A stretch of DNA of 64,000 nt from a bacterium (GTDB taxonomy: Bacteria; Sysuimicrobiota; Sysuimicrobiia; Sysuimicrobiales; Segetimicrobiaceae). The stretch spans positions 1 through 64,000 of the forward strand of contig DASYZR010000116.1 of the NCBI GenBank assembly GCA_035945995.1, in the 5' to 3' direction. A program made the translations under genes and the position numbers. A model generated the notes under the pieces. The model saw nothing but the letters and a program-made list of their open reading frames with translations, did no database searches and was not told the origin of the DNA. Within the stretch, counting starts at the first letter, position 1. Every line of letters starts with the position of its first letter. Below are positions 1 through 64,000 of the stretch, one piece after another.

Positions 1-989
1 CGGCCCGCGCCGTCCGCCGCGACGCGCACGTCCCGCGGCGCCTCGATCCGTTTCGCCGCCGCCCCCGCGGGCGCCGCGCGCCGGTCCGCCCAGTTGTGCC
101 AGTCGACGAGGATGCAGCTGGCGTTGAAGATCGACGAGTACCCGCCGGTGACGATGCTCACGACGAGGCCGAAGGCGACGTCGCGGATCGTCTCACCGCC
201 GAAGACATATACCGCGCCGATCGCGAGCACGGCCGTCATGGCGGTGTTGATCGACCGGACGAGCGCCTCCAGCACGCTGCGGTTCACGAGGTGCTCGAAC
301 GGCTCCCGCGTCCGGAAGCCGAGGTTCTCCCGGATCCGGTCGAAGATGACGATCGTGTCGTTGATCGAGTACCCCGCGACGGTGAGCAGCACCGCCAGGA
401 AGGACGAGTTGACCTCGCGCTGCGTGAGCGCGAACGCCCCGATGACGACCAGGAGATCGTGGAGCAGCGCGATGTCCGCGGCGATCGCGAACCGCACGGA
501 GCGGAAGCGGATCGAGATGAAGATCACCTGCAGCACCAGGCCGATCGCGACGCCGAGGATCGCGACGTTGCGCAGCTCCGCGCCGATCTCCGGTCCGACC
601 GTGTCCTCGCGCAGCATGGTGGTCGAGGACCACTGGCCTCGGGCCGCGTCGATGATCGCGTTCATCTGCGCCTGCGAGAGCGGCCGCGTGCGGATGAAGA
701 CTTCCGTATCGCCGGACTTCTGAATCACCGCGTCGCCGAGCCCGAACCGGCCGAGGAGGCCGCGGACGTCGCCCACGGTAAACGGCTGGGTGATCCGCAG
801 CTCGAGGGCGTTGCCCCCGGTGAAGTCGACGCCCCAGTTGAGGGCGTGCCCGTCGTGGACGTGGTGGACGTAGAGGGCGATCAGCCCCGGCACGATCACG
901 GCGAGCGACAGAGCGTACCACCACCGCCGCCGTCCGATGATGTCGAAGGCCCGGACCGGTCGCACCGTCATGCTTGCGGCGTCCGCCAT
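1..989 (-). CDS. secF: SecF, protein translocase membrane subunit (3' end outside window)
   Basis: SecF works with SecD in the inner membrane, using proton motive force to complete Sec-dependent export. Read from ATG 989, the frame stays open to the left edge (about 329 codons), so the stop lies outside. It has a first membrane segment at about residues 24-40, the SecF signature VDFTGG at 54-59, a periplasmic domain, and the conserved block ending GYSINDTIVIFDRIREN near 205-222, followed by further hydrophobic helices. The start lies 8 bases after the secD stop, so the two genes are cotranscribed in the usual D-F order. The tail is Ala/Arg-rich and could be poorly conserved. Family assignment is secure; only the C-terminus is unknown. 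Confidence 0.93.
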   Translation of the reverse strand, partial: MADAASMTVRPVRAFDIIGRRRWWYALSLAVIVPGLIALYVHHVHDGHALNWGVDFTGGNALELRITQPFTVGDVRGLLGRFGLGDAVIQKSGDTEVFIRTRPLSQAQMNAIIDAARGQWSSTTMLREDTVGPEIGAELRNVAILGVAIGLVLQVIFISIRFRSVRFAIAADIALLHDLLVVIGAFALTQREVNSSFLAVLLTVAGYSINDTIVIFDRIRENLGFRTREPFEHLVNRSVLEALVRSINTAMTAVLAIGAVYVFGGETIRDVAFGLVVSIVTGGYSSIFNASCILVDWHNWADRRAAPAGAAAKRIEAPRDVRVAADGAG

Positions 990-997
990 ACGCGGCG

Positions 998-2386
998 CTA
1001 CGCTTCCCCGCCGCCCGCCGGCCCGCCGACGGGAGCGGCCGCGGGGACGTCCCGGGGCCGCCCGGTCCAGGCCAGCGCTTGAATGTAGCGCGCGAGGCTC
1101 GTCTCGAGCACCACGTCGACGAACACCCGGGTCACGACGATCGCGGTGAAGATGCTCGTCAGAATGCCGAGGATGAGCGTCACGGCGAATCCCCGCACCG
1201 GGCCCGTCCCGAGCCACAGGAGGACCGCCGCCCCGATCAGCGTCGTCGTGTTCGAGTCGAAGATCGTGACCACCGCCCGGCTCCAGCCGGTCGCGACCGC
1301 GGCGCGCAGCGTCTTGTGCCCGCGCAGCTCTTCCTTCACCTTCTCGAAGATGATGACGTTCGCGTCCACCGCGACGCCGAGCGAGAGAATGAAGCCCGCG
1401 ATGCCCGGCAGCGTGATGGTCGCGCCGAGCAGTGTGAGGAGCGCGAAGAGAATCAGCGTGTACACGCCGAGGGCGAGGTCCGCCAGGAACCCGGACAGAC
1501 GGTAGTACAGAACCATGAACAGCGCCACCATGACGATCGCCACGTACCCGGCGTGCAGGCTGCGGTCGATCGAGTCACGGCCCAGCAGCGGCCCCACGGT
1601 GCGGTTCTCGACGACGTGCACGGGCAGCGGCAGCGCGCCGCCGCGGAGCAGAACCGCGAGGTCCCGCGCCGATTCGAGCGTGAACCCGCCCTGGATCACG
1701 CCTTTGCCGCCCGGGATCGGCGACTGGATCACGGGGGAGCTGATGACGCGGTTGTCGAGCACGATCGTGAGATACCTGCCGACGTTCTTCGTCGTGTAGT
1801 TCTCGAACGTCTTGGCCGCGGTGCTCTTGAACGTAAACCCGACCTCCGCGCGGCCGTACTGATCGAACTGGACCTGTGCGTCGCTCAGATCCGCGCCGGT
1901 GAGGATCACCTTCTTCGGTACGTGCTGGGTCGTCCGATCGGGGAGCACGGCGGTGTCCGTCCCCTGCCACTCCGTGCCCTGCGGCAGCGAGACGGTCGCG
2001 GTGTCGACGAACTCGAGCAGGGCCGTCTTGCCGATGAGGTCGATGGCGCGCTGAGGGTTCTGGATCCCCGGCAGCTCGACCAGGATGCGATTCGACCCCT
2101 GACGCGTGATCGCCGGTTCCGCGACGCCGAGCTGATCGACCCGATTCCGGATGATCCGCAGGACGCCGTCCATCGCGTCGTTGCCGACCGGCGTCTGCGC
2201 CGTCGGCTCGGCCTGCAACACGATATGGCTGCCGCCCTGCAGGTCGAGCCCCAGGTTGAGATGCGGGGCCGGCGGCTGCAGCATCGGCACTGCGCCGTTG
2301 AGCCGGATCGGCTGAAACGCGATGAAAAACGCGGCGAGGGCGATCAGCACGACGCCCGTCAGCCGGACCGGATTGCCAAGCTTCAC
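998..2386 (-). CDS. secD: SecD, protein translocase membrane subunit
   Basis: SecD is the larger partner of SecF in the accessory SecDF translocase complex. The 462-residue protein has a first membrane helix at about 10-24, the motif LGLDLQGGSHIVLQ at 45-58, a large extracytoplasmic region, and the second conserved block GVAVDANVIIFEKVKEEL near 338-355 inside the C-terminal membrane bundle. The length is near that of other short bacterial SecD proteins. The start is GTG at 2386, preceded by GGGAGGG about 10 bases upstream. A strong promoter sits 90-120 bases upstream, so secDF is probably its own transcription unit, separate from the PaaX-thiolase run that ends just before it. Confidence 0.95.
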   Translation of the reverse strand: MKLGNPVRLTGVVLIALAAFFIAFQPIRLNGAVPMLQPPAPHLNLGLDLQGGSHIVLQAEPTAQTPVGNDAMDGVLRIIRNRVDQLGVAEPAITRQGSNRILVELPGIQNPQRAIDLIGKTALLEFVDTATVSLPQGTEWQGTDTAVLPDRTTQHVPKKVILTGADLSDAQVQFDQYGRAEVGFTFKSTAAKTFENYTTKNVGRYLTIVLDNRVISSPVIQSPIPGGKGVIQGGFTLESARDLAVLLRGGALPLPVHVVENRTVGPLLGRDSIDRSLHAGYVAIVMVALFMVLYYRLSGFLADLALGVYTLILFALLTLLGATITLPGIAGFILSLGVAVDANVIIFEKVKEELRGHKTLRAAVATGWSRAVVTIFDSNTTTLIGAAVLLWLGTGPVRGFAVTLILGILTSIFTAIVVTRVFVDVVLETSLARYIQALAWTGRPRDVPAAAPVGGPAGGGEA

Positions 2387-2475
2387 TCTGTGAAATCCCT
2401 CCCGCCGGCGGCACCGGGCCGGCGGTGGGCTCGCGCGCCGGCCGCAAACAAAAAAAGCCTTCGCGACCGCGTTTC

Positions 2476-2504
2476 ATTATATCGGCGGCCCTGGGGAGTG
2501 TCAA
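2476..2504 (-). promoter_or_regulatory. Strong sigma70-type promoter for secDF
   Basis: On the minus strand TTGACA (2504-2499) and TATAAT (2481-2476) are separated by exactly 17 bases, a full match to the vegetative consensus. The 12-base element TTTGACACTCCC occurs a second time immediately upstream, with its TTGACA at 2520-2515, so the -35 region is tandemly duplicated with a 16-base period. The only downstream gene on this strand is secD (start 2386). A T7 run follows at about 2458-2452 in the leader. Confidence 0.85.
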
Positions 2505-2540
2505 ACCGCGGGAGTGTCAAACCACCGGCACCGTCGCACG

Positions 2541-3497
2541 TCAGCCGGACGGAGATCGCGCCGGACCGTTCGCGAGGTGAGGCAGATCGGCCTCGCGCGC
2601 ATCGGGCCGGAAGGGATCGCGGCGGGCGGCGCGGCGGCCCTCCGGCACGTCCCCTTCGTGGGCCGGCGCGGGCCGGTACTGGGCCTCGAAAAAGGCGAGC
2701 GCCGGCTCCGCCAGCAGATGGTACGCCGCGGAGAAGACGCCGCGCGCTTCGACGCCGGTCCAGCGCTCGGGGAGTACCTCCGCCGGCAGGCCGGGGTCGA
2801 CGAAGAGGAACTTTCGGAATGCGTGCACGAGGTGCGTCTTCTCCCGAAAGGCCGCGCCCGCCGGGATCACGAGCGCGCCGCCCGATCGCGCGGCCGCGGC
2901 GCGCCAGTCGAGGAGGCGCGGACGCCACTCGGCCACGAACCCGGCGTAGGCGGCGTCGATGACCGGCAGGTCCCAGTGACGCGCGGCGAACGCGGCCGGT
3001 GCCGCGGGGCCGGTCAGCCGGGCCTCGAACGTCTCGCCGGCCGCGCGGAGGCCGTAACGTTCGGCCAGCGCCGGGACCTGATCGAGGAGGTTGTTCGGCG
3101 TGACGTAGACGCCGCGCGCGAGCGGGACGAGACCCATCCACCCCAGTTCGCGCCGCAGCGCCGCGCGGTCCCGCCGGCCTGCCCCCTCGCCGGGGGCGGG
3201 CACGACGACAATCCGCCACAGGCCGTCCCAGCGCTCCGGGCGCAACTTGAAAATCCGCCGCGCCGCTTCTTCGATCCGCGCGTCGCCGCGGGGCGTGAGG
3301 GCGTAGTAGCTCGCGCGGCCGGCGCGGATCGCGACGAGCCAGCCCTGCCGGGTCATGCGCGACACCGCCGCGCGAACGGCGGAGGCGTGGAACCCCAACT
3401 CGGCCATCAGGGTGATCAGGCTGCCGATCCAGATCGTGCCGCCGTAGTGGCGGACGTAGTCGCCGAAGAGCGTGAAGAGCATCGACCGCGCGCGCAC
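2541..3497 (-). CDS. PaaX-family transcriptional regulator
   Basis: PaaX-type proteins are winged-helix repressors of phenylacetate catabolism that sense phenylacetyl-CoA; relatives control other acyl-CoA pathways. The N-terminus RSMLFTLFGDYVRHYGG followed by a helix-turn-helix region (RAAVSRMTRQGWL) is typical, and the C-terminal part matches the family's regulatory half (WRPRLLDW, HAFRKFLFVDP, LPERWTGVEA). The open frame extends upstream into the thiolase gene, but GTG 3497, giving fM-RARSMLFTLF, fits relatives and lies 16 bases after the thiolase stop; ATG 3482 is the alternative. Length is 318 residues. Its position at the end of a run with thiolase and two crotonases supports local regulation of acyl-CoA degradation, with ligand unknown. 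Confidence 0.82.
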   Translation of the reverse strand: MRARSMLFTLFGDYVRHYGGTIWIGSLITLMAELGFHASAVRAAVSRMTRQGWLVAIRAGRASYYALTPRGDARIEEAARRIFKLRPERWDGLWRIVVVPAPGEGAGRRDRAALRRELGWMGLVPLARGVYVTPNNLLDQVPALAERYGLRAAGETFEARLTGPAAPAAFAARHWDLPVIDAAYAGFVAEWRPRLLDWRAAAARSGGALVIPAGAAFREKTHLVHAFRKFLFVDPGLPAEVLPERWTGVEARGVFSAAYHLLAEPALAFFEAQYRPAPAHEGDVPEGRRAARRDPFRPDAREADLPHLANGPARSPSG

Positions 3498-3513
3498 GCC
3501 CGCCGCCTCGACC

Positions 3514-4725
3514 CTACGCGAGTCCTTCGACCACGGTCGCGATCCCCTGCCCGACGCCGATGCACATCGTGGCGAGTCCCCAACGGGCGTGCCGGCGCAC
3601 CATCTCGCGGACCAGGGTGACAAGAATCCGCGCCCCGCTGGCTCCGATCGGGTGACCGAGGGCGATCGCGCCGCCGTTCGGGTTGAGGCGCGAGCGGTCA
3701 ATGTCGAGATCCCGCACGCAGGCCAGGACCTGGGAGGCGAACGCCTCGTTGAGCTCGATGAGGTCGATCTCCTCGAGCGTCCGGCCCGCGCGCAGCAGCG
3801 CCTTGCGCGTCGCCGGCACCGGACCGATGCCCATGTACGATGGATCGACCGCGGCGACGGCCCCGGCCCCGATTCGTGCGAGCGGCCGCCGCCCCTGCTG
3901 CTCCGCCCACTCGGCGGACGCGAGGAGCAGACAGGCGGCGCCGTCGTTGATGCCGGAGGAATTGCCGGCGGTGACCGTGCCGCCGGTCCGGAACGCGGGC
4001 CGCAGCGACGCCAGCGCCTCGAGCGTCGTGCCCGGACGCGGATGTTCGTCGCTCTCGACGACCATCGGCCCGCCGCGCGGCGGGGTCACGGTGATCGGCA
4101 CGATTTCCTCCGCAAACCGGCCGTCCCGCTGCGCGTCCACGGCCCGCTGCTGGCTCTCCACGGCGAACGTATCCTGCTCCTCGCGCGAGATGCCGTACCG
4201 CTCCGCGACGTTCTCGGCGGTCTCCCCCATGCTGTAGAGCGGGAACCGCTCTTCGAGCCGCGGATTGGGAAACCGCCAGCCGATCGTCGTGTCTTGCAAG
4301 AGCTGCGTCCCCCGGGGGAACGCGTGGGCCGCCTTCGCCATGACGAACGGCGCCCGCGTCATGCTTTCGACGCCGCCGGCGAGGTAGACGTCGCCGGCGC
4401 CGACGGCGATCGCGTGCGCGGCGGCGTGCACGGCCTGCATCCCGGACCCGCAGAGCCTGTTGACGGTCTGTCCCGGCACCGTCTCCGGCAGCCCGGCCAG
4501 CAGGACCGCCATGCGCGCGACGTTCCGGTTGTCCTCGCCCGCCTGATTGGTGCAGCCCATGACCACGTCCTCGATCGCCGCGGGATCGAGATCGTTGCGC
4601 TGCACGACGGCCTGGATCAGGCGGGCGGCGAGGTCGTCCGGCCGCACGTCGCGTAGCGCGCCCCCGTAGCGCCCGATCGGGCTTCGGACCGCGTCCAGAA
4701 TCACCGCATCCCGCATGCCGCTCAT
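3514..4725 (-). CDS. Acetyl-CoA acetyltransferase / beta-ketoadipyl-CoA-type thiolase
   Basis: Thiolases cleave 3-ketoacyl-CoA with CoA to acetyl-CoA, the last step of beta-oxidation and of several aromatic pathways. All catalytic elements are visible: nucleophile Cys92 in NRLCGSGMQA, His358 in GHPIGASG, and Cys388 in MCIGVGQG (a Val replaces the commoner second Gly). The 403-residue length is normal. The early motif ILDAVRSPIGRYGGALRDVRP and the PcaF-like middle suggest the beta-ketoadipyl/3-oxo-5,6-dehydrosuberyl-CoA group (PaaJ/PcaF), which would suit the PaaX and PaaG neighbours, but a general fatty-acid thiolase cannot be excluded. It lies 24 bases downstream of the PaaG-like gene and 16 bases before the PaaX-like gene. 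Confidence 0.93.
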   Translation of the reverse strand: MSGMRDAVILDAVRSPIGRYGGALRDVRPDDLAARLIQAVVQRNDLDPAAIEDVVMGCTNQAGEDNRNVARMAVLLAGLPETVPGQTVNRLCGSGMQAVHAAAHAIAVGAGDVYLAGGVESMTRAPFVMAKAAHAFPRGTQLLQDTTIGWRFPNPRLEERFPLYSMGETAENVAERYGISREEQDTFAVESQQRAVDAQRDGRFAEEIVPITVTPPRGGPMVVESDEHPRPGTTLEALASLRPAFRTGGTVTAGNSSGINDGAACLLLASAEWAEQQGRRPLARIGAGAVAAVDPSYMGIGPVPATRKALLRAGRTLEEIDLIELNEAFASQVLACVRDLDIDRSRLNPNGGAIALGHPIGASGARILVTLVREMVRRHARWGLATMCIGVGQGIATVVEGLA

Positions 4726-4749
4726 CCTCCCCGATCCGCCCCGGTCCGC

Positions 4750-5526
4750 CTAGCGCCCGGCATAGGACGGAGCGCGCTTCGCCAGAAACGCCGCGACGCC
4801 TTCGCGGTGGTCCTCGGACCGGCCGGCGATCTCTTGCAGATACGCTTCGTACTCGAGCGCGCCCCGCAGATCCAGGGCCAGCGCGCGATCCACGCCGCGT
4901 TTGATCAGCCCGTAGGCGCGCGTCGGGCCTTGGGCGAGCCGCTGCGCCCACTCGAGCGTCCGCGGCATCAGCTCGTCGTGCGGGACGACCCGGTTCACGA
5001 GGCCGATGCGCTCGGCGGCCGCCGCGTCCACCGGTTCCGCGAAAAACATCAGCTCGAGGGCGCGCCCCAGTCCGACGAGGCGCGGCAACAGCCACGTCCC
5101 GCCCGAATCGGGGATCAGCCCGACGCGCGTGAACACCTCGATGAAGCCGGCGCGCTCCGACGCCACCCGCAGATCGGCGGCGAGCGCCAGGTTGCAGCCC
5201 GCGCCGGCCGCGACCCCGTTCACCGCGGCGATCACCGGCTTCTCGATCGTTCTGAGGCGCGTGATGATGCGGTTGTAGCGGGAGCGCAGCAGCGCGCCGA
5301 GCGACGTCTCGCCCGGCGTGTGGCCGCGCAGATCGGCCCCCGAGCAGAACGCCCGTCCGGCGCCGGTCACCACCAGGCAGCGGACCTCGGCCGCCGCGTC
5401 GGCGGCGGCCAGGGCGTCGAGCAGCTCCTCCCCCAGCCGGGCGTCGAAGGCGTTGAGGACGTCGGGCCGGTTGAGCGTGATGACGCGCACGCCATTCCGA
5501 TCGTCGGTCAGCACGGTTTCATACAC
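4750..5526 (-). CDS. Enoyl-CoA hydratase/isomerase, PaaG-like
   Basis: This crotonase-fold enzyme resembles PaaG, the 1,2-epoxyphenylacetyl-CoA isomerase. It has the oxyanion motif AFCSGAD (about 59-65), the second oxyanion region GVAAGAGCNLALAADL, and FTRVGLIPDSGGTWLLPRLV, in which an Asp (about 140) replaces the catalytic Glu of hydratases, as in PaaG and other isomerases. The glutamate of the other catalytic position is also absent (GAGCN). GTG 5526 is chosen because GGGAGG lies 8 bases upstream; an earlier in-frame GTG at 5547 has no such site. The chosen start overlaps the end of the uracil-DNA glycosylase gene by 8 bases. An isomerase or hydratase role in acyl-CoA breakdown is well supported; exact substrate is inference. 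Confidence 0.88.
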   Translation of the reverse strand: MYETVLTDDRNGVRVITLNRPDVLNAFDARLGEELLDALAAADAAAEVRCLVVTGAGRAFCSGADLRGHTPGETSLGALLRSRYNRIITRLRTIEKPVIAAVNGVAAGAGCNLALAADLRVASERAGFIEVFTRVGLIPDSGGTWLLPRLVGLGRALELMFFAEPVDAAAAERIGLVNRVVPHDELMPRTLEWAQRLAQGPTRAYGLIKRGVDRALALDLRGALEYEAYLQEIAGRSEDHREGVAAFLAKRAPSYAGR

Positions 5527-6319
5527 GGTCTGTTCCTCCCTCGACACGCGCCGGTCGGCGGTGGATAGGCATCAACGGCGCGCCCGGCTCGGCGATTCCC
5601 CGGCCGTCGAGCATGCGGCGCGCCTGCTGAAATACGCCGTTGAGCATGGGCTCCGTGAGCCTGCCGGTATTGGTATTCTGCCGGCTCGGGTGGTAGGACG
5701 CGATCAGCACCGGCCCGCGCGGCCGCAGATCGTAGACGGCCGCGTGCGCGAAGCGCAGACCGCGCGTCGCCGCTCCGCGGGCGGCGAACAGCCGCCGGCA
5801 CACGTCGAAGCCGATCCGCCCGAGCGCGACGACGACCTCCGCCCGCGGCAGCAGCGCGAGCTCACGCTCGAGGAAGGGCAGACACCGCGTGATCTCCGCG
5901 GGCGCGGGCTTGTTCATCGGCGGCGCGCAGCGCACGGGCGCGGTGAGGTACGCGTTTATCAGGCGCAGTCCGTCCCCACGCCGCACCGACGTCGGCCGGT
6001 TCGCAAAGCCGGCGCGGTGCATCGCCCGGATCAGCCAGTCGCCGGAGCCGTCTCCGGTAAACATCCGGCCCGTGCGGTTGGCGCCGTGCGCGGCCGGCGC
6101 CAGGCCGATCACGACCAGGCCGGCCCTCGGGTCGCCGAATCCCGGCACCGGCCGCCCCCAATAGGTCCACGCGGCGAACCGGCGCCTGCGCACCGCCGCG
6201 ACCTGCTCGCAGTGCCGCCGCAGCCGGGGACAGCGCGTGCAGGCCACCACGTCGCGTGCCAGGGCCGCGAGGGAATCGCGGGCCCCGACCGCGCCGCCTC
6301 GCCGCCCGCGCCTGCTCAC
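5519..6319 (-). CDS. Uracil-DNA glycosylase, family 5 (UDGb)
   Basis: Family 5 glycosylases remove uracil, hypoxanthine and related lesions from DNA and carry a [4Fe-4S] cluster. Seen here: a cysteine pair ACTRCPRL (Cys27, Cys30), the active-site block GLAPAAHGANRTGRMFTGD, and the C-terminal loop SYHPSRQNTNTGRLT, both diagnostic for the UDGb group found in Thermus, Archaea and Actinobacteria. The long open frame reaches back into the upstream crotonase, but GTG 6319 sits in a GTGA overlap with that gene's stop, giving 266 residues of normal family length. Its position inside an acyl-CoA catabolic run, coupled on both sides, is odd; it probably reflects compact gene packing rather than shared function. 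Confidence 0.93.
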   Translation of the reverse strand: MSRRGRRGGAVGARDSLAALARDVVACTRCPRLRRHCEQVAAVRRRRFAAWTYWGRPVPGFGDPRAGLVVIGLAPAAHGANRTGRMFTGDGSGDWLIRAMHRAGFANRPTSVRRGDGLRLINAYLTAPVRCAPPMNKPAPAEITRCLPFLERELALLPRAEVVVALGRIGFDVCRRLFAARGAATRGLRFAHAAVYDLRPRGPVLIASYHPSRQNTNTGRLTEPMLNGVFQQARRMLDGRGIAEPGAPLMPIHRRPARVEGGTDRV

Positions 6320-7089
6320 GTCCCCCGAAATTCCGGCCGCCGCTTTTCGAGAAAGGCCCGCACGCCCTCGCGCATGTCGTCGGTCCCAAACAGCGCGTGG
6401 AAGGACCGGCGCTCGAACGCCAGCCCGGCCTCGAGCGGGGTTTCGAACGCCTGCAGCACGGCCTCCTTGGCCAGCCGGACGGCGACGGGCGCCTGTCGGG
6501 CGATCTCCGCGGCCAGGCGCATCGCTTCGTCGAGGCACACTTCGGCAGGCACGACCTGGGACACGAGACCGGCGGCATGAGCCTCATGCGCCCCGAGTGC
6601 GCGCCCCGTAAGCACGAGTTCCATCGCGCGTGACTTCCCGACCGCGCGGGTCAGCCGTTGCGTGCCGCCGGCGCCCGGCATCAGGCCGAGGCGGATCTCG
6701 GGTTGTCCGAACTGCGCCGTTTCCGCGGCGATGACGATGTCGCACAGCATCGCCAGCTCGCAGCCGCCGCCGAGCGCGTACCCCGTCACCGCGGCGACGA
6801 TCGGCTTCGCCACGCGGCGGATGCGCGCCCACTGCTCGAAACGGTAGGCCTGCATCACGTCCGCGATCGCGGCACCCGCCATCTCCCGGACGTCGGCGCC
6901 CGCCGCGAACACGCGCGGGCCGCCCCAGACGACGATGCAGCGGACCTCCGCGTCGCGGTCGCAGGCCTCGAGCGTCGTGGCCAACCGCTCCATGAGCGCG
7001 TGATTGAGGGCATTGAGCACCTGCGGCCGGTTGAGGGTCGCCAGCGCGATCCCCCGCTCGATCGTCAATTGAACAGGCTCCTCGGACAC
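6316..7089 (-). CDS. Enoyl-CoA hydratase (crotonase)
   Basis: Hydrates trans-2-enoyl-CoA to 3-hydroxyacyl-CoA. The fold motifs are intact: oxyanion segment FAAGAD (61-66), YALGGGCELAMLCD with catalytic Glu111, and FGQPEIRLGLMPGAGGTQRL with catalytic Glu131, the 20-residue spacing typical of true hydratases. It is 257 residues with a GTG start at 7089, preceded by GAGGAGG six bases upstream, so this is probably the first gene of the acyl-CoA run crotonase, glycosylase, PaaG-like, thiolase, PaaX-like. It resembles PaaF as well as short-chain fatty-acid enoyl-CoA hydratases, and sequence alone does not separate them. Confidence 0.93.
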   Translation of the reverse strand: MSEEPVQLTIERGIALATLNRPQVLNALNHALMERLATTLEACDRDAEVRCIVVWGGPRVFAAGADVREMAGAAIADVMQAYRFEQWARIRRVAKPIVAAVTGYALGGGCELAMLCDIVIAAETAQFGQPEIRLGLMPGAGGTQRLTRAVGKSRAMELVLTGRALGAHEAHAAGLVSQVVPAEVCLDEAMRLAAEIARQAPVAVRLAKEAVLQAFETPLEAGLAFERRSFHALFGTDDMREGVRAFLEKRRPEFRGT

Positions 7090-7113
7090 GCAGGACCTCC
7101 TCTCACTCCGGCG

Positions 7114-7761
7114 CTACCGGGGTACGAGCGTGGAAGCGAACCCGTCCTGCAGGAGGTTCGCGGCGAGCCGCTCGGCCGTCGCCACGTCGAAATAGCCGCC
7201 GACCCACACGCGGTAGGGTGGTCCCGCCGCCACGGTCACGGCATAGCCATGGGCGCGGATCCGGAGGGCCAAGGCCTCCGCATTCTGCCGTTCGGCGAAG
7301 GCCCCCACCTGGACGTGGAACCGCCCGGCGATGACGGGAGCGCCGGGCGTCTCGGATGACGGGGCGGTCGAGCCGCCTGTCGCCGCGCTGCCCGACGGCG
7401 CCGCACCTGTGCCGCCGGCGGCCGAACCGGCCGGCGGTGCCGCGGAACCGGCGGGCGTCGGAGGCGCGACGCTGGCAGGCGGCGGCATGACGGTCACCGT
7501 GCCGGCCGGAGGTACGGTTGATGGGACCCCTCCGGCCGGGATCGTCGGCGAGCCGCCGGGAGCTGGGATGGCCGGCGTGCCGCCGACGGCCGGGGCCGCC
7601 GGACCGGACGGCGCCTGTCCGGCGAGATCCGGTCCGCCGGGCGCGGCCGCACCGCCGGGCGAGTGCCGGAGCGTCCCGGTGGCCATCAAGAAGCCGGCCG
7701 CGGCCGAGACCGCGAACAGGCAAATCGCCAGGACGATCACGTAGATGCCGCGGCGTGGCAT
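7114..7761 (-). CDS. SPOR-domain membrane protein
   Basis: SPOR domains bind denuded peptidoglycan glycan strands at septa. The protein has a short cytoplasmic start MPRRG, one membrane helix (about 6-26), a long Pro/Gly/Ala-rich linker (about 30-140), and a C-terminal SPOR repeat beginning RFHVQVGAFAERQNAEAL and continuing YRVWVGGYFDVATAERLAANL. ATG 7761 is chosen because GGGGGAG lies seven bases upstream; a GTG directly before it is possible. It sits between the crotonase run and a flippase-like membrane protein, all on one strand, with no visible terminator. A role in cell-division or envelope organisation is a family-level inference. Confidence 0.83.
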   Translation of the reverse strand: MPRRGIYVIVLAICLFAVSAAAGFLMATGTLRHSPGGAAAPGGPDLAGQAPSGPAAPAVGGTPAIPAPGGSPTIPAGGVPSTVPPAGTVTVMPPPASVAPPTPAGSAAPPAGSAAGGTGAAPSGSAATGGSTAPSSETPGAPVIAGRFHVQVGAFAERQNAEALALRIRAHGYAVTVAAGPPYRVWVGGYFDVATAERLAANLLQDGFASTLVPR

Positions 7762-7816
7762 CACAGCACTCCCCCTGTTCGCGGGCCCCGCGACCGCCTT
7801 CCTGCCGCCCGGTGTG

Positions 7817-8866
7817 TCACCGGATGATGTGATGGTACCGCTGATAGGCCGCGAGCAACAGGCCGCCGATGACGAGCACCGCGTAGTAGGAGACCATCCG
7901 GTCGATCAACACGCCGCTTCGCGCGATCGCGGTGGGCGCCGCGTGCGGGGCGAGCAGCCCGATGAGTCCGGCCTGGGACACCTCCGTCACGCCGACGCCG
8001 CCGGGGACCAGAAATGCCATTCCCAGAATCATCGCCCCGACGTACGAGAAGACGAGAATTTGCGGAGGCAGCGTCAGGCGCAGGGCCCAGAAGACCGCCG
8101 CGACGCGGGCGAGATCGAGCCCGATCGCCGCCGCGGTCAGGGCGACGAGGGCGCCGAGCGTGTGGCGGCGGCGCGATACCGCGATGCTGTCGCACAGGAG
8201 GTCCACGAAACTCTGCGCCCGTCCGCGGAGGCCCAGGGCGGGCACCGCGCGGAGCAGCACGGCGGCGCACGTCCGCACCCGCTGCGGGGCGCCGACGAGA
8301 AGCGCGGCGCCGAGGACGATGACCGCGATCAGCACCGGCAGGACGGCGTTGGCCAGCACCGTTTGCCGGGGCAGCAGCAGGGCGGCGAGCAACAGGCCCA
8401 CGACGAGCATGATCATGTCGAGCAGCCGCTCGATCACCATCGCCGACAGCGACGCCCCGAACCCGACGCCGTACGCGTCGCGCAGCATGACGGCCTTCGC
8501 AAGCTCGAAGCTCCGGCCCGGCGTCATGCTGCCGGCCGCCACGCCGCAGACCACCGAGACCACGGCGAACCGCCCCGAGATCGTGGTGTCGGTCAGCCGC
8601 CGGATCATGTACCGCCAGCGCACGGCCCGCACGCCGATCTGCACCAGCACGGCGAGAATGGCGAGCGCGAACAGCGCCGGCCGGACGTTGTGCAGCGCGC
8701 GGGCGGCGGCGCCCAGGTTCGTGGTCGCGGCGAACAGGACGAGAATCACGAGCCCGCCGGCCGTGAGCGCGTACCCGAGCCACCGGACCGGCCGCGCCGC
8801 GGCGGCGCGGCCGGCCGCCATCGGCGCAACGGCCGCCGCCGGAAGCCCCGGGTCGACGGGTCTCAT
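7817..8866 (-). CDS. Lysylphosphatidylglycerol synthase TM-like / flippase-like integral membrane protein
   Basis: The protein is almost wholly hydrophobic, with about eight predicted helices, and carries family features such as VVCGVAAGSMTPGRSFELAK, ERLLDMIMLV and AFLVPGGVGVTEVSQAGL. These match the UPF0104/AglD-like group, which includes the membrane half of MprF and suspected lipid flippases or glycolipid enzymes. There is no soluble synthetase domain, so lysyl-PG synthesis is not indicated. The open frame extends into valS; ATG 8866, ten bases after the valS stop, is the sensible start (349 residues). Substrate is unknown. Its place after valS suggests cotranscription only. Confidence 0.75.
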   Translation of the reverse strand: MRPVDPGLPAAAVAPMAAGRAAAARPVRWLGYALTAGGLVILVLFAATTNLGAAARALHNVRPALFALAILAVLVQIGVRAVRWRYMIRRLTDTTISGRFAVVSVVCGVAAGSMTPGRSFELAKAVMLRDAYGVGFGASLSAMVIERLLDMIMLVVGLLLAALLLPRQTVLANAVLPVLIAVIVLGAALLVGAPQRVRTCAAVLLRAVPALGLRGRAQSFVDLLCDSIAVSRRRHTLGALVALTAAAIGLDLARVAAVFWALRLTLPPQILVFSYVGAMILGMAFLVPGGVGVTEVSQAGLIGLLAPHAAPTAIARSGVLIDRMVSYYAVLVIGGLLLAAYQRYHHIIR

Positions 8867-8876
8867 CGGCGGGCGC

Positions 8877-11669
8877 TCACGCGGGCGGGGATGGGGCGAG
8901 GTCGGCCAGATATCGCCGCAGCGTCTCGCGCCGCGCGGTGAGCGCGGCGGCCCGCGCACGGTCGGCGGCGACGATGTCCGTCGGCGCCTTGGCCGCGAAC
9001 GCCGGGTCGTCCAGGCGCCGCATCACGCCGCTCTGCTCCCGATCCAACGACGCCAGCTGCTTCGCGAAGCGCTCCCGCGCCTTGGCGCGAAGCTCCGGGC
9101 TGTCCACATGAAGCTCGATCCGCCCCGCCCCGCACGGCGCCGGAATGCCGAACCGCGGATGCTCGTCGATGCCGCGGACTTCGAGACGCATCGGATCGAG
9201 ATGAACCAGGTGGGCGAGGTAAGACCGCACGGTCTCGATCCGATCGCGGTCACCCGGCCCGAAATGGAGGGACACGCCCACGGACTGCGTGGAGAGCCCC
9301 ATCTCGGCGCGCAGGGCCCGGATCGCGCCGGCGATCTCCATCACCTCGGCCATCGCCGCGTCGGCCGCCGCGTCGGCCCACAGACGCGAAGCGTCCGGCC
9401 AGGGCGCCCGCATGATCGTCTCCCCATCGTGCGGCAGCGCCTGCCAGACTTCCTCGGTGATCGCGGGCATGACCGGATGCAGGAGCACCATCGTCTGCGC
9501 CAGCACCCAGCTCATGACGTGCCGCGTTTCGTTCGCCGCGGCGGCGTGGGCGAGGTCGACCTTGGCCATCTCCAGATACCAGTCGCAAAACTCGTTCCAG
9601 ACGAACTCGTAGAGCCGCCGGCACGCCGCGCTGAATTCAAACGATTCGAGCGCGGCCGTCACGTCGCCCGCCGTGCGCGCCAGGCGTCCCAAAATCCAGC
9701 GGTTGGGGGCAAGCCGGACGGCATCGCGCTCCGGGGCGCCGGCCTCCGGCGTCCGGTCCGCGAGGTGCAGGCGCACGAGCCGCGCGGCGTTCCAGATCTT
9801 GTTCGCAAAGTTCCGCGTGTCCTCGACCATCTTTTCGGAGAAGCGCAGATCCTGCTCCCCGGTGCAGCGGTTGATGAGGGCGAAGCGGAGCGAGTCGGCG
9901 CCGTACCGGTCGATCAGCACGAGCGGATCCAGTCCGGTGCCGAGCGTCTTGCTCATCCGCCGGCCCTCGATGTTGAGCACGGTCGGGTTGATGTAGACGT
10001 CCCGGAACGGCACCTCCGCGCGGAACTCGAGCCCGAACATGATCATGCGCGCCACCCACAGGAAGATGATGTCGCGCGCCGTGACGAGGGTGCTCGTCGG
10101 ATAGAAATACTGGAGGTCGGCCGTCTCGCCGGGCCAGCCGAGCGTCGCCATCGGCCACAGGGCGGAGCTGAACCACGTGTCGAGGATGTCCTGATCCCGG
10201 GTGAACGCGGCGCCGCCGCACTTGGGACAGGTCGCCGGACGGTCGACGCTCGCGATCATCTCGCCGCAGGCGCAGTACCAGATCGGGATCTGGTGTCCCC
10301 ACCACAACTGCCGGCTGATATTCCAATCCCGGATCTGCTCCATCCAGTCGAGAAAGAACTTCGTCCATCGCTCGGGATGGAACCGCACACGCCCGTCGCG
10401 CACGGCCTGAATGGCGGGGGCGGCGAGATCCTTCATCCGGCAGAACCACTGGTCGGAAATGTACGGTTCGATGACGGTCTTGCAGCGGTCGCACCGGCCG
10501 ATGTTCGTGACGTACGGCTCCTCGCGGATCAAGAGACCCGCGGATCGGAGGTCCTCCACGAGCAGGCGGCGGGCCTCCGTCCGATCGAGCCCCTCGTAAC
10601 GCGGCCCGCCGAGGTCGGTGATCCGCCCGCGGGGGTCGAACGCGATCAGCACCGGGAGGCGGTGATCCGCGCCGATCTCGTAGTCGAGCGGGTCGTGACC
10701 GGGCGTGATCTTCACCGCGCCGGTCCCGAAGTCGCGCTCGACGCGGCGGTCGGCGATCACCGGCACCTCGCGGTTGACGATCGGTACCAGGACCGTCGAT
10801 CCGACGAGCCGCCGGTAACGTTCGTCCTCGGGATGCACCGCCACGGCGACGTCGGCCAGGATCGTCTCGGGCCGCTGCGTGGCGATGACAATACCCTCGC
10901 TCCCGCCGGCCTGTCCTCCCCCGCCCGGGGGGACAGGTCGTGAGGGGGCGCCGGGATACCGCACGTAGTAGAGCGTGCTCTGCTCCTCGGCGTACTCCAC
11001 TTCGAGGTCCGAGATGCTGGTCAGGTCCTTGGGGCACCAGTTGATCATCCGCTTGCCTTTGTAGATCACGCCCTTGCGGAACAAACGGATGAAGCACTCC
11101 GCCACCGCCCTCGAGTACCCGGGATCCATCGTGAAGGTGGTGCGCGCCCAATCACAGGAGAGCAGCAGCCGCCGCATCTGTCCGAGAATGGTCTGGCCGA
11201 TCTGCTCGCGCCACTTCCAGGCCTCTTCAAGAAATCGCTCGCGTCCGAGGTCGAACCGGGTGAGACCCTCGCGCGCCAGGCGGCGGTCCATGACCACGTG
11301 CACCGCGATGCTGGCATGATCGGTGCCGGGCTGATACAGCGCGTTCCGGCCGCGCAGGCGCTGCCAGCGGACCAGGCAGTCCTGGACCCCGTTGTTGAGC
11401 GCGTGCCCTATGTGCAGCTCGCCGGTCACGTTCGGGAGCGGCATCATGATCGTGTAGGGGCGGCGGGCCGCGTCGGGAACGGCACGGAAATATCCGCGCG
11501 CGTCCCAGGTCCGGTACCAGCGTTCTTCGGTCGCCGCCGGATCGTACGTCTTCGGCAATTCCGTCCCGTCTGTCGCGGGACTTCCGGCCGCTCCGCGGCC
11601 TCCTGCCCCGTCTGTCGCGGGACTTCCGGCCGCTCCGCGGCCTCCTGCCCTCTGTGGCCCGTCCGTCAT
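8877..11669 (-). CDS. valS: Valyl-tRNA synthetase
   Basis: Class I synthetase charging tRNA-Val. The ATP-binding HIGH motif appears as PNVTGELHIGHALN (HIGH at about 86-89), the KMSKS loop as RRMSKTLG (near 570), there is a zinc-knuckle-like segment (CACGEMIASVDRPATCPKCG), and a C-terminal coiled arm. The protein is about 930 residues. ATG 11669 is preferred because GGGAGGG lies eight bases upstream; ATG 11675 would sit only two bases from it. The first 35 residues are dispensable-looking and contain a perfect 14-codon tandem duplication. The gene is preceded by a T-box leader, so expression should rise when uncharged tRNA-Val accumulates. Confidence 0.97.
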   Translation of the reverse strand: MTDGPQRAGGRGAAGSPATDGAGGRGAAGSPATDGTELPKTYDPAATEERWYRTWDARGYFRAVPDAARRPYTIMMPLPNVTGELHIGHALNNGVQDCLVRWQRLRGRNALYQPGTDHASIAVHVVMDRRLAREGLTRFDLGRERFLEEAWKWREQIGQTILGQMRRLLLSCDWARTTFTMDPGYSRAVAECFIRLFRKGVIYKGKRMINWCPKDLTSISDLEVEYAEEQSTLYYVRYPGAPSRPVPPGGGGQAGGSEGIVIATQRPETILADVAVAVHPEDERYRRLVGSTVLVPIVNREVPVIADRRVERDFGTGAVKITPGHDPLDYEIGADHRLPVLIAFDPRGRITDLGGPRYEGLDRTEARRLLVEDLRSAGLLIREEPYVTNIGRCDRCKTVIEPYISDQWFCRMKDLAAPAIQAVRDGRVRFHPERWTKFFLDWMEQIRDWNISRQLWWGHQIPIWYCACGEMIASVDRPATCPKCGGAAFTRDQDILDTWFSSALWPMATLGWPGETADLQYFYPTSTLVTARDIIFLWVARMIMFGLEFRAEVPFRDVYINPTVLNIEGRRMSKTLGTGLDPLVLIDRYGADSLRFALINRCTGEQDLRFSEKMVEDTRNFANKIWNAARLVRLHLADRTPEAGAPERDAVRLAPNRWILGRLARTAGDVTAALESFEFSAACRRLYEFVWNEFCDWYLEMAKVDLAHAAAANETRHVMSWVLAQTMVLLHPVMPAITEEVWQALPHDGETIMRAPWPDASRLWADAAADAAMAEVMEIAGAIRALRAEMGLSTQSVGVSLHFGPGDRDRIETVRSYLAHLVHLDPMRLEVRGIDEHPRFGIPAPCGAGRIELHVDSPELRAKARERFAKQLASLDREQSGVMRRLDDPAFAAKAPTDIVAADRARAAALTARRETLRRYLADLAPSPPA
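11565..11648. repeat. Perfect 42-bp tandem duplication within the valS 5' coding region
   Basis: Two identical 42-base units lie at 11565-11606 and 11607-11648. The duplication preserves frame, adding one extra copy of 14 codons (protein repeat GGRGAAGSPATDG) in the non-conserved N-terminal extension of ValRS. Identity of the units suggests a recent slippage event or an assembly artefact; no mobile-element features are present. Confidence 0.95.
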
Positions 11670-11699
11670 CCGCATCGCCCTCCCGTTCTGCGCCGCAAC

Positions 11700-11952
11700 A
11701 CAAACGCCGCCTCACCCAAAGGGCGAAGCGGCGCTCCGCGGTACCACCTTCATCCCGCGTTCGCGTCACGCCGTGCGACCGCGGCTCCACGCGCTGTCCC
11801 GGGCGCACCCGACGGATCGTGGGCGGCATACCGCCGGCGATCCGTGGCTCAGGGGCGACATTCGGTTGGCCCGGCCCGGGGAGCTTTCACCACCCCCTCC
11901 CCTCGCTCTGGACGCCCGGGCGACCTACTCCTCCCCGTCCTCGCGTTCCGAT
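11700..11952 (-). promoter_or_regulatory. T-box riboswitch leader of valS
   Basis: On the minus strand the 12-base core GGTGGTACCGCG (11748-11737) is the canonical T-box that pairs with the uncharged tRNA acceptor end. It is followed by a G/C-rich hairpin (11733-11705) and a T-rich run (TTTGTGTT), the competing terminator. Upstream is a stem-I-like region with an AGTA segment, an AGAG...GGTGGTGAAAG apical part, and the return strand CGAATGTCGCC, where GTC (11859-11857) is a valine codon in the expected specifier position. A valine specifier ahead of valS is self-consistent. The exact 5' end and stem pairings were not folded by program. Confidence 0.9.
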
Positions 11953-11959
11953 TGCGCAT

Positions 11960-11968
11960 ATTATACCA
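11960..11968 (-). promoter_or_regulatory. Extended -10 promoter for the valS leader
   Basis: The minus strand reads TGGTATAAT, a perfect -10 hexamer (11965-11960) with the extended TGn element. No good -35 hexamer is visible at 16-18 bases, as expected for extended -10 promoters. The start site would fall near 11953, at the head of the T-box leader. The complement ATTATA also offers a weak -10 toward the divergent lhr gene, whose ATG is only 17-25 bases away. Confidence 0.7.
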
Positions 11969-11984
11969 TATCGTGAGAGGCCCC

Positions 11985-16252
<4,268 letters not shown>

Positions 16253-16256
<4 letters not shown>

Positions 16257-17236
16257 GCAGGCGCCACGCCGATCTCGCAATTTTGATGGTGATCGACGCG
16301 CTGGTCCCGGCGGCGACGAGAGAACGGTTCCGGGCGTCGGCCGAAGCCGCGGCCCCGGGCGCGCGCATTCTGATGCCGGCCGGCCGGGACGAGGCCGTCG
16401 CGCAGGCGCCGGACGCGGACGTCGCGGCGGGATGGGCGCTGCCGGCCGGCGTGCTCGAACACGGCCGCCGGCTCCGCTGGGTGCACGCCTTTACGGCCGG
16501 CGTCGATCACTTCGTCACGCTCCCGGGCATTCGCGACGGACGGATCGTGCTGACCCGGACCGTCGGCGCGCACGGGGCGCTCCCGGGCCATGTGATGGCG
16601 CTCATCCTCGCGTTCGCGCGCCGCCTGCACGTCGACATCCGGCGGCAGATCAGCCGCGTCTGGGACCGGCCCGGCGGCGTCGGTGAGGACGTCGAGGGCG
16701 AGGTCCTCGGGATTCTCGGGCTCGGCCAGATCGGGAAGCCGCTCGCCGCGCGCGCCGCGGCTTTCGGCATGCGCGTCATCGGCACCAGGCGGACGCCCGC
16801 ACCCGTGCCGCACGTCGACGTGGTCCTCCCGCCGGAGCGCACCGACGATCTCCTGCGGGAGGCCGACTACGTCGTGGCCCTGCTACCCCTCACGCCCGAG
16901 ACCAAGGGGCGCATGGGCGAGCGCGAGTTCCGGCTGATGAAGCCGGGCGCCGTCTTCATCAATGTCTCGCGGGGACCGATCGTCCAGGAGGCGGCGCTGA
17001 TCCGGGCGCTGCGCGAGGGCTGGATCGCCGGGGCGGGATTGGACGTGTTCGACGTGGAGCCGCTGCCGGGCGATCACCCGCTGTACGAGTTTCCAAACGT
17101 CATCATCACGCCTCACGTGTCGGGGATCACGCCGAGATTCTTCGACCGGATCGCCGCGATCTTCGCCGACAACATCCGCCGCTACGCCGGCGGCGAGCCG
17201 CTGGCCAACGTGATCGACGTCGCGCGCGGGTACTGA
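16253..17236 (+). CDS. D-2-hydroxyacid dehydrogenase (NAD-dependent)
   Basis: A member of the D-isomer-specific 2-hydroxyacid dehydrogenases, which interconvert 2-oxoacids and D-2-hydroxyacids. The Rossmann motif GLGQIG is at 156-161, and the catalytic triad is present: Arg240 in NVSRGPIVQ, Glu269 in LDVFDVEPLP and His288 in IITPHVSG. There are 327 residues. The start forms an ATGA overlap with lhr, so it is translated from the helicase message. Substrate cannot be told; candidates include glyoxylate, hydroxypyruvate or branched 2-oxoacids. No metabolic partner lies beside it. Confidence 0.9.
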
Positions 17237-17265
17237 CCTCGTCTACCCGGGCATCACCGGCGGCT

Positions 17266-18204
17266 TCACGCCCGGAACACATCGGTTGTCAGGTAACGAA
17301 AGCCTGAATCGACGATGATCGTGGCGACCGTGGCGCGGGGGCCGAGCCGCTCCGCCACACGCAGGGAGGCGACCACATTTGCCCCGCTCGAGGAGCCGGC
17401 AAAGATCGCCTCCTCCCGGGCGAGTCGCCGCGCCATCGCCTTTGCCTCGCCGGTGGTCACCGTCACAATCTCGTCCACCTCGTCCGGCTTCCAGAGCGGC
17501 GGGATGAAGCCGATGCCGATCCCTTCGATCTTGTGGGATCCCGAGGGCTTTCCCGACAGCACCGCGGACTCCGCGGGTTCCACCGCGACCACCGTAACCT
17601 GCCGTTCGTGGCGCCGCAGCGCACGGGCGCTGCCGTGAATCGAGTGAGCCGTGCTCACCGCGTGCACGAAGGCATCCACGTGGCCGCCGGTCTGCTGCCA
17701 CACCTCCTCACCCAGCGCATGGTAGCCGGCCTCCCCATCATGGTTATTGAGCTGGTCGGCCCACCAGTGCCCCGGGCGGCGGCTGATTTCGCCGGCGGTC
17801 GCGATCATCGTCTTGATCAGATCTTCGGTGATCTTCCCCCCGTCGCTCCGCACGTCCGTGATGTCCGCGCCGTAGGCGCGCATCGCCTGCCGCTTCTCAT
17901 CGCTGAACGCATCCGAGAACACAAAATGGGTCTTGTACCCGAGCGCGGCGCACACAAAGGCAAGCGAGATCCCCGTCGTTCCGGCCGTATACTCGACGAG
18001 TGTGCCGCCCGGCGCTAGGCGCCCGTCCGCCGCCGCCCGCTCCACCATCGCCCGCGCCATTCTGTCCTTCATACTGCCGGTTGGATTCGCGGATTCGAGT
18101 TTGGCGACGACGCGAGCGGCACCGGGCCGCACCACGTGCCGCAACTCCACGAGCGGGGTGTTGCCGATCGCATCCAGGACGGGTTTCGCGATGCCCTCTC
18201 TCAC
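17266..18204 (-). CDS. Cysteine synthase-like PLP enzyme (fold type II)
   Basis: Members of this family form cysteine from O-acetylserine and sulfide, or cystathionine from serine and homocysteine. The N-terminal block LDAIGNTPLVEL, the PLP lysine in NPTGSMKDRMA (Lys46) and the substrate loop EYTAGTTGISLA are clear, as is the phosphate-binding glycine-rich region. The substrate loop usually reads T-S-G-N-T-G; here it is T-A-G-T-T-G, a divergence that may change acceptor specificity. GTG 18204 follows GGAGG by five bases; ATG 18216, inside that site, is the alternative. It converges on the dehydrogenase gene with 29 bases between. Confidence 0.85.
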   Translation of the reverse strand: MREGIAKPVLDAIGNTPLVELRHVVRPGAARVVAKLESANPTGSMKDRMARAMVERAAADGRLAPGGTLVEYTAGTTGISLAFVCAALGYKTHFVFSDAFSDEKRQAMRAYGADITDVRSDGGKITEDLIKTMIATAGEISRRPGHWWADQLNNHDGEAGYHALGEEVWQQTGGHVDAFVHAVSTAHSIHGSARALRRHERQVTVVAVEPAESAVLSGKPSGSHKIEGIGIGFIPPLWKPDEVDEIVTVTTGEAKAMARRLAREEAIFAGSSSGANVVASLRVAERLGPRATVATIIVDSGFRYLTTDVFRA

Positions 18205-18334
18205 GGAGACCTCCATTTTCGGCCGTGCATCGTGCGCCCGGCCGGCGCGAAACTGTCGGTCGGACCGTTGTTCCACGCGGTCGAAGCGACCGTCGAACCA
18301 CCGCTCCGGGCTGTCGAACTCCAGCGGACACCAT

Positions 18335-19171
18335 TCAGTCCTCCCGCGACCGGAACGTCGTGATCGCCGCGGCGAACATCACAACGAGGAACCCCAGGAT
18401 GATCGCGAGGTTGAGCCGGTACGGCTGGACGACCAGGGCGCGGGCGAGCGGCGAGCCCGCGTAGACCATGCCCCGGAGGGCATCGACCGCGTACGTCAGG
18501 GGGTCGATCCGGGTCAGGGCCGCCATCCACAACGGCAGCCCGCGCAGCGGGAAGAACGCGCCCGAGAGCAGCCACAGCGGGAGGACGAGAAAGTTCATCA
18601 CCACCTGGAAGCCTTCCATCGTCGCCATGCGGGAGGCGCTCACCAGCCCGAGGCTGGTGAGCGACGCGGAGACAAGGAACATCATGAGCACGGTGCCGAG
18701 AATCTGCGCCGGACCGAGCCGGACGCCGACGATCGGGGAGATGACGAGCAGCAGCAGTCCCTGCAGCGTCGCGACGCTCGCGCCGCCCAGCACCTTGCCG
18801 GCCACGATGCTCGACCGCGCCACCGGGGCGACGAGGATTTCCTTCAGAAACCCGAACTCCCGGTCCCAGATGATCGAGATCGCGGAAAACATCGCGGTGA
18901 AGAGCACCGTCATCCCGAGCACGCCGGGATACATGAACTGCAGGTAGCTAAAGCCGCGCGGCACGGCCGCGGACCGGAACGTGGCGCCGAACCCGGTGCC
19001 CATGATCGCGAGATAGATCAGCGGCTGTCCCAGGGCGCCGACGATCCGGGCCCGCTCCGAGACGAACCGGATCAACTCCCGCAGCCAGATGGCGTACGCG
19101 GCCCGAACCTCGTGGCGCCAGCGGGCGGGGGCGGCCGCGGCCGGCGTGGGGCGGGCGCCGACACTCAACAT
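18335..19171 (-). CDS. ABC-2 type transporter permease
   Basis: The membrane component of an ABC-2 exporter, 278 residues with six predicted helices. It carries the family's mid-region FLKEILVAPVARSSIVAGK and the signature before the fifth helix, LPLWLLSGAFFPLRGLPLWM. This matches the DrrB/NodJ group, which exports drugs, lipids or polysaccharides. It follows the ATPase gene by 19 bases and presumably dimerises in a two-component exporter. No substrate-determining neighbour is present. Confidence 0.9.
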   Translation of the reverse strand: MLSVGARPTPAAAAPARWRHEVRAAYAIWLRELIRFVSERARIVGALGQPLIYLAIMGTGFGATFRSAAVPRGFSYLQFMYPGVLGMTVLFTAMFSAISIIWDREFGFLKEILVAPVARSSIVAGKVLGGASVATLQGLLLLVISPIVGVRLGPAQILGTVLMMFLVSASLTSLGLVSASRMATMEGFQVVMNFLVLPLWLLSGAFFPLRGLPLWMAALTRIDPLTYAVDALRGMVYAGSPLARALVVQPYRLNLAIILGFLVVMFAAAITTFRSRED

Positions 19172-19190
19172 GCGGTACCTTCCCCGCGCC

Positions 19191-20177
19191 TCATCGGCGG
19201 CGGCCGCCCCATGCCCGCGCCATCGTCCGCAGCTGGTCCATGGCGGAGGCCGACTCCTCGCGGATCGCGTGGCCGGTGAGCTTCAGAAACACGTCGTCGA
19301 GCGTCGGGCGTGTGACGGCGACCGCGGTCACGAGCGACGGAAACGCCGCGGCGACCCGCGGCACGAACTCCGGCCCGCGCTCCTGCTCCACGACGACCTG
19401 CCCGTCGACCGCGCGGGCGCCGCCGCCGAACCGCGCCTCGATCTCGCGGGCGAGGGACGGGGCGTCCGGCGACGTGATCGTGATCACGTCGCCGCCGACC
19501 TGCCGCCGCAGCGCCTCGGGCGTGTCGAGCGCCACGATGCGGCCGTCGTCGATGATGGCGATCCGGTCGCAGTGTTCCGACTCCTCGATGTAGTGGGTCG
19601 TCATGAACACGGTGACGCCCTCGCGGCGGCGCAGGTCGAGCACGTACTCCCAGATGTGGTTGCGGGTCTGCAGGTCGAGCCCGATCGTCGGCTCGTCGAG
19701 AAACAGAACCCTCGGCCGATGGAGCAGCCCGCGCGCGATCTCCAGGCGCCGCTTCATCCCGCCGGAATACGTCGCCACGAGCGCGCGGCGGCGTTCGGCG
19801 AGTTCCACCATCCCGAGGACGGCGGCGATGCGGGCCTCCACCTGGGCCGGCGGCACACCGTAGAGCATCGCGTGGAACCGCAGATTCTGCTCCGCGGTCA
19901 ACCGGTTGTCGAGACTGGGGTCCTGAAAGACGATCCCCATGGCCCGGCGGACGTCCGCCGGGCGGGCGACGACGTCGTAGCCGGCGAGCGACGCGCGGCC
20001 CGACGTCGGCCGCAGCAGCGTCGCGAGTATCTTGATCGTCGTCGTCTTCCCCGCGCCGTTTGGGCCGAGAAAGCCGAAGATCTCCCCCGGGGCGACGGAA
20101 AACGACACGCCCCGGACGGCGTCGATCGCGCCGAACCGCTTGGTCAGATCCTGGACGTCGATGATCGGTGCCGGCAT
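19191..20177 (-). CDS. ABC transporter ATP-binding protein, DrrA-like
   Basis: ATPase of the exporter with the downstream permease. Walker A is GPNGAGKTTT (38-47), the Q-loop is VFQDPSLDNRLT, the signature YSGGMKRRLEIARG, and Walker B VLFLDEPTIGLD, followed by the switch TTHYIEE. The C-terminal 80 residues form the accessory domain typical of DrrA/daunorubicin-type ATPases (VTRPTLDDVFLKLTGHAIRE). ATG 20177 has GGAGGAGG six bases upstream. At 328 residues it is of normal family length. Antibiotic or lipid export is possible, substrate unknown. Confidence 0.93.
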   Translation of the reverse strand: MPAPIIDVQDLTKRFGAIDAVRGVSFSVAPGEIFGFLGPNGAGKTTTIKILATLLRPTSGRASLAGYDVVARPADVRRAMGIVFQDPSLDNRLTAEQNLRFHAMLYGVPPAQVEARIAAVLGMVELAERRRALVATYSGGMKRRLEIARGLLHRPRVLFLDEPTIGLDLQTRNHIWEYVLDLRRREGVTVFMTTHYIEESEHCDRIAIIDDGRIVALDTPEALRRQVGGDVITITSPDAPSLAREIEARFGGGARAVDGQVVVEQERGPEFVPRVAAAFPSLVTAVAVTRPTLDDVFLKLTGHAIREESASAMDQLRTMARAWGGRRR

Positions 20178-20195
20178 CCGGCCTCCTCCGTCCCG

Positions 20196-20235
20196 AAACG
20201 CAAGCGGCGGGACGAACGCCCCGCCGTTTGCGTTT
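20196..20235. terminator. Hairpin between lon and the ABC exporter genes
   Basis: An eight-base arm AAACGCAA plus CGGCGGG pairs with CCCGCCG and TTGCGTTT around an eight-base loop, with one mismatch. On the plus strand it is followed by TTTTT; on the minus strand, the direction of lon transcription, only by TTTC. It is the only terminator-like structure after lon and probably ends the tig-clpP-clpX-lon run, but the better U-tract faces the other way. Confidence 0.6.
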
Positions 20236-20251
20236 TTCCCCCTGCGGCCCC

Positions 20252-22726
20252 CTACGCCTGAATCGACGGCTGCGACGGCGGCCGGCGCACGACCGGCGGC
20301 GGCGTCAGCACCGGCAGCCCGACCCCTTCCGCGAGGGCCTCGTCGAGCACCTCGTCCATGTGCTCCACGAGCGCGAACCGCAGCTTCTTGCGCACGTTCG
20401 CCGGGATCTCGTGGAGGTCTTTTTCGTTTTCTTTCGGCATCACGACCACTTTCATCCCGGCGCGGTGGGCGGCGACGACCTTTTCCTTGAGCCCGCCGAT
20501 CGGCAGCACCTTGCCGCGCAGCGTGATCTCGCCGGTGAGCGCCACGTCCTTGCGCACGGGCCGGCCGGTCACGGCCGACGCCAGGGCGACGGCCATCGTG
20601 ATTCCCGCCGACGGCCCGTCCTTCGGCACCGCCCCCGCCGGCACGTGGATGTGCAGATCGTGGCGCGAGGCGAAGGTGTCGTCGACGCCGAGCCGCCGGG
20701 CGCGCGCCCGCACGTAGCTCAACGCGGCCTGGGCGGATTCTTTCATCACGTCGCCGAGCTGGCCGGTGAGGATCAGCTTGCCGTCGCCGCGCAGCAGCGA
20801 GGCCTCGACCGTGATGATGTCGCCGCCCTGTTCGGTGTAGACCAGGCCGGTGGCCGCGCCGACCTCGTCGATCAGCCCCGCGCTGCCGTACCGGAACTTC
20901 GGCGGTCCGAGATACTTGTGGACGTTCTGCACGGTGACCTTCTCGCTCGTGACCTCGGCCTCGGCGACCTCGCGGGCGATCTTGCGGCAGATCGTCGCGA
21001 TCTCCCGCTCCAGATTGCGCACCCCCGCTTCGCGCGTGTATTCGCGGATGATGAGCTTGAGGGCATCGTCGGTGAACGCCACCTGCTCCTGCTTGAGCCC
21101 GTTCTCCTTGAGCTGCTTCGCCAGGAGGAACTGGGTGGCGATGTGGTGCTTCTCTTCCTCGATGTACCCCGAGAAGCGTATCACCTCGAGCCGGTCCCGC
21201 AGGGCGGGCGGGACGGTGTCCAGGATGTTGGCCGTCGTGATGAACATCACTTCGCGCAGGTCGAACGGCAGCTCCAGGTAGTGGTCGCTGAACGCGTTGT
21301 TCTGCTCCGGGTCCAGCGCCTCGAGCAGCGCCGCCGAAGGATCGCCGCGAAAGTCCATGCCGAGCTTGTCGATCTCGTCCAGCATGAACACGGGGTTGCG
21401 GCTGCCGACGGTGCGCATGCCCTGGATGATGCGGCCGGGGAGCGCGCCGACGTACGTCCGGCGGTGCCCGCGGATCTCCGCCTCATCGCGCACGCCGCCG
21501 AGCGAAATGCGCACGAACTTCCGGCCGAGGGCCCGCGCGATCGACTTGCCGAGGCTCGTCTTGCCCGTGCCGGGCGGCCCGACGAAGCAGAGGATCGGCG
21601 CCTTGGATTCGGGCGCCAGCTTGCGCACCGCGAGATACTCCACGACCCGGTCCTTGGCCTTGTCCAGGCCGTAGTGGTCCTCATCCAGGATGCCGCGGGC
21701 CGCCTTGGTGTCGAGCCGGTCGTCGGTCCGGGTCTGCCACGGCAGCGCGAGGATCCAGTCAAGATAGGTCCGGACGACGACCGCTTCGGCGACCATCGGC
21801 GGCATCTTCTCGAGCCGGCCGAGCTCCTCGAGCGCCTTCTCCTTGACCTTCTCCGGCAGCTTCGCGTCCTCGATCTTCTTCCGGTACTCGTCCGCCTCCG
21901 CCGTGCGCTCGTCCTTCTCCCCCAGCTCCTGCTGGATGGCCTTCATCTGCTCCTTGAGGAAGTACTCGCGCTGGCTCTTCTCCATTTGCTTGCGCACGCG
22001 ATTCTGAATCTTGCGCTCCAGCTCGAGCACGTTGATTTCCTTGGTCAGCGACCCGCTCAGGATTTCCAGCCGGTCCCGCGGCGGCGCCTCCAGCACCCGC
22101 TGCCGCGTCTCCAGCCGCAGCTGCAGGTGCTGCGCGACCAGATCCGCGAGCCGGCCCGGCTCTTCCGTCGACATGACCAGCATGAACGCTTCGGGCGGCA
22201 CGGAGCGCGACAGGCGCGCGTACCGCTCGAACTGCGAACTCACCCCGCGCATCAGCGCTTCGATCTCCAGCGGTTTGTCCGTGGGATCGGGCCGGGTTTC
22301 CATCCGGACCTGGAAAAACGGTGTTACCTGGATGAATTCCGTGATCGTCCCGCGGACGAGGCCCTCGACCACGACCTGGACCGTGCCGTCCGGCTGCTTC
22401 CCGACCTGCAGGATGCGGCACACCGCCCCGACGGGGAAGAGCCCGTCCGGCTCCGGCTGCTCCTCGTCGTCCTTGCGCTGGGCGACGAGCAGGATCATGC
22501 GGTCCCCGGTCAGCGCGGCCTCGAGCGCCGCCAGCGACTTGGGACGGCCGACGCCGAGCGGCACGACCATGCCCGGCAGCACCACGGTGCCCTTGAGCGG
22601 CAGCAGTGCCACGACCTCCGGGAACACGATCGGTTCCTGAGGGCCGGGCGTCTGGGGCTGGGCGACCGGCGTGGGGGCGGTAGGTTTGGCTTTTTCCGGT
22701 TTCTGCTCCGGTGTATGCTCGGACAT
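20252..22726 (-). CDS. lon: ATP-dependent protease Lon (LonA)
   Basis: Cytoplasmic AAA+ serine protease that degrades misfolded and regulatory proteins. The order is an N-terminal LAN domain (about 35-230), coiled region ([20 protein letters not shown]), AAA+ module with Walker [10 protein letters not shown] (near 380) and Walker [11 protein letters not shown], then a peptidase domain with catalytic Ser in [12 protein letters not shown] (near 705) and Lys in [14 protein letters not shown] (near 748). The 824 residues agree with LonA. The start ATG 22726 has AGGAGG six bases upstream. The first 35 residues are a Pro/Thr/Lys-rich extension. It is last in the proteostasis group and separated from clpX by a strong terminator. 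Confidence 0.97.
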
Positions 22727-22846
22727 CCAATGCCTCCTGGGGAGCGCGATGTCAACGCCTGCCCTGATCTGATCGGTTGTCTTCGTACTGCTTACTGCCC
22801 TACTCTCTACAGATATACGCTCCGGCCGCCCCCGGAGATTCCCCGG

Positions 22847-22879
22847 AAAAACGGAGACGGAGCCGCGGGGCTCCGTCTC
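22847..22879 (-). terminator. Rho-independent terminator after clpX
   Basis: A perfect 11-base-pair stem (GAGACGGAGCC with its complement) around a four-base loop lies at 22854-22879, and the minus strand continues with TTTTT at 22851-22847. It sits between clpX (ending 22917) and lon (starting 22726), so lon probably has its own promoter in the remaining 120 bases, where I see no good hexamer pair. Confidence 0.9.
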
Positions 22880-22916
22880 GATCGCGTCGCTGGACTCCGT
22901 CCCGCGAAGCGGGAGC

Positions 22917-24188
<1,272 letters not shown>

Positions 24189-24210
24189 GCCCCGTCTCCC
24201 CCCGGCTGGG

Positions 24211-24825
24211 TTACCGCAGCGTTGCCTGCTGTCCCGGCAGACTCGGCTGCCGGGGCAGAATGACGTCGTCGACGAGCCCGTACTCCTTCGCTTCCCCCGC
24301 GCTCATCCAGAAGTTCCGCTCCGTGTCCTTCTCGATGCGGTCCAGGGGCTGGACGGTGTGCTTCGCCAGGACCTCGTTCAAGATTTGGCGGATGGCGAGA
24401 AACTCCTTGGTCTGGATGCTGATATCGGACACCGATCCCTGCGCCCCGCCCCACGGCTGGTGAATCATCATCCGCGAGTACGGCAGGGCAAACCGCCGGC
24501 CCTTCGTTCCGCCGGCGAGGATGATCGCCCCCGCGCTGGCCGCCAGCCCGACGCAGATCGTCGAAACGGGGCAGTGCAGGTACTGCATCGTGTCGTAGAT
24601 CGCGAGGCCGGCCGTCGCGGAGCCGCCGGGACTGTTCACGTAAAGCTGGATTTCCTTCTCCGGGTCTTCGTAATCCAGGTACAGCAGCTGCGCGATGATG
24701 AGGTTCGCCATCTCGTCTTCAATCTCGCCCCCGATGAAGATGAGGCGCTCCTTGAGCAGCCGCGAGTAGATGTCGTAGGCCCGCTCGCCGCGGGCGGTCT
24801 GTTCGACGACCATGGGCACATACAC
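24211..24825 (-). CDS. clpP: ClpP, proteolytic subunit of the Clp protease
   Basis: Serine protease forming the tetradecameric barrel used by ClpX. The catalytic triad is Ser98 in [11 protein letters not shown], His122 in MMIHQPWGG and Asp167 in IEKDTERNF. The N-terminus [20 protein letters not shown] is the usual processing and axial loop region. Residue 99 is Ala where Met is most common (ASAG versus ASMG), as in some other bacteria. The start is GTG 24825, with GGAGG 12 bases upstream, a rather long spacing. It follows tig and precedes clpX in the conserved order. Confidence 0.97.
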
Positions 24826-24888
24826 GGGATCAGGCGTCCTCCGTTGAGAGATCCGGGGTGGCGGTCCCGGGAGCGGTGTGGCCGGACA

Positions 24889-26193
24889 TCACGGGGAACT
24901 CGGGGGGACCGGCTCGGTCGCCGCGCCCGCCGCCGCGGGTGTCTTGGCTCCCGAAACCGCGTCGACCAGAAACGCCATCGCTTTGCGCCGCAGCAGGCTC
25001 TCCCGCAGGCCCTCCTGCCGGCCACCCTCGGCCAGCCAGCCCTGCACCTTCGCGACGTCCTGTTTGAGTTCGGCGGCGAGGTTCTCGACCTCCCCGCGCA
25101 TCTCCTCCTCGGACACGCTCAAAGCCTCACGTTCGACGACGGCATCGAGCAACACCCGGCTCCGCACGCGGCGCTCCGCGCCCTCCCGCATGTCGGCGCG
25201 CACCGCGCCTTCATCCTTGTCGAGCGCGCGCGCGTACGACTCCAGGGTCAGGCCGCGCCTCTGGAGGCGGTCCGCGAGGTCTTCGAGGATGTGCTCCACT
25301 TCGTGTGCGACGAGGCTTTCCGGCACGTCGAACCTCGCTTCGGCGAGCACGGCGTCGACGGCGCGCTCCCGAAGGGCGCGGGCGTCATCCGCGTCCCGCT
25401 CACCCTGCAGCTTGGCGCGCAGCCCGTCGCGCAGGTCGGCGAGCGTGGACCGGTCGGAAACGGTGCGGGCAAACGCATCGTCGAGCGGCGGGAGGTCTTT
25501 GCGGCGGACATCGGCGACCCGGACCACCGCCGGCGCCGAGGCGCCGGGAATCTCCGCGCTCCGTTCGTCGCCCGGCGACGCCCCCTCGAGCGCGGCCTCG
25601 ACGGCCTCCGGCAGCAATCCGCCCCCCACCTCGACGAGGAGCTCCTTGCCCGCCTGCAGCCGCCCCTGGCCTTCGGGAGCCGTGACGACCGAGAGGAGGA
25701 CGAAGTCTCCACGGCGGGCCGGTTCCGCGACGCTCGCGAGGCGCCCGTGCCGGGCGCGAAGATCCTCGATGGCCCGATCGACATCCTCGTCGGATACCGC
25801 GCGGTGCTGCGCCGTCACGCGAATCTTCCGGTAGTCGGGGAGCGTGACGGTGGGGTACACGTCGACCGTGGCGGTCAGGTGCACCCCCTTGCCCTCGGGC
25901 CCGTCCTTCACCTCGATCGAGGGCCGGGCGATCGGCGACACGCCGGTCTGGGCCACGGCCTCGGAGTACTGCCGCGGGACGAGCTGCCGCAGCGCTTCGT
26001 CGCGGAGCATCTCCGTCCCGACATGCCGTTCGAGGATGGGCCGGGGGGCTTTGCCGCGCCGGAACCCGGGCACCTGGACCCGGCGGACCAACTGGGCGTA
26101 CGCCTGATCCATCGCCTGCGCGACGGCGTCTTCGGGCACATCGATTTCGAGGACGACCCGGCTCGCCGGCTCCGTCCGAAGCTCAACCTTCAT
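24889..26193 (-). CDS. tig: Trigger factor, ribosome-associated chaperone
   Basis: Trigger factor binds the ribosome exit and folds nascent chains. The N-terminal ribosome-binding domain contains the loop VPGFRRGKAPRPILERHVG, whose FRK-like tip (F-R-R-G-K) contacts the ribosome. A PPIase (FKBP-like) domain follows (about 150-240, RRGDFVLLSVV), then a long helical chaperone domain. There are 434 residues, normal for the family. The start ATG 26193 has GAGGAG 11 bases upstream. It is the first gene of the tig-clpP-clpX group and lies behind a promoter and a large leader hairpin. Confidence 0.96.
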   Translation of the reverse strand: MKVELRTEPASRVVLEIDVPEDAVAQAMDQAYAQLVRRVQVPGFRRGKAPRPILERHVGTEMLRDEALRQLVPRQYSEAVAQTGVSPIARPSIEVKDGPEGKGVHLTATVDVYPTVTLPDYRKIRVTAQHRAVSDEDVDRAIEDLRARHGRLASVAEPARRGDFVLLSVVTAPEGQGRLQAGKELLVEVGGGLLPEAVEAALEGASPGDERSAEIPGASAPAVVRVADVRRKDLPPLDDAFARTVSDRSTLADLRDGLRAKLQGERDADDARALRERAVDAVLAEARFDVPESLVAHEVEHILEDLADRLQRRGLTLESYARALDKDEGAVRADMREGAERRVRSRVLLDAVVEREALSVSEEEMRGEVENLAAELKQDVAKVQGWLAEGGRQEGLRESLLRRKAMAFLVDAVSGAKTPAAAGAATEPVPPSSP

Positions 26194-26233
26194 CGGTCAC
26201 GATGCTCCTCTACCGCCTCACGTCGAAACGACC

Positions 26234-26266
26234 GGCGCCTCGACGGAGAGGACTCGTCGAGGCGCC
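26234..26266. other. Perfect 12-bp hairpin in the tig 5' leader
   Basis: The arms GGCGCCTCGACG and CGTCGAGGCGCC pair perfectly around a nine-base loop. It lies between the tig promoter and the tig start, so it is transcribed in the leader. No U-tract follows on either strand, so it is not a classical terminator; it may stabilise or control the message, or be a protein-binding site. Confidence 0.8.
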
Positions 26267-26279
26267 ACTTCCCCGCCAC

Positions 26280-26308
26280 AATATACCCGGCGTGCGGGGG
26301 GCCGTCAA
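26280..26308 (-). promoter_or_regulatory. Sigma70-type promoter for tig-clpP-clpX
   Basis: On the minus strand TTGACG (26308-26303) and TATATT (26285-26280) are 17 bases apart, ten of twelve positions matching consensus. A second TTGACA lies 11 bases further upstream. The promoter lies just after the stop of the small membrane peptide gene, giving a leader of about 80 bases before the tig start. Confidence 0.8.
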
Positions 26309-26321
26309 GACTATGTCAAAG

Positions 26322-26465
26322 CTAAACGGGCTGGACGCAGTGCTTGTTGTGGGTGTCGTCGTGCGGACTACACTTTGCGGGCGGCAGCGTCCGGTATTGT
26401 GTGAGCGTTGCAGCAAGTAGCACGCCGATCAGCACCACGATCCCCCATGACATGAGCCTCATCAT
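26322..26465 (-). CDS. Small membrane peptide (47 residues)
   Basis: ATG 26465 follows GGGAGGGGG by five bases and opens MMRLMSWGIVVLIG, one hydrophobic helix (about 7-24), then a polar tail with two cysteines and several histidines (PPAKCSPHDDTHNKHCVQPV). The tail looks able to bind metal, but that is speculation. I do not recognise the family. It lies between a terminator-like RNA structure upstream and the tig promoter downstream. The good ribosome-binding site, membrane helix and clean stop favour a real gene; an open frame extends 25 codons further upstream through the terminator and is less likely used. Confidence 0.5.
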   Translation of the reverse strand: MMRLMSWGIVVLIGVLLAATLTQYRTLPPAKCSPHDDTHNKHCVQPV

Positions 26466-26497
26466 CCAGTCCCCCTCCCGGATCGTCGGCGTCGCAA

Positions 26498-26534
26498 ACA
26501 AAAAAACCCGGTCCCCATCATCTCCGGCCGGGTT
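26498..26534 (-). terminator. Intrinsic terminator upstream of the small membrane peptide
   Basis: On the minus strand AACCCGG (26534-26528) pairs with CCGGGTT (26511-26505) around a 16-base loop, and the 3' arm runs straight into a T tract of about seven. It ends transcription entering from about 26.6-26.7 kb, where no protein gene on this strand is visible, or acts as the expression platform of a leader RNA for the small peptide. Confidence 0.75.
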
Positions 26535-26640
26535 CGCCATTCGCTCCTCGCAGCCCAGGCAACCATCTACAGGCTGCGGCTCATCGCGTCCGAAGGGATA
26601 TGCTTCTCAAAGCCTCGCGAGTTGGGCTCTCCTCACCCCC
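26535..26640 (-). ncRNA. Candidate structured leader RNA or small RNA, unidentified
   Basis: Directly upstream of the terminator the minus strand can form an ordered set of helices: TCGCG...CGCGA (26620-26616 with 26588-26584) enclosing two small hairpins, GCTT(TGAG)AAGC and TCC(CTTC)GGA, making a three-way junction; then CGCAGCC/GGCTGCG (26578-26572 with 26555-26549) with a 16-base loop. The arrangement of junction, hairpin and terminator before a small gene resembles a riboswitch or an sRNA. I compared it by eye with T-box, SAM, FMN, TPP, ZTP, c-di-GMP and ydaO consensus features and found no match. Folding was done by hand. Confidence 0.35.
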
Positions 26641-26795
26641 TCAGGCGATGCGGGAGGCGACAATTGCTTATCGTCAAGAAAATTCTATTCTATCGGCTCC
26701 GCAACCTTCCCTGAGCCCATGGTCTGGCCCATGGTCACCGTCAACGGTGCGTAGCTTAGGCCGGATTTCTCTACGCAGTCGGTATTTCATGCCGG

Positions 26796-27899
26796 TCAGA
26801 ATGTCACCACGCTGCGCGCCACCTCGCCGCGCTCCAGCGCCGCATAGGCCTCATTGATCTGCACGAACGGATACGTTCGGGTCAGCAGCTCGTCGAGTTT
26901 GAGCCTGCCGGTGCGGTAGAGATCGATCAGTTTCGGGATGTCGGTCCGAGGGCGGCTGGACCCGTACACCGACCCGGTCAGGACCCGCTCCTCGAAGACG
27001 AGGGACATGACGGGCACCGAGACCTCCGCAGCCATCGGCGTCACCCCGATCAGGACCGCGATCCCACGCTTCGCAAGTGAGTCGTAAGCCTGCCGCATCA
27101 CGTTCGGGAGACCGATCGCCTCGAACGCATAGTCAACGCCACGCCCGCCGGTGAGCGACCGGATTCGATTCACCGGGTCTTCGGCCGAGGCGTCGACGGC
27201 GTCGGTGGCGCCGAATTGTCTCGCGTAGTCCAGTTTGCGCGCCAGCACGTCGACCGCAATGATCCGCACTGCCCCTGCGAGGGCGGCCCCCTGAATCGCG
27301 TTCAACCCAATCCCGCCCGCGCCGAAGACCGCGACGCTGGTCCCGGGGCGGACCCGCGCGGCGTTGACGACCGCGCCGACGCCCGTGATCACAGCGCAGC
27401 CGAATAGCGCGGCCCGATCGAGCGCAAGGTCTTGCGGAATTGGAAGCAGCGCCTTCTCCGGAATGACGGAATACTCCGAGAAGCTCGACACGCCCGCAAA
27501 GTGTTTGAGTGCCGTACCGCCGAGCGCAAAACGCGTGGTGCCGTCGGGCAGATATCCTGTCATCCGGACCGCCGTGCCGGCGGCACACAGCGCCGGGCGG
27601 CCGGCCGTGCAGTACTCGCACTCCCCGCAACTCAGCCGCCACAGGGGAATCACGTGATCGCCCGGCCGGACGGTCGCGACGCCCGCGCCGATTTCCTCCA
27701 CGACGCCCGCGCCCTCATGACCGAGGACCGCCGGCAGCGGCGCAAACAAGTGCCCGGTCATGACGTGGAGATCGCTGTGGCAGACGCCCGCGGCCGCCAT
27801 GCGGACCAGCACTTCTCCCGCTTTGGGCGCCTGGACTTCGACGTCGCAGATCTCCAATTTCTTCCCGACCTCGAACAGCACCGCGGCCTTCGCTTTCAT
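26796..27899 (-). CDS. Zinc-dependent alcohol dehydrogenase (MDR family)
   Basis: Oxidises alcohols to aldehydes or ketones with a nicotinamide cofactor. Catalytic zinc ligands include Cys40 (GVCHSD) and His61-Glu62 (GHEGAG), and structural zinc is bound by Cys91, Cys94, Cys97 and Cys105 (CGECEYCTAGRPALC). The Rossmann motif is VAVFGAGGIGLNAIQG. The 367 residues match the class III/NDMA-dependent-like branch (CAVITGVGAVVNAARVRPG), so a glutathione- or mycothiol-independent broad alcohol dehydrogenase is likely. ATG 27899 has GGAGG seven bases upstream. It is divergent from the molybdopterin oxidoreductase across 191 bases. Confidence 0.92.
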   Translation of the reverse strand: MKAKAAVLFEVGKKLEICDVEVQAPKAGEVLVRMAAAGVCHSDLHVMTGHLFAPLPAVLGHEGAGVVEEIGAGVATVRPGDHVIPLWRLSCGECEYCTAGRPALCAAGTAVRMTGYLPDGTTRFALGGTALKHFAGVSSFSEYSVIPEKALLPIPQDLALDRAALFGCAVITGVGAVVNAARVRPGTSVAVFGAGGIGLNAIQGAALAGAVRIIAVDVLARKLDYARQFGATDAVDASAEDPVNRIRSLTGGRGVDYAFEAIGLPNVMRQAYDSLAKRGIAVLIGVTPMAAEVSVPVMSLVFEERVLTGSVYGSSRPRTDIPKLIDLYRTGRLKLDELLTRTYPFVQINEAYAALERGEVARSVVTF

Positions 27900-28090
27900 G
27901 GTCGCGCCTCCCTCGCCGTGCCCCCGCCGAGCCCCTGCCTGCAGAGCAGGGGTTCACCTAGCGCCCTCGGCGCGCCTGCCCGCGGAGCAACGCTACAATA
28001 GAAGAGTCGGGTGGTTTCGTCGGCCCGGGAACAGGCGGGCTTCGTGTGAATCGCCCTGCGCTTGGAGGCTCGCGAGGAAGGGAGACGACA
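27900..28090. other. Divergent intergenic region with a possible promoter and a hairpin
   Basis: On the plus strand TACAAT (27994-27999) is a good -10 hexamer about 90 bases before the oxidoreductase start, but no convincing -35 is seen. A 7-base perfect hairpin CCCCTGC/GCAGGGG (27932-27952) lies in the leader of the alcohol dehydrogenase gene on the other strand. Confidence 0.4.
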
Positions 28091-30442
28091 ATGCGCACGA
28101 GCAGACGGTGGCCATGGATTCTCGGGGGGATCGCGCTCCTGGCCGCCGGGGGCACGCTCCTCGCCAGGCGGAACCGGAATACCTCGCGGCGCTACGTAGG
28201 CCCGTCTCCGATCGGACTGGGCTACACCAAGCCCAACCACTACCTGGAGATCGCCAAAGTCCTGGGCGAAAACGCCGATGAGCTCGGGTACGCCTGGCGC
28301 ATCCTCAACGACGGGTGCTGCGACGGGTGCTCCCTGGGCACAGTCGGGCTCCGCGACTGGACGATCGAGGGCATTCACCTCTGCACGGTCCGTTTGAAGA
28401 TGCTGCGCTTGAATACCATGCCGGCCGTCGATCATCGGGTGCTGGAACATCCGGAGACCCTGCGCCGGCGTTCCTCCCGGGGGCTCCGTACGCTGGGCCG
28501 GCTTCCCTATCCGATGATCTGGCGGAGGGGAGAACCGGGCTACCGGCGCGTGCCGTGGGACGAGGCGCTCGACTTCTGCGCGGACCGCATCCGCCCGACG
28601 GCCCAACAGGATCCCGACCGCATGTACTTCTACCTGACGTCGCGCGGCATGCCAAACGAGACGTATTTCGTCTTCAATAAGACCGCGCGGTTCCTCGGCA
28701 CGAACAACATCGACAACGCCGCCCGCGTCTGCCACGCGCCCAGCACCTCGGGGCTCGGGGCGACGATCGGATACGGGGCGACGACGTGCTCGTACGCCGA
28801 CTGGATCGGCACCGGGCTGCTCATCCTGGTTGGATCGAACATCGCCAACAATCAGCCGGTGGCCATGAAGTACGTCGACGAGGCAAAGAAACGGGGCACA
28901 CGCGTCGTGGTCGTCAACACCTATCGCGAGGAAGGGTTGGACCGGTACTGGGTCCCTTCGTCGTGGGACAGCGCGCTGTTCGGCACGCGGATCATGGACG
29001 AGTTCTTTCAGGTGACCAACGGGGGCGACGCCGCGTTCTTCACCGGCGCGCTCAAGCACCTGATTGAGACGGACCGGGTCGATCACCGCTTCATTGCGTC
29101 GTACACGGCGGGGTTCGACGAGTTGCGGGCCCGTGCGCGGGCTCTTTCGTGGGAACAGCTGGAGCGAGGCGCAGGCACGACGGCGGCGGAAATGCGGCGG
29201 TTCGCCGACCTGTACGCGAGCGTCGACACATCGATCACCACTTGGTCCATGGGCGTCACCCAGCATGAGCACGGGCAGCAGAACGTCTTCGCCATCAGCA
29301 ACCTGGCGTTGGCGATGGGGCGCATCGGCCGTCCGCATACCGGCCTCAATCCGATCCGCGGACATTCCGGGGTGCAGGGCGGTGCCGAGGTCGGCGCGGT
29401 CCCAACGACGTACGGCCAGGGCCGGACGGTCGGCGACCCGCCGGCCATGGCCGCAATGAAGGAGGTCTGGGGCTTCGACCCGCCGGGCAAGGCCGGCCTG
29501 CCCGCGTCGGCCGCCATCCACGCCGCCCACGACGGGAAGATCGACCTCCTCTACTCGGCGGGCGGTAATTTTCTGGAGACGATGCCAGACCCGCGATACG
29601 TCCGGGAGGCGCTGGAGCGCGTACCGGTCCGCATTTTCCAGGACATCGTCGTCAATCCGATGATGCTCCTCGAACCGGGCGAGGTCTCCGTGATCCTGCC
29701 GGGGGCCACGCGCTACGAGACGCCCGGGGGCGTGACCGAGACCACGACCGAGCGCCGCATCATCTTTAGCCCGGAGATTCCCGGGCGGCGGATCGGCCAG
29801 GCGAAACCCGAGTGGGAAATTCCCATGCTCATCGCCGAGCGCGTGTTCCCGGAGCGCCGGTCGCACATCCACTTCGCCGGCACGGCGCAGATTCGCGACG
29901 AGATCGCGCGTGTCATCCCCTCCTATCAGGGGATCCAGCATCTCCACCAGAAGGGCGATCAGCTGCAGTGGGGCGGCCCGCAGCTCTGCGCCGGCTACCG
30001 GTTCAACACGCCGGACGGGAGGGCGCGTTTCATGATCCCGCACTGGCCGGAGCGGAGCGTCCCTGCGGAGCGGTTCTATGTGAGTACCCGGCGGGGCAAC
30101 CAGTTCAACAGCATGGTGTGGGAGGACTACGACCCGCTGACGGGCGCCGGCCGCGGCGACGTGATCATGGCGCCGGAGGACGCGCGGCGCCTGGGGTTGG
30201 GACCGGGGGATCCGGTACTTTTGAAGTCGGACGTGGGAGAGTTGCGCGGCAAGATCCGCGTCGCCCACATCGCTCCGGGCAATTTGCAGGTGCATTGGCC
30301 GGAAGCCAACGCCCTGATCCGGATCGGGCACTACGATCCGAGTTGTGGCGAACCCGATTACAACGCGGTCTGCGAGGTCGTCCCACAGAATGCGGCCTCA
30401 CGACACGATGAAGCATCCGCAGAGGGAGCCGGGTGGTCATGA
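28091..30442 (+). CDS. Molybdopterin oxidoreductase, YdeP/FdhF-like, membrane-anchored
   Basis: A molybdopterin-dependent oxidoreductase (DMSO reductase superfamily). The nearest recognisable group is YdeP/formate-dehydrogenase-related proteins. It has an N-terminal hydrophobic segment (about 8-24) after SRR, an Fe-S-like cysteine set (NDGCCDGC, Cys76, 77, 80, and Cys98), a likely molybdenum ligand Cys214 in ARVCHAPSTSG, cofactor-binding segments such as LGMxxxx-type HEHGQQNVFAISNLALAMG and INPIRGHSGVQG-like LNPIRGHSGVQGG, and a C-terminal MopB domain (RRGNQFNSMVW). ATG 28091 follows GAAGGGAG; the frame opens 15 codons earlier. The twin-Arg resembles but does not fully match a Tat signal, so side of membrane is uncertain. 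Substrate unknown. Confidence 0.85.
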   Translation: MRTSRRWPWILGGIALLAAGGTLLARRNRNTSRRYVGPSPIGLGYTKPNHYLEIAKVLGENADELGYAWRILNDGCCDGCSLGTVGLRDWTIEGIHLCTVRLKMLRLNTMPAVDHRVLEHPETLRRRSSRGLRTLGRLPYPMIWRRGEPGYRRVPWDEALDFCADRIRPTAQQDPDRMYFYLTSRGMPNETYFVFNKTARFLGTNNIDNAARVCHAPSTSGLGATIGYGATTCSYADWIGTGLLILVGSNIANNQPVAMKYVDEAKKRGTRVVVVNTYREEGLDRYWVPSSWDSALFGTRIMDEFFQVTNGGDAAFFTGALKHLIETDRVDHRFIASYTAGFDELRARARALSWEQLERGAGTTAAEMRRFADLYASVDTSITTWSMGVTQHEHGQQNVFAISNLALAMGRIGRPHTGLNPIRGHSGVQGGAEVGAVPTTYGQGRTVGDPPAMAAMKEVWGFDPPGKAGLPASAAIHAAHDGKIDLLYSAGGNFLETMPDPRYVREALERVPVRIFQDIVVNPMMLLEPGEVSVILPGATRYETPGGVTETTTERRIIFSPEIPGRRIGQAKPEWEIPMLIAERVFPERRSHIHFAGTAQIRDEIARVIPSYQGIQHLHQKGDQLQWGGPQLCAGYRFNTPDGRARFMIPHWPERSVPAERFYVSTRRGNQFNSMVWEDYDPLTGAGRGDVIMAPEDARRLGLGPGDPVLLKSDVGELRGKIRVAHIAPGNLQVHWPEANALIRIGHYDPSCGEPDYNAVCEVVPQNAASRHDEASAEGAGWS

Positions 30443-30458
30443 CCGAACTGACGGACTC

Positions 30459-31436
30459 ATGCACGCTCTGGTGACGGGAGGCGCCGGCTTCATCGGTTCT
30501 CACCTGTCTGACGCGCTCATTGCCGAAGGTCACCGCGTCACGTGCCTGGACAACCTTTCCACGGGATGCCTCGAGAACATCCGGCACCTGCTCGGCCACC
30601 CCCGCTTCGAGTTCGTGCAGGGCTCGATCCTGGACCGGGAAACCGTCGACCCCCTCGTCGCGGCGGCGGATCACGTTTATCACCTCGGCGCGGCGGTCGG
30701 CGTGAAGCTGATCTTCGAACACCCCGTGCAGGCGATCGCGACCAATGTGACCGGGGCGGAGGTGGTGCTGAGCGCCGCGGTGCGGCACCGGCGCAAAGTC
30801 TTCGTCGCGTCGACCTCTGAAGTGTACGGGAAGGACACCCGGGACGACGGCCGGCGGTTCCGCGAGACCGACGACATCACTTTGGGTTCATCCATCCGGT
30901 GGTGTTACGCGACGTCGAAGGCCCTCGACGAATACCTGGCCCGCGCGTACCGGATCGAGCAAGATCTGGACGTGGTCATCGGCCGCTACTTCAACACCGT
31001 CGGGCCGCGACAGACCGGCGCGTACGGAATGGTGGTGCCCCGATTTGTCCAGCAGGTCCTCGCCGGCCGCGCGCTCACCGTCTACGGCGACGGACGTCAG
31101 GTGCGCAGCTTCACCTGGGTGTCAGATACGGTCCGCGCCACGATCGGTTTGATGAACCATCCGAACGCGGCCGGCGAGGTGTTCAACATCGGGAGCGAGG
31201 AATCGGTGGCGATCAATGACCTGGCCGAACGCGTGCAGCGTCTCGCCGGACGGACCGTGGAGACGCTCCACGTCCCCTACGAACAGGTGTACGGTCAGGG
31301 GTTCGAGGATACCCGCTACCGGGTCCCGGACATCAGCAAACTGAAGACACTTTTAGGATATCGTCCCACGAAGAGCCTGGATGAGATCCTCGTCGAGATC
31401 ATCCGGTATTTCAGCCGCCCCGAGGAGCGCGACTGA
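30459..31436 (+). CDS. NAD-dependent nucleotide-sugar epimerase/dehydratase
   Basis: Extended short-chain dehydrogenase acting on nucleotide sugars. Motif GGAGFIGSH (7-15) binds NAD, STSEVYGKD holds the catalytic Ser/Thr, and YATSK gives Tyr150 and Lys154. The mid-part IGRYFNTVGPRQTGAYGMVV and GDGRQVRSFTWVSDTVRA resemble UDP-glucose 4-epimerase and UDP-glucuronate decarboxylase. The 325-residue protein has an ATG at 30459, 16 bases after the oxidoreductase stop, with no clear ribosome-binding site, suggesting translational coupling. The sugar product is unknown. Its pairing with a molybdoenzyme is unexpected; it may belong functionally with the surface-sugar genes near 33-36 kb. Confidence 0.88.
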   Translation: MHALVTGGAGFIGSHLSDALIAEGHRVTCLDNLSTGCLENIRHLLGHPRFEFVQGSILDRETVDPLVAAADHVYHLGAAVGVKLIFEHPVQAIATNVTGAEVVLSAAVRHRRKVFVASTSEVYGKDTRDDGRRFRETDDITLGSSIRWCYATSKALDEYLARAYRIEQDLDVVIGRYFNTVGPRQTGAYGMVVPRFVQQVLAGRALTVYGDGRQVRSFTWVSDTVRATIGLMNHPNAAGEVFNIGSEESVAINDLAERVQRLAGRTVETLHVPYEQVYGQGFEDTRYRVPDISKLKTLLGYRPTKSLDEILVEIIRYFSRPEERD

Positions 31437-31560
31437 GCGCTCCGGTCGACGGAGTAGACGCACCGACTCGGCGCCGTCCGCTCTTTGATCTCGCCGGAAA
31501 TCCTCAGTTCGACGGATAGGAAACTGACAGGCGAATTGGGACGTTTGCTAGGGAAAACCT

Positions 31561-32940
31561 ATGCCCGCTCGCGGCGGGGGTGGCCTCGGTCCCGGTGTGC
31601 CCGTGAACGACGTGCTGCTCATCGTCGCCGACGTGATGGTGGCGACCACCGTATCGGTGACCGGCCGCGACACCGCGGCGGCCGCCGCAAAGCTGATCGG
31701 CCGGCACAATCTGGCGGCGCTTCCGGTGTTTGAGGAAGGCCGCGTCCTGGGAATGGTGATGCCGGCGCAACTGCTCGCCGCGCCGCCCTACCGGCCGGTC
31801 GCGGACGTGATGACCCCTGGCCTCACCCCGGTCACCCCGGCGCTCCCGCTGGTCCAAGCGTACGCGCTGATGACACGCCAACGGGTCGAAGTCCTGCCGG
31901 TGGTTGAGGAGAACAAGATCGTCGGCCAGATCTCGTCGACGGCAATCCTCCGCCAGCAGGGGCAGCAAACCGATCCGTTGACCGGCCTTCCGGCTTCAAC
32001 AGCCCTCCGGGCGTGGGCGATGGCCGCGCTGGAACGCGGGCATGAGATCACCATTCTGTTCATCGATCTGGACAATTTCGGCGCCGTCAACAAGTTGCTC
32101 GGGCACGTGGCAGGGGACGATGTACTGTGCACGGTGGCACGGCTGCTCGGCGGCCTTGTCGACCCCGGGATGGATCTGCTCTGCCGGTACGGCGGCGACG
32201 AGTTTGCCGTTGCGACGACCCGGCACGAGGCCGATGCGCGTACCCTGATGCAGCGGATTCAGGACGTGGTGGTACTCCCCGTAAATGCGGGCGCGGCGGC
32301 CCGCCACGTCACCGTCAGTGTCGGGATCGCGGGCGGGCGCCGGGCGGAGGGTCGGAAGCGGGCGCACATCGCGGCGACGGTCGACGATCTGGTGACGCTC
32401 GCAAGCCGGGCATCCACCGCCGCCAAGGACGCCAAACGGGCCGGCGATCCGGCACGCCTCCGGGGAGCAGTGGGCACGGCTCCGGACGCTCCGGAGACAG
32501 AAACCGCCGGCAGGCCCGCGGCGACCCGGCCCCCCGAACCGCGCCTGCGTCTCGTGGATGTGAAAGTGGATACCGATGAAACGGGAGGCACGGCCGCCGT
32601 TACGTTGAGGCTGGGCGTGCGTGAGGGCATCGGACGCGCCGGCGGGCACGTCCACGGACGGGCACTGCTCTTCCTTGTAGCCGGCGCGACCCTCGACGCG
32701 GTCCGGCAGATCGCGGGAGAAACGCACATTTACGTGTTGGAGGAGCTGCACGAGGTGCCCACCGCGAAGGAGAAGGTGGCCGTGGCGGTGCTGTCGAGAC
32801 CGTCGAACGGGCCCCGCGGATTCGTCGGTAGCGCACGCGCACCCGATCTCCCGAATGCGGTGGTGAAGGCGATCCTCGCCGCACTAAATCGACGGCTGGG
32901 GCAGACGCTCGGCCGGCATTCTCCGAGCGACCCAAAATGA
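31561..32940 (+). CDS. CBS-pair diguanylate cyclase (GGDEF) with an extra C-terminal domain
   Basis: Makes the second messenger c-di-GMP under control of a nucleotide-sensing module. Two CBS repeats lie at about 23-75 and 80-133 (DVMTPGLTPVTP typical), then a GGDEF domain from DPLTGLP (138) with RYGGDEFAVA; GGDEF at 211-215 is intact, so the cyclase should be active. The usual inhibitory RxxD site just before it reads PGMD, so product feedback is probably absent. A 130-residue C-terminal region with repeating beta-beta-beta-alpha character (VTLRLGVREG, NAVVKAILAALNRRL) is not one I recognise. The start ATG follows AGGGAA by five bases. Confidence 0.88.
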   Translation: MPARGGGGLGPGVPVNDVLLIVADVMVATTVSVTGRDTAAAAAKLIGRHNLAALPVFEEGRVLGMVMPAQLLAAPPYRPVADVMTPGLTPVTPALPLVQAYALMTRQRVEVLPVVEENKIVGQISSTAILRQQGQQTDPLTGLPASTALRAWAMAALERGHEITILFIDLDNFGAVNKLLGHVAGDDVLCTVARLLGGLVDPGMDLLCRYGGDEFAVATTRHEADARTLMQRIQDVVVLPVNAGAAARHVTVSVGIAGGRRAEGRKRAHIAATVDDLVTLASRASTAAKDAKRAGDPARLRGAVGTAPDAPETETAGRPAATRPPEPRLRLVDVKVDTDETGGTAAVTLRLGVREGIGRAGGHVHGRALLFLVAGATLDAVRQIAGETHIYVLEELHEVPTAKEKVAVAVLSRPSNGPRGFVGSARAPDLPNAVVKAILAALNRRLGQTLGRHSPSDPK

Positions 32941-32954
32941 GGGTTCCTGTCCGA

Positions 32955-33446
32955 CTACGTGGGTGACGGCTCCGCCGGCTCTGCGAGCAGCAGGGCGGCC
33001 ACGGCGGAGTCCTCGGACGCAGCGAGCCGGCGCTCCTCATGGTCCGCCCAGAGGAGCTGCTGGTACAAGCCGAACGCCTCTTCCGAGATCACCCGCCGCA
33101 GGCGGGCTTCGAGCTGGAGCTTCTGGAAAAATGCCCGCTCCTGGTGGGCCTTGCGGTACAGCCAGATGCACTGTTGCTGGAGATGGCGGAGCTTCCGCTG
33201 GGTCCTGAAGCCGAGGTCCCGTCGCTCTGAGAGATCCTGCGCCCGACGGTAGCAGCGGCGAAGGTCGCGGGACAGGAGCGTCAATTCGTTCGCGAGGTCC
33301 TCGACCGGGATTTCCCGGTCACCTTCCCGGACCAGCCGGAGCACGCGGCCTTCGATTGTGGTGACGGTAATGAGGAGGTCGCTGATATCCTCCTGGGCGC
33401 GCTCGGTACCATCCCCCCGGACGGGCTCGACAGTCGCACCTCTCAC
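32955..33446 (-). CDS. Helical hypothetical protein
   Basis: The 163-residue product is rich in Arg, Leu, Glu and Gln, with long amphipathic helices (DLANELTLLSRDLRRCYRR, LGFRTQRKLRHLQQQC) and no membrane segment or signal. I do not recognise it. It begins with GTG 33446, 15 bases after the DUF457-like gene, in a run of overlapping minus-strand genes, which favours a real gene over a shadow. It converges on the GGDEF gene with 14 bases between. The coiled character suggests protein-protein interaction. Confidence 0.5.
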   Translation of the reverse strand: MRGATVEPVRGDGTERAQEDISDLLITVTTIEGRVLRLVREGDREIPVEDLANELTLLSRDLRRCYRRAQDLSERRDLGFRTQRKLRHLQQQCIWLYRKAHQERAFFQKLQLEARLRRVISEEAFGLYQQLLWADHEERRLAASEDSAVAALLLAEPAEPSPT

Positions 33447-33461
33447 GGCGCTACTTGCCCC

Positions 33462-33881
33462 CTACGATATTCGCCCGCTAGTGCGAATGCCTTGGACTCC
33501 CGCCCACGTTAAGGCGAGAATGGTAACGACCGCCTCTGCGACGATGCCCCACGGTGGTCCCCATGTTCTGTGCGGCAACAGCGCCGAGGTGGGCCCTTCG
33601 AGAGGCTCCTTCAGGCCCGGCGCGTCGGGGAGCACGGCCGCCAGCGCCCCCGCCAACGGCGCCCAACTTCGGACCTTCCACGCGACAATACCGCAGAGCA
33701 CCAGGCCCAACCCGAGATCGATTGCGCCGTTCAGCGTGAGGCCGTTGATCCAACCAATGTTGAAATGGGGTACGGTGTCGAGGACGTAATGGCTGGCGAA
33801 GGCCAAGGAGAGCATCGCCGCGGGGCGCCGCACGCGGGCGCCGACCGCGGCGCCCGTGACCATGTGAGGCGTCAGGTCCAA
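33462..33881 (-). CDS. DUF457-like (YdjM-type) membrane protein
   Basis: A small integral membrane protein with HMVTGAAVGA and the histidine/aspartate region ASHYVLDTVPHFN, typical of the membrane-bound metal-dependent hydrolase family (YdjM/DUF457). Hydrophobic segments lie at about 23-35, 50-68, 73-87 and 108-130. The start appears to be TTG 33881 after GGGGA; ATG 33863 is possible. The length of 139 residues is slightly short for the family. It follows the WecA/TagO-like gene by 12 bases. Function is not established for the family; lipid or phosphate-ester hydrolysis is a speculation. Confidence 0.7.
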   Translation of the reverse strand: MDLTPHMVTGAAVGARVRRPAAMLSLAFASHYVLDTVPHFNIGWINGLTLNGAIDLGLGLVLCGIVAWKVRSWAPLAGALAAVLPDAPGLKEPLEGPTSALLPHRTWGPPWGIVAEAVVTILALTWAGVQGIRTSGRIS

Positions 33882-33893
33882 CGCATCCCCGCG

Positions 33894-34895
33894 TCACGCC
33901 GACCTGGCCAACGCCCATGTGACCCACCGCGCCGCGCCGGTTGTGAGGAGTGCCGCCGCGGGAACCATCAGAAGAACCGCCGCGGCCACCGGACCAATCA
34001 GCACCAGGCTCACCGCACTCGCTCCCATCAGCGCCGTCGCTGCGTAGAGCCGGACCGCCACTTGACGGGTTGTCAGGCCGGCGTCGAGCAGGCGGTGTGG
34101 CAGGTGATCTCTTCCCGTGGAAGTCACGAGACGCCGCAGATCGGTTGCACCGTGAAGATACCTGCGAATGTGGACGAGCAGGAAGTCGCCCACGGGAACT
34201 CCCATGAGCAGAACCGGAGCGATCCACGTGACCAAGGCGGCGTGATGCAGGCGCGACGGGATCAACGCCGCAGGCAGCGCCGCGGCAAGGAATCCCACTG
34301 CCAGACTCCCCGCGTCGCCCAAGAAGATGCGCGCGGGCGAAAAATTGTACCGCAGAAACCCCAGGGCCGAGCCGGCGAGCGCGGCCGCCGCGATGGCGAC
34401 GCCGATGTGATTCCAAAAGAGCGCAAGCGGAATCACAAAGAGCGCACCCACCATTACGGTCCCCGCCGCAACGCCGTCCACGCAGTCGAGGCAGTTTATG
34501 GCGTTGGCCACGCCCAGGATCCACAGCACAGCCAGAATTTCGCCCGCGTAGGGCCACGGGAGGCGCGCATTGACCCCTCCGAGCCAGACGATTGCCACGA
34601 CCACCGCGGCTTCCACCCCGAGCTTCAGGGCCCCGACGTCGTAGAGATCGTCCAGCAAGCCGATCAGGCTGAACGCCGCGGCGCCGGCGAGCAGCAGAAG
34701 CATCTGGTCACCGCGCATGGGCTTTAGGAACATCAAAGTCGCCAGCGCGAAGGCCAAGAATACCGCTATCCCGCCGAGAAGCGGCGTCGGGCGTCGGTGG
34801 ATCTTGCGACCGGATGGCGCGTCTAGAGCGCCAAACCGCACGGCGAACCACCGGCACACCGGCGTCAAGAGCAGCGAGAGGATGAGGGCGGTCAG
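33894..34895 (-). CDS. Undecaprenyl-phosphate sugar-1-phosphate transferase, WecA/TagO-like, apparently with a CTG start
   Basis: A polytopic MraY/WecA-family enzyme that starts lipid-linked glycan synthesis by moving an N-acetylhexosamine-1-phosphate onto undecaprenyl phosphate. Signatures visible: DAPSGRKIHRRPTPLLGG, the paired aspartates LLDDLYDVG, NAINCLDCVDGVAAG, FLGDAGSLAVG and GRDHLPHRLLDAGL. About ten helices are predicted. No ATG, GTG or TTG lies between the aminotransferase stop and the second half of the first helix; CTG 34895 forms CTGA with that stop, analogous to the ATGA/GTGA overlaps elsewhere here, and is my chosen start. An earlier in-frame start inside the aminotransferase gene cannot be excluded. 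Confidence 0.82.
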   Translation of the reverse strand: MTALILSLLLTPVCRWFAVRFGALDAPSGRKIHRRPTPLLGGIAVFLAFALATLMFLKPMRGDQMLLLLAGAAAFSLIGLLDDLYDVGALKLGVEAAVVVAIVWLGGVNARLPWPYAGEILAVLWILGVANAINCLDCVDGVAAGTVMVGALFVIPLALFWNHIGVAIAAAALAGSALGFLRYNFSPARIFLGDAGSLAVGFLAAALPAALIPSRLHHAALVTWIAPVLLMGVPVGDFLLVHIRRYLHGATDLRRLVTSTGRDHLPHRLLDAGLTTRQVAVRLYAATALMGASAVSLVLIGPVAAAVLLMVPAAALLTTGAARWVTWALARSA

Positions 34896-35971
34896 GAAGA
34901 CAAAGAGGAGACTAGCCGTCGTCGGTCCTCCCTTCTCGCGAGTGCATCCGTGACTTCCAATAGGAGCCGCTCCGCGTCCTGGTCCGTCAATGACGGGTAG
35001 AGGGGGATTGAGAGAGCCCTCGCCGTCACCGCCTCCGTATGGCTGAACCCTTCTTCCCCGAGGTACCGGTGCAGCGGGCGAGGCACCGGGGTCTTGCACT
35101 CGACGCCGCGGTCACGAAGAGCGCCGGCCAACCGCGGGGCGTCGTCCACCCCGATGACGTATCGATAGAAGATGTGCGTCCGCTCCGGCGCGTCGGCGGG
35201 GAGTATGAGGGAGTACTCGCGGAACGAGGCAGCGTACCGGGCGGCCAGTGCCCTGCGCCGCGCGATAAACTCCCCCAACCGCTTCAGTTGACTCAATCCG
35301 AGCGCGGCCTGGAAGTCGGTCATCTTGTAATTGAATCGCGTGGGGAGCGCGCCGCGCCCGTCATAGTCGCGCAGGTCACGTGCCCGTCTTAGGACCACCT
35401 CGGAGTCGGCGAGCAGCATGCCCCCCTCGCCGGTGGTGATGACCTTTGTCGCGTAGAAGGAACAGACCGTGATCGTCCCCGCGCTGCCCACAGTCCGGCC
35501 GCGATACGTTGCGCCGAGTGTCTGGGCGCAATCCTCGATCAACGGAAGTCCGAGCCCGCCCAGCGCGTCGAGGTCGGCCGGCATTCCGAACATGTGCGGG
35601 ACGATGATCGCGCGGGTGCGCGGAGTCATCCGGCGGCGCGCCTCATGGGGGCACATCCCGTATTCGCCCGCGGCGATGTCCACAAGCCGCGGCGTCGCAC
35701 CAACGTAGCGGACGGCATGCAACAGAGCCACGCAGGTGTAGGACGGCAGGAGCACTTCGTCTCCCGGCCCGATGTCGAGGGTGAGCAGGGCGAGGTGCAG
35801 CGCACCGGTTCCGGAACTGGTCGCCACGCCGCCGCGCCGGGTCAGGAAGCCGGCGACCGCCGCCTCAAACTCCTCCACCCTTGCGCCCTGTGCCAGATGT
35901 CCCGACCGCAGGACATCGCTGACGGCGTCGATGTCCTCCGGCCCGATCATGGGCCGGGAATGGGGAATCAC
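34892..35971 (-). CDS. DegT/DnrJ/EryC1 PLP-dependent sugar aminotransferase
   Basis: Transfers an amino group to a keto-sugar nucleotide, giving amino sugars for surface glycans. The PLP lysine is in SFYATKVITTGEGG (Lys176), with LIEDCAQTLGATYRG and PHMFGMPADLDAL as the cofactor-binding parts. It has 359 residues. GTG 35971 is chosen because it forms a GTGA overlap with the PIG-L stop; a GTG six codons earlier is possible. Neighbours PIG-L deacetylase and the WecA-like transferase suggest an amino-sugar glycan or glycolipid route. Confidence 0.9.
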   Translation of the reverse strand: MIPHSRPMIGPEDIDAVSDVLRSGHLAQGARVEEFEAAVAGFLTRRGGVATSSGTGALHLALLTLDIGPGDEVLLPSYTCVALLHAVRYVGATPRLVDIAAGEYGMCPHEARRRMTPRTRAIIVPHMFGMPADLDALGGLGLPLIEDCAQTLGATYRGRTVGSAGTITVCSFYATKVITTGEGGMLLADSEVVLRRARDLRDYDGRGALPTRFNYKMTDFQAALGLSQLKRLGEFIARRRALAARYAASFREYSLILPADAPERTHIFYRYVIGVDDAPRLAGALRDRGVECKTPVPRPLHRYLGEEGFSHTEAVTARALSIPLYPSLTDQDAERLLLEVTDALARREDRRRLVSSLSS

Positions 35972-36672
35972 AGAACCACGCGGTGGCACTCGAAGGCCTC
36001 GGCGGCATCCACGGCAATATTCGCCCCCCGGAAGCGCGCGAGATACTCAACATTCTTGATACTGCCGGGGTCCGGAAGCTGCCGCAACTGGGATTTGTGA
36101 CACGCCAGCGCATCCAGCTTGATAGGCAGGTATTCGGAGATGTCGACGTAGAGATCGGGACGGAACCCGTCGCCCCAACCCAACTGGGCGGCGTCACATG
36201 CCAGCACCAGGTTGATGAAGGGCTTGTCGTTGCGGAGATGCGGGCGGCACGCCGCGAACCCTGCCTTGAAGACCGCCTCGTGGTCCTGATTATATGAGGG
36301 ATGGGGAAGGATGAGCGCGGTCGGCCGCAACTTGTCGATGGCGTATTGCGCCTCGCGCTCGAAGAGGGCGATGAGATCACGGCGTGGGATCGCATCAAGG
36401 CGTAGGTGCGTCTTCGCATCCCGAAACAGGACTTCGTATCCATCCACCTTCAGGAGTTCCATGGATGCACGCAATTCGGCTTCCCGCGTTTCGGCCGCGA
36501 CGGCCGAGGCTTCGGACTTGTAATGCTGCAGGTCCCCGACGGACACGACGATGACGTAGACTTCGCCGCCGGCCGCCTTGATTTTCGCCATCGTGCCTGC
36601 GCAGCCGTACGCTTCGTCATCCGGGTGCGGGGCCACGACCAAAGCCCGTTGTTTGGCCCAAAATTCGGTCAT
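35968..36672 (-). CDS. PIG-L/LmbE family N-acetylglucosaminyl deacetylase
   Basis: Zinc-dependent deacetylases of GlcNAc-containing conjugates such as mycothiol, bacillithiol, teicoplanin or glycolipid precursors. The metal motif APHPDDE is at 14-20, and a second set (LPHPSYNQDH) supplies the third ligand. There are 234 residues, a normal length. The start ATG 36672 lies 10 bases or more after no clear site; it is the first gene in its minus-strand run. It is cotranscribed with the aminotransferase and the WecA-like transferase, which favours a surface glycan role over thiol synthesis. Confidence 0.9.
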   Translation of the reverse strand: MTEFWAKQRALVVAPHPDDEAYGCAGTMAKIKAAGGEVYVIVVSVGDLQHYKSEASAVAAETREAELRASMELLKVDGYEVLFRDAKTHLRLDAIPRRDLIALFEREAQYAIDKLRPTALILPHPSYNQDHEAVFKAGFAACRPHLRNDKPFINLVLACDAAQLGWGDGFRPDLYVDISEYLPIKLDALACHKSQLRQLPDPGSIKNVEYLARFRGANIAVDAAEAFECHRVVL

Positions 36673-36895
36673 CTCAGCGACCTCGATCCAGATACGTCTA
36701 CGCTTTTGACGAAAGTATAGAGGAGCACAGCAGGACGGTCCCCCCTGACAAAGGAGGAATGGGAAATATCGTTCGATGGAGACAAGGCTCTAATGCTGGG
36801 TCCGGCTCCCTCGACGCGTACCGCCATATGTTTAGCGCCGGAATACTAACGAACCTATGTGCTATACAATTGGTCGGTTGGCGCCCCGACGGCTC

Positions 36896-36928
36896 GTCCT
36901 CTTGAGCGAAAAATCATGTCCTCTTGAG
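36896..36928. repeat. Direct repeats of GTCCTCTTGAG, 22-bp period
   Basis: Two identical 11-base copies at 36896-36906 and 36918-36928 start 22 bases apart, two helical turns, which suits binding of a dimeric regulator on one face of the DNA. They lie about 145-175 bases before the PEP-CTERM start codon. Confidence 0.7.
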
Positions 36929-36947
36929 GGAGAGCAATATTATCCCC

Positions 36948-37005
36948 GGATGGCTTATTCTAATTGCGGATCGACGGATGGCTTATTCCAACTGTGGATC
37001 GACGG
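36948..37005. repeat. Tandem repeat of 28-bp period upstream of the first PEP-CTERM gene
   Basis: The 30-base unit beginning GGATGGCTTATTC occurs at 36948-36977 and again at 36976-37005, overlapping by two bases. The copies differ at three positions, all transitions. It lies 65-122 bases before the PEP-CTERM start, within the probable leader or promoter. Confidence 0.9.
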
Positions 37006-37070
37006 TGGTTTGGAACAGGTCCAACCGGGTGGCGGGCGACCGGCTCGACCCCCCTAAGGGAGGAGCGGCG

Positions 37071-37676
37071 ATGAAGATGCGTCGGTTATTGGGCGTTATG
37101 CTCGCTCTGGGCGGGGTTGTTTTTCTTTGGGGGATCGGTGCGTCGCCCGCGGCGGCGGATACGACAACGATTGGTCTCACTGATGGCTCGGTGACCATCA
37201 CTACCCTTACGCCGACCACCGCGACGGCCACGTTCACCGCCAGCGCCGGATTTGCGTTTATCGACACGAACGTCGTTGATCTGAATCTAAACACCGGCAT
37301 CACTCTCGGGACGTTTAGCGGCAACGGCGGCGCGCTCACCTCCGAAGGTGCCGCGAATGTGAGCGCTTTCGGGATTATCAATACGACGTTCGACCAATTT
37401 GATGGGTGTGGCCCCGGAAACTTCAGCACCACGGACACCATCAACTTGAGCGGCGGAACCACCGCAGCCTCGTATGTCACGCCAAACACCGATGGCTGGT
37501 TGGCTGCCGCGCACATTTGTAATCTTACTACCGGGTTCACATTCTTTACGGCCGGGAACACGACCACCACCATCATCTCGACAGTGCCTGAGCCGAGTTC
37601 GCTGTCCATGCTCGGCTTTGGTTTGGTGTCTCTCGGAGGACTCGGAGGCTGGATTCGCCGCCGGCGTCCGGCGTAG
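37071..37676 (+). CDS. PEP-CTERM exported protein 1
   Basis: The C-terminus carries the full exosortase sorting signal: the proline-glutamate-proline box VPEPSS, a hydrophobic stretch (SLSMLGFGLVSLGGLGGW) and an Arg-rich tail IRRRRPA. The N-terminus is a signal peptide (MKMRRLLGVMLALGG, cleavage near ASPAAADT). The 201-residue body is Thr-, Gly- and Asn-rich beta-strand-like sequence with two cysteines and many possible glycosylation sites, typical of this class. ATG 37071 has AAGGGAGGAG five bases upstream. Exported, sorted to the envelope or matrix by exosortase; the exosortase gene lies 8.4 kb downstream. Body function unknown. Confidence 0.9.
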   Translation: MKMRRLLGVMLALGGVVFLWGIGASPAAADTTTIGLTDGSVTITTLTPTTATATFTASAGFAFIDTNVVDLNLNTGITLGTFSGNGGALTSEGAANVSAFGIINTTFDQFDGCGPGNFSTTDTINLSGGTTAASYVTPNTDGWLAAAHICNLTTGFTFFTAGNTTTTIISTVPEPSSLSMLGFGLVSLGGLGGWIRRRRPA

Positions 37677-37706
37677 CTCACCTTCGACAGCGGCTAACCA
37701 AAGATG

Positions 37707-37737
37707 GTCACGCCCGGCCACGTTGGCCGGGCGTGAC
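37707..37737. terminator. Bidirectional hairpin between PEP-CTERM 1 and the S53 peptidase genes
   Basis: A perfect 13-base-pair stem, GTCACGCCCGGCC with its complement, around a five-base loop. The plus strand then runs TTATTGC; the minus side has ATCTTTGG. It sits between convergent genes and can end both transcripts. Confidence 0.8.
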
Positions 37738-37787
37738 TTATTGCTTGGCGAGATCCTCCCTCGACGCGCGAGCGTCTGCGACGTTGA

Positions 37788-39125
37788 TCAGTACGCCTGG
37801 AAGAATTGGGTGAGCCCTTTGACCAGCGACGTCCCAAGTCCCGTCACGAAGTTGTAGCCCGGGCCCGCCGTACAGATGGCGCCGCAGCTCCCGTTGCTTC
37901 CCGACGTGATGTCGCGGTAATCGATCGAGTACCAAGTCGGAGGTGCCGCCGCATAGGCGAGGGAGTAACTGGAGTTGCTGCCACCGAGAGAGGATTTCCC
38001 GATAGCCTTGCGCGCGCTGTTCAGGACCGCGATGACGGCCGACCAACTGGGGGCGCTGAAGCTCGTCCCGCCTACTTGGAACCAGCCGGATTGGCCATTG
38101 TAGCCGGTCGAATCATAGATCGGCACTCCCGTGTAAGGATCGGCATCAAAGGAAACGTCGGGGACGCCTCGATGACCTCCCGTTGCCGGGATGGAGTAGT
38201 TGGATTGATATTGAGGCTCCGTTTCATAGGCGCTGATTCCTCCGCCCGACCCGCTCCAGGCCGTCTCGGGGCCCGTGAGGTTGCCGTAACTATCGAGTGG
38301 GAGACTCGTCCCGCCAACACTCACGACGTAGGGGGAGGCGGCGGGCCACACGACCCCACTGCCCGAATCGCCAGACCCGGCGACGAACACCACCCCCGGA
38401 TTGCTGCTAAAATAGCTATCGAGGCTTGATTCTCCGGAGAATTCCGGCGTGTCCCAGCTCATGGAGACCACCGTGACACCGTAGGGGACGGCGGTCGAGT
38501 CGGAATTTAGCATGTCGGAGAGCGAGCTGCTGTTGGCTTCAACAAGCAGGATATCCGCTCCGGGCGCGATGGCATGAGCCCACTGCGTGTCCAACGCTTG
38601 CTCGAGCGCCCAGGTAGCATCGACGGTCTGGCCGCTGATCTTGCATCCCTTCTTCGCATGGCAGTTACCCCCGCCTCCACCACCCCCGCCTCCCCCGCCA
38701 CCACTGGGAGGCGGAGTGTAACTGCCCCCACCGCCGGTCGAACCTTCCGGAATCACCTGGAAGCAAGGGTGTGGCCCGGCGGTCACGGTACAAGAGGCCG
38801 TATTCGGCAGACCGTACATGGAAGGCAGGTTGAACGTCGCGATAAACGTCTGGAGGTCGCTCGCGGCCGTGGGATACTGGTAGGCGTCGACGATTGCGAT
38901 GATTTGGCCGGCACCGCTGTACGAGACCTGGTCGATCCCGTACGCATGCCGGATTTGAGCCGGTGAATAGCCGCTCGGGCCGGTCGTGGCATTGCCGCGA
39001 ACATGGACCGGATGCCTGACCAGAATCTTCGAAGGAGGCTCACCGATCGCGGATCCGATTTGAGCCGCAGTCATGAGCGTTCCGACCAAGAGAACTGCTG
39101 TGATGCCCAAAGCGGCGCGTTTCAT
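37788..39125 (-). CDS. Secreted sedolisin-type serine-carboxyl peptidase (S53)
   Basis: Acid-active secreted endopeptidase family. Catalytic residues fit the sedolisin plan: Glu175 and Asp179 (WALEQALDTQW), oxyanion Asp253 (VAGSGDSGSG) and nucleophile Ser355 (VGGTSFSAPSW); a calcium-site-like end is near the C-terminus. The N-terminal signal peptide is MKRAALGITAVLLVGTLMTAA. The usual long propeptide is missing; only about 50 residues precede the catalytic core, and a 12-glycine run (142-153) interrupts the early part. ATG 39125 follows a strong G-rich site; the open frame starts further upstream. It lies between the two PEP-CTERM genes but has no PEP tail itself. Confidence 0.88.
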   Translation of the reverse strand: MKRAALGITAVLLVGTLMTAAQIGSAIGEPPSKILVRHPVHVRGNATTGPSGYSPAQIRHAYGIDQVSYSGAGQIIAIVDAYQYPTAASDLQTFIATFNLPSMYGLPNTASCTVTAGPHPCFQVIPEGSTGGGGSYTPPPSGGGGGGGGGGGGNCHAKKGCKISGQTVDATWALEQALDTQWAHAIAPGADILLVEANSSSLSDMLNSDSTAVPYGVTVVSMSWDTPEFSGESSLDSYFSSNPGVVFVAGSGDSGSGVVWPAASPYVVSVGGTSLPLDSYGNLTGPETAWSGSGGGISAYETEPQYQSNYSIPATGGHRGVPDVSFDADPYTGVPIYDSTGYNGQSGWFQVGGTSFSAPSWSAVIAVLNSARKAIGKSSLGGSNSSYSLAYAAAPPTWYSIDYRDITSGSNGSCGAICTAGPGYNFVTGLGTSLVKGLTQFFQAY

Positions 39126-39440
39126 CCGACCCCCCCCTGCTCTCAGGGACATCAAGGCGTTATCGCTCGACCGATCCTGCTTCCTTATGCACATCTTTCG
39201 GTGGAAACAGGACCTTTCGGCGTGAACGCGCCTAGCCGAGCTTCAGGGCGGCACGGCCAGCATTGGGACGAGATCCGCCCAAATTTCGTGTAGCCTCCTT
39301 CAAACGTCTCTAAATTCAAGTGTGAATCTGCCCTTGACGGCTCGGGCGGTTTCGGCGGAACGGCCCGTGCTACGGATTCATCCGCTGGACACCGAGTTCC
39401 GTTCTGACGAAGGAGAGACGTCCGCGGGCCATTTTTGTAA

Positions 39441-39502
39441 GGTGTAGTTGCCTAGGAAGGTGTAGTTGCCTAGGTAGGAAGGTGTAGTTGCCTAGGTAGG
39501 AA
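39441..39502. repeat. Three direct repeats of GGTGTAGTTGCCTAGG
   Basis: Identical 16-base copies start at 39441, 39459 and 39481, with periods 18 and 22. The last two are followed by TAGGAA. They lie directly upstream of the promoter candidate of the second PEP-CTERM gene, a position expected for activator or repressor binding. Confidence 0.9.
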
Positions 39503-39513
39503 GGGCTGACGGC

Positions 39514-39542
39514 TTGGCAAGGGTTGTAGTTCATGTGATAGG
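39514..39542 (+). promoter_or_regulatory. Weak promoter candidate for PEP-CTERM 2
   Basis: TTGGCA (39514-39519) and GATAGG (39537-39542) are 17 bases apart, and the latter has an extended TGT before it. Match to consensus is partial, which would agree with dependence on an activator bound at the adjacent repeats. Confidence 0.4.
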
Positions 39543-39636
39543 GTCAAATCGTTCAAAGGAGTGGAGGAGTCGGCGGGAGCAAAGAGCTACTTTCCTCTTG
39601 GGTGAAAGGCAGAATCCGCGCCGAAGGAGTGCAACG

Positions 39637-40308
39637 ATGATTACGAAATTGGCGGGAATCGCACTTTTGGCTGGAGTGCTTCTCGTGGTGGGAGCAACCA
39701 ATGCGCAGGCTACGACCGTGGCCATCAATAGCGGAGCGGGTGTGCCTTATACTCAGACCGCGGGCACGGGTTGCCCGACCCCGACGGGTGCCAGCACGAC
39801 GATCACACCCAATCCCTTGTGGGTCGCGGCTCCGGCCGGCTCCGCGTGGATCTCGTGTGGCAGTAACGGTGGCGCCATCGGAGGTGCCACTATCAGCACG
39901 GGCGGTGTCATAAACTTCACCCAAACCTTCATCCTTCCGGCGGGCCCAATCTCCGGTGGAACGCTCTTGATTGCGGCGGACGACACGACCGGAGTGTTAC
40001 TGAATGGCATAACACTCGCGACCGCCGGCGGCCCAGTGGGAACCCATTGCGTAGTGAGCGGCATTACGTGCACCTCGCTGACCACGCTCGCCCTTCCGGC
40101 CGGGGACCTGATACCGGGCGGGAACGTCTTGCTCTTCGACGTACACGAGCTTGACGGGGACGGGACGGGCATCGTGTACTCCGGTGCGGTGAGTGTCGTG
40201 CCGGAGCCGGGATCCGTGCTCCTATTCGGCACGGGCCTGATGGGGCTCGTAGGGATGAGGTTCAACCGCAGAAGGAAGAGCGGCGAGCGGCGGGCGATTC
40301 CCGCGTGA
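39637..40308 (+). CDS. PEP-CTERM exported protein 2
   Basis: Signal peptide MITKLAGIALLAGVLLVVGATNAQA with cleavage likely before TTVAI, then a 160-residue Gly/Thr/Ile-rich beta-type body with four cysteines (CPTPTG, ISCGS, HCVVS, ITCTS) that may pair after export, and a complete sorting signal: VPEPGS, hydrophobic VLLFGTGLMGLVGM, and RFNRRRKSGERR. The start ATG 39637 has AAGGAG seven bases upstream; the open frame starts earlier without a site. The body sequence differs from PEP-CTERM 1, so the two share only sorting. Cell-surface or matrix component by inference. Confidence 0.9.
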   Translation: MITKLAGIALLAGVLLVVGATNAQATTVAINSGAGVPYTQTAGTGCPTPTGASTTITPNPLWVAAPAGSAWISCGSNGGAIGGATISTGGVINFTQTFILPAGPISGGTLLIAADDTTGVLLNGITLATAGGPVGTHCVVSGITCTSLTTLALPAGDLIPGGNVLLFDVHELDGDGTGIVYSGAVSVVPEPGSVLLFGTGLMGLVGMRFNRRRKSGERRAIPA

Positions 40309-40345
40309 GTACGGCTTAGCCAGAGATCAACAACTTTATCGACTC

Positions 40346-40381
40346 AAGAGAGCCGCGGAGGGGAGATCCGACGGCTTTCTT
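40346..40381 (+). terminator. Terminator or attenuator after PEP-CTERM 2
   Basis: AAGAGAGCCG pairs with CGGCTTTCTT (one mismatch) around a 16-base loop, followed by TTGTTT. It lies 40 bases after the PEP-CTERM stop and 39 bases before the TPR gene, and may end the abundant PEP-CTERM message while allowing some readthrough. Confidence 0.6.
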
Positions 40382-40419
40382 GTTTGAATTCGGACGGCGA
40401 GGAGAGTGTTTACACCAAG

Positions 40420-42612
40420 ATGTCGCGGACGTTGAAGACACGGCCCGTATTGCTGATCCTGGCCTGCGTCGTGCTGCTAGGCGCGGTCTGGGGAATCGCA
40501 CGGGAGCGCACCCCTGCGGCGCGTCAAGCGCGATACTGGACCCGCGGGAACGCGGCGCTAGCGGCAGGACGCTATCCGGAAGCGATTCTCGATTTCAGGA
40601 GTGCGCTGCAGTTCACCCAACGCTCAGCCCCGGTGTATTACAAGCTCGGTCTCGCGTACCTGCGCGCGGGCGAGATCGGGCCGGCTTATCAGGGGCTGAC
40701 GAAGAGTCTCGACCTGGACCCGGCCAACTCCGACGCCCGCCTCGCATTGGGAGAGGTTCTCATTCTCGCCGGCCGGTACATCGGGGCCGGCGATCAAGCG
40801 GTGTTGGTTCTTAAGCGGGAGCCCAGCAACGCGCACGCGCATGTGGTGCTCGGCCGCAGCCTCGCGGGCCGGAAAGACTTGACCGCCGCAAGGCGCGAGG
40901 CGAACGAAGCGCTCCGGGTCGATCCAAAGTTCGCGGACGCCTACGTGCTGCTCGGATCGCTGGACGAAGCCCAGGGTGACTATGCGGGAGCCGGAGAGGC
41001 CTATGCGCGGGGGGTGCGCCTCGGTTCGGACCCCGACCCGCGCCTGGCACTGGCGGGGTTTCTGGAGCGGCACGCCCGGTGGGACGCCGCGGAACAAGCA
41101 CTCAGGGATGCCGTCCGTGCGTTCCCGCGGCGGGCGGAACCCTATCTCGCGCTTGGCGACCTCTACGCGTCCCGGCAGAAGCCTGCGGACGCGGAGAGCC
41201 AATATCAGAAGGCTCAGTCGCTCGCCCCATCGTCCGCGGTACCCGATTTGCGGATCGCGGACCTTCTGATGTCCCAGAACCGGCTTGATGAGGCGAAGGC
41301 CACCGTCGACAAGCTCGTGGCTCGCGATCCGCAGAATTCCGCGGCACACCTCCTTCTTGGGAAGATCCACCTTGTACGCGGCGACGTGAACCCGGCGATT
41401 ACGGAGTTAGAGGCCGCGGTGGGCGGCCAGCCCGGCGTGCCGCTGGCGCACGATCTCCTCGCCCACGCCTATCTGCTCAAAGGCGATACGGCCTCCGCAC
41501 GGGCGCAGCTTCTTGAAAGTCTGAAACTCGATCCTCGGCTCACCGATGCAAGGGTGACGCTGGCGAATCTGGAGTTGCAATCGGGAAATCCAACGGCGGC
41601 TGAGGCTGAGCTCAAGGACTACGTGACGGCCGACCCCAAGGGCTATGCTGCCCACATGCTCTTGGGGGCATTCTATGTGAACCAGAAGGCCCTCCCCCAG
41701 GCCTTTGCGACGTACCAGCAGGCGATCGCGCTTGCACCACGGAACCCCGCACCGTACGTCAGGCTGGGCGTCGCCTACCGCCTGGCGGGCCGGGGCGACG
41801 ATGCCGTCCGGGAGTTCGAAACCGCCCTTACGCTTCAGCCTGATTCCGCCGAGGCCCTCAGAGAAGAGGCCGTAACCTATCTGCAAGAGAAGGAACCGGC
41901 CCGCGCGGTGCAGCGGGTCGAGGCCCAGGTCGCCCGGGTGCCGAAGAGCGCGCTGCTGCAAACGTTACGCGGCGAAGTCTACGAGACCGTGGGGGACCGC
42001 ACAAGGGCGGAAGAGGCCTTCTACCGGGCCATTTCAACGGAGCCGAACGTGCTGGCACCATATCTATCACTCGGCAGCCTGTACGCCGACAACAAGGCGT
42101 ACGAGATGGCGGCGGGCAAATACGAAGAGGCAATCCGTCTGAACCCCCGTTTCGTCCCTGCCTATGCCATCCTGGGGATGCTGTACGAAAGACTCGGTAA
42201 CGTGGACCGGTCGAGGGAGTACTACAAGCAAGCGCTCGCGCAGGATCCGCGCTTCGGTCCGGCGGCCAACAACCTGGCGTGGTCGTACATCGAGCACGGC
42301 GGCGATCTCAAGCAGGCCCTGACCCTCGCCCAGACCGCGTGGCTGGCCATGCCAAACGACCCCCACGTGGCTGATACGCTCGGATGGGCGTACTACAAGA
42401 CCGGCGCGGTCCAGAAGGCCGTGCCGCTCCTTCAGCGAGGCGCACGGCAGTTGGCGGACGATCCGGTCGTTCACTATCACCTCGGCCTGGCCTACTACCG
42501 TTCGGGCAATGGCGAGATGGCCAAGCAGGAGTTACGCCGGGCACTCGCGATCAGGCAGGATTTCAGGGGAGTTGACGATGCCCGTCGGACGCTGGCGGGT
42601 CTCGGCGGGTAG
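40420..42612 (+). CDS. Large TPR protein associated with the PEP-CTERM/exosortase locus
   Basis: After one membrane segment (about 9-27, RPVLLILACVVLLGAVWG) the 730-residue protein is built almost entirely of tetratricopeptide repeats, about 17, recognisable as the W/Y-L-G-Y-A-P pattern (AYVLLGSLDEAQGDYAGA, APYLSLGSLYADNKAYEMA, PAYAILGMLYERLGNVDRS). It resembles PrsT-type TPR proteins found with exosortase systems, but lacks a lipobox cysteine at the start. ATG 40420 is chosen; GGAGAG lies 12 bases upstream, and a TTG 12 codons earlier is possible. Likely a periplasmic scaffold for secretion or polysaccharide assembly. Confidence 0.82.
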   Translation: MSRTLKTRPVLLILACVVLLGAVWGIARERTPAARQARYWTRGNAALAAGRYPEAILDFRSALQFTQRSAPVYYKLGLAYLRAGEIGPAYQGLTKSLDLDPANSDARLALGEVLILAGRYIGAGDQAVLVLKREPSNAHAHVVLGRSLAGRKDLTAARREANEALRVDPKFADAYVLLGSLDEAQGDYAGAGEAYARGVRLGSDPDPRLALAGFLERHARWDAAEQALRDAVRAFPRRAEPYLALGDLYASRQKPADAESQYQKAQSLAPSSAVPDLRIADLLMSQNRLDEAKATVDKLVARDPQNSAAHLLLGKIHLVRGDVNPAITELEAAVGGQPGVPLAHDLLAHAYLLKGDTASARAQLLESLKLDPRLTDARVTLANLELQSGNPTAAEAELKDYVTADPKGYAAHMLLGAFYVNQKALPQAFATYQQAIALAPRNPAPYVRLGVAYRLAGRGDDAVREFETALTLQPDSAEALREEAVTYLQEKEPARAVQRVEAQVARVPKSALLQTLRGEVYETVGDRTRAEEAFYRAISTEPNVLAPYLSLGSLYADNKAYEMAAGKYEEAIRLNPRFVPAYAILGMLYERLGNVDRSREYYKQALAQDPRFGPAANNLAWSYIEHGGDLKQALTLAQTAWLAMPNDPHVADTLGWAYYKTGAVQKAVPLLQRGARQLADDPVVHYHLGLAYYRSGNGEMAKQELRRALAIRQDFRGVDDARRTLAGLGG

Positions 42613-42656
42613 GGTTTGGCCGCGGCAAACGAACCAGCCCTGTCAAGGAACTCTCC

Positions 42657-42694
42657 AACCGGGGGTGTTTAGAAAGAACCCCCGGTTCCCTTTT
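42657..42694 (+). terminator. Rho-independent terminator after the TPR gene
   Basis: A perfect 10-base stem, AACCGGGGGT with ACCCCCGGTT, around an 11-base loop, followed by CCCTTTT on the plus strand. It ends the transcript from 40.4 kb, so the downstream Gly-rich and glycosidase-like genes need their own promoter. Confidence 0.85.
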
Positions 42695-42825
42695 GTGAGA
42701 CCGTGCGCGCTTTGAGACGTTCCCGGGTCGTCAAACATACGTGGATTGGGCACAATTTGAAGGCCTGGACCCCGGTTTGGGTCCAAGGCTGGCAGTCTGT
42801 CTCCAAAGTCCGAAGGGGGGATCCG

Positions 42826-43866
42826 ATGCCAGACGTCGGAGCATCCGATCTTCGCGGCAGTTTCCACAAAGGCGCACCGAAGCGTTGGCGACGGAAAGCT
42901 TCAACCGCAACCGCATTGACCGCTTATGTTCTGAGCACGGTCATGGCGATGCCCGCGGTCAGTGGCGGGATTTCTACATTGATAACGCCAGGAAGTGCGC
43001 TGGGTCCCGTGAGCTTGGGGATGTCGGAAAAGCAAGTCACTGCCATCCTAGGCTCTTCGGAGCGTACGCAATCAGGGGCATTGACGTTCCCACGTTGGGC
43101 GATAACTGTGGACTTCCGAAAGGGGAATGCCATACGAATTGGCACCCTCAGTCCGCTCTTTCGGACGATTCAAGATCTGCGAGTGGGAGTATCTCACGCG
43201 AGAGCCACTCAACTCATTGGCGACCAGAATGAGGTCCTCGACGCCGCGGGTACCTATCTCACTGTCCTTTATCCCTTTGAGGGCGTAGGCCTCGTGTTCC
43301 GCGATGATCGCGCGATCGAGATATTCATCCAGCCGCCTCTCCACGTACATCCTTCGATCGCAAGGATACTCCCACTGGATCCGGCCCCGAGCCAACCGGT
43401 CCAGTCCGGCAACAAGGCAGCGGTCAGTGATAGTGCCACAGGGAGCGGTGGCGGCGGTGCTGACACTGGAGGCAGTGGCGGTGGCGGCGGTGGTGCTGGG
43501 AGCAGTAGTGGTGGCGGCACCACTGGAGGTGCCAATGCGACCGGTAATCCGGCCGCTGGCAATCCTGTTAGCGCGACCAATGGTAGCACGACGAGCAGTG
43601 GAGGGGCGAGCAATGGCTCTGGGGCCGGCGCCAGCCCCGGACCTAGCACGCCTCTTGCCGGGACCGATGACACCGCGGTAGCCTTTGCCGGCGCTCCCAG
43701 CAGCTTCGGTGCCGAGTTGGCAGTCAACGGTGGAACGCTCTCCGTCGCGGCTCCTCTGAACGGTGCTAAGAGGCTGTTTGAGCCAGGGCCTGTAGCGTCC
43801 TCAGGAGGGACAATTACGGACTCGTTTGCGCCGATGGGTGTGCACGTATACGTTTCGGCGCCGTAA
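42826..43866 (+). CDS. Exported Gly/Ser-rich protein with BamE-like repeats (unknown function)
   Basis: I do not recognise the family. After a basic start and a hydrophobic segment (STATALTAYVLSTVMAMPAVS) come two similar blocks with the pattern G-x-S-x-x-x-V/A-x-x-L/I-G, then a beta strand (LGMSEKQVTAILGSS...ITVDFRKGNAIRI; VGVSHARATQLIGDQ...LVFRDDRAIEIF), reminiscent of tandem BamE/SmpA-type modules. A long Gly/Ser/Thr/Asn linker (about 215-300) follows, then a C-terminal strand region ending DSFAPMGVHVYVSAP that closely resembles the end of the next gene's product. ATG 42826 follows GGGGGGATCCG; a seven-base leader hairpin lies at 42766-42785. Base composition is AT-richer than the chromosome average. 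Confidence 0.65.
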   Translation: MPDVGASDLRGSFHKGAPKRWRRKASTATALTAYVLSTVMAMPAVSGGISTLITPGSALGPVSLGMSEKQVTAILGSSERTQSGALTFPRWAITVDFRKGNAIRIGTLSPLFRTIQDLRVGVSHARATQLIGDQNEVLDAAGTYLTVLYPFEGVGLVFRDDRAIEIFIQPPLHVHPSIARILPLDPAPSQPVQSGNKAAVSDSATGSGGGGADTGGSGGGGGGAGSSSGGGTTGGANATGNPAAGNPVSATNGSTTSSGGASNGSGAGASPGPSTPLAGTDDTAVAFAGAPSSFGAELAVNGGTLSVAAPLNGAKRLFEPGPVASSGGTITDSFAPMGVHVYVSAP

Positions 43867-43868
43867 TC

Positions 43869-45353
43869 ATGATGAAACTGCGACGAGACACTCTGAGCCA
43901 GTGGGCTGAGGACACCAGACACCGAACGTTGAGCCGCCGCGAGTTCGTCCGTCGGGCCGCCAGATTTGCCGGCGGCGCCGCGCTGAGCCTAGCCATGCTG
44001 GACAATGCTGAACCTGCCGCAGCGGGAACTCCTCCACCTGTGACCTCAACAGGAATCGATTCGAACAACAACTTCACTCTCAACGGCAAGCCGTTTCTTC
44101 TTATCCAGGGGGAGACTTTGGACTATGCATCCTGGGGACAAGCAGGCTATACGACGCAACAGGCAGACGCGAAACTAGCGCAGGCGGCGGCGGCGGGGCT
44201 GAACGTCGTTGTCGGCAACTGGTTCGGCATCGATACTCCTCTCTGGACCAATCACGGGATTTACTGGCACGGTTATTGCCTCCGCGACCTCGGAGTGGGG
44301 AACGATTGCCGAGGCGCGTGGCACACGCCCGCAGCACTGGCCAGTTCTTGCGCTCCGCAGATCGTCTCAAAGTACGCCTCTAAGCCGAACCTCATTGCAT
44401 GGATGCTCGACGGAGAATTGGAATTGGATTCAAGCGTCACTTCAGACCCGCAAGGAGTCGTCAATACCTACATGCAGGCTGAGAGTTACATTCGATCCAT
44501 TGATCCTGCGAAGCGGGTGAATTTTACCACGCTCGTGGCCGCGGGGCCGTGGACGCTCGCGTGCAACCCGAACGCGAACCAGGTTTCGATGCTCGAGATG
44601 GTGTTATCGTACCAATACCCGTGGATCGGGTTGCAAAAGCTCTGGGACGTTCTGAACTACTTCAATCAGCAGGTCCTGAGCCATCCCGCGGGACTCGGCT
44701 GGGTTCCCTCTGTTTCGACGACCGTAGTGAAGGAACTGCTGTCATACACCCACTCGGGACCAATACGTTCCTTCAACGAGGCCAATAGGTTTTTTTGGTT
44801 ACAGGTTGCGATGAACTGCCGGGCGTTCAGTGTCCTCTGGGGCGCGAACACGCGCGATCCTTCGCTGGCCCCCAACAGCGGTGACGCGGGCCTGCCTGCC
44901 GGATACCTGGATAGTTGGAATTGGACATGGCAGATTGTAGGGAACATCAAGTCCTTGGAGTCCGTGATCCTGGGACCGGGGAATTGGGCAAGGGTGCCCA
45001 CGACCCCGCAATTTTCTCCCTGGGCGCCCGGCGGAGGCATTCATCGCCCCAATCTCGACTATCTCTTCAAAGGCATCTATGCGGCCAAGAAGGTCGGCCC
45101 AGACGGCCACACCTACGTGGTCGCAATTAACATGCAGGAAAACGACACGGTAGGTACGGAGTTGCCGCTGAGACACGCCAGCCTGCACCTGGACCGGCCT
45201 ATTCGCAGTGCAACTCGTTTGTTCGATCGAACCTTGACAGCTCGGAAAGGGCCAAGTGCATTCGTCCCCATGACGGTTTCCGGAAATCGGATTATTGCGG
45301 ATTTTGAGCCGATGGAGGTGCACGTCTACAAACTGTCTGAAGATGAAATGTGA
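43869..45353 (+). CDS. Tat-exported glycoside-hydrolase-like protein
   Basis: The N-terminus has a twin-arginine signal (LSRREFVRRAARFAGG) with a hydrophobic stretch and an A-A-A-G cleavage region, so it is exported folded. The mature part begins FTLNGKPFLLIQGETL, and has TIM-barrel-type features of clan A glycosidases: GLNVVVGNWFGIDT, LIAWMLDGELELD (a possible acid/base Glu), FSVLWGANTRDPS. The C-terminal domain is beta-sandwich-like, ending DFEPMEVHVYKL. I cannot name the GH family or substrate. It starts three bases after the preceding stop; no clear ribosome-binding site. It precedes the exosortase gene by 158 bases and may act on the locus polysaccharide. Confidence 0.75.
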   Translation: MMKLRRDTLSQWAEDTRHRTLSRREFVRRAARFAGGAALSLAMLDNAEPAAAGTPPPVTSTGIDSNNNFTLNGKPFLLIQGETLDYASWGQAGYTTQQADAKLAQAAAAGLNVVVGNWFGIDTPLWTNHGIYWHGYCLRDLGVGNDCRGAWHTPAALASSCAPQIVSKYASKPNLIAWMLDGELELDSSVTSDPQGVVNTYMQAESYIRSIDPAKRVNFTTLVAAGPWTLACNPNANQVSMLEMVLSYQYPWIGLQKLWDVLNYFNQQVLSHPAGLGWVPSVSTTVVKELLSYTHSGPIRSFNEANRFFWLQVAMNCRAFSVLWGANTRDPSLAPNSGDAGLPAGYLDSWNWTWQIVGNIKSLESVILGPGNWARVPTTPQFSPWAPGGGIHRPNLDYLFKGIYAAKKVGPDGHTYVVAINMQENDTVGTELPLRHASLHLDRPIRSATRLFDRTLTARKGPSAFVPMTVSGNRIIADFEPMEVHVYKLSEDEM

Positions 45354-45511
45354 TGTTTGCCGAGCGGCCGCGGATTATCTACGATGACCGGTTGGATGGT
45401 CCTCATTCGATTGATGGAGCCGTTTCCTCCTTTTGATCGAGGGTCTGCAAACAACCCCTGCCTTAACATTGCTGAGAGATCACCGCGACGTCACCGCACG
45501 GGATAAGAGGA

Positions 45512-46420
45512 GTGCTGTCCGTTTCCAGTTCCGCCGTACCGGCTTCCGAGCGGCCGCGCCGAGAGTTGATCGGGGGGGTTCCCCTCGCTGTTGTCTTTCA
45601 GGTCGCCGCGCTGGGAGCCGTGATCGCCGTCCTTTACGGTCAAGCGTTCGCCGATCTCGCCTCACAATGGGCCGCTGACGAGAATTACTCGCACGGGTTC
45701 GTGATCCCTCTCATCAGTGCGTACCTCGTGTGGGAGCGGAGGCACGCGCTGTCCCGGTGCCGTGTACAGGGCTCCGCGTGGGGATACGCGCTACTCTTGC
45801 TCGCAGTGGCCCTGCTCATTCTTGGCCAGGCGGCGACCTTTGGGTACCCCGTCCGCCTGTCGTTTATCCTCGTGCTCGCCGGTCTCACGCTCTACCTTGC
45901 CGGCGGGCAGGTCCTGCGCATCCTCGCCTTCCCCTTCGCCTACCTCCTGTTCATGATCCCGCTTCCGGCCCCTGTCTTGACGAAAGTCGCGCTCCCCCTT
46001 CAACTCTTTGCCGCGCGGGTCGCTACGGGAGTGCTCGACGTGCTCAACGTCCCCGTGCTCCGTGAGGGCAACGTCATCGACCTCGCCACGATCAGGTTGG
46101 ATGTCGTGGAAGCATGTAGTGGCATCCGGTCGCTCATCGCGCTTCTCGCCCTTGCCACCATTTTCGCGTACTTTACCCAACGGACGTGGCGGGGGCGACT
46201 CACCCTCGTTCTCTCCGCCATCCCGATTGCGGTTGTGGCCAACGCTGCGCGCGTGACACTGACGGGGGTACTGACACAGACGTTTGGGCTGGCGGCCGCG
46301 ATGGGCTTCTATCACGAGTTTTCGGGATTGTTGGTCTTTGGGCTCGCATTCGCGTTGATGGTCGCCACAGGCTGGATGATTACGCGCGTCGATACTGCGA
46401 GCGCGAAGACGCCGGCATGA
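45512..46420 (+). CDS. Exosortase
   Basis: Integral membrane cysteine transpeptidase-like protein that processes PEP-CTERM signals. Eight helices are predicted. The conserved set is present: DENYSHGFVIPLISAYLVW (56-74), catalytic Cys202 in VVEACSGIRSL, Arg247 in VVANAARVTLTG and His268 in FYHEFSGLLVF. The length of 302 residues suits a stand-alone exosortase of the EpsH family. The start is taken as GTG 45512, but GAGGA abuts it, an unusual spacing; TTG 45569 is a weak alternative. Its stop overlaps the EpsI start as ATGA. It is presumably the enzyme for the two PEP-CTERM proteins upstream. Confidence 0.93.
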   Translation: MLSVSSSAVPASERPRRELIGGVPLAVVFQVAALGAVIAVLYGQAFADLASQWAADENYSHGFVIPLISAYLVWERRHALSRCRVQGSAWGYALLLLAVALLILGQAATFGYPVRLSFILVLAGLTLYLAGGQVLRILAFPFAYLLFMIPLPAPVLTKVALPLQLFAARVATGVLDVLNVPVLREGNVIDLATIRLDVVEACSGIRSLIALLALATIFAYFTQRTWRGRLTLVLSAIPIAVVANAARVTLTGVLTQTFGLAAAMGFYHEFSGLLVFGLAFALMVATGWMITRVDTASAKTPA

Positions 46421-47046
46421 ACCGAAGAGCCTTCGCCATTGCCCTGATCACGCTCGCCGTAGCCGCTGTGGTCCTGAGGGCCGTCGAGTACGCTCCCGCC
46501 GTCCCGGTTCGCACCCCTCTACGGGACTTCCCGCTGCACGTCCTCGGGTGGCGCGGACAGTCGAGTTTCTTCACGCCGGATGTCGTCGCCGAGCTGCGCG
46601 CCGATGACTATCTCGTCCGAACCTACCAAGATCGCGCGGGAGATGCGTTGGGGCTGTATGTCGCGTATTACAGTTCTCAACCCCCGGGGACCCGCATCCA
46701 CTCTCCGGCCGTCTGTCTTCCTGCTGCCGGCTGGTATATCAAACGCTCCGGGCTCGAGCAGATCAGACTCGCCGATCGCACCATTACTGTCAATCGGAAC
46801 CTGATCGAAAAGGGAGATGAGCACCAGGTCGTTCTCTATTGGTATCAGATGCACGGAGTGGTTGCGGCAAGGGAGCTTCAGGCCATAAGCCTGCTGGCGT
46901 GGACGTCGCTCACCCAGCGGAGGACTGATGAGGCACTGGTGCGGGTAAACGCGGCGTTCGCCGGCGAGGCTCAGGACACGGTGGAACGGGAAACCGCCTT
47001 CGTCCGAAACGTCTTTCCACTGCTGAAACACTACCTGCCGGAATAG
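46417..47046 (+). CDS. EpsI-family exosortase-associated protein
   Basis: EpsI proteins (DUF3485) accompany exosortases, as separate genes or as a C-terminal fusion. This one has a signal/membrane segment (about 5-21), the conserved block HSPAVCLPAAGW (95-106) with Cys100, and the C-terminal part LYWYQMHGVVAARELQA and FVRNVFPLLKHYLPE. The 209-residue protein begins in an ATGA overlap with the exosortase gene, so both are translated together. Its exact role is unproven; export or polysaccharide processing is suspected. Confidence 0.92.
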   Translation: MNRRAFAIALITLAVAAVVLRAVEYAPAVPVRTPLRDFPLHVLGWRGQSSFFTPDVVAELRADDYLVRTYQDRAGDALGLYVAYYSSQPPGTRIHSPAVCLPAAGWYIKRSGLEQIRLADRTITVNRNLIEKGDEHQVVLYWYQMHGVVAARELQAISLLAWTSLTQRRTDEALVRVNAAFAGEAQDTVERETAFVRNVFPLLKHYLPE

Positions 47047-47120
47047 CGATTCCTGTCAACGATCCGGATCGTCCGCGCCGCCTACCCCGGCGCCGTAACG
47101 ATCGCGGGCCCGTCGGTGCG

Positions 47121-48140
47121 TCACGCGCACAACACACCATGCCGGCGCGACGCGAGGAGACTTCCGGCACTCGACGCAGAGAATTCCAACAGATGGATTG
47201 CCGCAAAGATTGCAAGCTCGATATTCGACCGCACCGTGATCTTTCGCTTCTGCGCGGCGTGTTTGATGAGCAGCATCAGACGGGCCCAGTACAAACACAG
47301 TGGAATGAGAGACCACGGCGTGAGCACGCTCAGCGCGATGAGCGCCATCGAAATCTTCTCGGGGCTCGTCAGATTGACGCACATCGTCACCGGTGCCCGC
47401 GCTGACATGGTATGCCGTCCGATCATTACGCTGGCGATGCCGTGGAAATGCTTTCGCATCAGCCTGGGTCTGCCCGCCCCATAGAAGAATTGGCGCTTCA
47501 GGGCGGCGCTCAGCGTAGGCCGGTGAATATGCCGAACGCGGGCCGCGGGCGCTCCAACGATCACCCCCCCACCCCGCAAAATTCGCCAGCACAGATCCAG
47601 GTCCTCACCCGTCGACATTGATTCATCGAACAGGCCGAACCGCTTTAGCACGTCAACCCGAACGGAGAGATTGGCCGTGTAAAATACCGTCGTCGGGCCA
47701 TACGCGGTGATCGTAGTTGCCTGATCCGGCTGGGGAAACGCCGTTATGGCTAGGCACCGCTCGATCAGCGTTTGGGGCTCGTATTCGCTGATGCCGCCAG
47801 AAACTGCGGCGATCTCGGGGCTTGCGTAAGCTTCGGCGATTTGGGCCAGCCATTCCGGTTCCGGAACGCAGTCGGCGTCCGTAAAGGCGACAATTCCCTC
47901 GTCAAGCAGGCGCAGAGCCGCGTTGCGCGCCGCGGCCTGTCCACGCGTCTGCTCACGTCGGACGTGCATGTACGGAGCGGCCGCGGCCTGTTCCTGAAGC
48001 CATTCGTACGTGCCGTCCGAGGAGCCGTTGTCCACGAAGTAAATCGAATCGGGCCGCCGCGTCTGTCGCAGCAACGCATCCACACATCGCGCGATTGTCC
48101 GGCGGGCGTTGTATGCGGGAACGACGACACTAATACGCAT
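47121..48140 (-). CDS. Glycosyltransferase family 2
   Basis: GT-A fold inverting glycosyltransferase. ISVVVPAYNARRTI opens the nucleotide-binding domain, FTDADCVPEPEWL holds the metal-binding DxD, and STGEDLDLCWRI contains the ED acceptor-base motif. One or two hydrophobic helices near the C-terminus (ALIALSVLTPWSLIPLCLYWA) anchor it to the membrane. ATG 48140 follows AAGGA by five bases; the frame opens nine codons earlier inside the asnB end. It is the last gene of the polysaccharide operon and converges on epsI. Confidence 0.9.
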   Translation of the reverse strand: MRISVVVPAYNARRTIARCVDALLRQTRRPDSIYFVDNGSSDGTYEWLQEQAAAAPYMHVRREQTRGQAAARNAALRLLDEGIVAFTDADCVPEPEWLAQIAEAYASPEIAAVSGGISEYEPQTLIERCLAITAFPQPDQATTITAYGPTTVFYTANLSVRVDVLKRFGLFDESMSTGEDLDLCWRILRGGGVIVGAPAARVRHIHRPTLSAALKRQFFYGAGRPRLMRKHFHGIASVMIGRHTMSARAPVTMCVNLTSPEKISMALIALSVLTPWSLIPLCLYWARLMLLIKHAAQKRKITVRSNIELAIFAAIHLLEFSASSAGSLLASRRHGVLCA

Positions 48141-48153
48141 GGCGTTCCTTATC

Positions 48154-50127
48154 TTATTGCGCTCCAACCGCGTCCACTGCGATCTGTCCGGGCCGAGTCA
48201 TCCGCTGTCGGAGATCTCCCCGCCGCAGCATTCGAAGCCACACTTCCAAGTTGAGGAGCGCCCACAAACGATCCCCGTTATTTTTCCTTTCTTCTTTATG
48301 CTCGCGGTAGAGGCTCCGTATGGCGTCGGCTCTGAGATAGTCGTTCACATGCGCGTCGCGTGCCAGCAACGTCTCCTCAGCATATGGCCGAAGCTCGTGG
48401 CGAAACCAGCGGTCAACCGGCGCGGTGAACCCGTGCTTGCGCCGGCGAAGCAGTTCGCGCGGCAGCATGTCGCGAAAGGCCAGCCGCAAGATGTACTTCA
48501 GCTGCCCGCGGCGGATTTTCATCTCGGGTGGGAGCGACGCAACGAACTCGACCAGGGCTGTGTCAAGCATCGGGGACCGCGTCTCCAGCCCGTGCGCCAT
48601 ACTCATCCGATCCATCTTCACGTGGAGATCGTCCGGGAGATACGTCGTGAAATTGAGATGAAGGAGCCGTTGCAGCAACGGAAGCGTCGCGAGTCGCTGG
48701 TCCGGCTGACGGAGGCTGCCGAATAAGTGCTCCGCGGCCAGATCCGCCTCTGGGCCGGGACCCATCAACGTCGCGACCGTCGGGGCATCAAAGAGAGACA
48801 TCCACCCGGCGAACCGCTCCTCAACGGAGGTGTGCGCCTGGAAGAAGAAACGCTCCAGCCGGCGACGCGGGCTATAGTAACCATCGCCATTCGGGAGCCA
48901 GCGCGAGATCGTCCGCCCCAGGGGGGCCACCGCCGAAGGGATCTTCGCGGCGAGCATCGCGGCCAAGAAACGCTCGTACCCCGCAAACACCTCGTCCCCG
49001 CCGTCTCCGTTTAGTGCGACCGTGACGTGCTGTCGTGCCAGCTGGGCGACGAGATACGTGGGAACGGCCGAGTAATCGCCATACGGCTGGTCATGATGCC
49101 AGAGGAGCGTCTCGACGAGGGAACCCACCTCTCCACGAAGCACGAGCACCGTATGGCGGGTGCGAAACTTCTTCGCGGCCGCCTCGGCGTAGGGTTGCTC
49201 ATCATAAGAAAGGTCGCCTGGAAAACCGGCGGTAAACGTGCGAACCGGTTCCTGGGTCAATTGCGACATGATCCCTACCACAATCGAGGAATCCAAACCG
49301 CCGCTCAACAGCGCGCCCAGCGGGACATCGCTGATCATTCGGCGGGCGACCGCTTGCGTCAGGAGCTCGCGGACGCGTCTCGCTGCCTCCGCCGCGGAGC
49401 GGATACCCGCAGGGGCCCGGTCTGAGAATTTGAGTTCCCAATAGCGGCGCGGGCCGCTGACGCCCGCCGCGTCCACGATCATGTATGATCCGGGCGGAAC
49501 TTGATAGACTCCACGGTACATCGTCCGAGGGCCCGGTACGTACCCGAAGACCAGGTACTCTGGAATGTGGTCGGCCGCCACATGCGGCTCAACCCAGGGA
49601 CAGGCGAGCAAGGCCTTGATCTCCTGCGCGAACGTGAACCGTGCCCCGTCCGCAATGTAGTACAGCGGCTTCTTGCCGGACCGGTCGCGCGCCAGTACCA
49701 GTCTTGCCCGCGGCTCGTCCCACAGCGCAAACGCAAACATCCCATCCAGGTGGCGAATGAAGTCGTCTCCGAACTGCTCATACGCGTGGACGATGGTCTC
49801 GGTATCGGACGCGGACCGAAATTCATGTCCGCACTGACGCAGCTCTGCCCGAAGCTCCCGAAAATTGTAAATTTCGCCGTTGAAGGTGACCCACACGGTC
49901 TTCGTCTCGTTCGGCATCGGTTGCCGGGCGGCGTCGGACAAGTCGATGATCTTGAGGCGACGATGACCGAGGAACACGGAGGGACGGCGCGTCGCCCCCG
50001 GCGCGGACCGTACGAGGGTCCCGTCTCCGTCGGGTCCGCGGTGCCGCAGCAGCTCCATCATCCGCCGGCCCGCGCCATCGTCCACCGGCTCTCCGTCCAG
50101 GTTAGCGAATCCGCAGATTCCGCACAC
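48154..50127 (-). CDS. Asparagine synthase-type amidotransferase (AsnB-like), EPS-associated
   Basis: Two-domain class II glutamine amidotransferase. Cys2 is the glutaminase nucleophile (MCGICGFANLDG), with FNGEIYNFRELRAELR typical, followed by the ATP-pyrophosphatase domain with LSGGLDSSIVVG. The 657-residue length matches AsnB-like proteins that accompany exosortase or EPS loci and probably amidate uronic acids or sugars rather than free aspartate. UDP-sugar dehydrogenase is encoded in the same operon, so an amidated uronic acid is plausible. It ends just before the GT2 gene. Confidence 0.9.
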   Translation of the reverse strand: MCGICGFANLDGEPVDDGAGRRMMELLRHRGPDGDGTLVRSAPGATRRPSVFLGHRRLKIIDLSDAARQPMPNETKTVWVTFNGEIYNFRELRAELRQCGHEFRSASDTETIVHAYEQFGDDFIRHLDGMFAFALWDEPRARLVLARDRSGKKPLYYIADGARFTFAQEIKALLACPWVEPHVAADHIPEYLVFGYVPGPRTMYRGVYQVPPGSYMIVDAAGVSGPRRYWELKFSDRAPAGIRSAAEAARRVRELLTQAVARRMISDVPLGALLSGGLDSSIVVGIMSQLTQEPVRTFTAGFPGDLSYDEQPYAEAAAKKFRTRHTVLVLRGEVGSLVETLLWHHDQPYGDYSAVPTYLVAQLARQHVTVALNGDGGDEVFAGYERFLAAMLAAKIPSAVAPLGRTISRWLPNGDGYYSPRRRLERFFFQAHTSVEERFAGWMSLFDAPTVATLMGPGPEADLAAEHLFGSLRQPDQRLATLPLLQRLLHLNFTTYLPDDLHVKMDRMSMAHGLETRSPMLDTALVEFVASLPPEMKIRRGQLKYILRLAFRDMLPRELLRRRKHGFTAPVDRWFRHELRPYAEETLLARDAHVNDYLRADAIRSLYREHKEERKNNGDRLWALLNLEVWLRMLRRGDLRQRMTRPGQIAVDAVGAQ

Positions 50128-50142
50128 CGCCGCGCTCCACCA

Positions 50143-50868
50143 TCAGACGTTTCCCGAAGCCACCGCCTCGGAAGCCTCACGCCGGCACCGTGCCAGAATG
50201 GACAGGGCCGCCTCGCCCTCATTGAACAGCAGGTCGATGATCGAGAGATCCGGCACGAATCCGAGGCGCATGTGCTGCTGGCGGTACGTCCGGCACTCCC
50301 ACCCCTGGAGTCCCACCTCGATGCCCCGCCCTTCAAACAGCGGCGCGTCGAGATGATTGTCCGCCGCATAGTCTCCGGTCAAGTACGTCGTGGCTCCGAG
50401 CGCGGCACAGATGTCGACAATCCGCTGCGTGCCCCGGCCGGAAATGCCGAGGTCCGAACTCCGAACGATTCGGGTCCGGATCCCCAGCACCGACACGAGC
50501 CACGCGAGTACATGCTCGCTCAGGTCGACCAGTCGCGGCCACTGCGCAGCGTAGATGTCCGCCAGCGCCGGCTGATAGAGATGCAAGAAGGGCGCCCGCG
50601 CGTAGTTCGTGCGGATCGCCATCCAATGCTTCTCCCGCCACCGCTCCTGATTGTTGATGCAGACGTCGGAGATCCGTTTGCCGAACGCGTCGACAACCGG
50701 GACCGTCAGGTACATCCACCCCTGCGCGCATTTGATCTTGTTGCGATTCTGCCAGCCGTTCTTCGTGTATGCCGCGTCGTCCAGCAGCACAAATACGTCG
50801 CTACGCGCGATCTTGTCGATGTAGCGCAGCCACGGAAGATAATGGGGCTGATGAATTGCGACAATCAT
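50143..50868 (-). CDS. WbqC-family protein
   Basis: WbqC-like proteins occur in O-antigen and exopolysaccharide loci; their biochemistry is not settled, though acyl or amino-sugar modification has been suggested. The start IVAIHQPHYLPWLRYIDKI and DAAYTKNGWQNRNKIK are typical, and the C-terminal part includes LTGDYAADNHLDAPLFEGRG-type segments. The frame opens earlier, but ATG 50868 makes an ATGA overlap with the upstream glycosyltransferase stop, giving 241 residues. It precedes asnB by 15 bases. Confidence 0.88.
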   Translation of the reverse strand: MIVAIHQPHYLPWLRYIDKIARSDVFVLLDDAAYTKNGWQNRNKIKCAQGWMYLTVPVVDAFGKRISDVCINNQERWREKHWMAIRTNYARAPFLHLYQPALADIYAAQWPRLVDLSEHVLAWLVSVLGIRTRIVRSSDLGISGRGTQRIVDICAALGATTYLTGDYAADNHLDAPLFEGRGIEVGLQGWECRTYRQQHMRLGFVPDLSIIDLLFNEGEAALSILARCRREASEAVASGNV

Positions 50869-52094
50869 GCGCACTCTCCGCCCTTCGGCGACGCCGCGTG
50901 CCCGTCGTTCACGGCGCGGCCGCCGGTGCGTTCGTTCAGCAACCGTACGTAGAGGCTGTCGATGTCGGCGATCATAGGGACGATACCGAACCGCTCTACC
51001 CCGCGTCCGGCACGCTGACCCATGGCGCTCAGGAGCGCCCGGTCGGCGCAACAGCGGACGATCGCATCGGCGAGGGCCCGAGGGTCGGCGGGAGGCACGA
51101 GCAAACCCGTCTCCTCATCGGCGACGATGTCCTGGATGCCGCTCACGCGCGAACCAATCACGGGACGGCCGGCCGCAAGCGCTTCTACCGCGGCCCTCCC
51201 CATCCCCTCGTTCAACGAGGGGAGCACCATGACGTCGCAGAGCGACATGAGGTCCGGGATGTCCCGCCGCAGGCCGAGAAACCTCACCCCCCCGTCGATG
51301 CCCAGAGCGCAGGCGCGCCGCTCCAGCTGCGCGCGCAGGGGGCCGTCTCCAACGATAATGAACGTGGCCTTCTGTACGGCCGCGAGGACGGCGGGGACGG
51401 CTTCGAGCAGGTGCTGCACGCCCTTGACCGGCGCCAGGCGCGCCACACAACCCACCACGAAACCGTCTGCCGGAAGCCCAAGGGCCGCCCGCGCCGTCTC
51501 TCGAGGAACGGGCGTACCTGCCTGCCGGAAGCGCTCAATGTCGATCCCGCTGTGAACCACGTCGAATTTCTCCGCCGGGCCGATGCGGAGACGGAGGTGG
51601 TCCTGCCGCTCCGCCTCCGTCAGGCAGAGAACCCGGTCGGTGAAGCCCGTCAACCACCGCTCGACCTGTATCAGCGCGGTCGAGCCTGTGGCGTTCAAGT
51701 AGTCATGAAAGGCATGGCCGTGAGGCGTGTGGACGACGATGGGCACGCGTGCGAGTCGGGCGGCAACGCGCCCCAGCAAACCGGCCTTCGTCGTGTGGGT
51801 GTGCACGATCTTGTAACGACCACGGCGCATCAGCGCATACAGGCGACACAAGGCCCGCACGTCGAGAATGGGATGGAGATCGCGGACCAACTCGGGAATC
51901 CGTATGAACGGCACACCGGGGGGAAGACCATGCTCGAGGGTTCCCTCCGGGCCGCTGGTGGGCCCGCTGGCCAGGGTCACGGCGTAGCGGTCGCGCGCGA
52001 GGCGCTCCACCGTGAGCAGGGTGTTCTCCTGTGCCCCCCCCACCACAAGCCGTGTGATCACGTGCAGAACGGGGATTCGCGCGTCCGGCGGCAT
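50865..52094 (-). CDS. Glycosyltransferase family 4
   Basis: GT-B fold retaining transferase. The first domain contains the loop VVGGAQENTLLT and HTHTTKAGLLGRVAARLA; the second holds VGCVARLAPVKGVQHLLEAV and the donor-binding E-x7-E region LPSLNEGMGRAAVEALAAG. There are 409 residues. The start ATG overlaps the upstream gene's stop by one base (TGATG), so the pair is coupled. Resembles enzymes that add hexoses to capsular or exopolysaccharide precursors. Linkage and donor are not visible. Confidence 0.92.
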   Translation of the reverse strand: MPPDARIPVLHVITRLVVGGAQENTLLTVERLARDRYAVTLASGPTSGPEGTLEHGLPPGVPFIRIPELVRDLHPILDVRALCRLYALMRRGRYKIVHTHTTKAGLLGRVAARLARVPIVVHTPHGHAFHDYLNATGSTALIQVERWLTGFTDRVLCLTEAERQDHLRLRIGPAEKFDVVHSGIDIERFRQAGTPVPRETARAALGLPADGFVVGCVARLAPVKGVQHLLEAVPAVLAAVQKATFIIVGDGPLRAQLERRACALGIDGGVRFLGLRRDIPDLMSLCDVMVLPSLNEGMGRAAVEALAAGRPVIGSRVSGIQDIVADEETGLLVPPADPRALADAIVRCCADRALLSAMGQRAGRGVERFGIVPMIADIDSLYVRLLNERTGGRAVNDGHAASPKGGECA

Positions 52095-53230
52095 CAGAGG
52101 CTCCAGATTCGCGCGACCGCCGCGGTCCAGGCGGAAGCCAGTTGCTCGGTCCGCCGCCGTCCCTGCATGCCGAGCCGCGTTGCCTCTTCTCGATCCGAAA
52201 GGAGCTTTGTGATGGCCGCCGAGAGTTCATCGACATCCGTCGGATTCACGAGGACACCCGTAACCCCGTCGAGGACGGCCTCGGGGACGCCGCCGCTCCG
52301 CCCGCCGATGACCGGCTTCCCGCATGCGCCGGCCTCCAGGAAGACGATGCCGAACCCTTCGAAATCTCCACACGGCAAGGGCCGGCTCGGCATGACGAAG
52401 AGATCGCAGGACGCATACAGAGGCGCCAGATCCTGCTCGGACACGTGTCCCGCAAACACGACATCGTCCCCGCATCCCAGGTCGACCGCGAGCGCCCGAA
52501 GCCGCGCTTCCTCCGGACCGCGACCGGCGATGACGTATCGGATCGGCCCCGACGACCGCTTCACCTTGTTGAGCGCCCGAATCACCATGTCGTGCCCCTT
52601 ATAATCGTCCAGGCGGCTTACGGTCAGGATCACGCGTTGCCCGTCGAGCCCGTACCGCGCCCGTACTCCCCCATCATCAAGCGTGGGCCGGAATCGGTCC
52701 GTCTCCACACTCATCGTCAAGGCTTCAGTCCGGGGATTGGTGATCGCCAGGTCCTCGAAGTACCGGCGCGTGTACTCGCTGTTCACGACAACGAGCGCGG
52801 CACCGCGCACAACCCGCCGGACCACGGCCCGCACCATGCCGAAGCGCATGTACCGCGCCATCTCGCCTCCATGAAGATACAGCACGTAGGGGAGTCCTTG
52901 GAGCAGCCGTGCGACAATGCCGATGGGCGCCAGGTGCAGCTGCCCGATGTGAACCGCATCGACCCGCTCGCGGCGGGCGGTCGCGATGCCACGCACCAAG
53001 AGGATCGCCAGCTGGACCACCCGAGCCGGGAGGCGCCGGCTCGTCGGACCTCGCTGCCGCACGATCTTATACGGCTGGCACACGTCGAAACCGTGATCTC
53101 CGGCAGTTCTCGGAGCCAGCACCACGACGCCGCCGGCCGGCACCGCAGCACAAATGCGCTCATACCAGCGCGCCACGCCCCCGACCACCGGCGGAAAATC
53201 GTTTGTGATCAGGAGGGCCTTCGTTGTCAT
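52094..53230 (-). CDS. Glycosyltransferase family 4
   Basis: GT-B transferase, 378 residues. Acceptor-domain loop FPPVVGGVARWYERI, then donor-domain TVSRLDDYKGHDMVIRAL and the E-x7-E motif region DFEGFGIVFLEAGACGKPVIG. The open frame begins far upstream, but ATG 53230 gives the usual beta-strand start TTKALLITNDFPP. It is closely related in plan to the GT4 at 56016-57206 (both have a TPDGDTEGYG- or DFEGFG-type donor loop), suggesting sequential additions. Neighbouring starts and stops nearly touch. Confidence 0.9.
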   Translation of the reverse strand: MTTKALLITNDFPPVVGGVARWYERICAAVPAGGVVVLAPRTAGDHGFDVCQPYKIVRQRGPTSRRLPARVVQLAILLVRGIATARRERVDAVHIGQLHLAPIGIVARLLQGLPYVLYLHGGEMARYMRFGMVRAVVRRVVRGAALVVVNSEYTRRYFEDLAITNPRTEALTMSVETDRFRPTLDDGGVRARYGLDGQRVILTVSRLDDYKGHDMVIRALNKVKRSSGPIRYVIAGRGPEEARLRALAVDLGCGDDVVFAGHVSEQDLAPLYASCDLFVMPSRPLPCGDFEGFGIVFLEAGACGKPVIGGRSGGVPEAVLDGVTGVLVNPTDVDELSAAITKLLSDREEATRLGMQGRRRTEQLASAWTAAVARIWSL

Positions 53231-53255
53231 AAACTCCCGCGACCGCGGCAACGCC

Positions 53256-54110
53256 TCATGGCTTTGGCGCCTTCCCAAGACCCGCCGCGGACCATCCCCC
53301 GGTGAGCCGCAACCGTGCATGATAACCTGCAAAACCGGCAGCGTACGCCAACTGCGACGCGAGGGCGACCCAACGAAGTCGTGCGAGGTCACACACGGCG
53401 CGCACCGCGTGGCGCCGCCACCGATACACCGGGCTCCGCGCAACCGCCGGCGCGCCCGCGTGACCGTCGGGTGTATCGAGGGCCGCCGACGGCATCTGCT
53501 TCGCGGCCTCCGCCGACTGCCAGCCGTTTCGAAAGAACACGCCGCACAGCGTCAAGAGACCGTCGGGCATGGGATGATAGAACCATGCGCGAGGCGCGAC
53601 GACGATACGCAGGCCGCGTCGACGGACGCGGGCCCGCATCTCCGGATCGACCCCCCGCGGGATCTGTTCATTGAATCCCCCCAGCTCCCAGAAAGTGGAC
53701 CGGCGGACCGCGCAACACGCCGTGGTGACCATGTCGCTGTCGGTGACGACAGACACAACCGGTGAACGGCTGCGAGCAATCTGACGCCCGGCGGCGCGCT
53801 GAAACGCGGTGGAGTCCGCCGGCAGCAGTTGCGCCGCCCCAACCATGCCGACGCCGTCATCGTCCAGCAGCGCAACCATGGCCTCCAGGACGCGTTCGTG
53901 GCCGAGCCGGACATCATCGTCGAGGAAGATCAGCACGTCTCCGGACGCGCGGCGGGCGCCGACATTCCGGGCGCGCCCGCTCGGAGACACGCCGACGACC
54001 AGTTGCACCTCCTGAGCCTGGACGGTTTGTCCCTGGACATCGCGTACGAGCGGGCCCCTCTCCCCGCCCTTCAGCGAGGGGATGATGACGGACACGGTCG
54101 GCTCAGGCAT
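53256..54110 (-). CDS. Glycosyltransferase family 2
   Basis: GT-A fold, 284 residues. It opens with VSVIIPSLKGGERGPLVRD, and has the metal-binding aspartates in VLIFLDDDVRLGHERVL, and the FWELGGFNEQIPRGVDPEMR block with acceptor residues. It begins with ATG 54110, overlapping the end of the toroid-protein gene by eight bases. A C-terminal hydrophobic segment is weak. Donor and acceptor are unknown. Confidence 0.87.
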   Translation of the reverse strand: MPEPTVSVIIPSLKGGERGPLVRDVQGQTVQAQEVQLVVGVSPSGRARNVGARRASGDVLIFLDDDVRLGHERVLEAMVALLDDDGVGMVGAAQLLPADSTAFQRAAGRQIARSRSPVVSVVTDSDMVTTACCAVRRSTFWELGGFNEQIPRGVDPEMRARVRRRGLRIVVAPRAWFYHPMPDGLLTLCGVFFRNGWQSAEAAKQMPSAALDTPDGHAGAPAVARSPVYRWRRHAVRAVCDLARLRWVALASQLAYAAGFAGYHARLRLTGGWSAAGLGKAPKP

Positions 54111-56016
54111 TGGCCACCTGCAACGCGTCGAGGTCCACACGAAGACGACGCGTGACGCGTCCCAATTGCACGGTCAGGAGGACGGTGTTCGTCCCACGCG
54201 AGTCGGCCGCGACGATGACCCCGGGGTCGAAGCACACCGCTGAAGCGCGCGCGGTGCCCGGCGCGAGCGGCGCGCGGATCACGCATGCCGGTCCGTTGCT
54301 CGTGAAGACCGGACGCGTCTCAAGGTCCCCGGGGGGACATTTGGCCCAGACATGGCCTTCGGGCTCCCCATGAACCGTGTCCGGCGCACCGGGGCGACAC
54401 CGTCCGGGGAGCCGGAGCGTGCTCCACGCGGCATCGAAACGTCCGTCCACGCGGTCAACCACACAAAGACACCGGCAGCCCGGGAGCAAGATGATCGCCC
54501 GACGCACCCGGGTGTCAGATGCCGGCACCGCCGCGTAGGCGGGTGGAATCCGAACCGGCAACCGTACGACAAAAGGCGCAATCCACCGGGCGAGTGCCCG
54601 GCCCTGCCATCCGGCTTTTTCCCTGGTGGCCTTGGTCAGGCGTCTCCGAAGGCCCATCCGCAAGGTGATCGGCGTCCCCCTCCCCACCAGGGCGACGAAG
54701 TCGTCGTCGTCGATTACGCGTACCTCGTCATACACGCGGACCGCGTAGGTCTCGCCGGCAACGGAGATGACCGGCATGAAGCCGCTCCACCGTGGATCGG
54801 TGGGCGCGCGTGCGTCGTGGGGGGGAGGCGGGACGATCGTGCGCCCGTCGCATTGCAGCGTAAGCGGCTGCATCCCAGAATACCGGGCGTCCATGAACAG
54901 GTACGATCCCGTGTTGAACTGGCCGCGGGTGCTGAACGCCGCGAAGACCCCTTCGCGATCTCGAACGATCAGGCCGGCATCCGGAGCATCGAAACGCCTC
55001 GCCGGATTCCGCGGCGCGCCGGGCACCTCGTAGCGCTCGTGCGCCTGAAGCAGCATGAACGCGCAAAACGCATTGTAGTCCAGGCGGTGCACATAATCGT
55101 CCCACGCCCGCTGTTCGGCATCCAGGGCGGTCGGGTAGAGTCGCATTCTGCCGTCCGCCAGCCGCAGACCGGCGAGAAATTGCGCCATCCTCGTGGCCGC
55201 CTCCGCCACTGGGCCGCGCACCTCGTCCGCGATGACACCGAGTGCAAGCGCATGCGACAGCGCGTAGACCGCGGCCGCATAACCGTACAACGAGTTGCAT
55301 CCACGACCGAAGTATGTCGTCTCGCCGTTTGGAGCGCATAGGCCGGCCAGCGCGTTCACGCCGCGCGCGAGCGCCGTCCTGGCGGCATCGTCTTCTAGAC
55401 TTCGTAGGAGCATCGCCAGCATCGCACAAATCTTCGCGTGGTAGGTAAGAGGTGTCGCCCGGCCGCCCGGCCCGTCGACGGCGGGATAGTCCGCAAACAG
55501 CCCGTCCGAGCCCTGCAACGGCAGGACGCGCGCGTACAGGCACTCGCGCGATGCGCGGAGGTCGGCCGCGGAGCCCAGCAGGTGGCTGCGCTGCGCGAGG
55601 CATACCGCCCGCATCGCCTCCCAGTTGTTCGTCGCGGTGGACGTGACAGACTCGAACGGCATGCGACGGAGATATGCGCTGATCGTACGCTGGAGCTCAG
55701 GCTGAATATCGGACTCTCGCCAGCGGCGAAGTACACATAGCAGCCCGAGATTGTTCAACTCATGCGCGCCGCGGGCGACCCGCGGCAGACTCAGGAAATA
55801 CCGGACGGCGCGCTCCGCGTGATCACCCACCGCGCCCGGGTCCCGCGCGAGCGTGCACGCCGCCGCGAACAGCATTGTTCCGTAATGGTCGGCGGGCAGG
55901 GCCCCTCGGGCGATGGGATCGTAGAGGTTCCCGTCCGGCTGTTGGTGAGAGGCAAGCCAACCGACGATCGCCTCCGCCGTGGTCGCCGCCCCCGGCGGGT
56001 CGACGCGCACGGCCAC
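54103..56016 (-). CDS. Alpha/alpha-toroid plus beta-domain protein, possible polysaccharide lyase-like
   Basis: The 637-residue protein has a helical N-terminal half (about 10-340: AEAIVGWLASHQQPDGNLYD, ELNNLGLLCVLRRW, NNWEAMRAVCLAQRS) that fits an alpha/alpha barrel, and a beta-rich C-terminal half (GVFAAFSTRGQFNTGSYLFM, YAVRVYDEVRVIDDDDFVAL). This plan is seen in heparinase II/III-type and other polyuronate lyases, but the catalytic residues are not identifiable by eye and I do not assign an activity. GTG 56016 overlaps the stop of the upstream gene by one base (TAGTG). No signal peptide is seen, which is odd for a lyase. Confidence 0.6.
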   Translation of the reverse strand: MAVRVDPPGAATTAEAIVGWLASHQQPDGNLYDPIARGALPADHYGTMLFAAACTLARDPGAVGDHAERAVRYFLSLPRVARGAHELNNLGLLCVLRRWRESDIQPELQRTISAYLRRMPFESVTSTATNNWEAMRAVCLAQRSHLLGSAADLRASRECLYARVLPLQGSDGLFADYPAVDGPGGRATPLTYHAKICAMLAMLLRSLEDDAARTALARGVNALAGLCAPNGETTYFGRGCNSLYGYAAAVYALSHALALGVIADEVRGPVAEAATRMAQFLAGLRLADGRMRLYPTALDAEQRAWDDYVHRLDYNAFCAFMLLQAHERYEVPGAPRNPARRFDAPDAGLIVRDREGVFAAFSTRGQFNTGSYLFMDARYSGMQPLTLQCDGRTIVPPPPHDARAPTDPRWSGFMPVISVAGETYAVRVYDEVRVIDDDDFVALVGRGTPITLRMGLRRRLTKATREKAGWQGRALARWIAPFVVRLPVRIPPAYAAVPASDTRVRRAIILLPGCRCLCVVDRVDGRFDAAWSTLRLPGRCRPGAPDTVHGEPEGHVWAKCPPGDLETRPVFTSNGPACVIRAPLAPGTARASAVCFDPGVIVAADSRGTNTVLLTVQLGRVTRRLRVDLDALQVANA

Positions 56017-57206
56017 TATGTGACCCTCTCCTCGACGGCCACGGCCGGGCGAACGCGGGACCGTTCGAGCGCCTTGGTCACTCTCTCGACGCGGCGGGCC
56101 GTTCCATCCCACGAGAGGCGCGAGACCGCCCTGCGCCGGCCGGCCTCTCCAAGGCGCGTCCGTAATTGGGGGTCGCGCAGCAACCGGATGAGCGTTGCCA
56201 CCGCGGTGGCATCATCGCCCTCGGGAACAAGAAATCCTGTTCGTCCGTGCCGGATGGCCTCTCCGGCTCCTCCCGCGCGCCCCCCCACGACCGATCGTCC
56301 GCACGCTCCCGCCTCGACGAAGACCATCCCGTATCCCTCAGTGTCTCCGTCGGGAGTCGTTCGGTTCAGCATGACGAATACGTCGCAAGCAGCATACAGA
56401 GTGGGCAGGTCGTCCGCCGGGACCTCGCCGAGAAATCTCACCCGGTCTGCCACGCCGGCCGCGGCCGCGAGCCGTTCCAGTTTCTGCCGTTGGCGTACCG
56501 AACCGCCACCGGCGATCCAATAGGTCACGTTCGGCACTGCCGCCGCGATCTGCGGCAGCACCTCGATCACAGTGTCTTGGCCCTTGCGGGGGATCAGACG
56601 GCCTGTCGTCAACAGCACGTACCGGCCGTCGCCGTCAAACCTGCTACGGAACGACGCCGCGTCCGCCGGACGAAACCGCTGGGCATCCACGCCTGGGCGG
56701 GCTAGGTGGATACGGCCTCGTTCCACGCCGAGGCCGATGACCTGCGCCCTGCTGAATCGGCTGATGACGAACACAGCGGCAGCGTGGCGCAGAACCAGCG
56801 CGACGGCCGCGCGCCTCAGTCTATGCCGGCTCGCGATTGTAATATCCTCGCCGAAGATGTACACCGCATACGGGACCCCCGTAATCACATGGATTCCGTA
56901 CGCCGCAAGTCCGACCGGATACACCTGCCCCGCGTGCACAACGTCCGCACGGCGACTTAGCACCAGCCACAATCCGACCAGGAACTGCGCCCACCATTCG
57001 ACAATCACGCGAATCTTTCGCACCGGCAGAAACGGCGTGCGAATGACCGTGAAAGGTAGTCCGCGGTCGAAGGCGACGGCGCCACGGGACATGCGTGTCA
57101 CCACCGTCACGTCAAGACTCCGAAGGCGCCGGCAAATCTCGTAGTAATAGACCGCGGTTCCCCCCGCATGAGGAGCAAAATACTCAGTGAGCAGGAGCAG
57201 CTTCAT
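56016..57206 (-). CDS. Glycosyltransferase family 4
   Basis: GT-B transferase of about 396 residues. The first domain starts KLLLLTEYFAPHAGGTAVYYYEI; the donor half contains LLTTGRLIPRKGQDTVIEVL and the loop TPDGDTEGYGMVFVEAGACG (the Glu in VFVEAG pairs with TEGYG). ATG 57206 gives the right start; the frame opens 17 codons earlier. Genes on either side overlap or abut, so it is one step of the same assembly line. Confidence 0.9.
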   Translation of the reverse strand: MKLLLLTEYFAPHAGGTAVYYYEICRRLRSLDVTVVTRMSRGAVAFDRGLPFTVIRTPFLPVRKIRVIVEWWAQFLVGLWLVLSRRADVVHAGQVYPVGLAAYGIHVITGVPYAVYIFGEDITIASRHRLRRAAVALVLRHAAAVFVISRFSRAQVIGLGVERGRIHLARPGVDAQRFRPADAASFRSRFDGDGRYVLLTTGRLIPRKGQDTVIEVLPQIAAAVPNVTYWIAGGGSVRQRQKLERLAAAAGVADRVRFLGEVPADDLPTLYAACDVFVMLNRTTPDGDTEGYGMVFVEAGACGRSVVGGRAGGAGEAIRHGRTGFLVPEGDDATAVATLIRLLRDPQLRTRLGEAGRRRAVSRLSWDGTARRVERVTKALERSRVRPAVAVEERVT

Positions 57207-57210
57207 ATGA

Positions 57211-58437
57211 TCATGCGCCCGGGGCGCGCTCGGCGAGGGACGGTCTGCGATCTTCAATGAGTTCCTGATACACGCTCTCCAGACGCGCCGAGATGGTTGG
57301 CCACGCGTACTTTTCGGAGATCGTGTGCCTGGCGTGTGCTCCCAGCCGGCCGCGTCGGGCCGGATCTCGACAGAGGGCGATCAGCCTCTCCGCGAACGCA
57401 GCGGGCGTATCCGCGATCTCGATGTCGTGTCCGGGCGTGACATCGAGACCCTCGGCGCCGAGCGACGTCGAAACAACCGCCTTAGCCATCGCCATAGCTT
57501 CCAAAATCTTGAGCCGTGTGCCTGATCCCAGCCGCAACGGCACAACGGCGACCGCGGCCGCCGCGAGGTATGGCCGCACGTCGGGGACGCGTCCGGTCAC
57601 CTCAACGCCCTGCACCCCTTCAAGGGCCGTGACCTCCGGAGGCGGCTCCTGGCCCACGATGGTCAGCCGGAGATCCGGGACGGCGCGTCTGACGATGGGG
57701 AAGACGTTCCTGCAGAAGAACACCATCGCGTCGGCGTTCGGAAAATATGAGAGGGTTCCGGTGAAGACGATGCGGGCCGGCTGCTCCTCGTCGGGGCGCG
57801 GCGAAAACTCCAGCGGGTCGACGCCGTTTGGAATGACGACGACATTCGCGCTCGGCACCAGACGCCGAATCTCGTCCGCGTCCGCGTCCGACGTCGCCAG
57901 ACACCGGTCGAACCGGTGAATGACTTTCCGCATGTATGACGGAAGCTTCACGGCATCCAGCGACGTGAGCAGCCTGTTGATACCGGGCCGCATGTGCATG
58001 GCCAGCCGGCGGAAATAGATGGACTCGACGTCGGGCATGTTGAGTAGCTTTCTGACGCCTGACAGGCGTGCGGCAAAATGCGCCATTCCGAGATGTTCTA
58101 CGTGAACGGCGTCATAGCGCTTGTCCCGCATCAGCGCAAACACCCGGTCTTGAAACGCCGCCGATTGTACGACCGCACGGTAGTAGGGCGTCGCCGAAAG
58201 GAGGCCCCCGACGTGCGCGGTGAGCGGGCGTGATGATGTAGGAACGAAGACCGTCACGACATCGCCGCAGTACTGCTTGAGTGGCGTCACGGAGTGCGCT
58301 TTGGCAGGATCATCGAATATGGCGAGCAGGGTAACGTCGTGACGCGTCGCCAGGCCCTTCAGCAAATGGAACGTTCGGAGACGCGCTCCGGTCGAGGGAG
58401 GGTACGGCAGTCGAGGAGAGATCATAAGCACCCGCAT
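57211..58437 (-). CDS. Glycosyltransferase family 4, PEP-CTERM/EpsH-locus type
   Basis: GT-B transferase, 408 residues. MRVLMISPRLPYPPSTGARLR opens the acceptor domain, LLNMPDVESIYFRR and RCLATSDADADEIRRL are internal marks, and the donor part has TGTLSYFPNADAMVFFCRNV, RLGSGTRLKILEAMAMAKAV. This pattern matches the sugar transferase group (Stp1) described with PEP-CTERM/EpsH systems. ATG 58437 follows GGAG by seven bases. It ends five bases before the next GT4 start. Confidence 0.9.
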   Translation of the reverse strand: MRVLMISPRLPYPPSTGARLRTFHLLKGLATRHDVTLLAIFDDPAKAHSVTPLKQYCGDVVTVFVPTSSRPLTAHVGGLLSATPYYRAVVQSAAFQDRVFALMRDKRYDAVHVEHLGMAHFAARLSGVRKLLNMPDVESIYFRRLAMHMRPGINRLLTSLDAVKLPSYMRKVIHRFDRCLATSDADADEIRRLVPSANVVVIPNGVDPLEFSPRPDEEQPARIVFTGTLSYFPNADAMVFFCRNVFPIVRRAVPDLRLTIVGQEPPPEVTALEGVQGVEVTGRVPDVRPYLAAAAVAVVPLRLGSGTRLKILEAMAMAKAVVSTSLGAEGLDVTPGHDIEIADTPAAFAERLIALCRDPARRGRLGAHARHTISEKYAWPTISARLESVYQELIEDRRPSLAERAPGA

Positions 58438-58530
58438 CAGCGAACTCCACTCGGGACTGCGCCAGTATCGAGACGGCCGAAGCGCCGGTGATTCACCAAT
58501 CAGAGAGACCTATTGTGACGCGCTGGCCCC

Positions 58531-59865
58531 TCACGGCGAATCCATCGCGCGCGGGCGAGCCAGCGACCGATGGAGAGCAACAATCAGGCCGGCCACGATA
58601 AAGAACAGCCCACCCGTGTGCGTCGGCGAGATCGACGCCGCGAAGATGCTGTAAATGGCATACGATGCGAGAACGAGCTGGAGCCCCCAAGCCAGGTTCG
58701 CCATGAACGGCTCGCGAGCGAGACTTCGCGCCTCTTTCGCCAACCGGAACAGACGTATTCCAAAGGCGAAGAACACGAGCAGGCCCACGATGCCGGTGTA
58801 GACAAGCTGGGTACCGTATTCGCTGTCAATAAACCCCAGGGGGAGGCTCGCGAGCCCAAACCCCAGCACGGGAGAGTGCGCGAGGGCCAGCAGACTATAG
58901 TTGCCCGGTGCTGTTGCACGGTACAATATCGACGCCGCGTCCCCTTGGTTACCGGTGAGATCGGGGCTCAGCACGTACAGAAACGTCGACAGCCGTTCCT
59001 GGATGAACTGCGGGTAGACGCCGTAGGCAATGGCCAGCGCCGCGGGGATGAGGAGCAGCACCGATCGTGCGTAAACAATTCCTACGTACAGGAGAATCAA
59101 CACGGTCACCGCGATGAAATTCCGACCCAGCGTGAGCGGAAGCACGGCCAGAGAGAAGACAATGACGGCCAGAAACAGAAGCCGTGACGAGGATCTGGAC
59201 ACGGGCACCAAGGCGACCGAGAGCGGCACGGCAATCATTGAAGCAACGCCCAGCTCGTGCCCGGACGCTCCTGGACTGTACGGGATTGCCCCCGTCGAGA
59301 GATACTCCGCCAGACCGTAGAGATTGAGAGCAACCATGCTCGCGATCAGCCACCACGTGAGCTTCTGGACATCCCGGCGCGACGTAATCACATCGGCGAC
59401 GATGAAGAAGAGGAACACGAACTCCAATCGCTTGAGCAGGTGAAAGATTGAACTGAGCTCCTTGTTGAGGGTCAAGAAGTGCGCGGTCCCCAAGTACCCG
59501 CCCCAGAGCGTGGCGACGAGGCCGACCGCCCAGTACGCCAGCACCGGTCGATCGAGCGGGGTGCCCTGCCGATCCTTGAACACACAGAGGTGGGCCAGCC
59601 ATCCAGCCGCCAGGGGAACCATGAGAAGGTCCTCGATACGGACAAGGAGGCCGCCGACGGAAAACTCGGGAGAGAACGCCATCGCAGGAACAATCAGGTA
59701 GAGAGCCGCCCGGGGGCTGAAAAACGCGAGCGAAGCGCCGATCAGAGCCAGCACGCTTAGCGTGACCGCCGGGGCGGCGTAGAAGCTCAGGAAGAGCGCG
59801 ATCAGACCGCCGAAACCCACCGCCACGTACATCGGCGATTTGTCCGCCCAGGTGCGCTCAAGCAT
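58531..59865 (-). CDS. O-antigen ligase/polymerase-like membrane protein
   Basis: About 11 hydrophobic helices with one larger extracytoplasmic loop (about 310-350, LSPDLTGNQGDAASILYRA) containing SPVLGFGLASLPLGF, the G-x-G-type loop of Wzy/WaaL-family proteins (O-antigen ligase or polymerase, also EPS-locus EpsG/K-like). ATG 59865, with GGAG six bases before, is preferred to ATG 59925. As it lies with a Wza/Wzc-like pair, the polymerase (Wzy) role is the likelier. It follows UDP-sugar dehydrogenase by 70 bases. Confidence 0.82.
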   Translation of the reverse strand: MLERTWADKSPMYVAVGFGGLIALFLSFYAAPAVTLSVLALIGASLAFFSPRAALYLIVPAMAFSPEFSVGGLLVRIEDLLMVPLAAGWLAHLCVFKDRQGTPLDRPVLAYWAVGLVATLWGGYLGTAHFLTLNKELSSIFHLLKRLEFVFLFFIVADVITSRRDVQKLTWWLIASMVALNLYGLAEYLSTGAIPYSPGASGHELGVASMIAVPLSVALVPVSRSSSRLLFLAVIVFSLAVLPLTLGRNFIAVTVLILLYVGIVYARSVLLLIPAALAIAYGVYPQFIQERLSTFLYVLSPDLTGNQGDAASILYRATAPGNYSLLALAHSPVLGFGLASLPLGFIDSEYGTQLVYTGIVGLLVFFAFGIRLFRLAKEARSLAREPFMANLAWGLQLVLASYAIYSIFAASISPTHTGGLFFIVAGLIVALHRSLARPRAMDSP

Positions 59866-59935
59866 CCCAGGCTCCGATCCAATCACAACAAACGCCCCAT
59901 TGGCTCGTTCGCCGTCGCGGTGCACCGCATCGTTG

Positions 59936-61249
59936 TTAGAGCCTCACCACGTGGGGCGCGCGGCAATCGCGGAGCCGGTTCCGGGCATCGACCACAAGAG
60001 AAACCCGATCGACGACGCGCTGATAATCGACGGCGCTGTGGTCGGTGGCGATGATGACGCAGTCCACCGATGACAGCACCTCATCCGTCAACGGCACTGA
60101 GGCGACCGTTCCTGGATTGGCAAAGTGCACCTGTGGAACGTGCGGGTCGTGATAGCGCACGTGCGCGCCGTGTTTCCCCAACAGCTCCATGATCTTGAGG
60201 GACGGGGACATCCTCGCGTCCGACACATCCCGCTTGTACGCGACGCCGAGCACCAGGATTCGTGCGCCGCGCAGCGTCTTACCCGAGGCTCCCAAGGCCT
60301 TGGTGGTGCGGGAGATCACGTAGTATGGCATAGCGTCGTTGACCGTGGTCGAGAGTTCGATGAATTGCGCGTGAAAGTCGTACTCACGCGCCTTCGCCAA
60401 TAGGTAGTACGGGTCCACCGGGATACAGTGGCCGCCGACACCGGGCCCCGGGTAGAACGGCATGAAGCCGTACGGTTTGGTCGCCGCCGCGTCGATGACC
60501 TCCCACATGTTGATCCCCATGCGGTCGCACAGCAGCGTGAGCTCGTTGACGAGCGCGATATTCACGTTGCGGAAGACGTTCTCGTAGCACTTCACCATCT
60601 CCGCGACGTCCGGCGACGATACCGGCACAACCTTGCGGAAGGCCTGCTCATAGAAACACTGCGCAAGCCGTGTGCAGCCGGGAGTCAGGCCGCCGACGAC
60701 TTTGGGGATGTCCACGAGCGCGTACTGCCGTGTCCCGGGGTCGATGCGTTCCGGCGAGAACGCCAAGTGGAAGTCGGACCCGGCCCGAAGGCCGCTCTCC
60801 TCGAGGATCGGGCGCACGACCTCCGCCGTCGTCCCGGGATAGGTGGTGCTCTCCAGAACGATCAGATGCTCCGGCCGCAGAATCGCCGCGCACCCTTTCG
60901 CGGCCGCGACGAGATACGAGAGGTCCGGCTCCTTGCTCTTTGTCAACGGCGTCGGAACGCACACAACGATGACGTCCGCGGCGTGCAGCGCCTCGTAGCT
61001 GGTTGTGGCGACGAGCGTCCGGTCATCGACAAGGCGCCCGATCTCACGCGATGGAACATCGTCGATGTAAGAGTCGCCGTGGTTGATCGCGGCGGCTCTC
61101 GCCGGATCGGCCTCAACTCCGAGGACCGCGAACCCAGCCTGCGCGATCGCGACGGCCAGGGGCAGGCCCACGTAGCCGAGGCCGACAACAGCCGCCGTGG
61201 CGGTTCGATTGCGAATCCTGGTCTCGACGGTCGTCTCAAGCGTCTTCAC
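59936..61249 (-). CDS. UDP-sugar 6-dehydrogenase (UDP-GlcNAc/ManNAc or UDP-glucose type)
   Basis: Two-step NAD-dependent oxidation of a UDP-hexose to the uronic acid. The Rossmann motif VVGLGYVGLP is at 21-30, SPERIDPGT is the family block, and the catalytic Cys275 is in GPGVGGHCIPVDP; the C-terminal domain begins LVLGVAYKRDVSDAR. The SPERIDPG and GHCIPVDP forms suit WbpA/UDP-N-acetylglucosamine 6-dehydrogenase as well as Ugd. GTG 61249 follows GAGGA by seven bases. It supplies the acidic sugar precursor, which the AsnB-like enzyme may amidate. Confidence 0.92.
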   Translation of the reverse strand: MKTLETTVETRIRNRTATAAVVGLGYVGLPLAVAIAQAGFAVLGVEADPARAAAINHGDSYIDDVPSREIGRLVDDRTLVATTSYEALHAADVIVVCVPTPLTKSKEPDLSYLVAAAKGCAAILRPEHLIVLESTTYPGTTAEVVRPILEESGLRAGSDFHLAFSPERIDPGTRQYALVDIPKVVGGLTPGCTRLAQCFYEQAFRKVVPVSSPDVAEMVKCYENVFRNVNIALVNELTLLCDRMGINMWEVIDAAATKPYGFMPFYPGPGVGGHCIPVDPYYLLAKAREYDFHAQFIELSTTVNDAMPYYVISRTTKALGASGKTLRGARILVLGVAYKRDVSDARMSPSLKIMELLGKHGAHVRYHDPHVPQVHFANPGTVASVPLTDEVLSSVDCVIIATDHSAVDYQRVVDRVSLVVDARNRLRDCRAPHVVRL

Positions 61250-61288
61250 GTTCGCATCCTCAGCGACCCTGGGTCAGTCCTGTGGTTC

Positions 61289-63496
61289 TTACCGGCGCCC
61301 GGAAAGAAGACTCGCCACCTGTGCCACCGTATGTTCGACCGACGGCGGCAGCGCCGCGGGGTGACCGTTTCCCACAGTCATCTCGGCGAACGCGCTCCCT
61401 GCCCGCAGGCCCCCAGCGAGCATACCCGCAAGGATGAGCGCGATCAGCGCGCCGACGGTCGCCCCGCCGGCGGCGCGGGACAGTCCCCGACGCGTCCCTG
61501 CCTTGTAGTACCGCTCCTGATAGACGTAGGCGTCGACCCGCTCCGGCCGGACTTTGGTCAGCACCGTGCCCAGGATCTTCGCGCCCAGCCGGGTCAGTTG
61601 CAACTTTACTTGCTGCTCGATGCCCCGGGGCGCCTGGCTCGCATCGAGCACCAGGAGCACTCCACTCGTGATCGGAGCGAGAACAAGAACATCAGGAAAG
61701 GCACCCGCGGGAGGGGTGTCGAGCAGGATCACATCTCCCCCCCGCTTCAGCTCGGCGAGAAGCGCGTCCATGCGCTTTGCGCTCAGAAGATCGTCGGCCT
61801 CGCCCGAGACGAGTCCACTCGGCAGGATCGACAGGTTGCGGATGCCCGTCTCTGCCAGCGCGCTCTCGAGCGAGGCCTCGCCCGCCAGCACCTGCAGGAG
61901 TCCGGTCTCGTTGCGCACGCCAAAGTGGACGTGCTGGGTGGGGCGGCGGAAGTCCGTGTCGACGACGACCGTACGCCGTCCCGCTTGGGCAAACGCGCGT
62001 GCCAGGTTGGCGACCACCGTCGAAGTCCCGCCGCCCGGCCGCGCCCCGGTGACGGCGAGGACGGGCACTTCGTCCGGGTGTTCCAGCGCCGTCAGGTTCA
62101 CGCGGAGCCGCCGGTACGCCTCCGCAAACGGCGGATTGTGGCGGGGTACCGCGACCAACGTCGGGACACCCAGCAGGCGCTCCGCGTTCTCCGGGGTCGC
62201 CAGGGTGTTGTCGAGATACTCGAGGAAGAACGCCAGCGCCGCCCCGCCGACCAGCCCCAGCACCAACGCGAGGGTTAGTTTGAACGCCAGGCCGCGGAAC
62301 GGCGAGGGAAACGCTCCGCGTGCGAAGTCCACGACGGACAGGCTGCCGAGGACCTGCGCCTCCTGTTCCCTCAGCCTCGCGTCGCCGAGCTGCCCTTGGA
62401 TGCCGGCAAACTGCTTGCCGAGAATGTCGACCGTACGGCCCAGCCGGTCCCGGTCCATCTGTTTTTGCATGTAGTCGGGCAGGGCCCGAGTTGCGCTCGC
62501 AAGCGCGCCTTGAATCGCCTGCTGCCGCGCCAACAGCGCGACGCGTTCGGTCTCCAGGTTGATCCGGTCCTTGATGAGAGCGTCATAGATCGGGTTATGT
62601 TGCACGGTCTCCGAGGAGACGATCTTGCCTACCTCGGACTTCAACCGCTCCTTGATCGCGTCGATCTTCGCCTTGATAGCAATGACGCTCGGATACTTGT
62701 CGGTGTGGACCGCCTGCTCCGAAGTCAGGGCGACTTCCAGCTGCACGAGTTGCGCCCGCAGCTGCTGCGCGATCGGGTTCTCCTCCAGCTGGGGATCGGA
62801 CCGGGTGACGGCCTGACCTGTCATCTGCGACCGATCCGCGGCCAGCCGTGCCTCGGTCTCCTGGAGAGACACGCCCACCTGTTGCGCCGCGCTTTGCAGC
62901 GCCCCCACCTGGGAATTCTGGGCCGATGCCAGCGCGGGTCCGTTTTGTTGCTCAAACGCGAGGAGCGCGTCTTCCGCGCCGCGCAGGTTTGTCTGGATGC
63001 CCTGGGCCTGCTTCTCGATGAACTCGCGGGCCAACGTCGCCCCGCGGCGCTGCACCTCCTGGTCATACCCGGCCGCCGCCTGCGCGACCGCGTTGGCCAG
63101 TGTGACCGCCTCATGGGGACTCGTTCCGGACACCGTCACGCGGATGAGGTTGGTGATCGGATCCTGACCGACGGTCATCCGCCGCTGGAGCTCCTCGGGG
63201 CGCATATTGAGATTGAGCTGCTGGATCGCCCGCTCGGCCACGTCCCGGCTCCTCACGAGACTGATGGCCTGCAGGGTGCGATCGGGTCCGCCGGCCAATT
63301 GCTGGGGCTGTTGAAGCCCGGAGACCAGGTTGAACGTGGATTGCTGCGTGGAGGGGAGCGCCAGATTAGCCGTCGCCGAAAAATCGCCCGGCGCGGGGCG
63401 GTTGGCGGCGAAGGCAACCACGATGGCGGTCAACATTGTTGCGGCCACGAGCCAGCGCCGCCGCCGAAGGACCCGATAATATCTCCAGAACTCCAT
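61289..63496 (-). CDS. Wzc-like chain-length determinant fused to a BY-kinase-like ATPase domain
   Basis: Controls polymer length and export with the outer-membrane channel. N-terminal helix (about 15-31) and Wzz domain, long coiled region (about 160-390, LRGAEDALLAFEQQNG), second helix, then a cytoplasmic ATPase domain: P-loop TGARPGGGTSTVVANLA, Walker A' VVVDTDFRRPTQH, Walker B DVILLDTPPA. In the P-loop the usual PGEGKST is PGGGTST, so the lysine is replaced by Thr; kinase activity may be lost or altered. A Tyr cluster YVYQERYY follows, not at the very end, and an extra C-terminal helix is present (ALIALILAGMLAGGL). ATG 63496 has AGGAGG eight bases before. Confidence 0.92.
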   Translation of the reverse strand: MEFWRYYRVLRRRRWLVAATMLTAIVVAFAANRPAPGDFSATANLALPSTQQSTFNLVSGLQQPQQLAGGPDRTLQAISLVRSRDVAERAIQQLNLNMRPEELQRRMTVGQDPITNLIRVTVSGTSPHEAVTLANAVAQAAAGYDQEVQRRGATLAREFIEKQAQGIQTNLRGAEDALLAFEQQNGPALASAQNSQVGALQSAAQQVGVSLQETEARLAADRSQMTGQAVTRSDPQLEENPIAQQLRAQLVQLEVALTSEQAVHTDKYPSVIAIKAKIDAIKERLKSEVGKIVSSETVQHNPIYDALIKDRINLETERVALLARQQAIQGALASATRALPDYMQKQMDRDRLGRTVDILGKQFAGIQGQLGDARLREQEAQVLGSLSVVDFARGAFPSPFRGLAFKLTLALVLGLVGGAALAFFLEYLDNTLATPENAERLLGVPTLVAVPRHNPPFAEAYRRLRVNLTALEHPDEVPVLAVTGARPGGGTSTVVANLARAFAQAGRRTVVVDTDFRRPTQHVHFGVRNETGLLQVLAGEASLESALAETGIRNLSILPSGLVSGEADDLLSAKRMDALLAELKRGGDVILLDTPPAGAFPDVLVLAPITSGVLLVLDASQAPRGIEQQVKLQLTRLGAKILGTVLTKVRPERVDAYVYQERYYKAGTRRGLSRAAGGATVGALIALILAGMLAGGLRAGSAFAEMTVGNGHPAALPPSVEHTVAQVASLLSGRR

Positions 63497-63515
63497 ATGG
63501 GTCGCCTCCTATCCG

Positions 63516-64000
63516 CTACTTGAGGAGCAGCAACAGGTACGCGAGATTGTTCAACCCTCCAAGGACGGTGCCCCAGTTGAAGGCCCGCTGCTCGGGCACG
63601 TACACGATGTCTCCGGGCTCGAGCGTGACGTTCTGTTTTGCGTCGCCGTCCTTGTAGAACTTGTCGAGGTTGACCGGCTTGACGACGGGCTTGTCCCCTT
63701 CCCGCCGCACCACGCCGATGTTGTTGGTGACCGCCTTCGGCGCCGGCCCGCCCGCGGCCGACAGGACGTCGATCACTTTGTCGCCGTCCTTGAAGAGGTA
63801 TGGCCCCGGTTTCGTGACGGCTCCCATCACGATCACCTTGTTCTTGGACTCCGGCAAGATGATCACGTCGCCGGACTGGAGGGCCACATTTGCGGACGCG
63901 TCTCCGTCCACAAGAAGGCGCTGCAGGTCGACGGGAATCGTAGTGTTCTTCCGAAGGATCATCGTTTTGGGGAGGTTGGCGCCCGGCGCCGGACCGCCCG
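63516..64000 (-). CDS. Polysaccharide export protein, Wza-like SLBB protein (5' end outside window)
   Basis: The frame runs off the right edge, so the N-terminus is missing. Two SLBB-type beta-grasp blocks are visible, the first starting AGGPAPGAN at the edge, the second IVMGAVTKPGPYLFKDGDKV with AAGGPAPKAVTNN, each with a following GDIVYVPE- or GDVIILPE-type turn. The C-terminus has a short hydrophobic segment (LNNLAYLLLLLK). Wza-like proteins form the outer-membrane channel of group 1 capsule and EPS systems. It is the first gene seen of the operon and precedes the Wzc-like gene by 19 bases. Confidence 0.9.
   Translation of the reverse strand, partial: GGPAPGANLPKTMILRKNTTIPVDLQRLLVDGDASANVALQSGDVIILPESKNKVIVMGAVTKPGPYLFKDGDKVIDVLSAAGGPAPKAVTNNIGVVRREGDKPVVKPVNLDKFYKDGDAKQNVTLEPGDIVYVPEQRAFNWGTVLGGLNNLAYLLLLLK

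Follow-up and report, generated by a model that had tools for sequence, protein, structure and literature searches.

The PEP-CTERM/exosortase system described by Haft 2006 (PMC1569441; models TIGR02602, TIGR02595 and TIGR02914) combines an exosortase, EpsI, a PrsT-like TPR protein, tagged signal-peptide proteins and exopolysaccharide genes in a diderm host, and follows a rule by which both an outer membrane and exopolysaccharide are required. In Aquincola tertiaricarbonis, a PEP-CTERM gene, pepA, immediately precedes prsT, which encodes a PrsT-like TPR protein, in an exopolysaccharide context; pepA is RpoN-dependent, prsT is needed for flocs and PepA moves exopolysaccharide from the soluble to the bound state (PMC9850573). 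Exosortases from Nitratidesulfovibrio plasmids and a Desulfovibrionales metagenome-assembled genome (MAG) have a separate, adjacent EpsI and are surrounded by exopolysaccharide genes, whereas in XrtD and XrtW the exosortase and EpsI domains are fused.

Here we describe a locus of the same kind in Sysuimicrobiota. The window, that is, the whole 64,000-nucleotide stretch of DNA analysed, encodes a bona fide exosortase in its 36–47 kb region. The island shares all of the above components with the Haft 2006 system, but it differs in having only two substrates, both encoded locally, in its host phylum and in lacking a PrsK match over the cut-off. The features are as follows:

33894..35099, minus strand: WecA/MraY-like polyprenyl-phosphate sugar-1-phosphate transferase (glycan initiation; PF00953, 90.7), with its true start inside this open frame
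34892..35989, minus strand: DegT/DnrJ/EryC1 sugar aminotransferase (PF01041, 283.9)
35968..36672, minus strand: PIG-L family deacetylase, in divergent orientation to the island (PF02585, 73.5 bits)
37071..37676, plus strand: PEP-CTERM protein 1 (PEP1), putative substrate (PF07589, TIGR02595, signal peptide)
37788..39194, minus strand: putative secreted sedolisin-like (S53-type) peptidase, by motifs only (GTSFSAPSW, seen by inspection)
39637..40308, plus strand: PEP-CTERM protein 2 (PEP2), putative substrate (PF07589, TIGR02595, composition)
40384..42612, plus strand: PrsT-like TPR protein with an N-terminal membrane anchor (TIGR02917)
42703..43866, plus strand: orf5, secreted protein with a Gly-rich linker, no family match
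43869..45353, plus strand: orf6, with a Tat-type signal (SRREFVRR), possibly glycoside-hydrolase-like; two homologues in genome G024
45512..46420, plus strand: exosortase (EpsH/Xrt family; TIGR02602, PF09721)
46417..47046, plus strand: EpsI (DUF3485), one N-terminal TM segment (TIGR02914, PF11984)
47121..48167, minus strand: family 2 glycosyltransferase (PF00535, 98 bits)
48154..50127, minus strand: asparagine-synthase-type (AsnB-type) amidotransferase (TIGR01536, 483.6 against 267)
50143..63998, minus strand: polysaccharide cluster with WbqC, glycosyltransferases, NDP-sugar dehydrogenase, Wzz/BY-kinase and an export protein (family models)

In profile searches, the exosortase passes both family models (TIGR02602, 222.2 bits against a curated cut-off of 105.55; PF09721, 257 bits against 25.7). 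It contains eight hydrophobic membrane segments, the family expectation being about eight TM helices, and Cys202, Arg247 and His268 are exactly where an earlier note on this DNA had placed them and are invariant in all 19 exosortases of our alignment. Its start codon is uncertain (GTG at 45512 or TTG at 45566), and phmmer found nothing convincing for it among PDB sequences. It is the only exosortase in the host genome (4.15 Mb, 98.8% complete). The adjoining EpsI, also called correctly before, scores 134.4 with TIGR02914 (cut-off 42.8) and 172 with PF11984; its likely start is the ATG at 46417, not 46186, so that EpsI and exosortase are separate yet coupled genes, joined by a 4-base ATGA overlap with the exosortase stop.

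Both proposed PEP-CTERM proteins pass PF07589 and TIGR02595 (PEP1, 24.2 against 20.7 and 21.3 against 16; PEP2, 27.0 and 23.4), carry signal peptides and have tails that can be read directly from the sequence. PEP1, preceded by a GGGAGG ribosome-binding site ahead of its ATG, consists of a signal peptide, a Ser/Thr-rich core free of Lys and Arg, and a tail of VPEPSS, a TM segment and RRRR. A genome-wide search returned exactly these two PF07589 matches, both within 9 kb of the sole exosortase, and none of 14 control genomes had a match over the cut-off; it is on these two results that we judged the likelihood of chance matches. The PEP2 gene is directly upstream of the TPR gene, an arrangement with a PEP-CTERM gene immediately 5′ of the TPR gene that recurs in G000, G023, G024 and G028. 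The TPR protein, identified as such in the earlier note, is PrsT-like, scoring just under the TIGR02917 cut-off (303.2 against 312.2 bits), and has homologues in all lineage-A islands as well as the two islands of family f5. Compared with Aquincola, the tagged proteins match the PepA flocculation model NF033554 weakly (PEP1, 30 bits; cut-off 80) or not at all (PEP2). Of the other island genes, the sedolisin-like peptidase has no Pfam or NCBIfam match and is absent from the related islands examined. Family-model searches gave no match for orf5, the C terminus of which resembles that of orf6, as seen through the G024 homologues. For orf6, a single-sequence structure model was useless for fold assignment (pLDDT 34) and phmmer against PDB sequences gave nothing convincing.

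The host phylum is Sysuimicrobiota (CSP1-3/GAL15). The published 16S FISH probe for this phylum, TGTTGGGGGGTTACTCCC, finds its target within true 16S genes of three genomes from the same phylum group (exact in G010 and G017, one mismatch in G034; no hit with a reversed-pattern control); the assembly to which the window belongs contains no match, and the assignment rests on the shared phylum group. BamA is present in 39 of 43 genomes and LpxC in the host genome, which together indicate a diderm and agree with the Terrabacteria-like diderm proposed earlier; the outer-membrane-plus-exopolysaccharide rule is thus obeyed. LptD gave no match with PF04453, a model that also misses Synechococcus, hence our use of LpxC in its place as the lipopolysaccharide marker. 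The outer membrane of the host may be atypical.

The island is flanked by polysaccharide genes, among them the AsnB-type amidotransferase and glycosyltransferase that had been noticed before. Describing these as a complete exopolysaccharide operon slightly overstates the case: Wzz/BY-kinase, the export protein, a sugar-nucleotide dehydrogenase and several glycosyltransferases are in the window, but a flippase candidate lies beyond it (contig positions 74530–76068) and family models assigned no polymerase. The export protein runs off the window, its best model being TIGR03027 (XrtA/PEP-CTERM export protein), under the cut-off; the WecA-like transferase is likewise under the cut-off of the WecA model TIGR02380 (86 bits). 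The valS T-box is real although below threshold (38.6 bits against an Rfam gathering score of 93; E 4.6e-7), with a canonical AAGGUGGUACCGCG antiterminator element and an apparent GUC specifier. We considered c-di-GMP-II riboswitches as island regulators and rejected them: the one in the window lies about 10 kb from the island and precedes a trigger-factor-like gene.

We conclude, with a probability of roughly 85%, that the locus is a compact exosortase/PEP-CTERM system for surface anchoring in Sysuimicrobiota, old and vertically maintained, and devoted to two local substrates. Its basis is observed: gene content, catalytic residues, tags, one exosortase with two substrates, diderm genes and conservation across genera. 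By analogy with its relatives, the exosortase, helped by the coupled EpsI, would cut at or near the PEP motif using its Cys/Arg/His site and transfer the trimmed protein to an acceptor. Once processed, the two proteins, rich in Ser/Thr/Asn/Gly and free of Lys/Arg, would join or tether exopolysaccharide, probably made by the adjoining WecA-like, glycosyltransferase, Wzz-kinase and export genes. The PrsT-like TPR protein would work in the periplasm, linking export to retention of the polymer. We counted in favour the exosortase and EpsI scores over cut-offs, the triad and eight TM segments, the location of all tags within 10 kb, the pairing of PEP-CTERM and TPR genes as in Aquincola pepA–prsT, the diderm envelope genes BamA and LpxC, which agree with the Haft 2006 rule, and the nearby polysaccharide genes (Wzz/BY-kinase, export protein, glycosyltransferases and WecA-like enzyme). 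The tags also track the exosortase across the phylum: both occur in genera g1 and g3, in G029 and in genus g19 of f5, with the tagged proteins encoded within the island of the exosortase in g1, g3 and f5, and neither occurs in the three species of genus g2 (no PEP-CTERM protein over the Pfam cut-off). Counted against were the sub-threshold scores of the TPR protein and amidotransferase with XrtA-system models, the unmatched LptD, and G032, which has an exosortase and no recognisable PEP-CTERM protein, showing that the link between tag and enzyme is imperfect.

The best surviving alternative, which we still consider unlikely, is that this is a canonical XrtA system. The exosortase does score over the XrtA cut-off (TIGR03109, 221.4 against 208), the TPR protein comes close to PrsT, and the best matches of the neighbours include XrtA-type models for amidotransferase, chain-length and export proteins. 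The cut-off is not specific, because a Desulfovibrionales exosortase also passes it (219.6); the true XrtA of Vibrio scores 348, is an exosortase–EpsI fusion and is only 25% identical to the island enzyme. The XrtA accessory models all fall under their cut-offs (PrsT-like as above; amidotransferase TIGR03108, 541.7 against 816.9; PrsK, 83 against 300), and no convincing sigma-54 site was found upstream of the PEP-CTERM genes, a difference from Aquincola too. XrtW is the best model for the exosortase (260 bits) and XrtD for EpsI (169 bits), neither reaching its cut-off. A 19-row exosortase tree, which has long branches and few outside sequences, does not group it with known XrtA. With its separate EpsI, no PrsK over the cut-off and 25% identity, the exosortase is, judged by sequence, not a canonical XrtA.

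The lower GC of the island, pointed out in the earlier note, raises recent transfer as a second alternative. Island GC is 57–67% against 65–75% upstream, and GC3 is 0.60–0.78 against 0.89–0.94 in valS, clpX and lon; moreover, the closest sampled exosortases outside the phylum are Desulfovibrionales, unclassified, at 42–46% identity. However, the GC drop extends over the adjoining polysaccharide genes, GC3 is also low in the neighbouring GGDEF, DegT and AsnB genes and in the sister-species orthologues (mostly 0.74–0.80), and only orf5, orf6 and PEP1 are lower still. The same exosortase lineage occurs in three genera of the family (all three species of g1, g3 and G029), in most cases next to one and the same PIG-L/WecA-like block, which is also found in a second family; close homologues of the PIG-L deacetylase occur in 12 of 43 species of the phylum. 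The Desulfovibrionales loci have other neighbouring sugar genes and no such block in the stretches examined. A scan of named genomes for related exosortases yielded one locus, the Desulfovibrionales MAG, hence the few outside rows of the tree; with these, a single clade for all eight phylum exosortases, which bears on a possible acquisition by the phylum in the deep past, is neither rejected nor shown (p-AU 0.20). The sequence comparisons point to an old island, which is not a recent arrival; a recently transferred module is very improbable, and of the two origins suggested earlier it is the compact lineage-specific variant that is supported.

Equally improbable is a decaying, non-functional remnant. 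Haft 2006 raised non-function for cases in which a genome has just one tag or tags of low score, and listed two or fewer PEP-CTERM proteins in just two species (PMC1569441), so that two substrates is a low number. Yet every gene is intact, the active site retains its residues, EpsI and exosortase are coupled and the tails are well formed; all three species of the host genus retain the exosortase (53–67% identity), implying selection, together with one or two tagged proteins. That the EpsH-like protein itself serves polysaccharide synthesis or export, with incidental PEP-CTERM proteins, is scarcely credible: EpsH was first known from the methanolan locus and sits among exopolysaccharide genes, but epsH disruption in Methylobacillus left methanolan unaffected (PMC1569441), the protease-like triad is invariant, and within the phylum the tags occur together with the exosortase.

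The proposed anchoring system described here is of a known kind, for which we found no earlier report in Sysuimicrobiota. A bolder proposal, doubtful though worth stating, is that the exosortases of Sysuimicrobiota are a separate, as yet unnamed subtype, shaped by co-evolution with one or two passengers encoded in the island. In the host genus the exosortase would then be devoted to assembling one proteinaceous exopolysaccharide layer and would not sort many surface proteins in general. The locus extends Gram-negative-style protein sorting to an uncultivated phylum on the Terrabacteria side, in keeping with the outer-membrane-plus-exopolysaccharide rule. As a minimal natural set of one exosortase and two substrates at one locus, it would make the question of the exosortase acceptor unusually easy to test.

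The exosortase/PEP-CTERM island extends over 36.9–47.0 kb of the window and is composed of the following genes:

37071–37676, + strand: PEP-CTERM protein 1 (PEP1; passes PF07589 and TIGR02595)
37788–39194, − strand, opposite to the other island genes: sedolisin-like peptidase
39637–40308, + strand: PEP-CTERM protein 2 (PEP2; passes PF07589 and TIGR02595)
40384–42612, + strand: TPR protein
42703–45353, + strand: orf5 and orf6, two secreted proteins without family assignment
45512–46420, + strand: exosortase (TIGR02602, PF09721)
46417–47046, + strand: EpsI (TIGR02914)

An earlier note had named the PEP-CTERM proteins, exosortase, EpsI and TPR protein from motifs, and profile searches bear out its exosortase (222 bits with TIGR02602, cut-off 105.55; 257 bits with PF09721) and its EpsI (134 bits with TIGR02914, cut-off 42.8). 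The TIGR02602 failure that would have refuted the note thus does not occur. The tails of both PEP-CTERM proteins exceed the PF07589 and TIGR02595 cut-offs. The exosortase has eight hydrophobic segments, and the three residues singled out earlier, Cys202, Arg247 and His268, are present and invariant in all 19 exosortases that we aligned. Neither orf5 nor orf6 has a match in Pfam or NCBIfam; the two resemble each other in a segment at the C-terminus (..MGVHVY / MEVHVY..), and orf6 carries a Tat-type signal and has two homologues in G024, a species of the same genus.

The XrtA model scores the exosortase at 221 bits (cut-off 208), a misleading value, as the same model gives 219.6 bits to a Desulfovibrionales exosortase and 348 bits to a true XrtA from Vibrio. 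In the Vibrio protein EpsI is fused to the exosortase, whereas here it is encoded by its own gene. The XrtA-system cut-offs are not reached by the TPR protein, the amidotransferase or the kinase PrsK either. Given this non-specific score and these accessory proteins, we file the protein as an unclassified exosortase, which is nearest, among the sampled outsiders, to Desulfovibrionales exosortases.

The phylum group of the genome, as sampled here, comprises 43 species in a single order and seven families, in agreement with the description of Sysuimicrobiota (CSP1-3, GAL15) as one class and one order with several families, placed in Terrabacteria (PMC11604079). Within 16S genes of this group, the phylum-specific 16S FISH probe from that study has exact matches in two genomes, G010 and G017, and a match with a single mismatch in a third, G034; a reversed control pattern has no match. 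Because the probe is unmatched in the window's own assembly, the phylum assignment is taken from the shared group. BamA occurs in 39 of the 43 genomes and LpxC in the window's genome; these genes indicate a diderm that has the first part, at least, of the lipid A pathway, as the suggestion of a Terrabacteria-like diderm had anticipated. The word exosortase is absent from the paper describing Sysuimicrobiota (PMC11604079), and among the papers listed by our literature search, of partial coverage and hence no proof of novelty, none joins exosortases with CSP1-3, Sysuimicrobiota or GAL15. The island is real, and is a known kind of system in a phylum for which we found no earlier description.

Two regulatory RNAs lie elsewhere in the window. 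A T-box leader upstream of valS (11716–11950, − strand) has a canonical antiterminator element, and its specifier appears to be GUC (Val). At 38.6 bits it is under the Rfam gathering score, so T-boxes of this GC-rich phylum may escape Rfam-based surveys. A c-di-GMP-II riboswitch (26519–26600, − strand, 57.1 bits), with two further copies elsewhere in the genome, occupies an unusual site: a trigger-factor-like gene lies ~330 bases downstream of it, and after that gene come clpP-, clpX- and lon-like genes (named by inspection).

The island is flanked by polysaccharide genes: on one side a WecA/MraY-like transferase, a DegT aminotransferase and a PIG-L deacetylase; on the other a GT2, an AsnB-type amidotransferase, WbqC, several glycosyltransferases, an NDP-sugar dehydrogenase, a Wzz/BY-kinase and an export protein. 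A flippase candidate lies outside the window (contig 74530–76068), and no polymerase could be named with family models. The PIG-L genes of the window (35968–36672) and G024 (L014:11168–11872) share 92% identity, compared with 59–71% for neighbouring genes, which suggests recombination or strong constraint on the gene.

Transfer of the island, a possibility raised earlier alongside its low GC, is not supported as a recent event. Island genes are indeed less GC-rich (GC3 0.60–0.78) than valS, clpX and lon (0.89–0.94), but similar values (mostly 0.74–0.84) are found in DegT, GGDEF and AsnB next to the island and in its orthologues in sister species; low GC therefore marks a gene class rather than a recent arrival. 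Within family f1, the exosortase is found in all three species of the window's genus, in G028 (genus g3) and in G029 and G032 (genus g4), and outside it in G035 and G036 (family f5). It is absent from genus g2, most simply through loss, because PIG-L and its neighbours occur there too. Two lineages separate in the exosortase tree, one with the window, G023, G024, G028 and G029 (53–67% identity to the window) and one with G032, G035 and G036 (38–43%); a tree test neither demonstrates nor rejects a single clade for the eight proteins. G032 (L019) is placed in genus g4 of family f1, but family f5 is where its exosortase (95/91) and its PIG-L (99/99) fall in the trees; despite the exosortase, the genome has no recognisable PEP-CTERM protein. 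Gene order in the island differs even among species of the window's genus.

The assembly (4.15 Mb, 98.8% complete) encodes one exosortase and exactly two PEP-CTERM proteins, the presumed substrates, both in the island; the genome-wide search called for earlier, with Pfam and TIGRFAM tag models, adds no others. The Pfam model exceeds its cut-off in 0 of 14 control genomes. Two is a low number of substrates against the reported figures (median 8 per genome; two or fewer in just two species; Haft 2006). Lys and Arg are missing altogether from the mature cores of both proteins (144 and 161 residues), compared with 4–14% Lys+Arg in six other window proteins, and the cores would therefore be hardly visible to trypsin-based proteomics; 43–51% of their residues are Ser, Thr, Asn or Gly.

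In the proposed model, PEP-CTERM proteins are exported, retained by the C-terminal helix, cleaved by the exosortase and then delivered to the outside together with exopolysaccharide (PMC1569441). In Nostoc, deletion of the single exosortase lowers a PEP-CTERM protein ~92-fold in the exoproteome (PMC12188702). The pepA gene of Aquincola immediately precedes prsT, the same PEP-CTERM/TPR pairing as in the island; prsT is required for floc formation, in which pepA is involved, and PepA moves exopolysaccharide from the soluble to the bound form (PMC9850573). The pairing is conserved in four species. Judging from these relatives, the TPR pairing and the composition of the cores, PEP1 and PEP2 are probably both anchored in exopolysaccharide.

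The compact two-substrate state is not universal in the phylum: G028 has 5 PEP-CTERM proteins, G029 has 9, and G030 has 17 or 18, several clustered on contig C170, with no exosortase found in this incomplete (64%) assembly. In the window's genus and in family f5, tagged proteins sit inside the island. The f5 islands carry variant xEPG tags (SEPG, AEPG) near the exosortase (L017:8882–9745, L018:5017–5748), in proteins that standard models miss or score weakly. G023 and G024 have one passenger in common (52% identity), and neither has a close counterpart of PEP1 or PEP2. Although it is variation in degree, this fast turnover of passengers is the most interesting lead.
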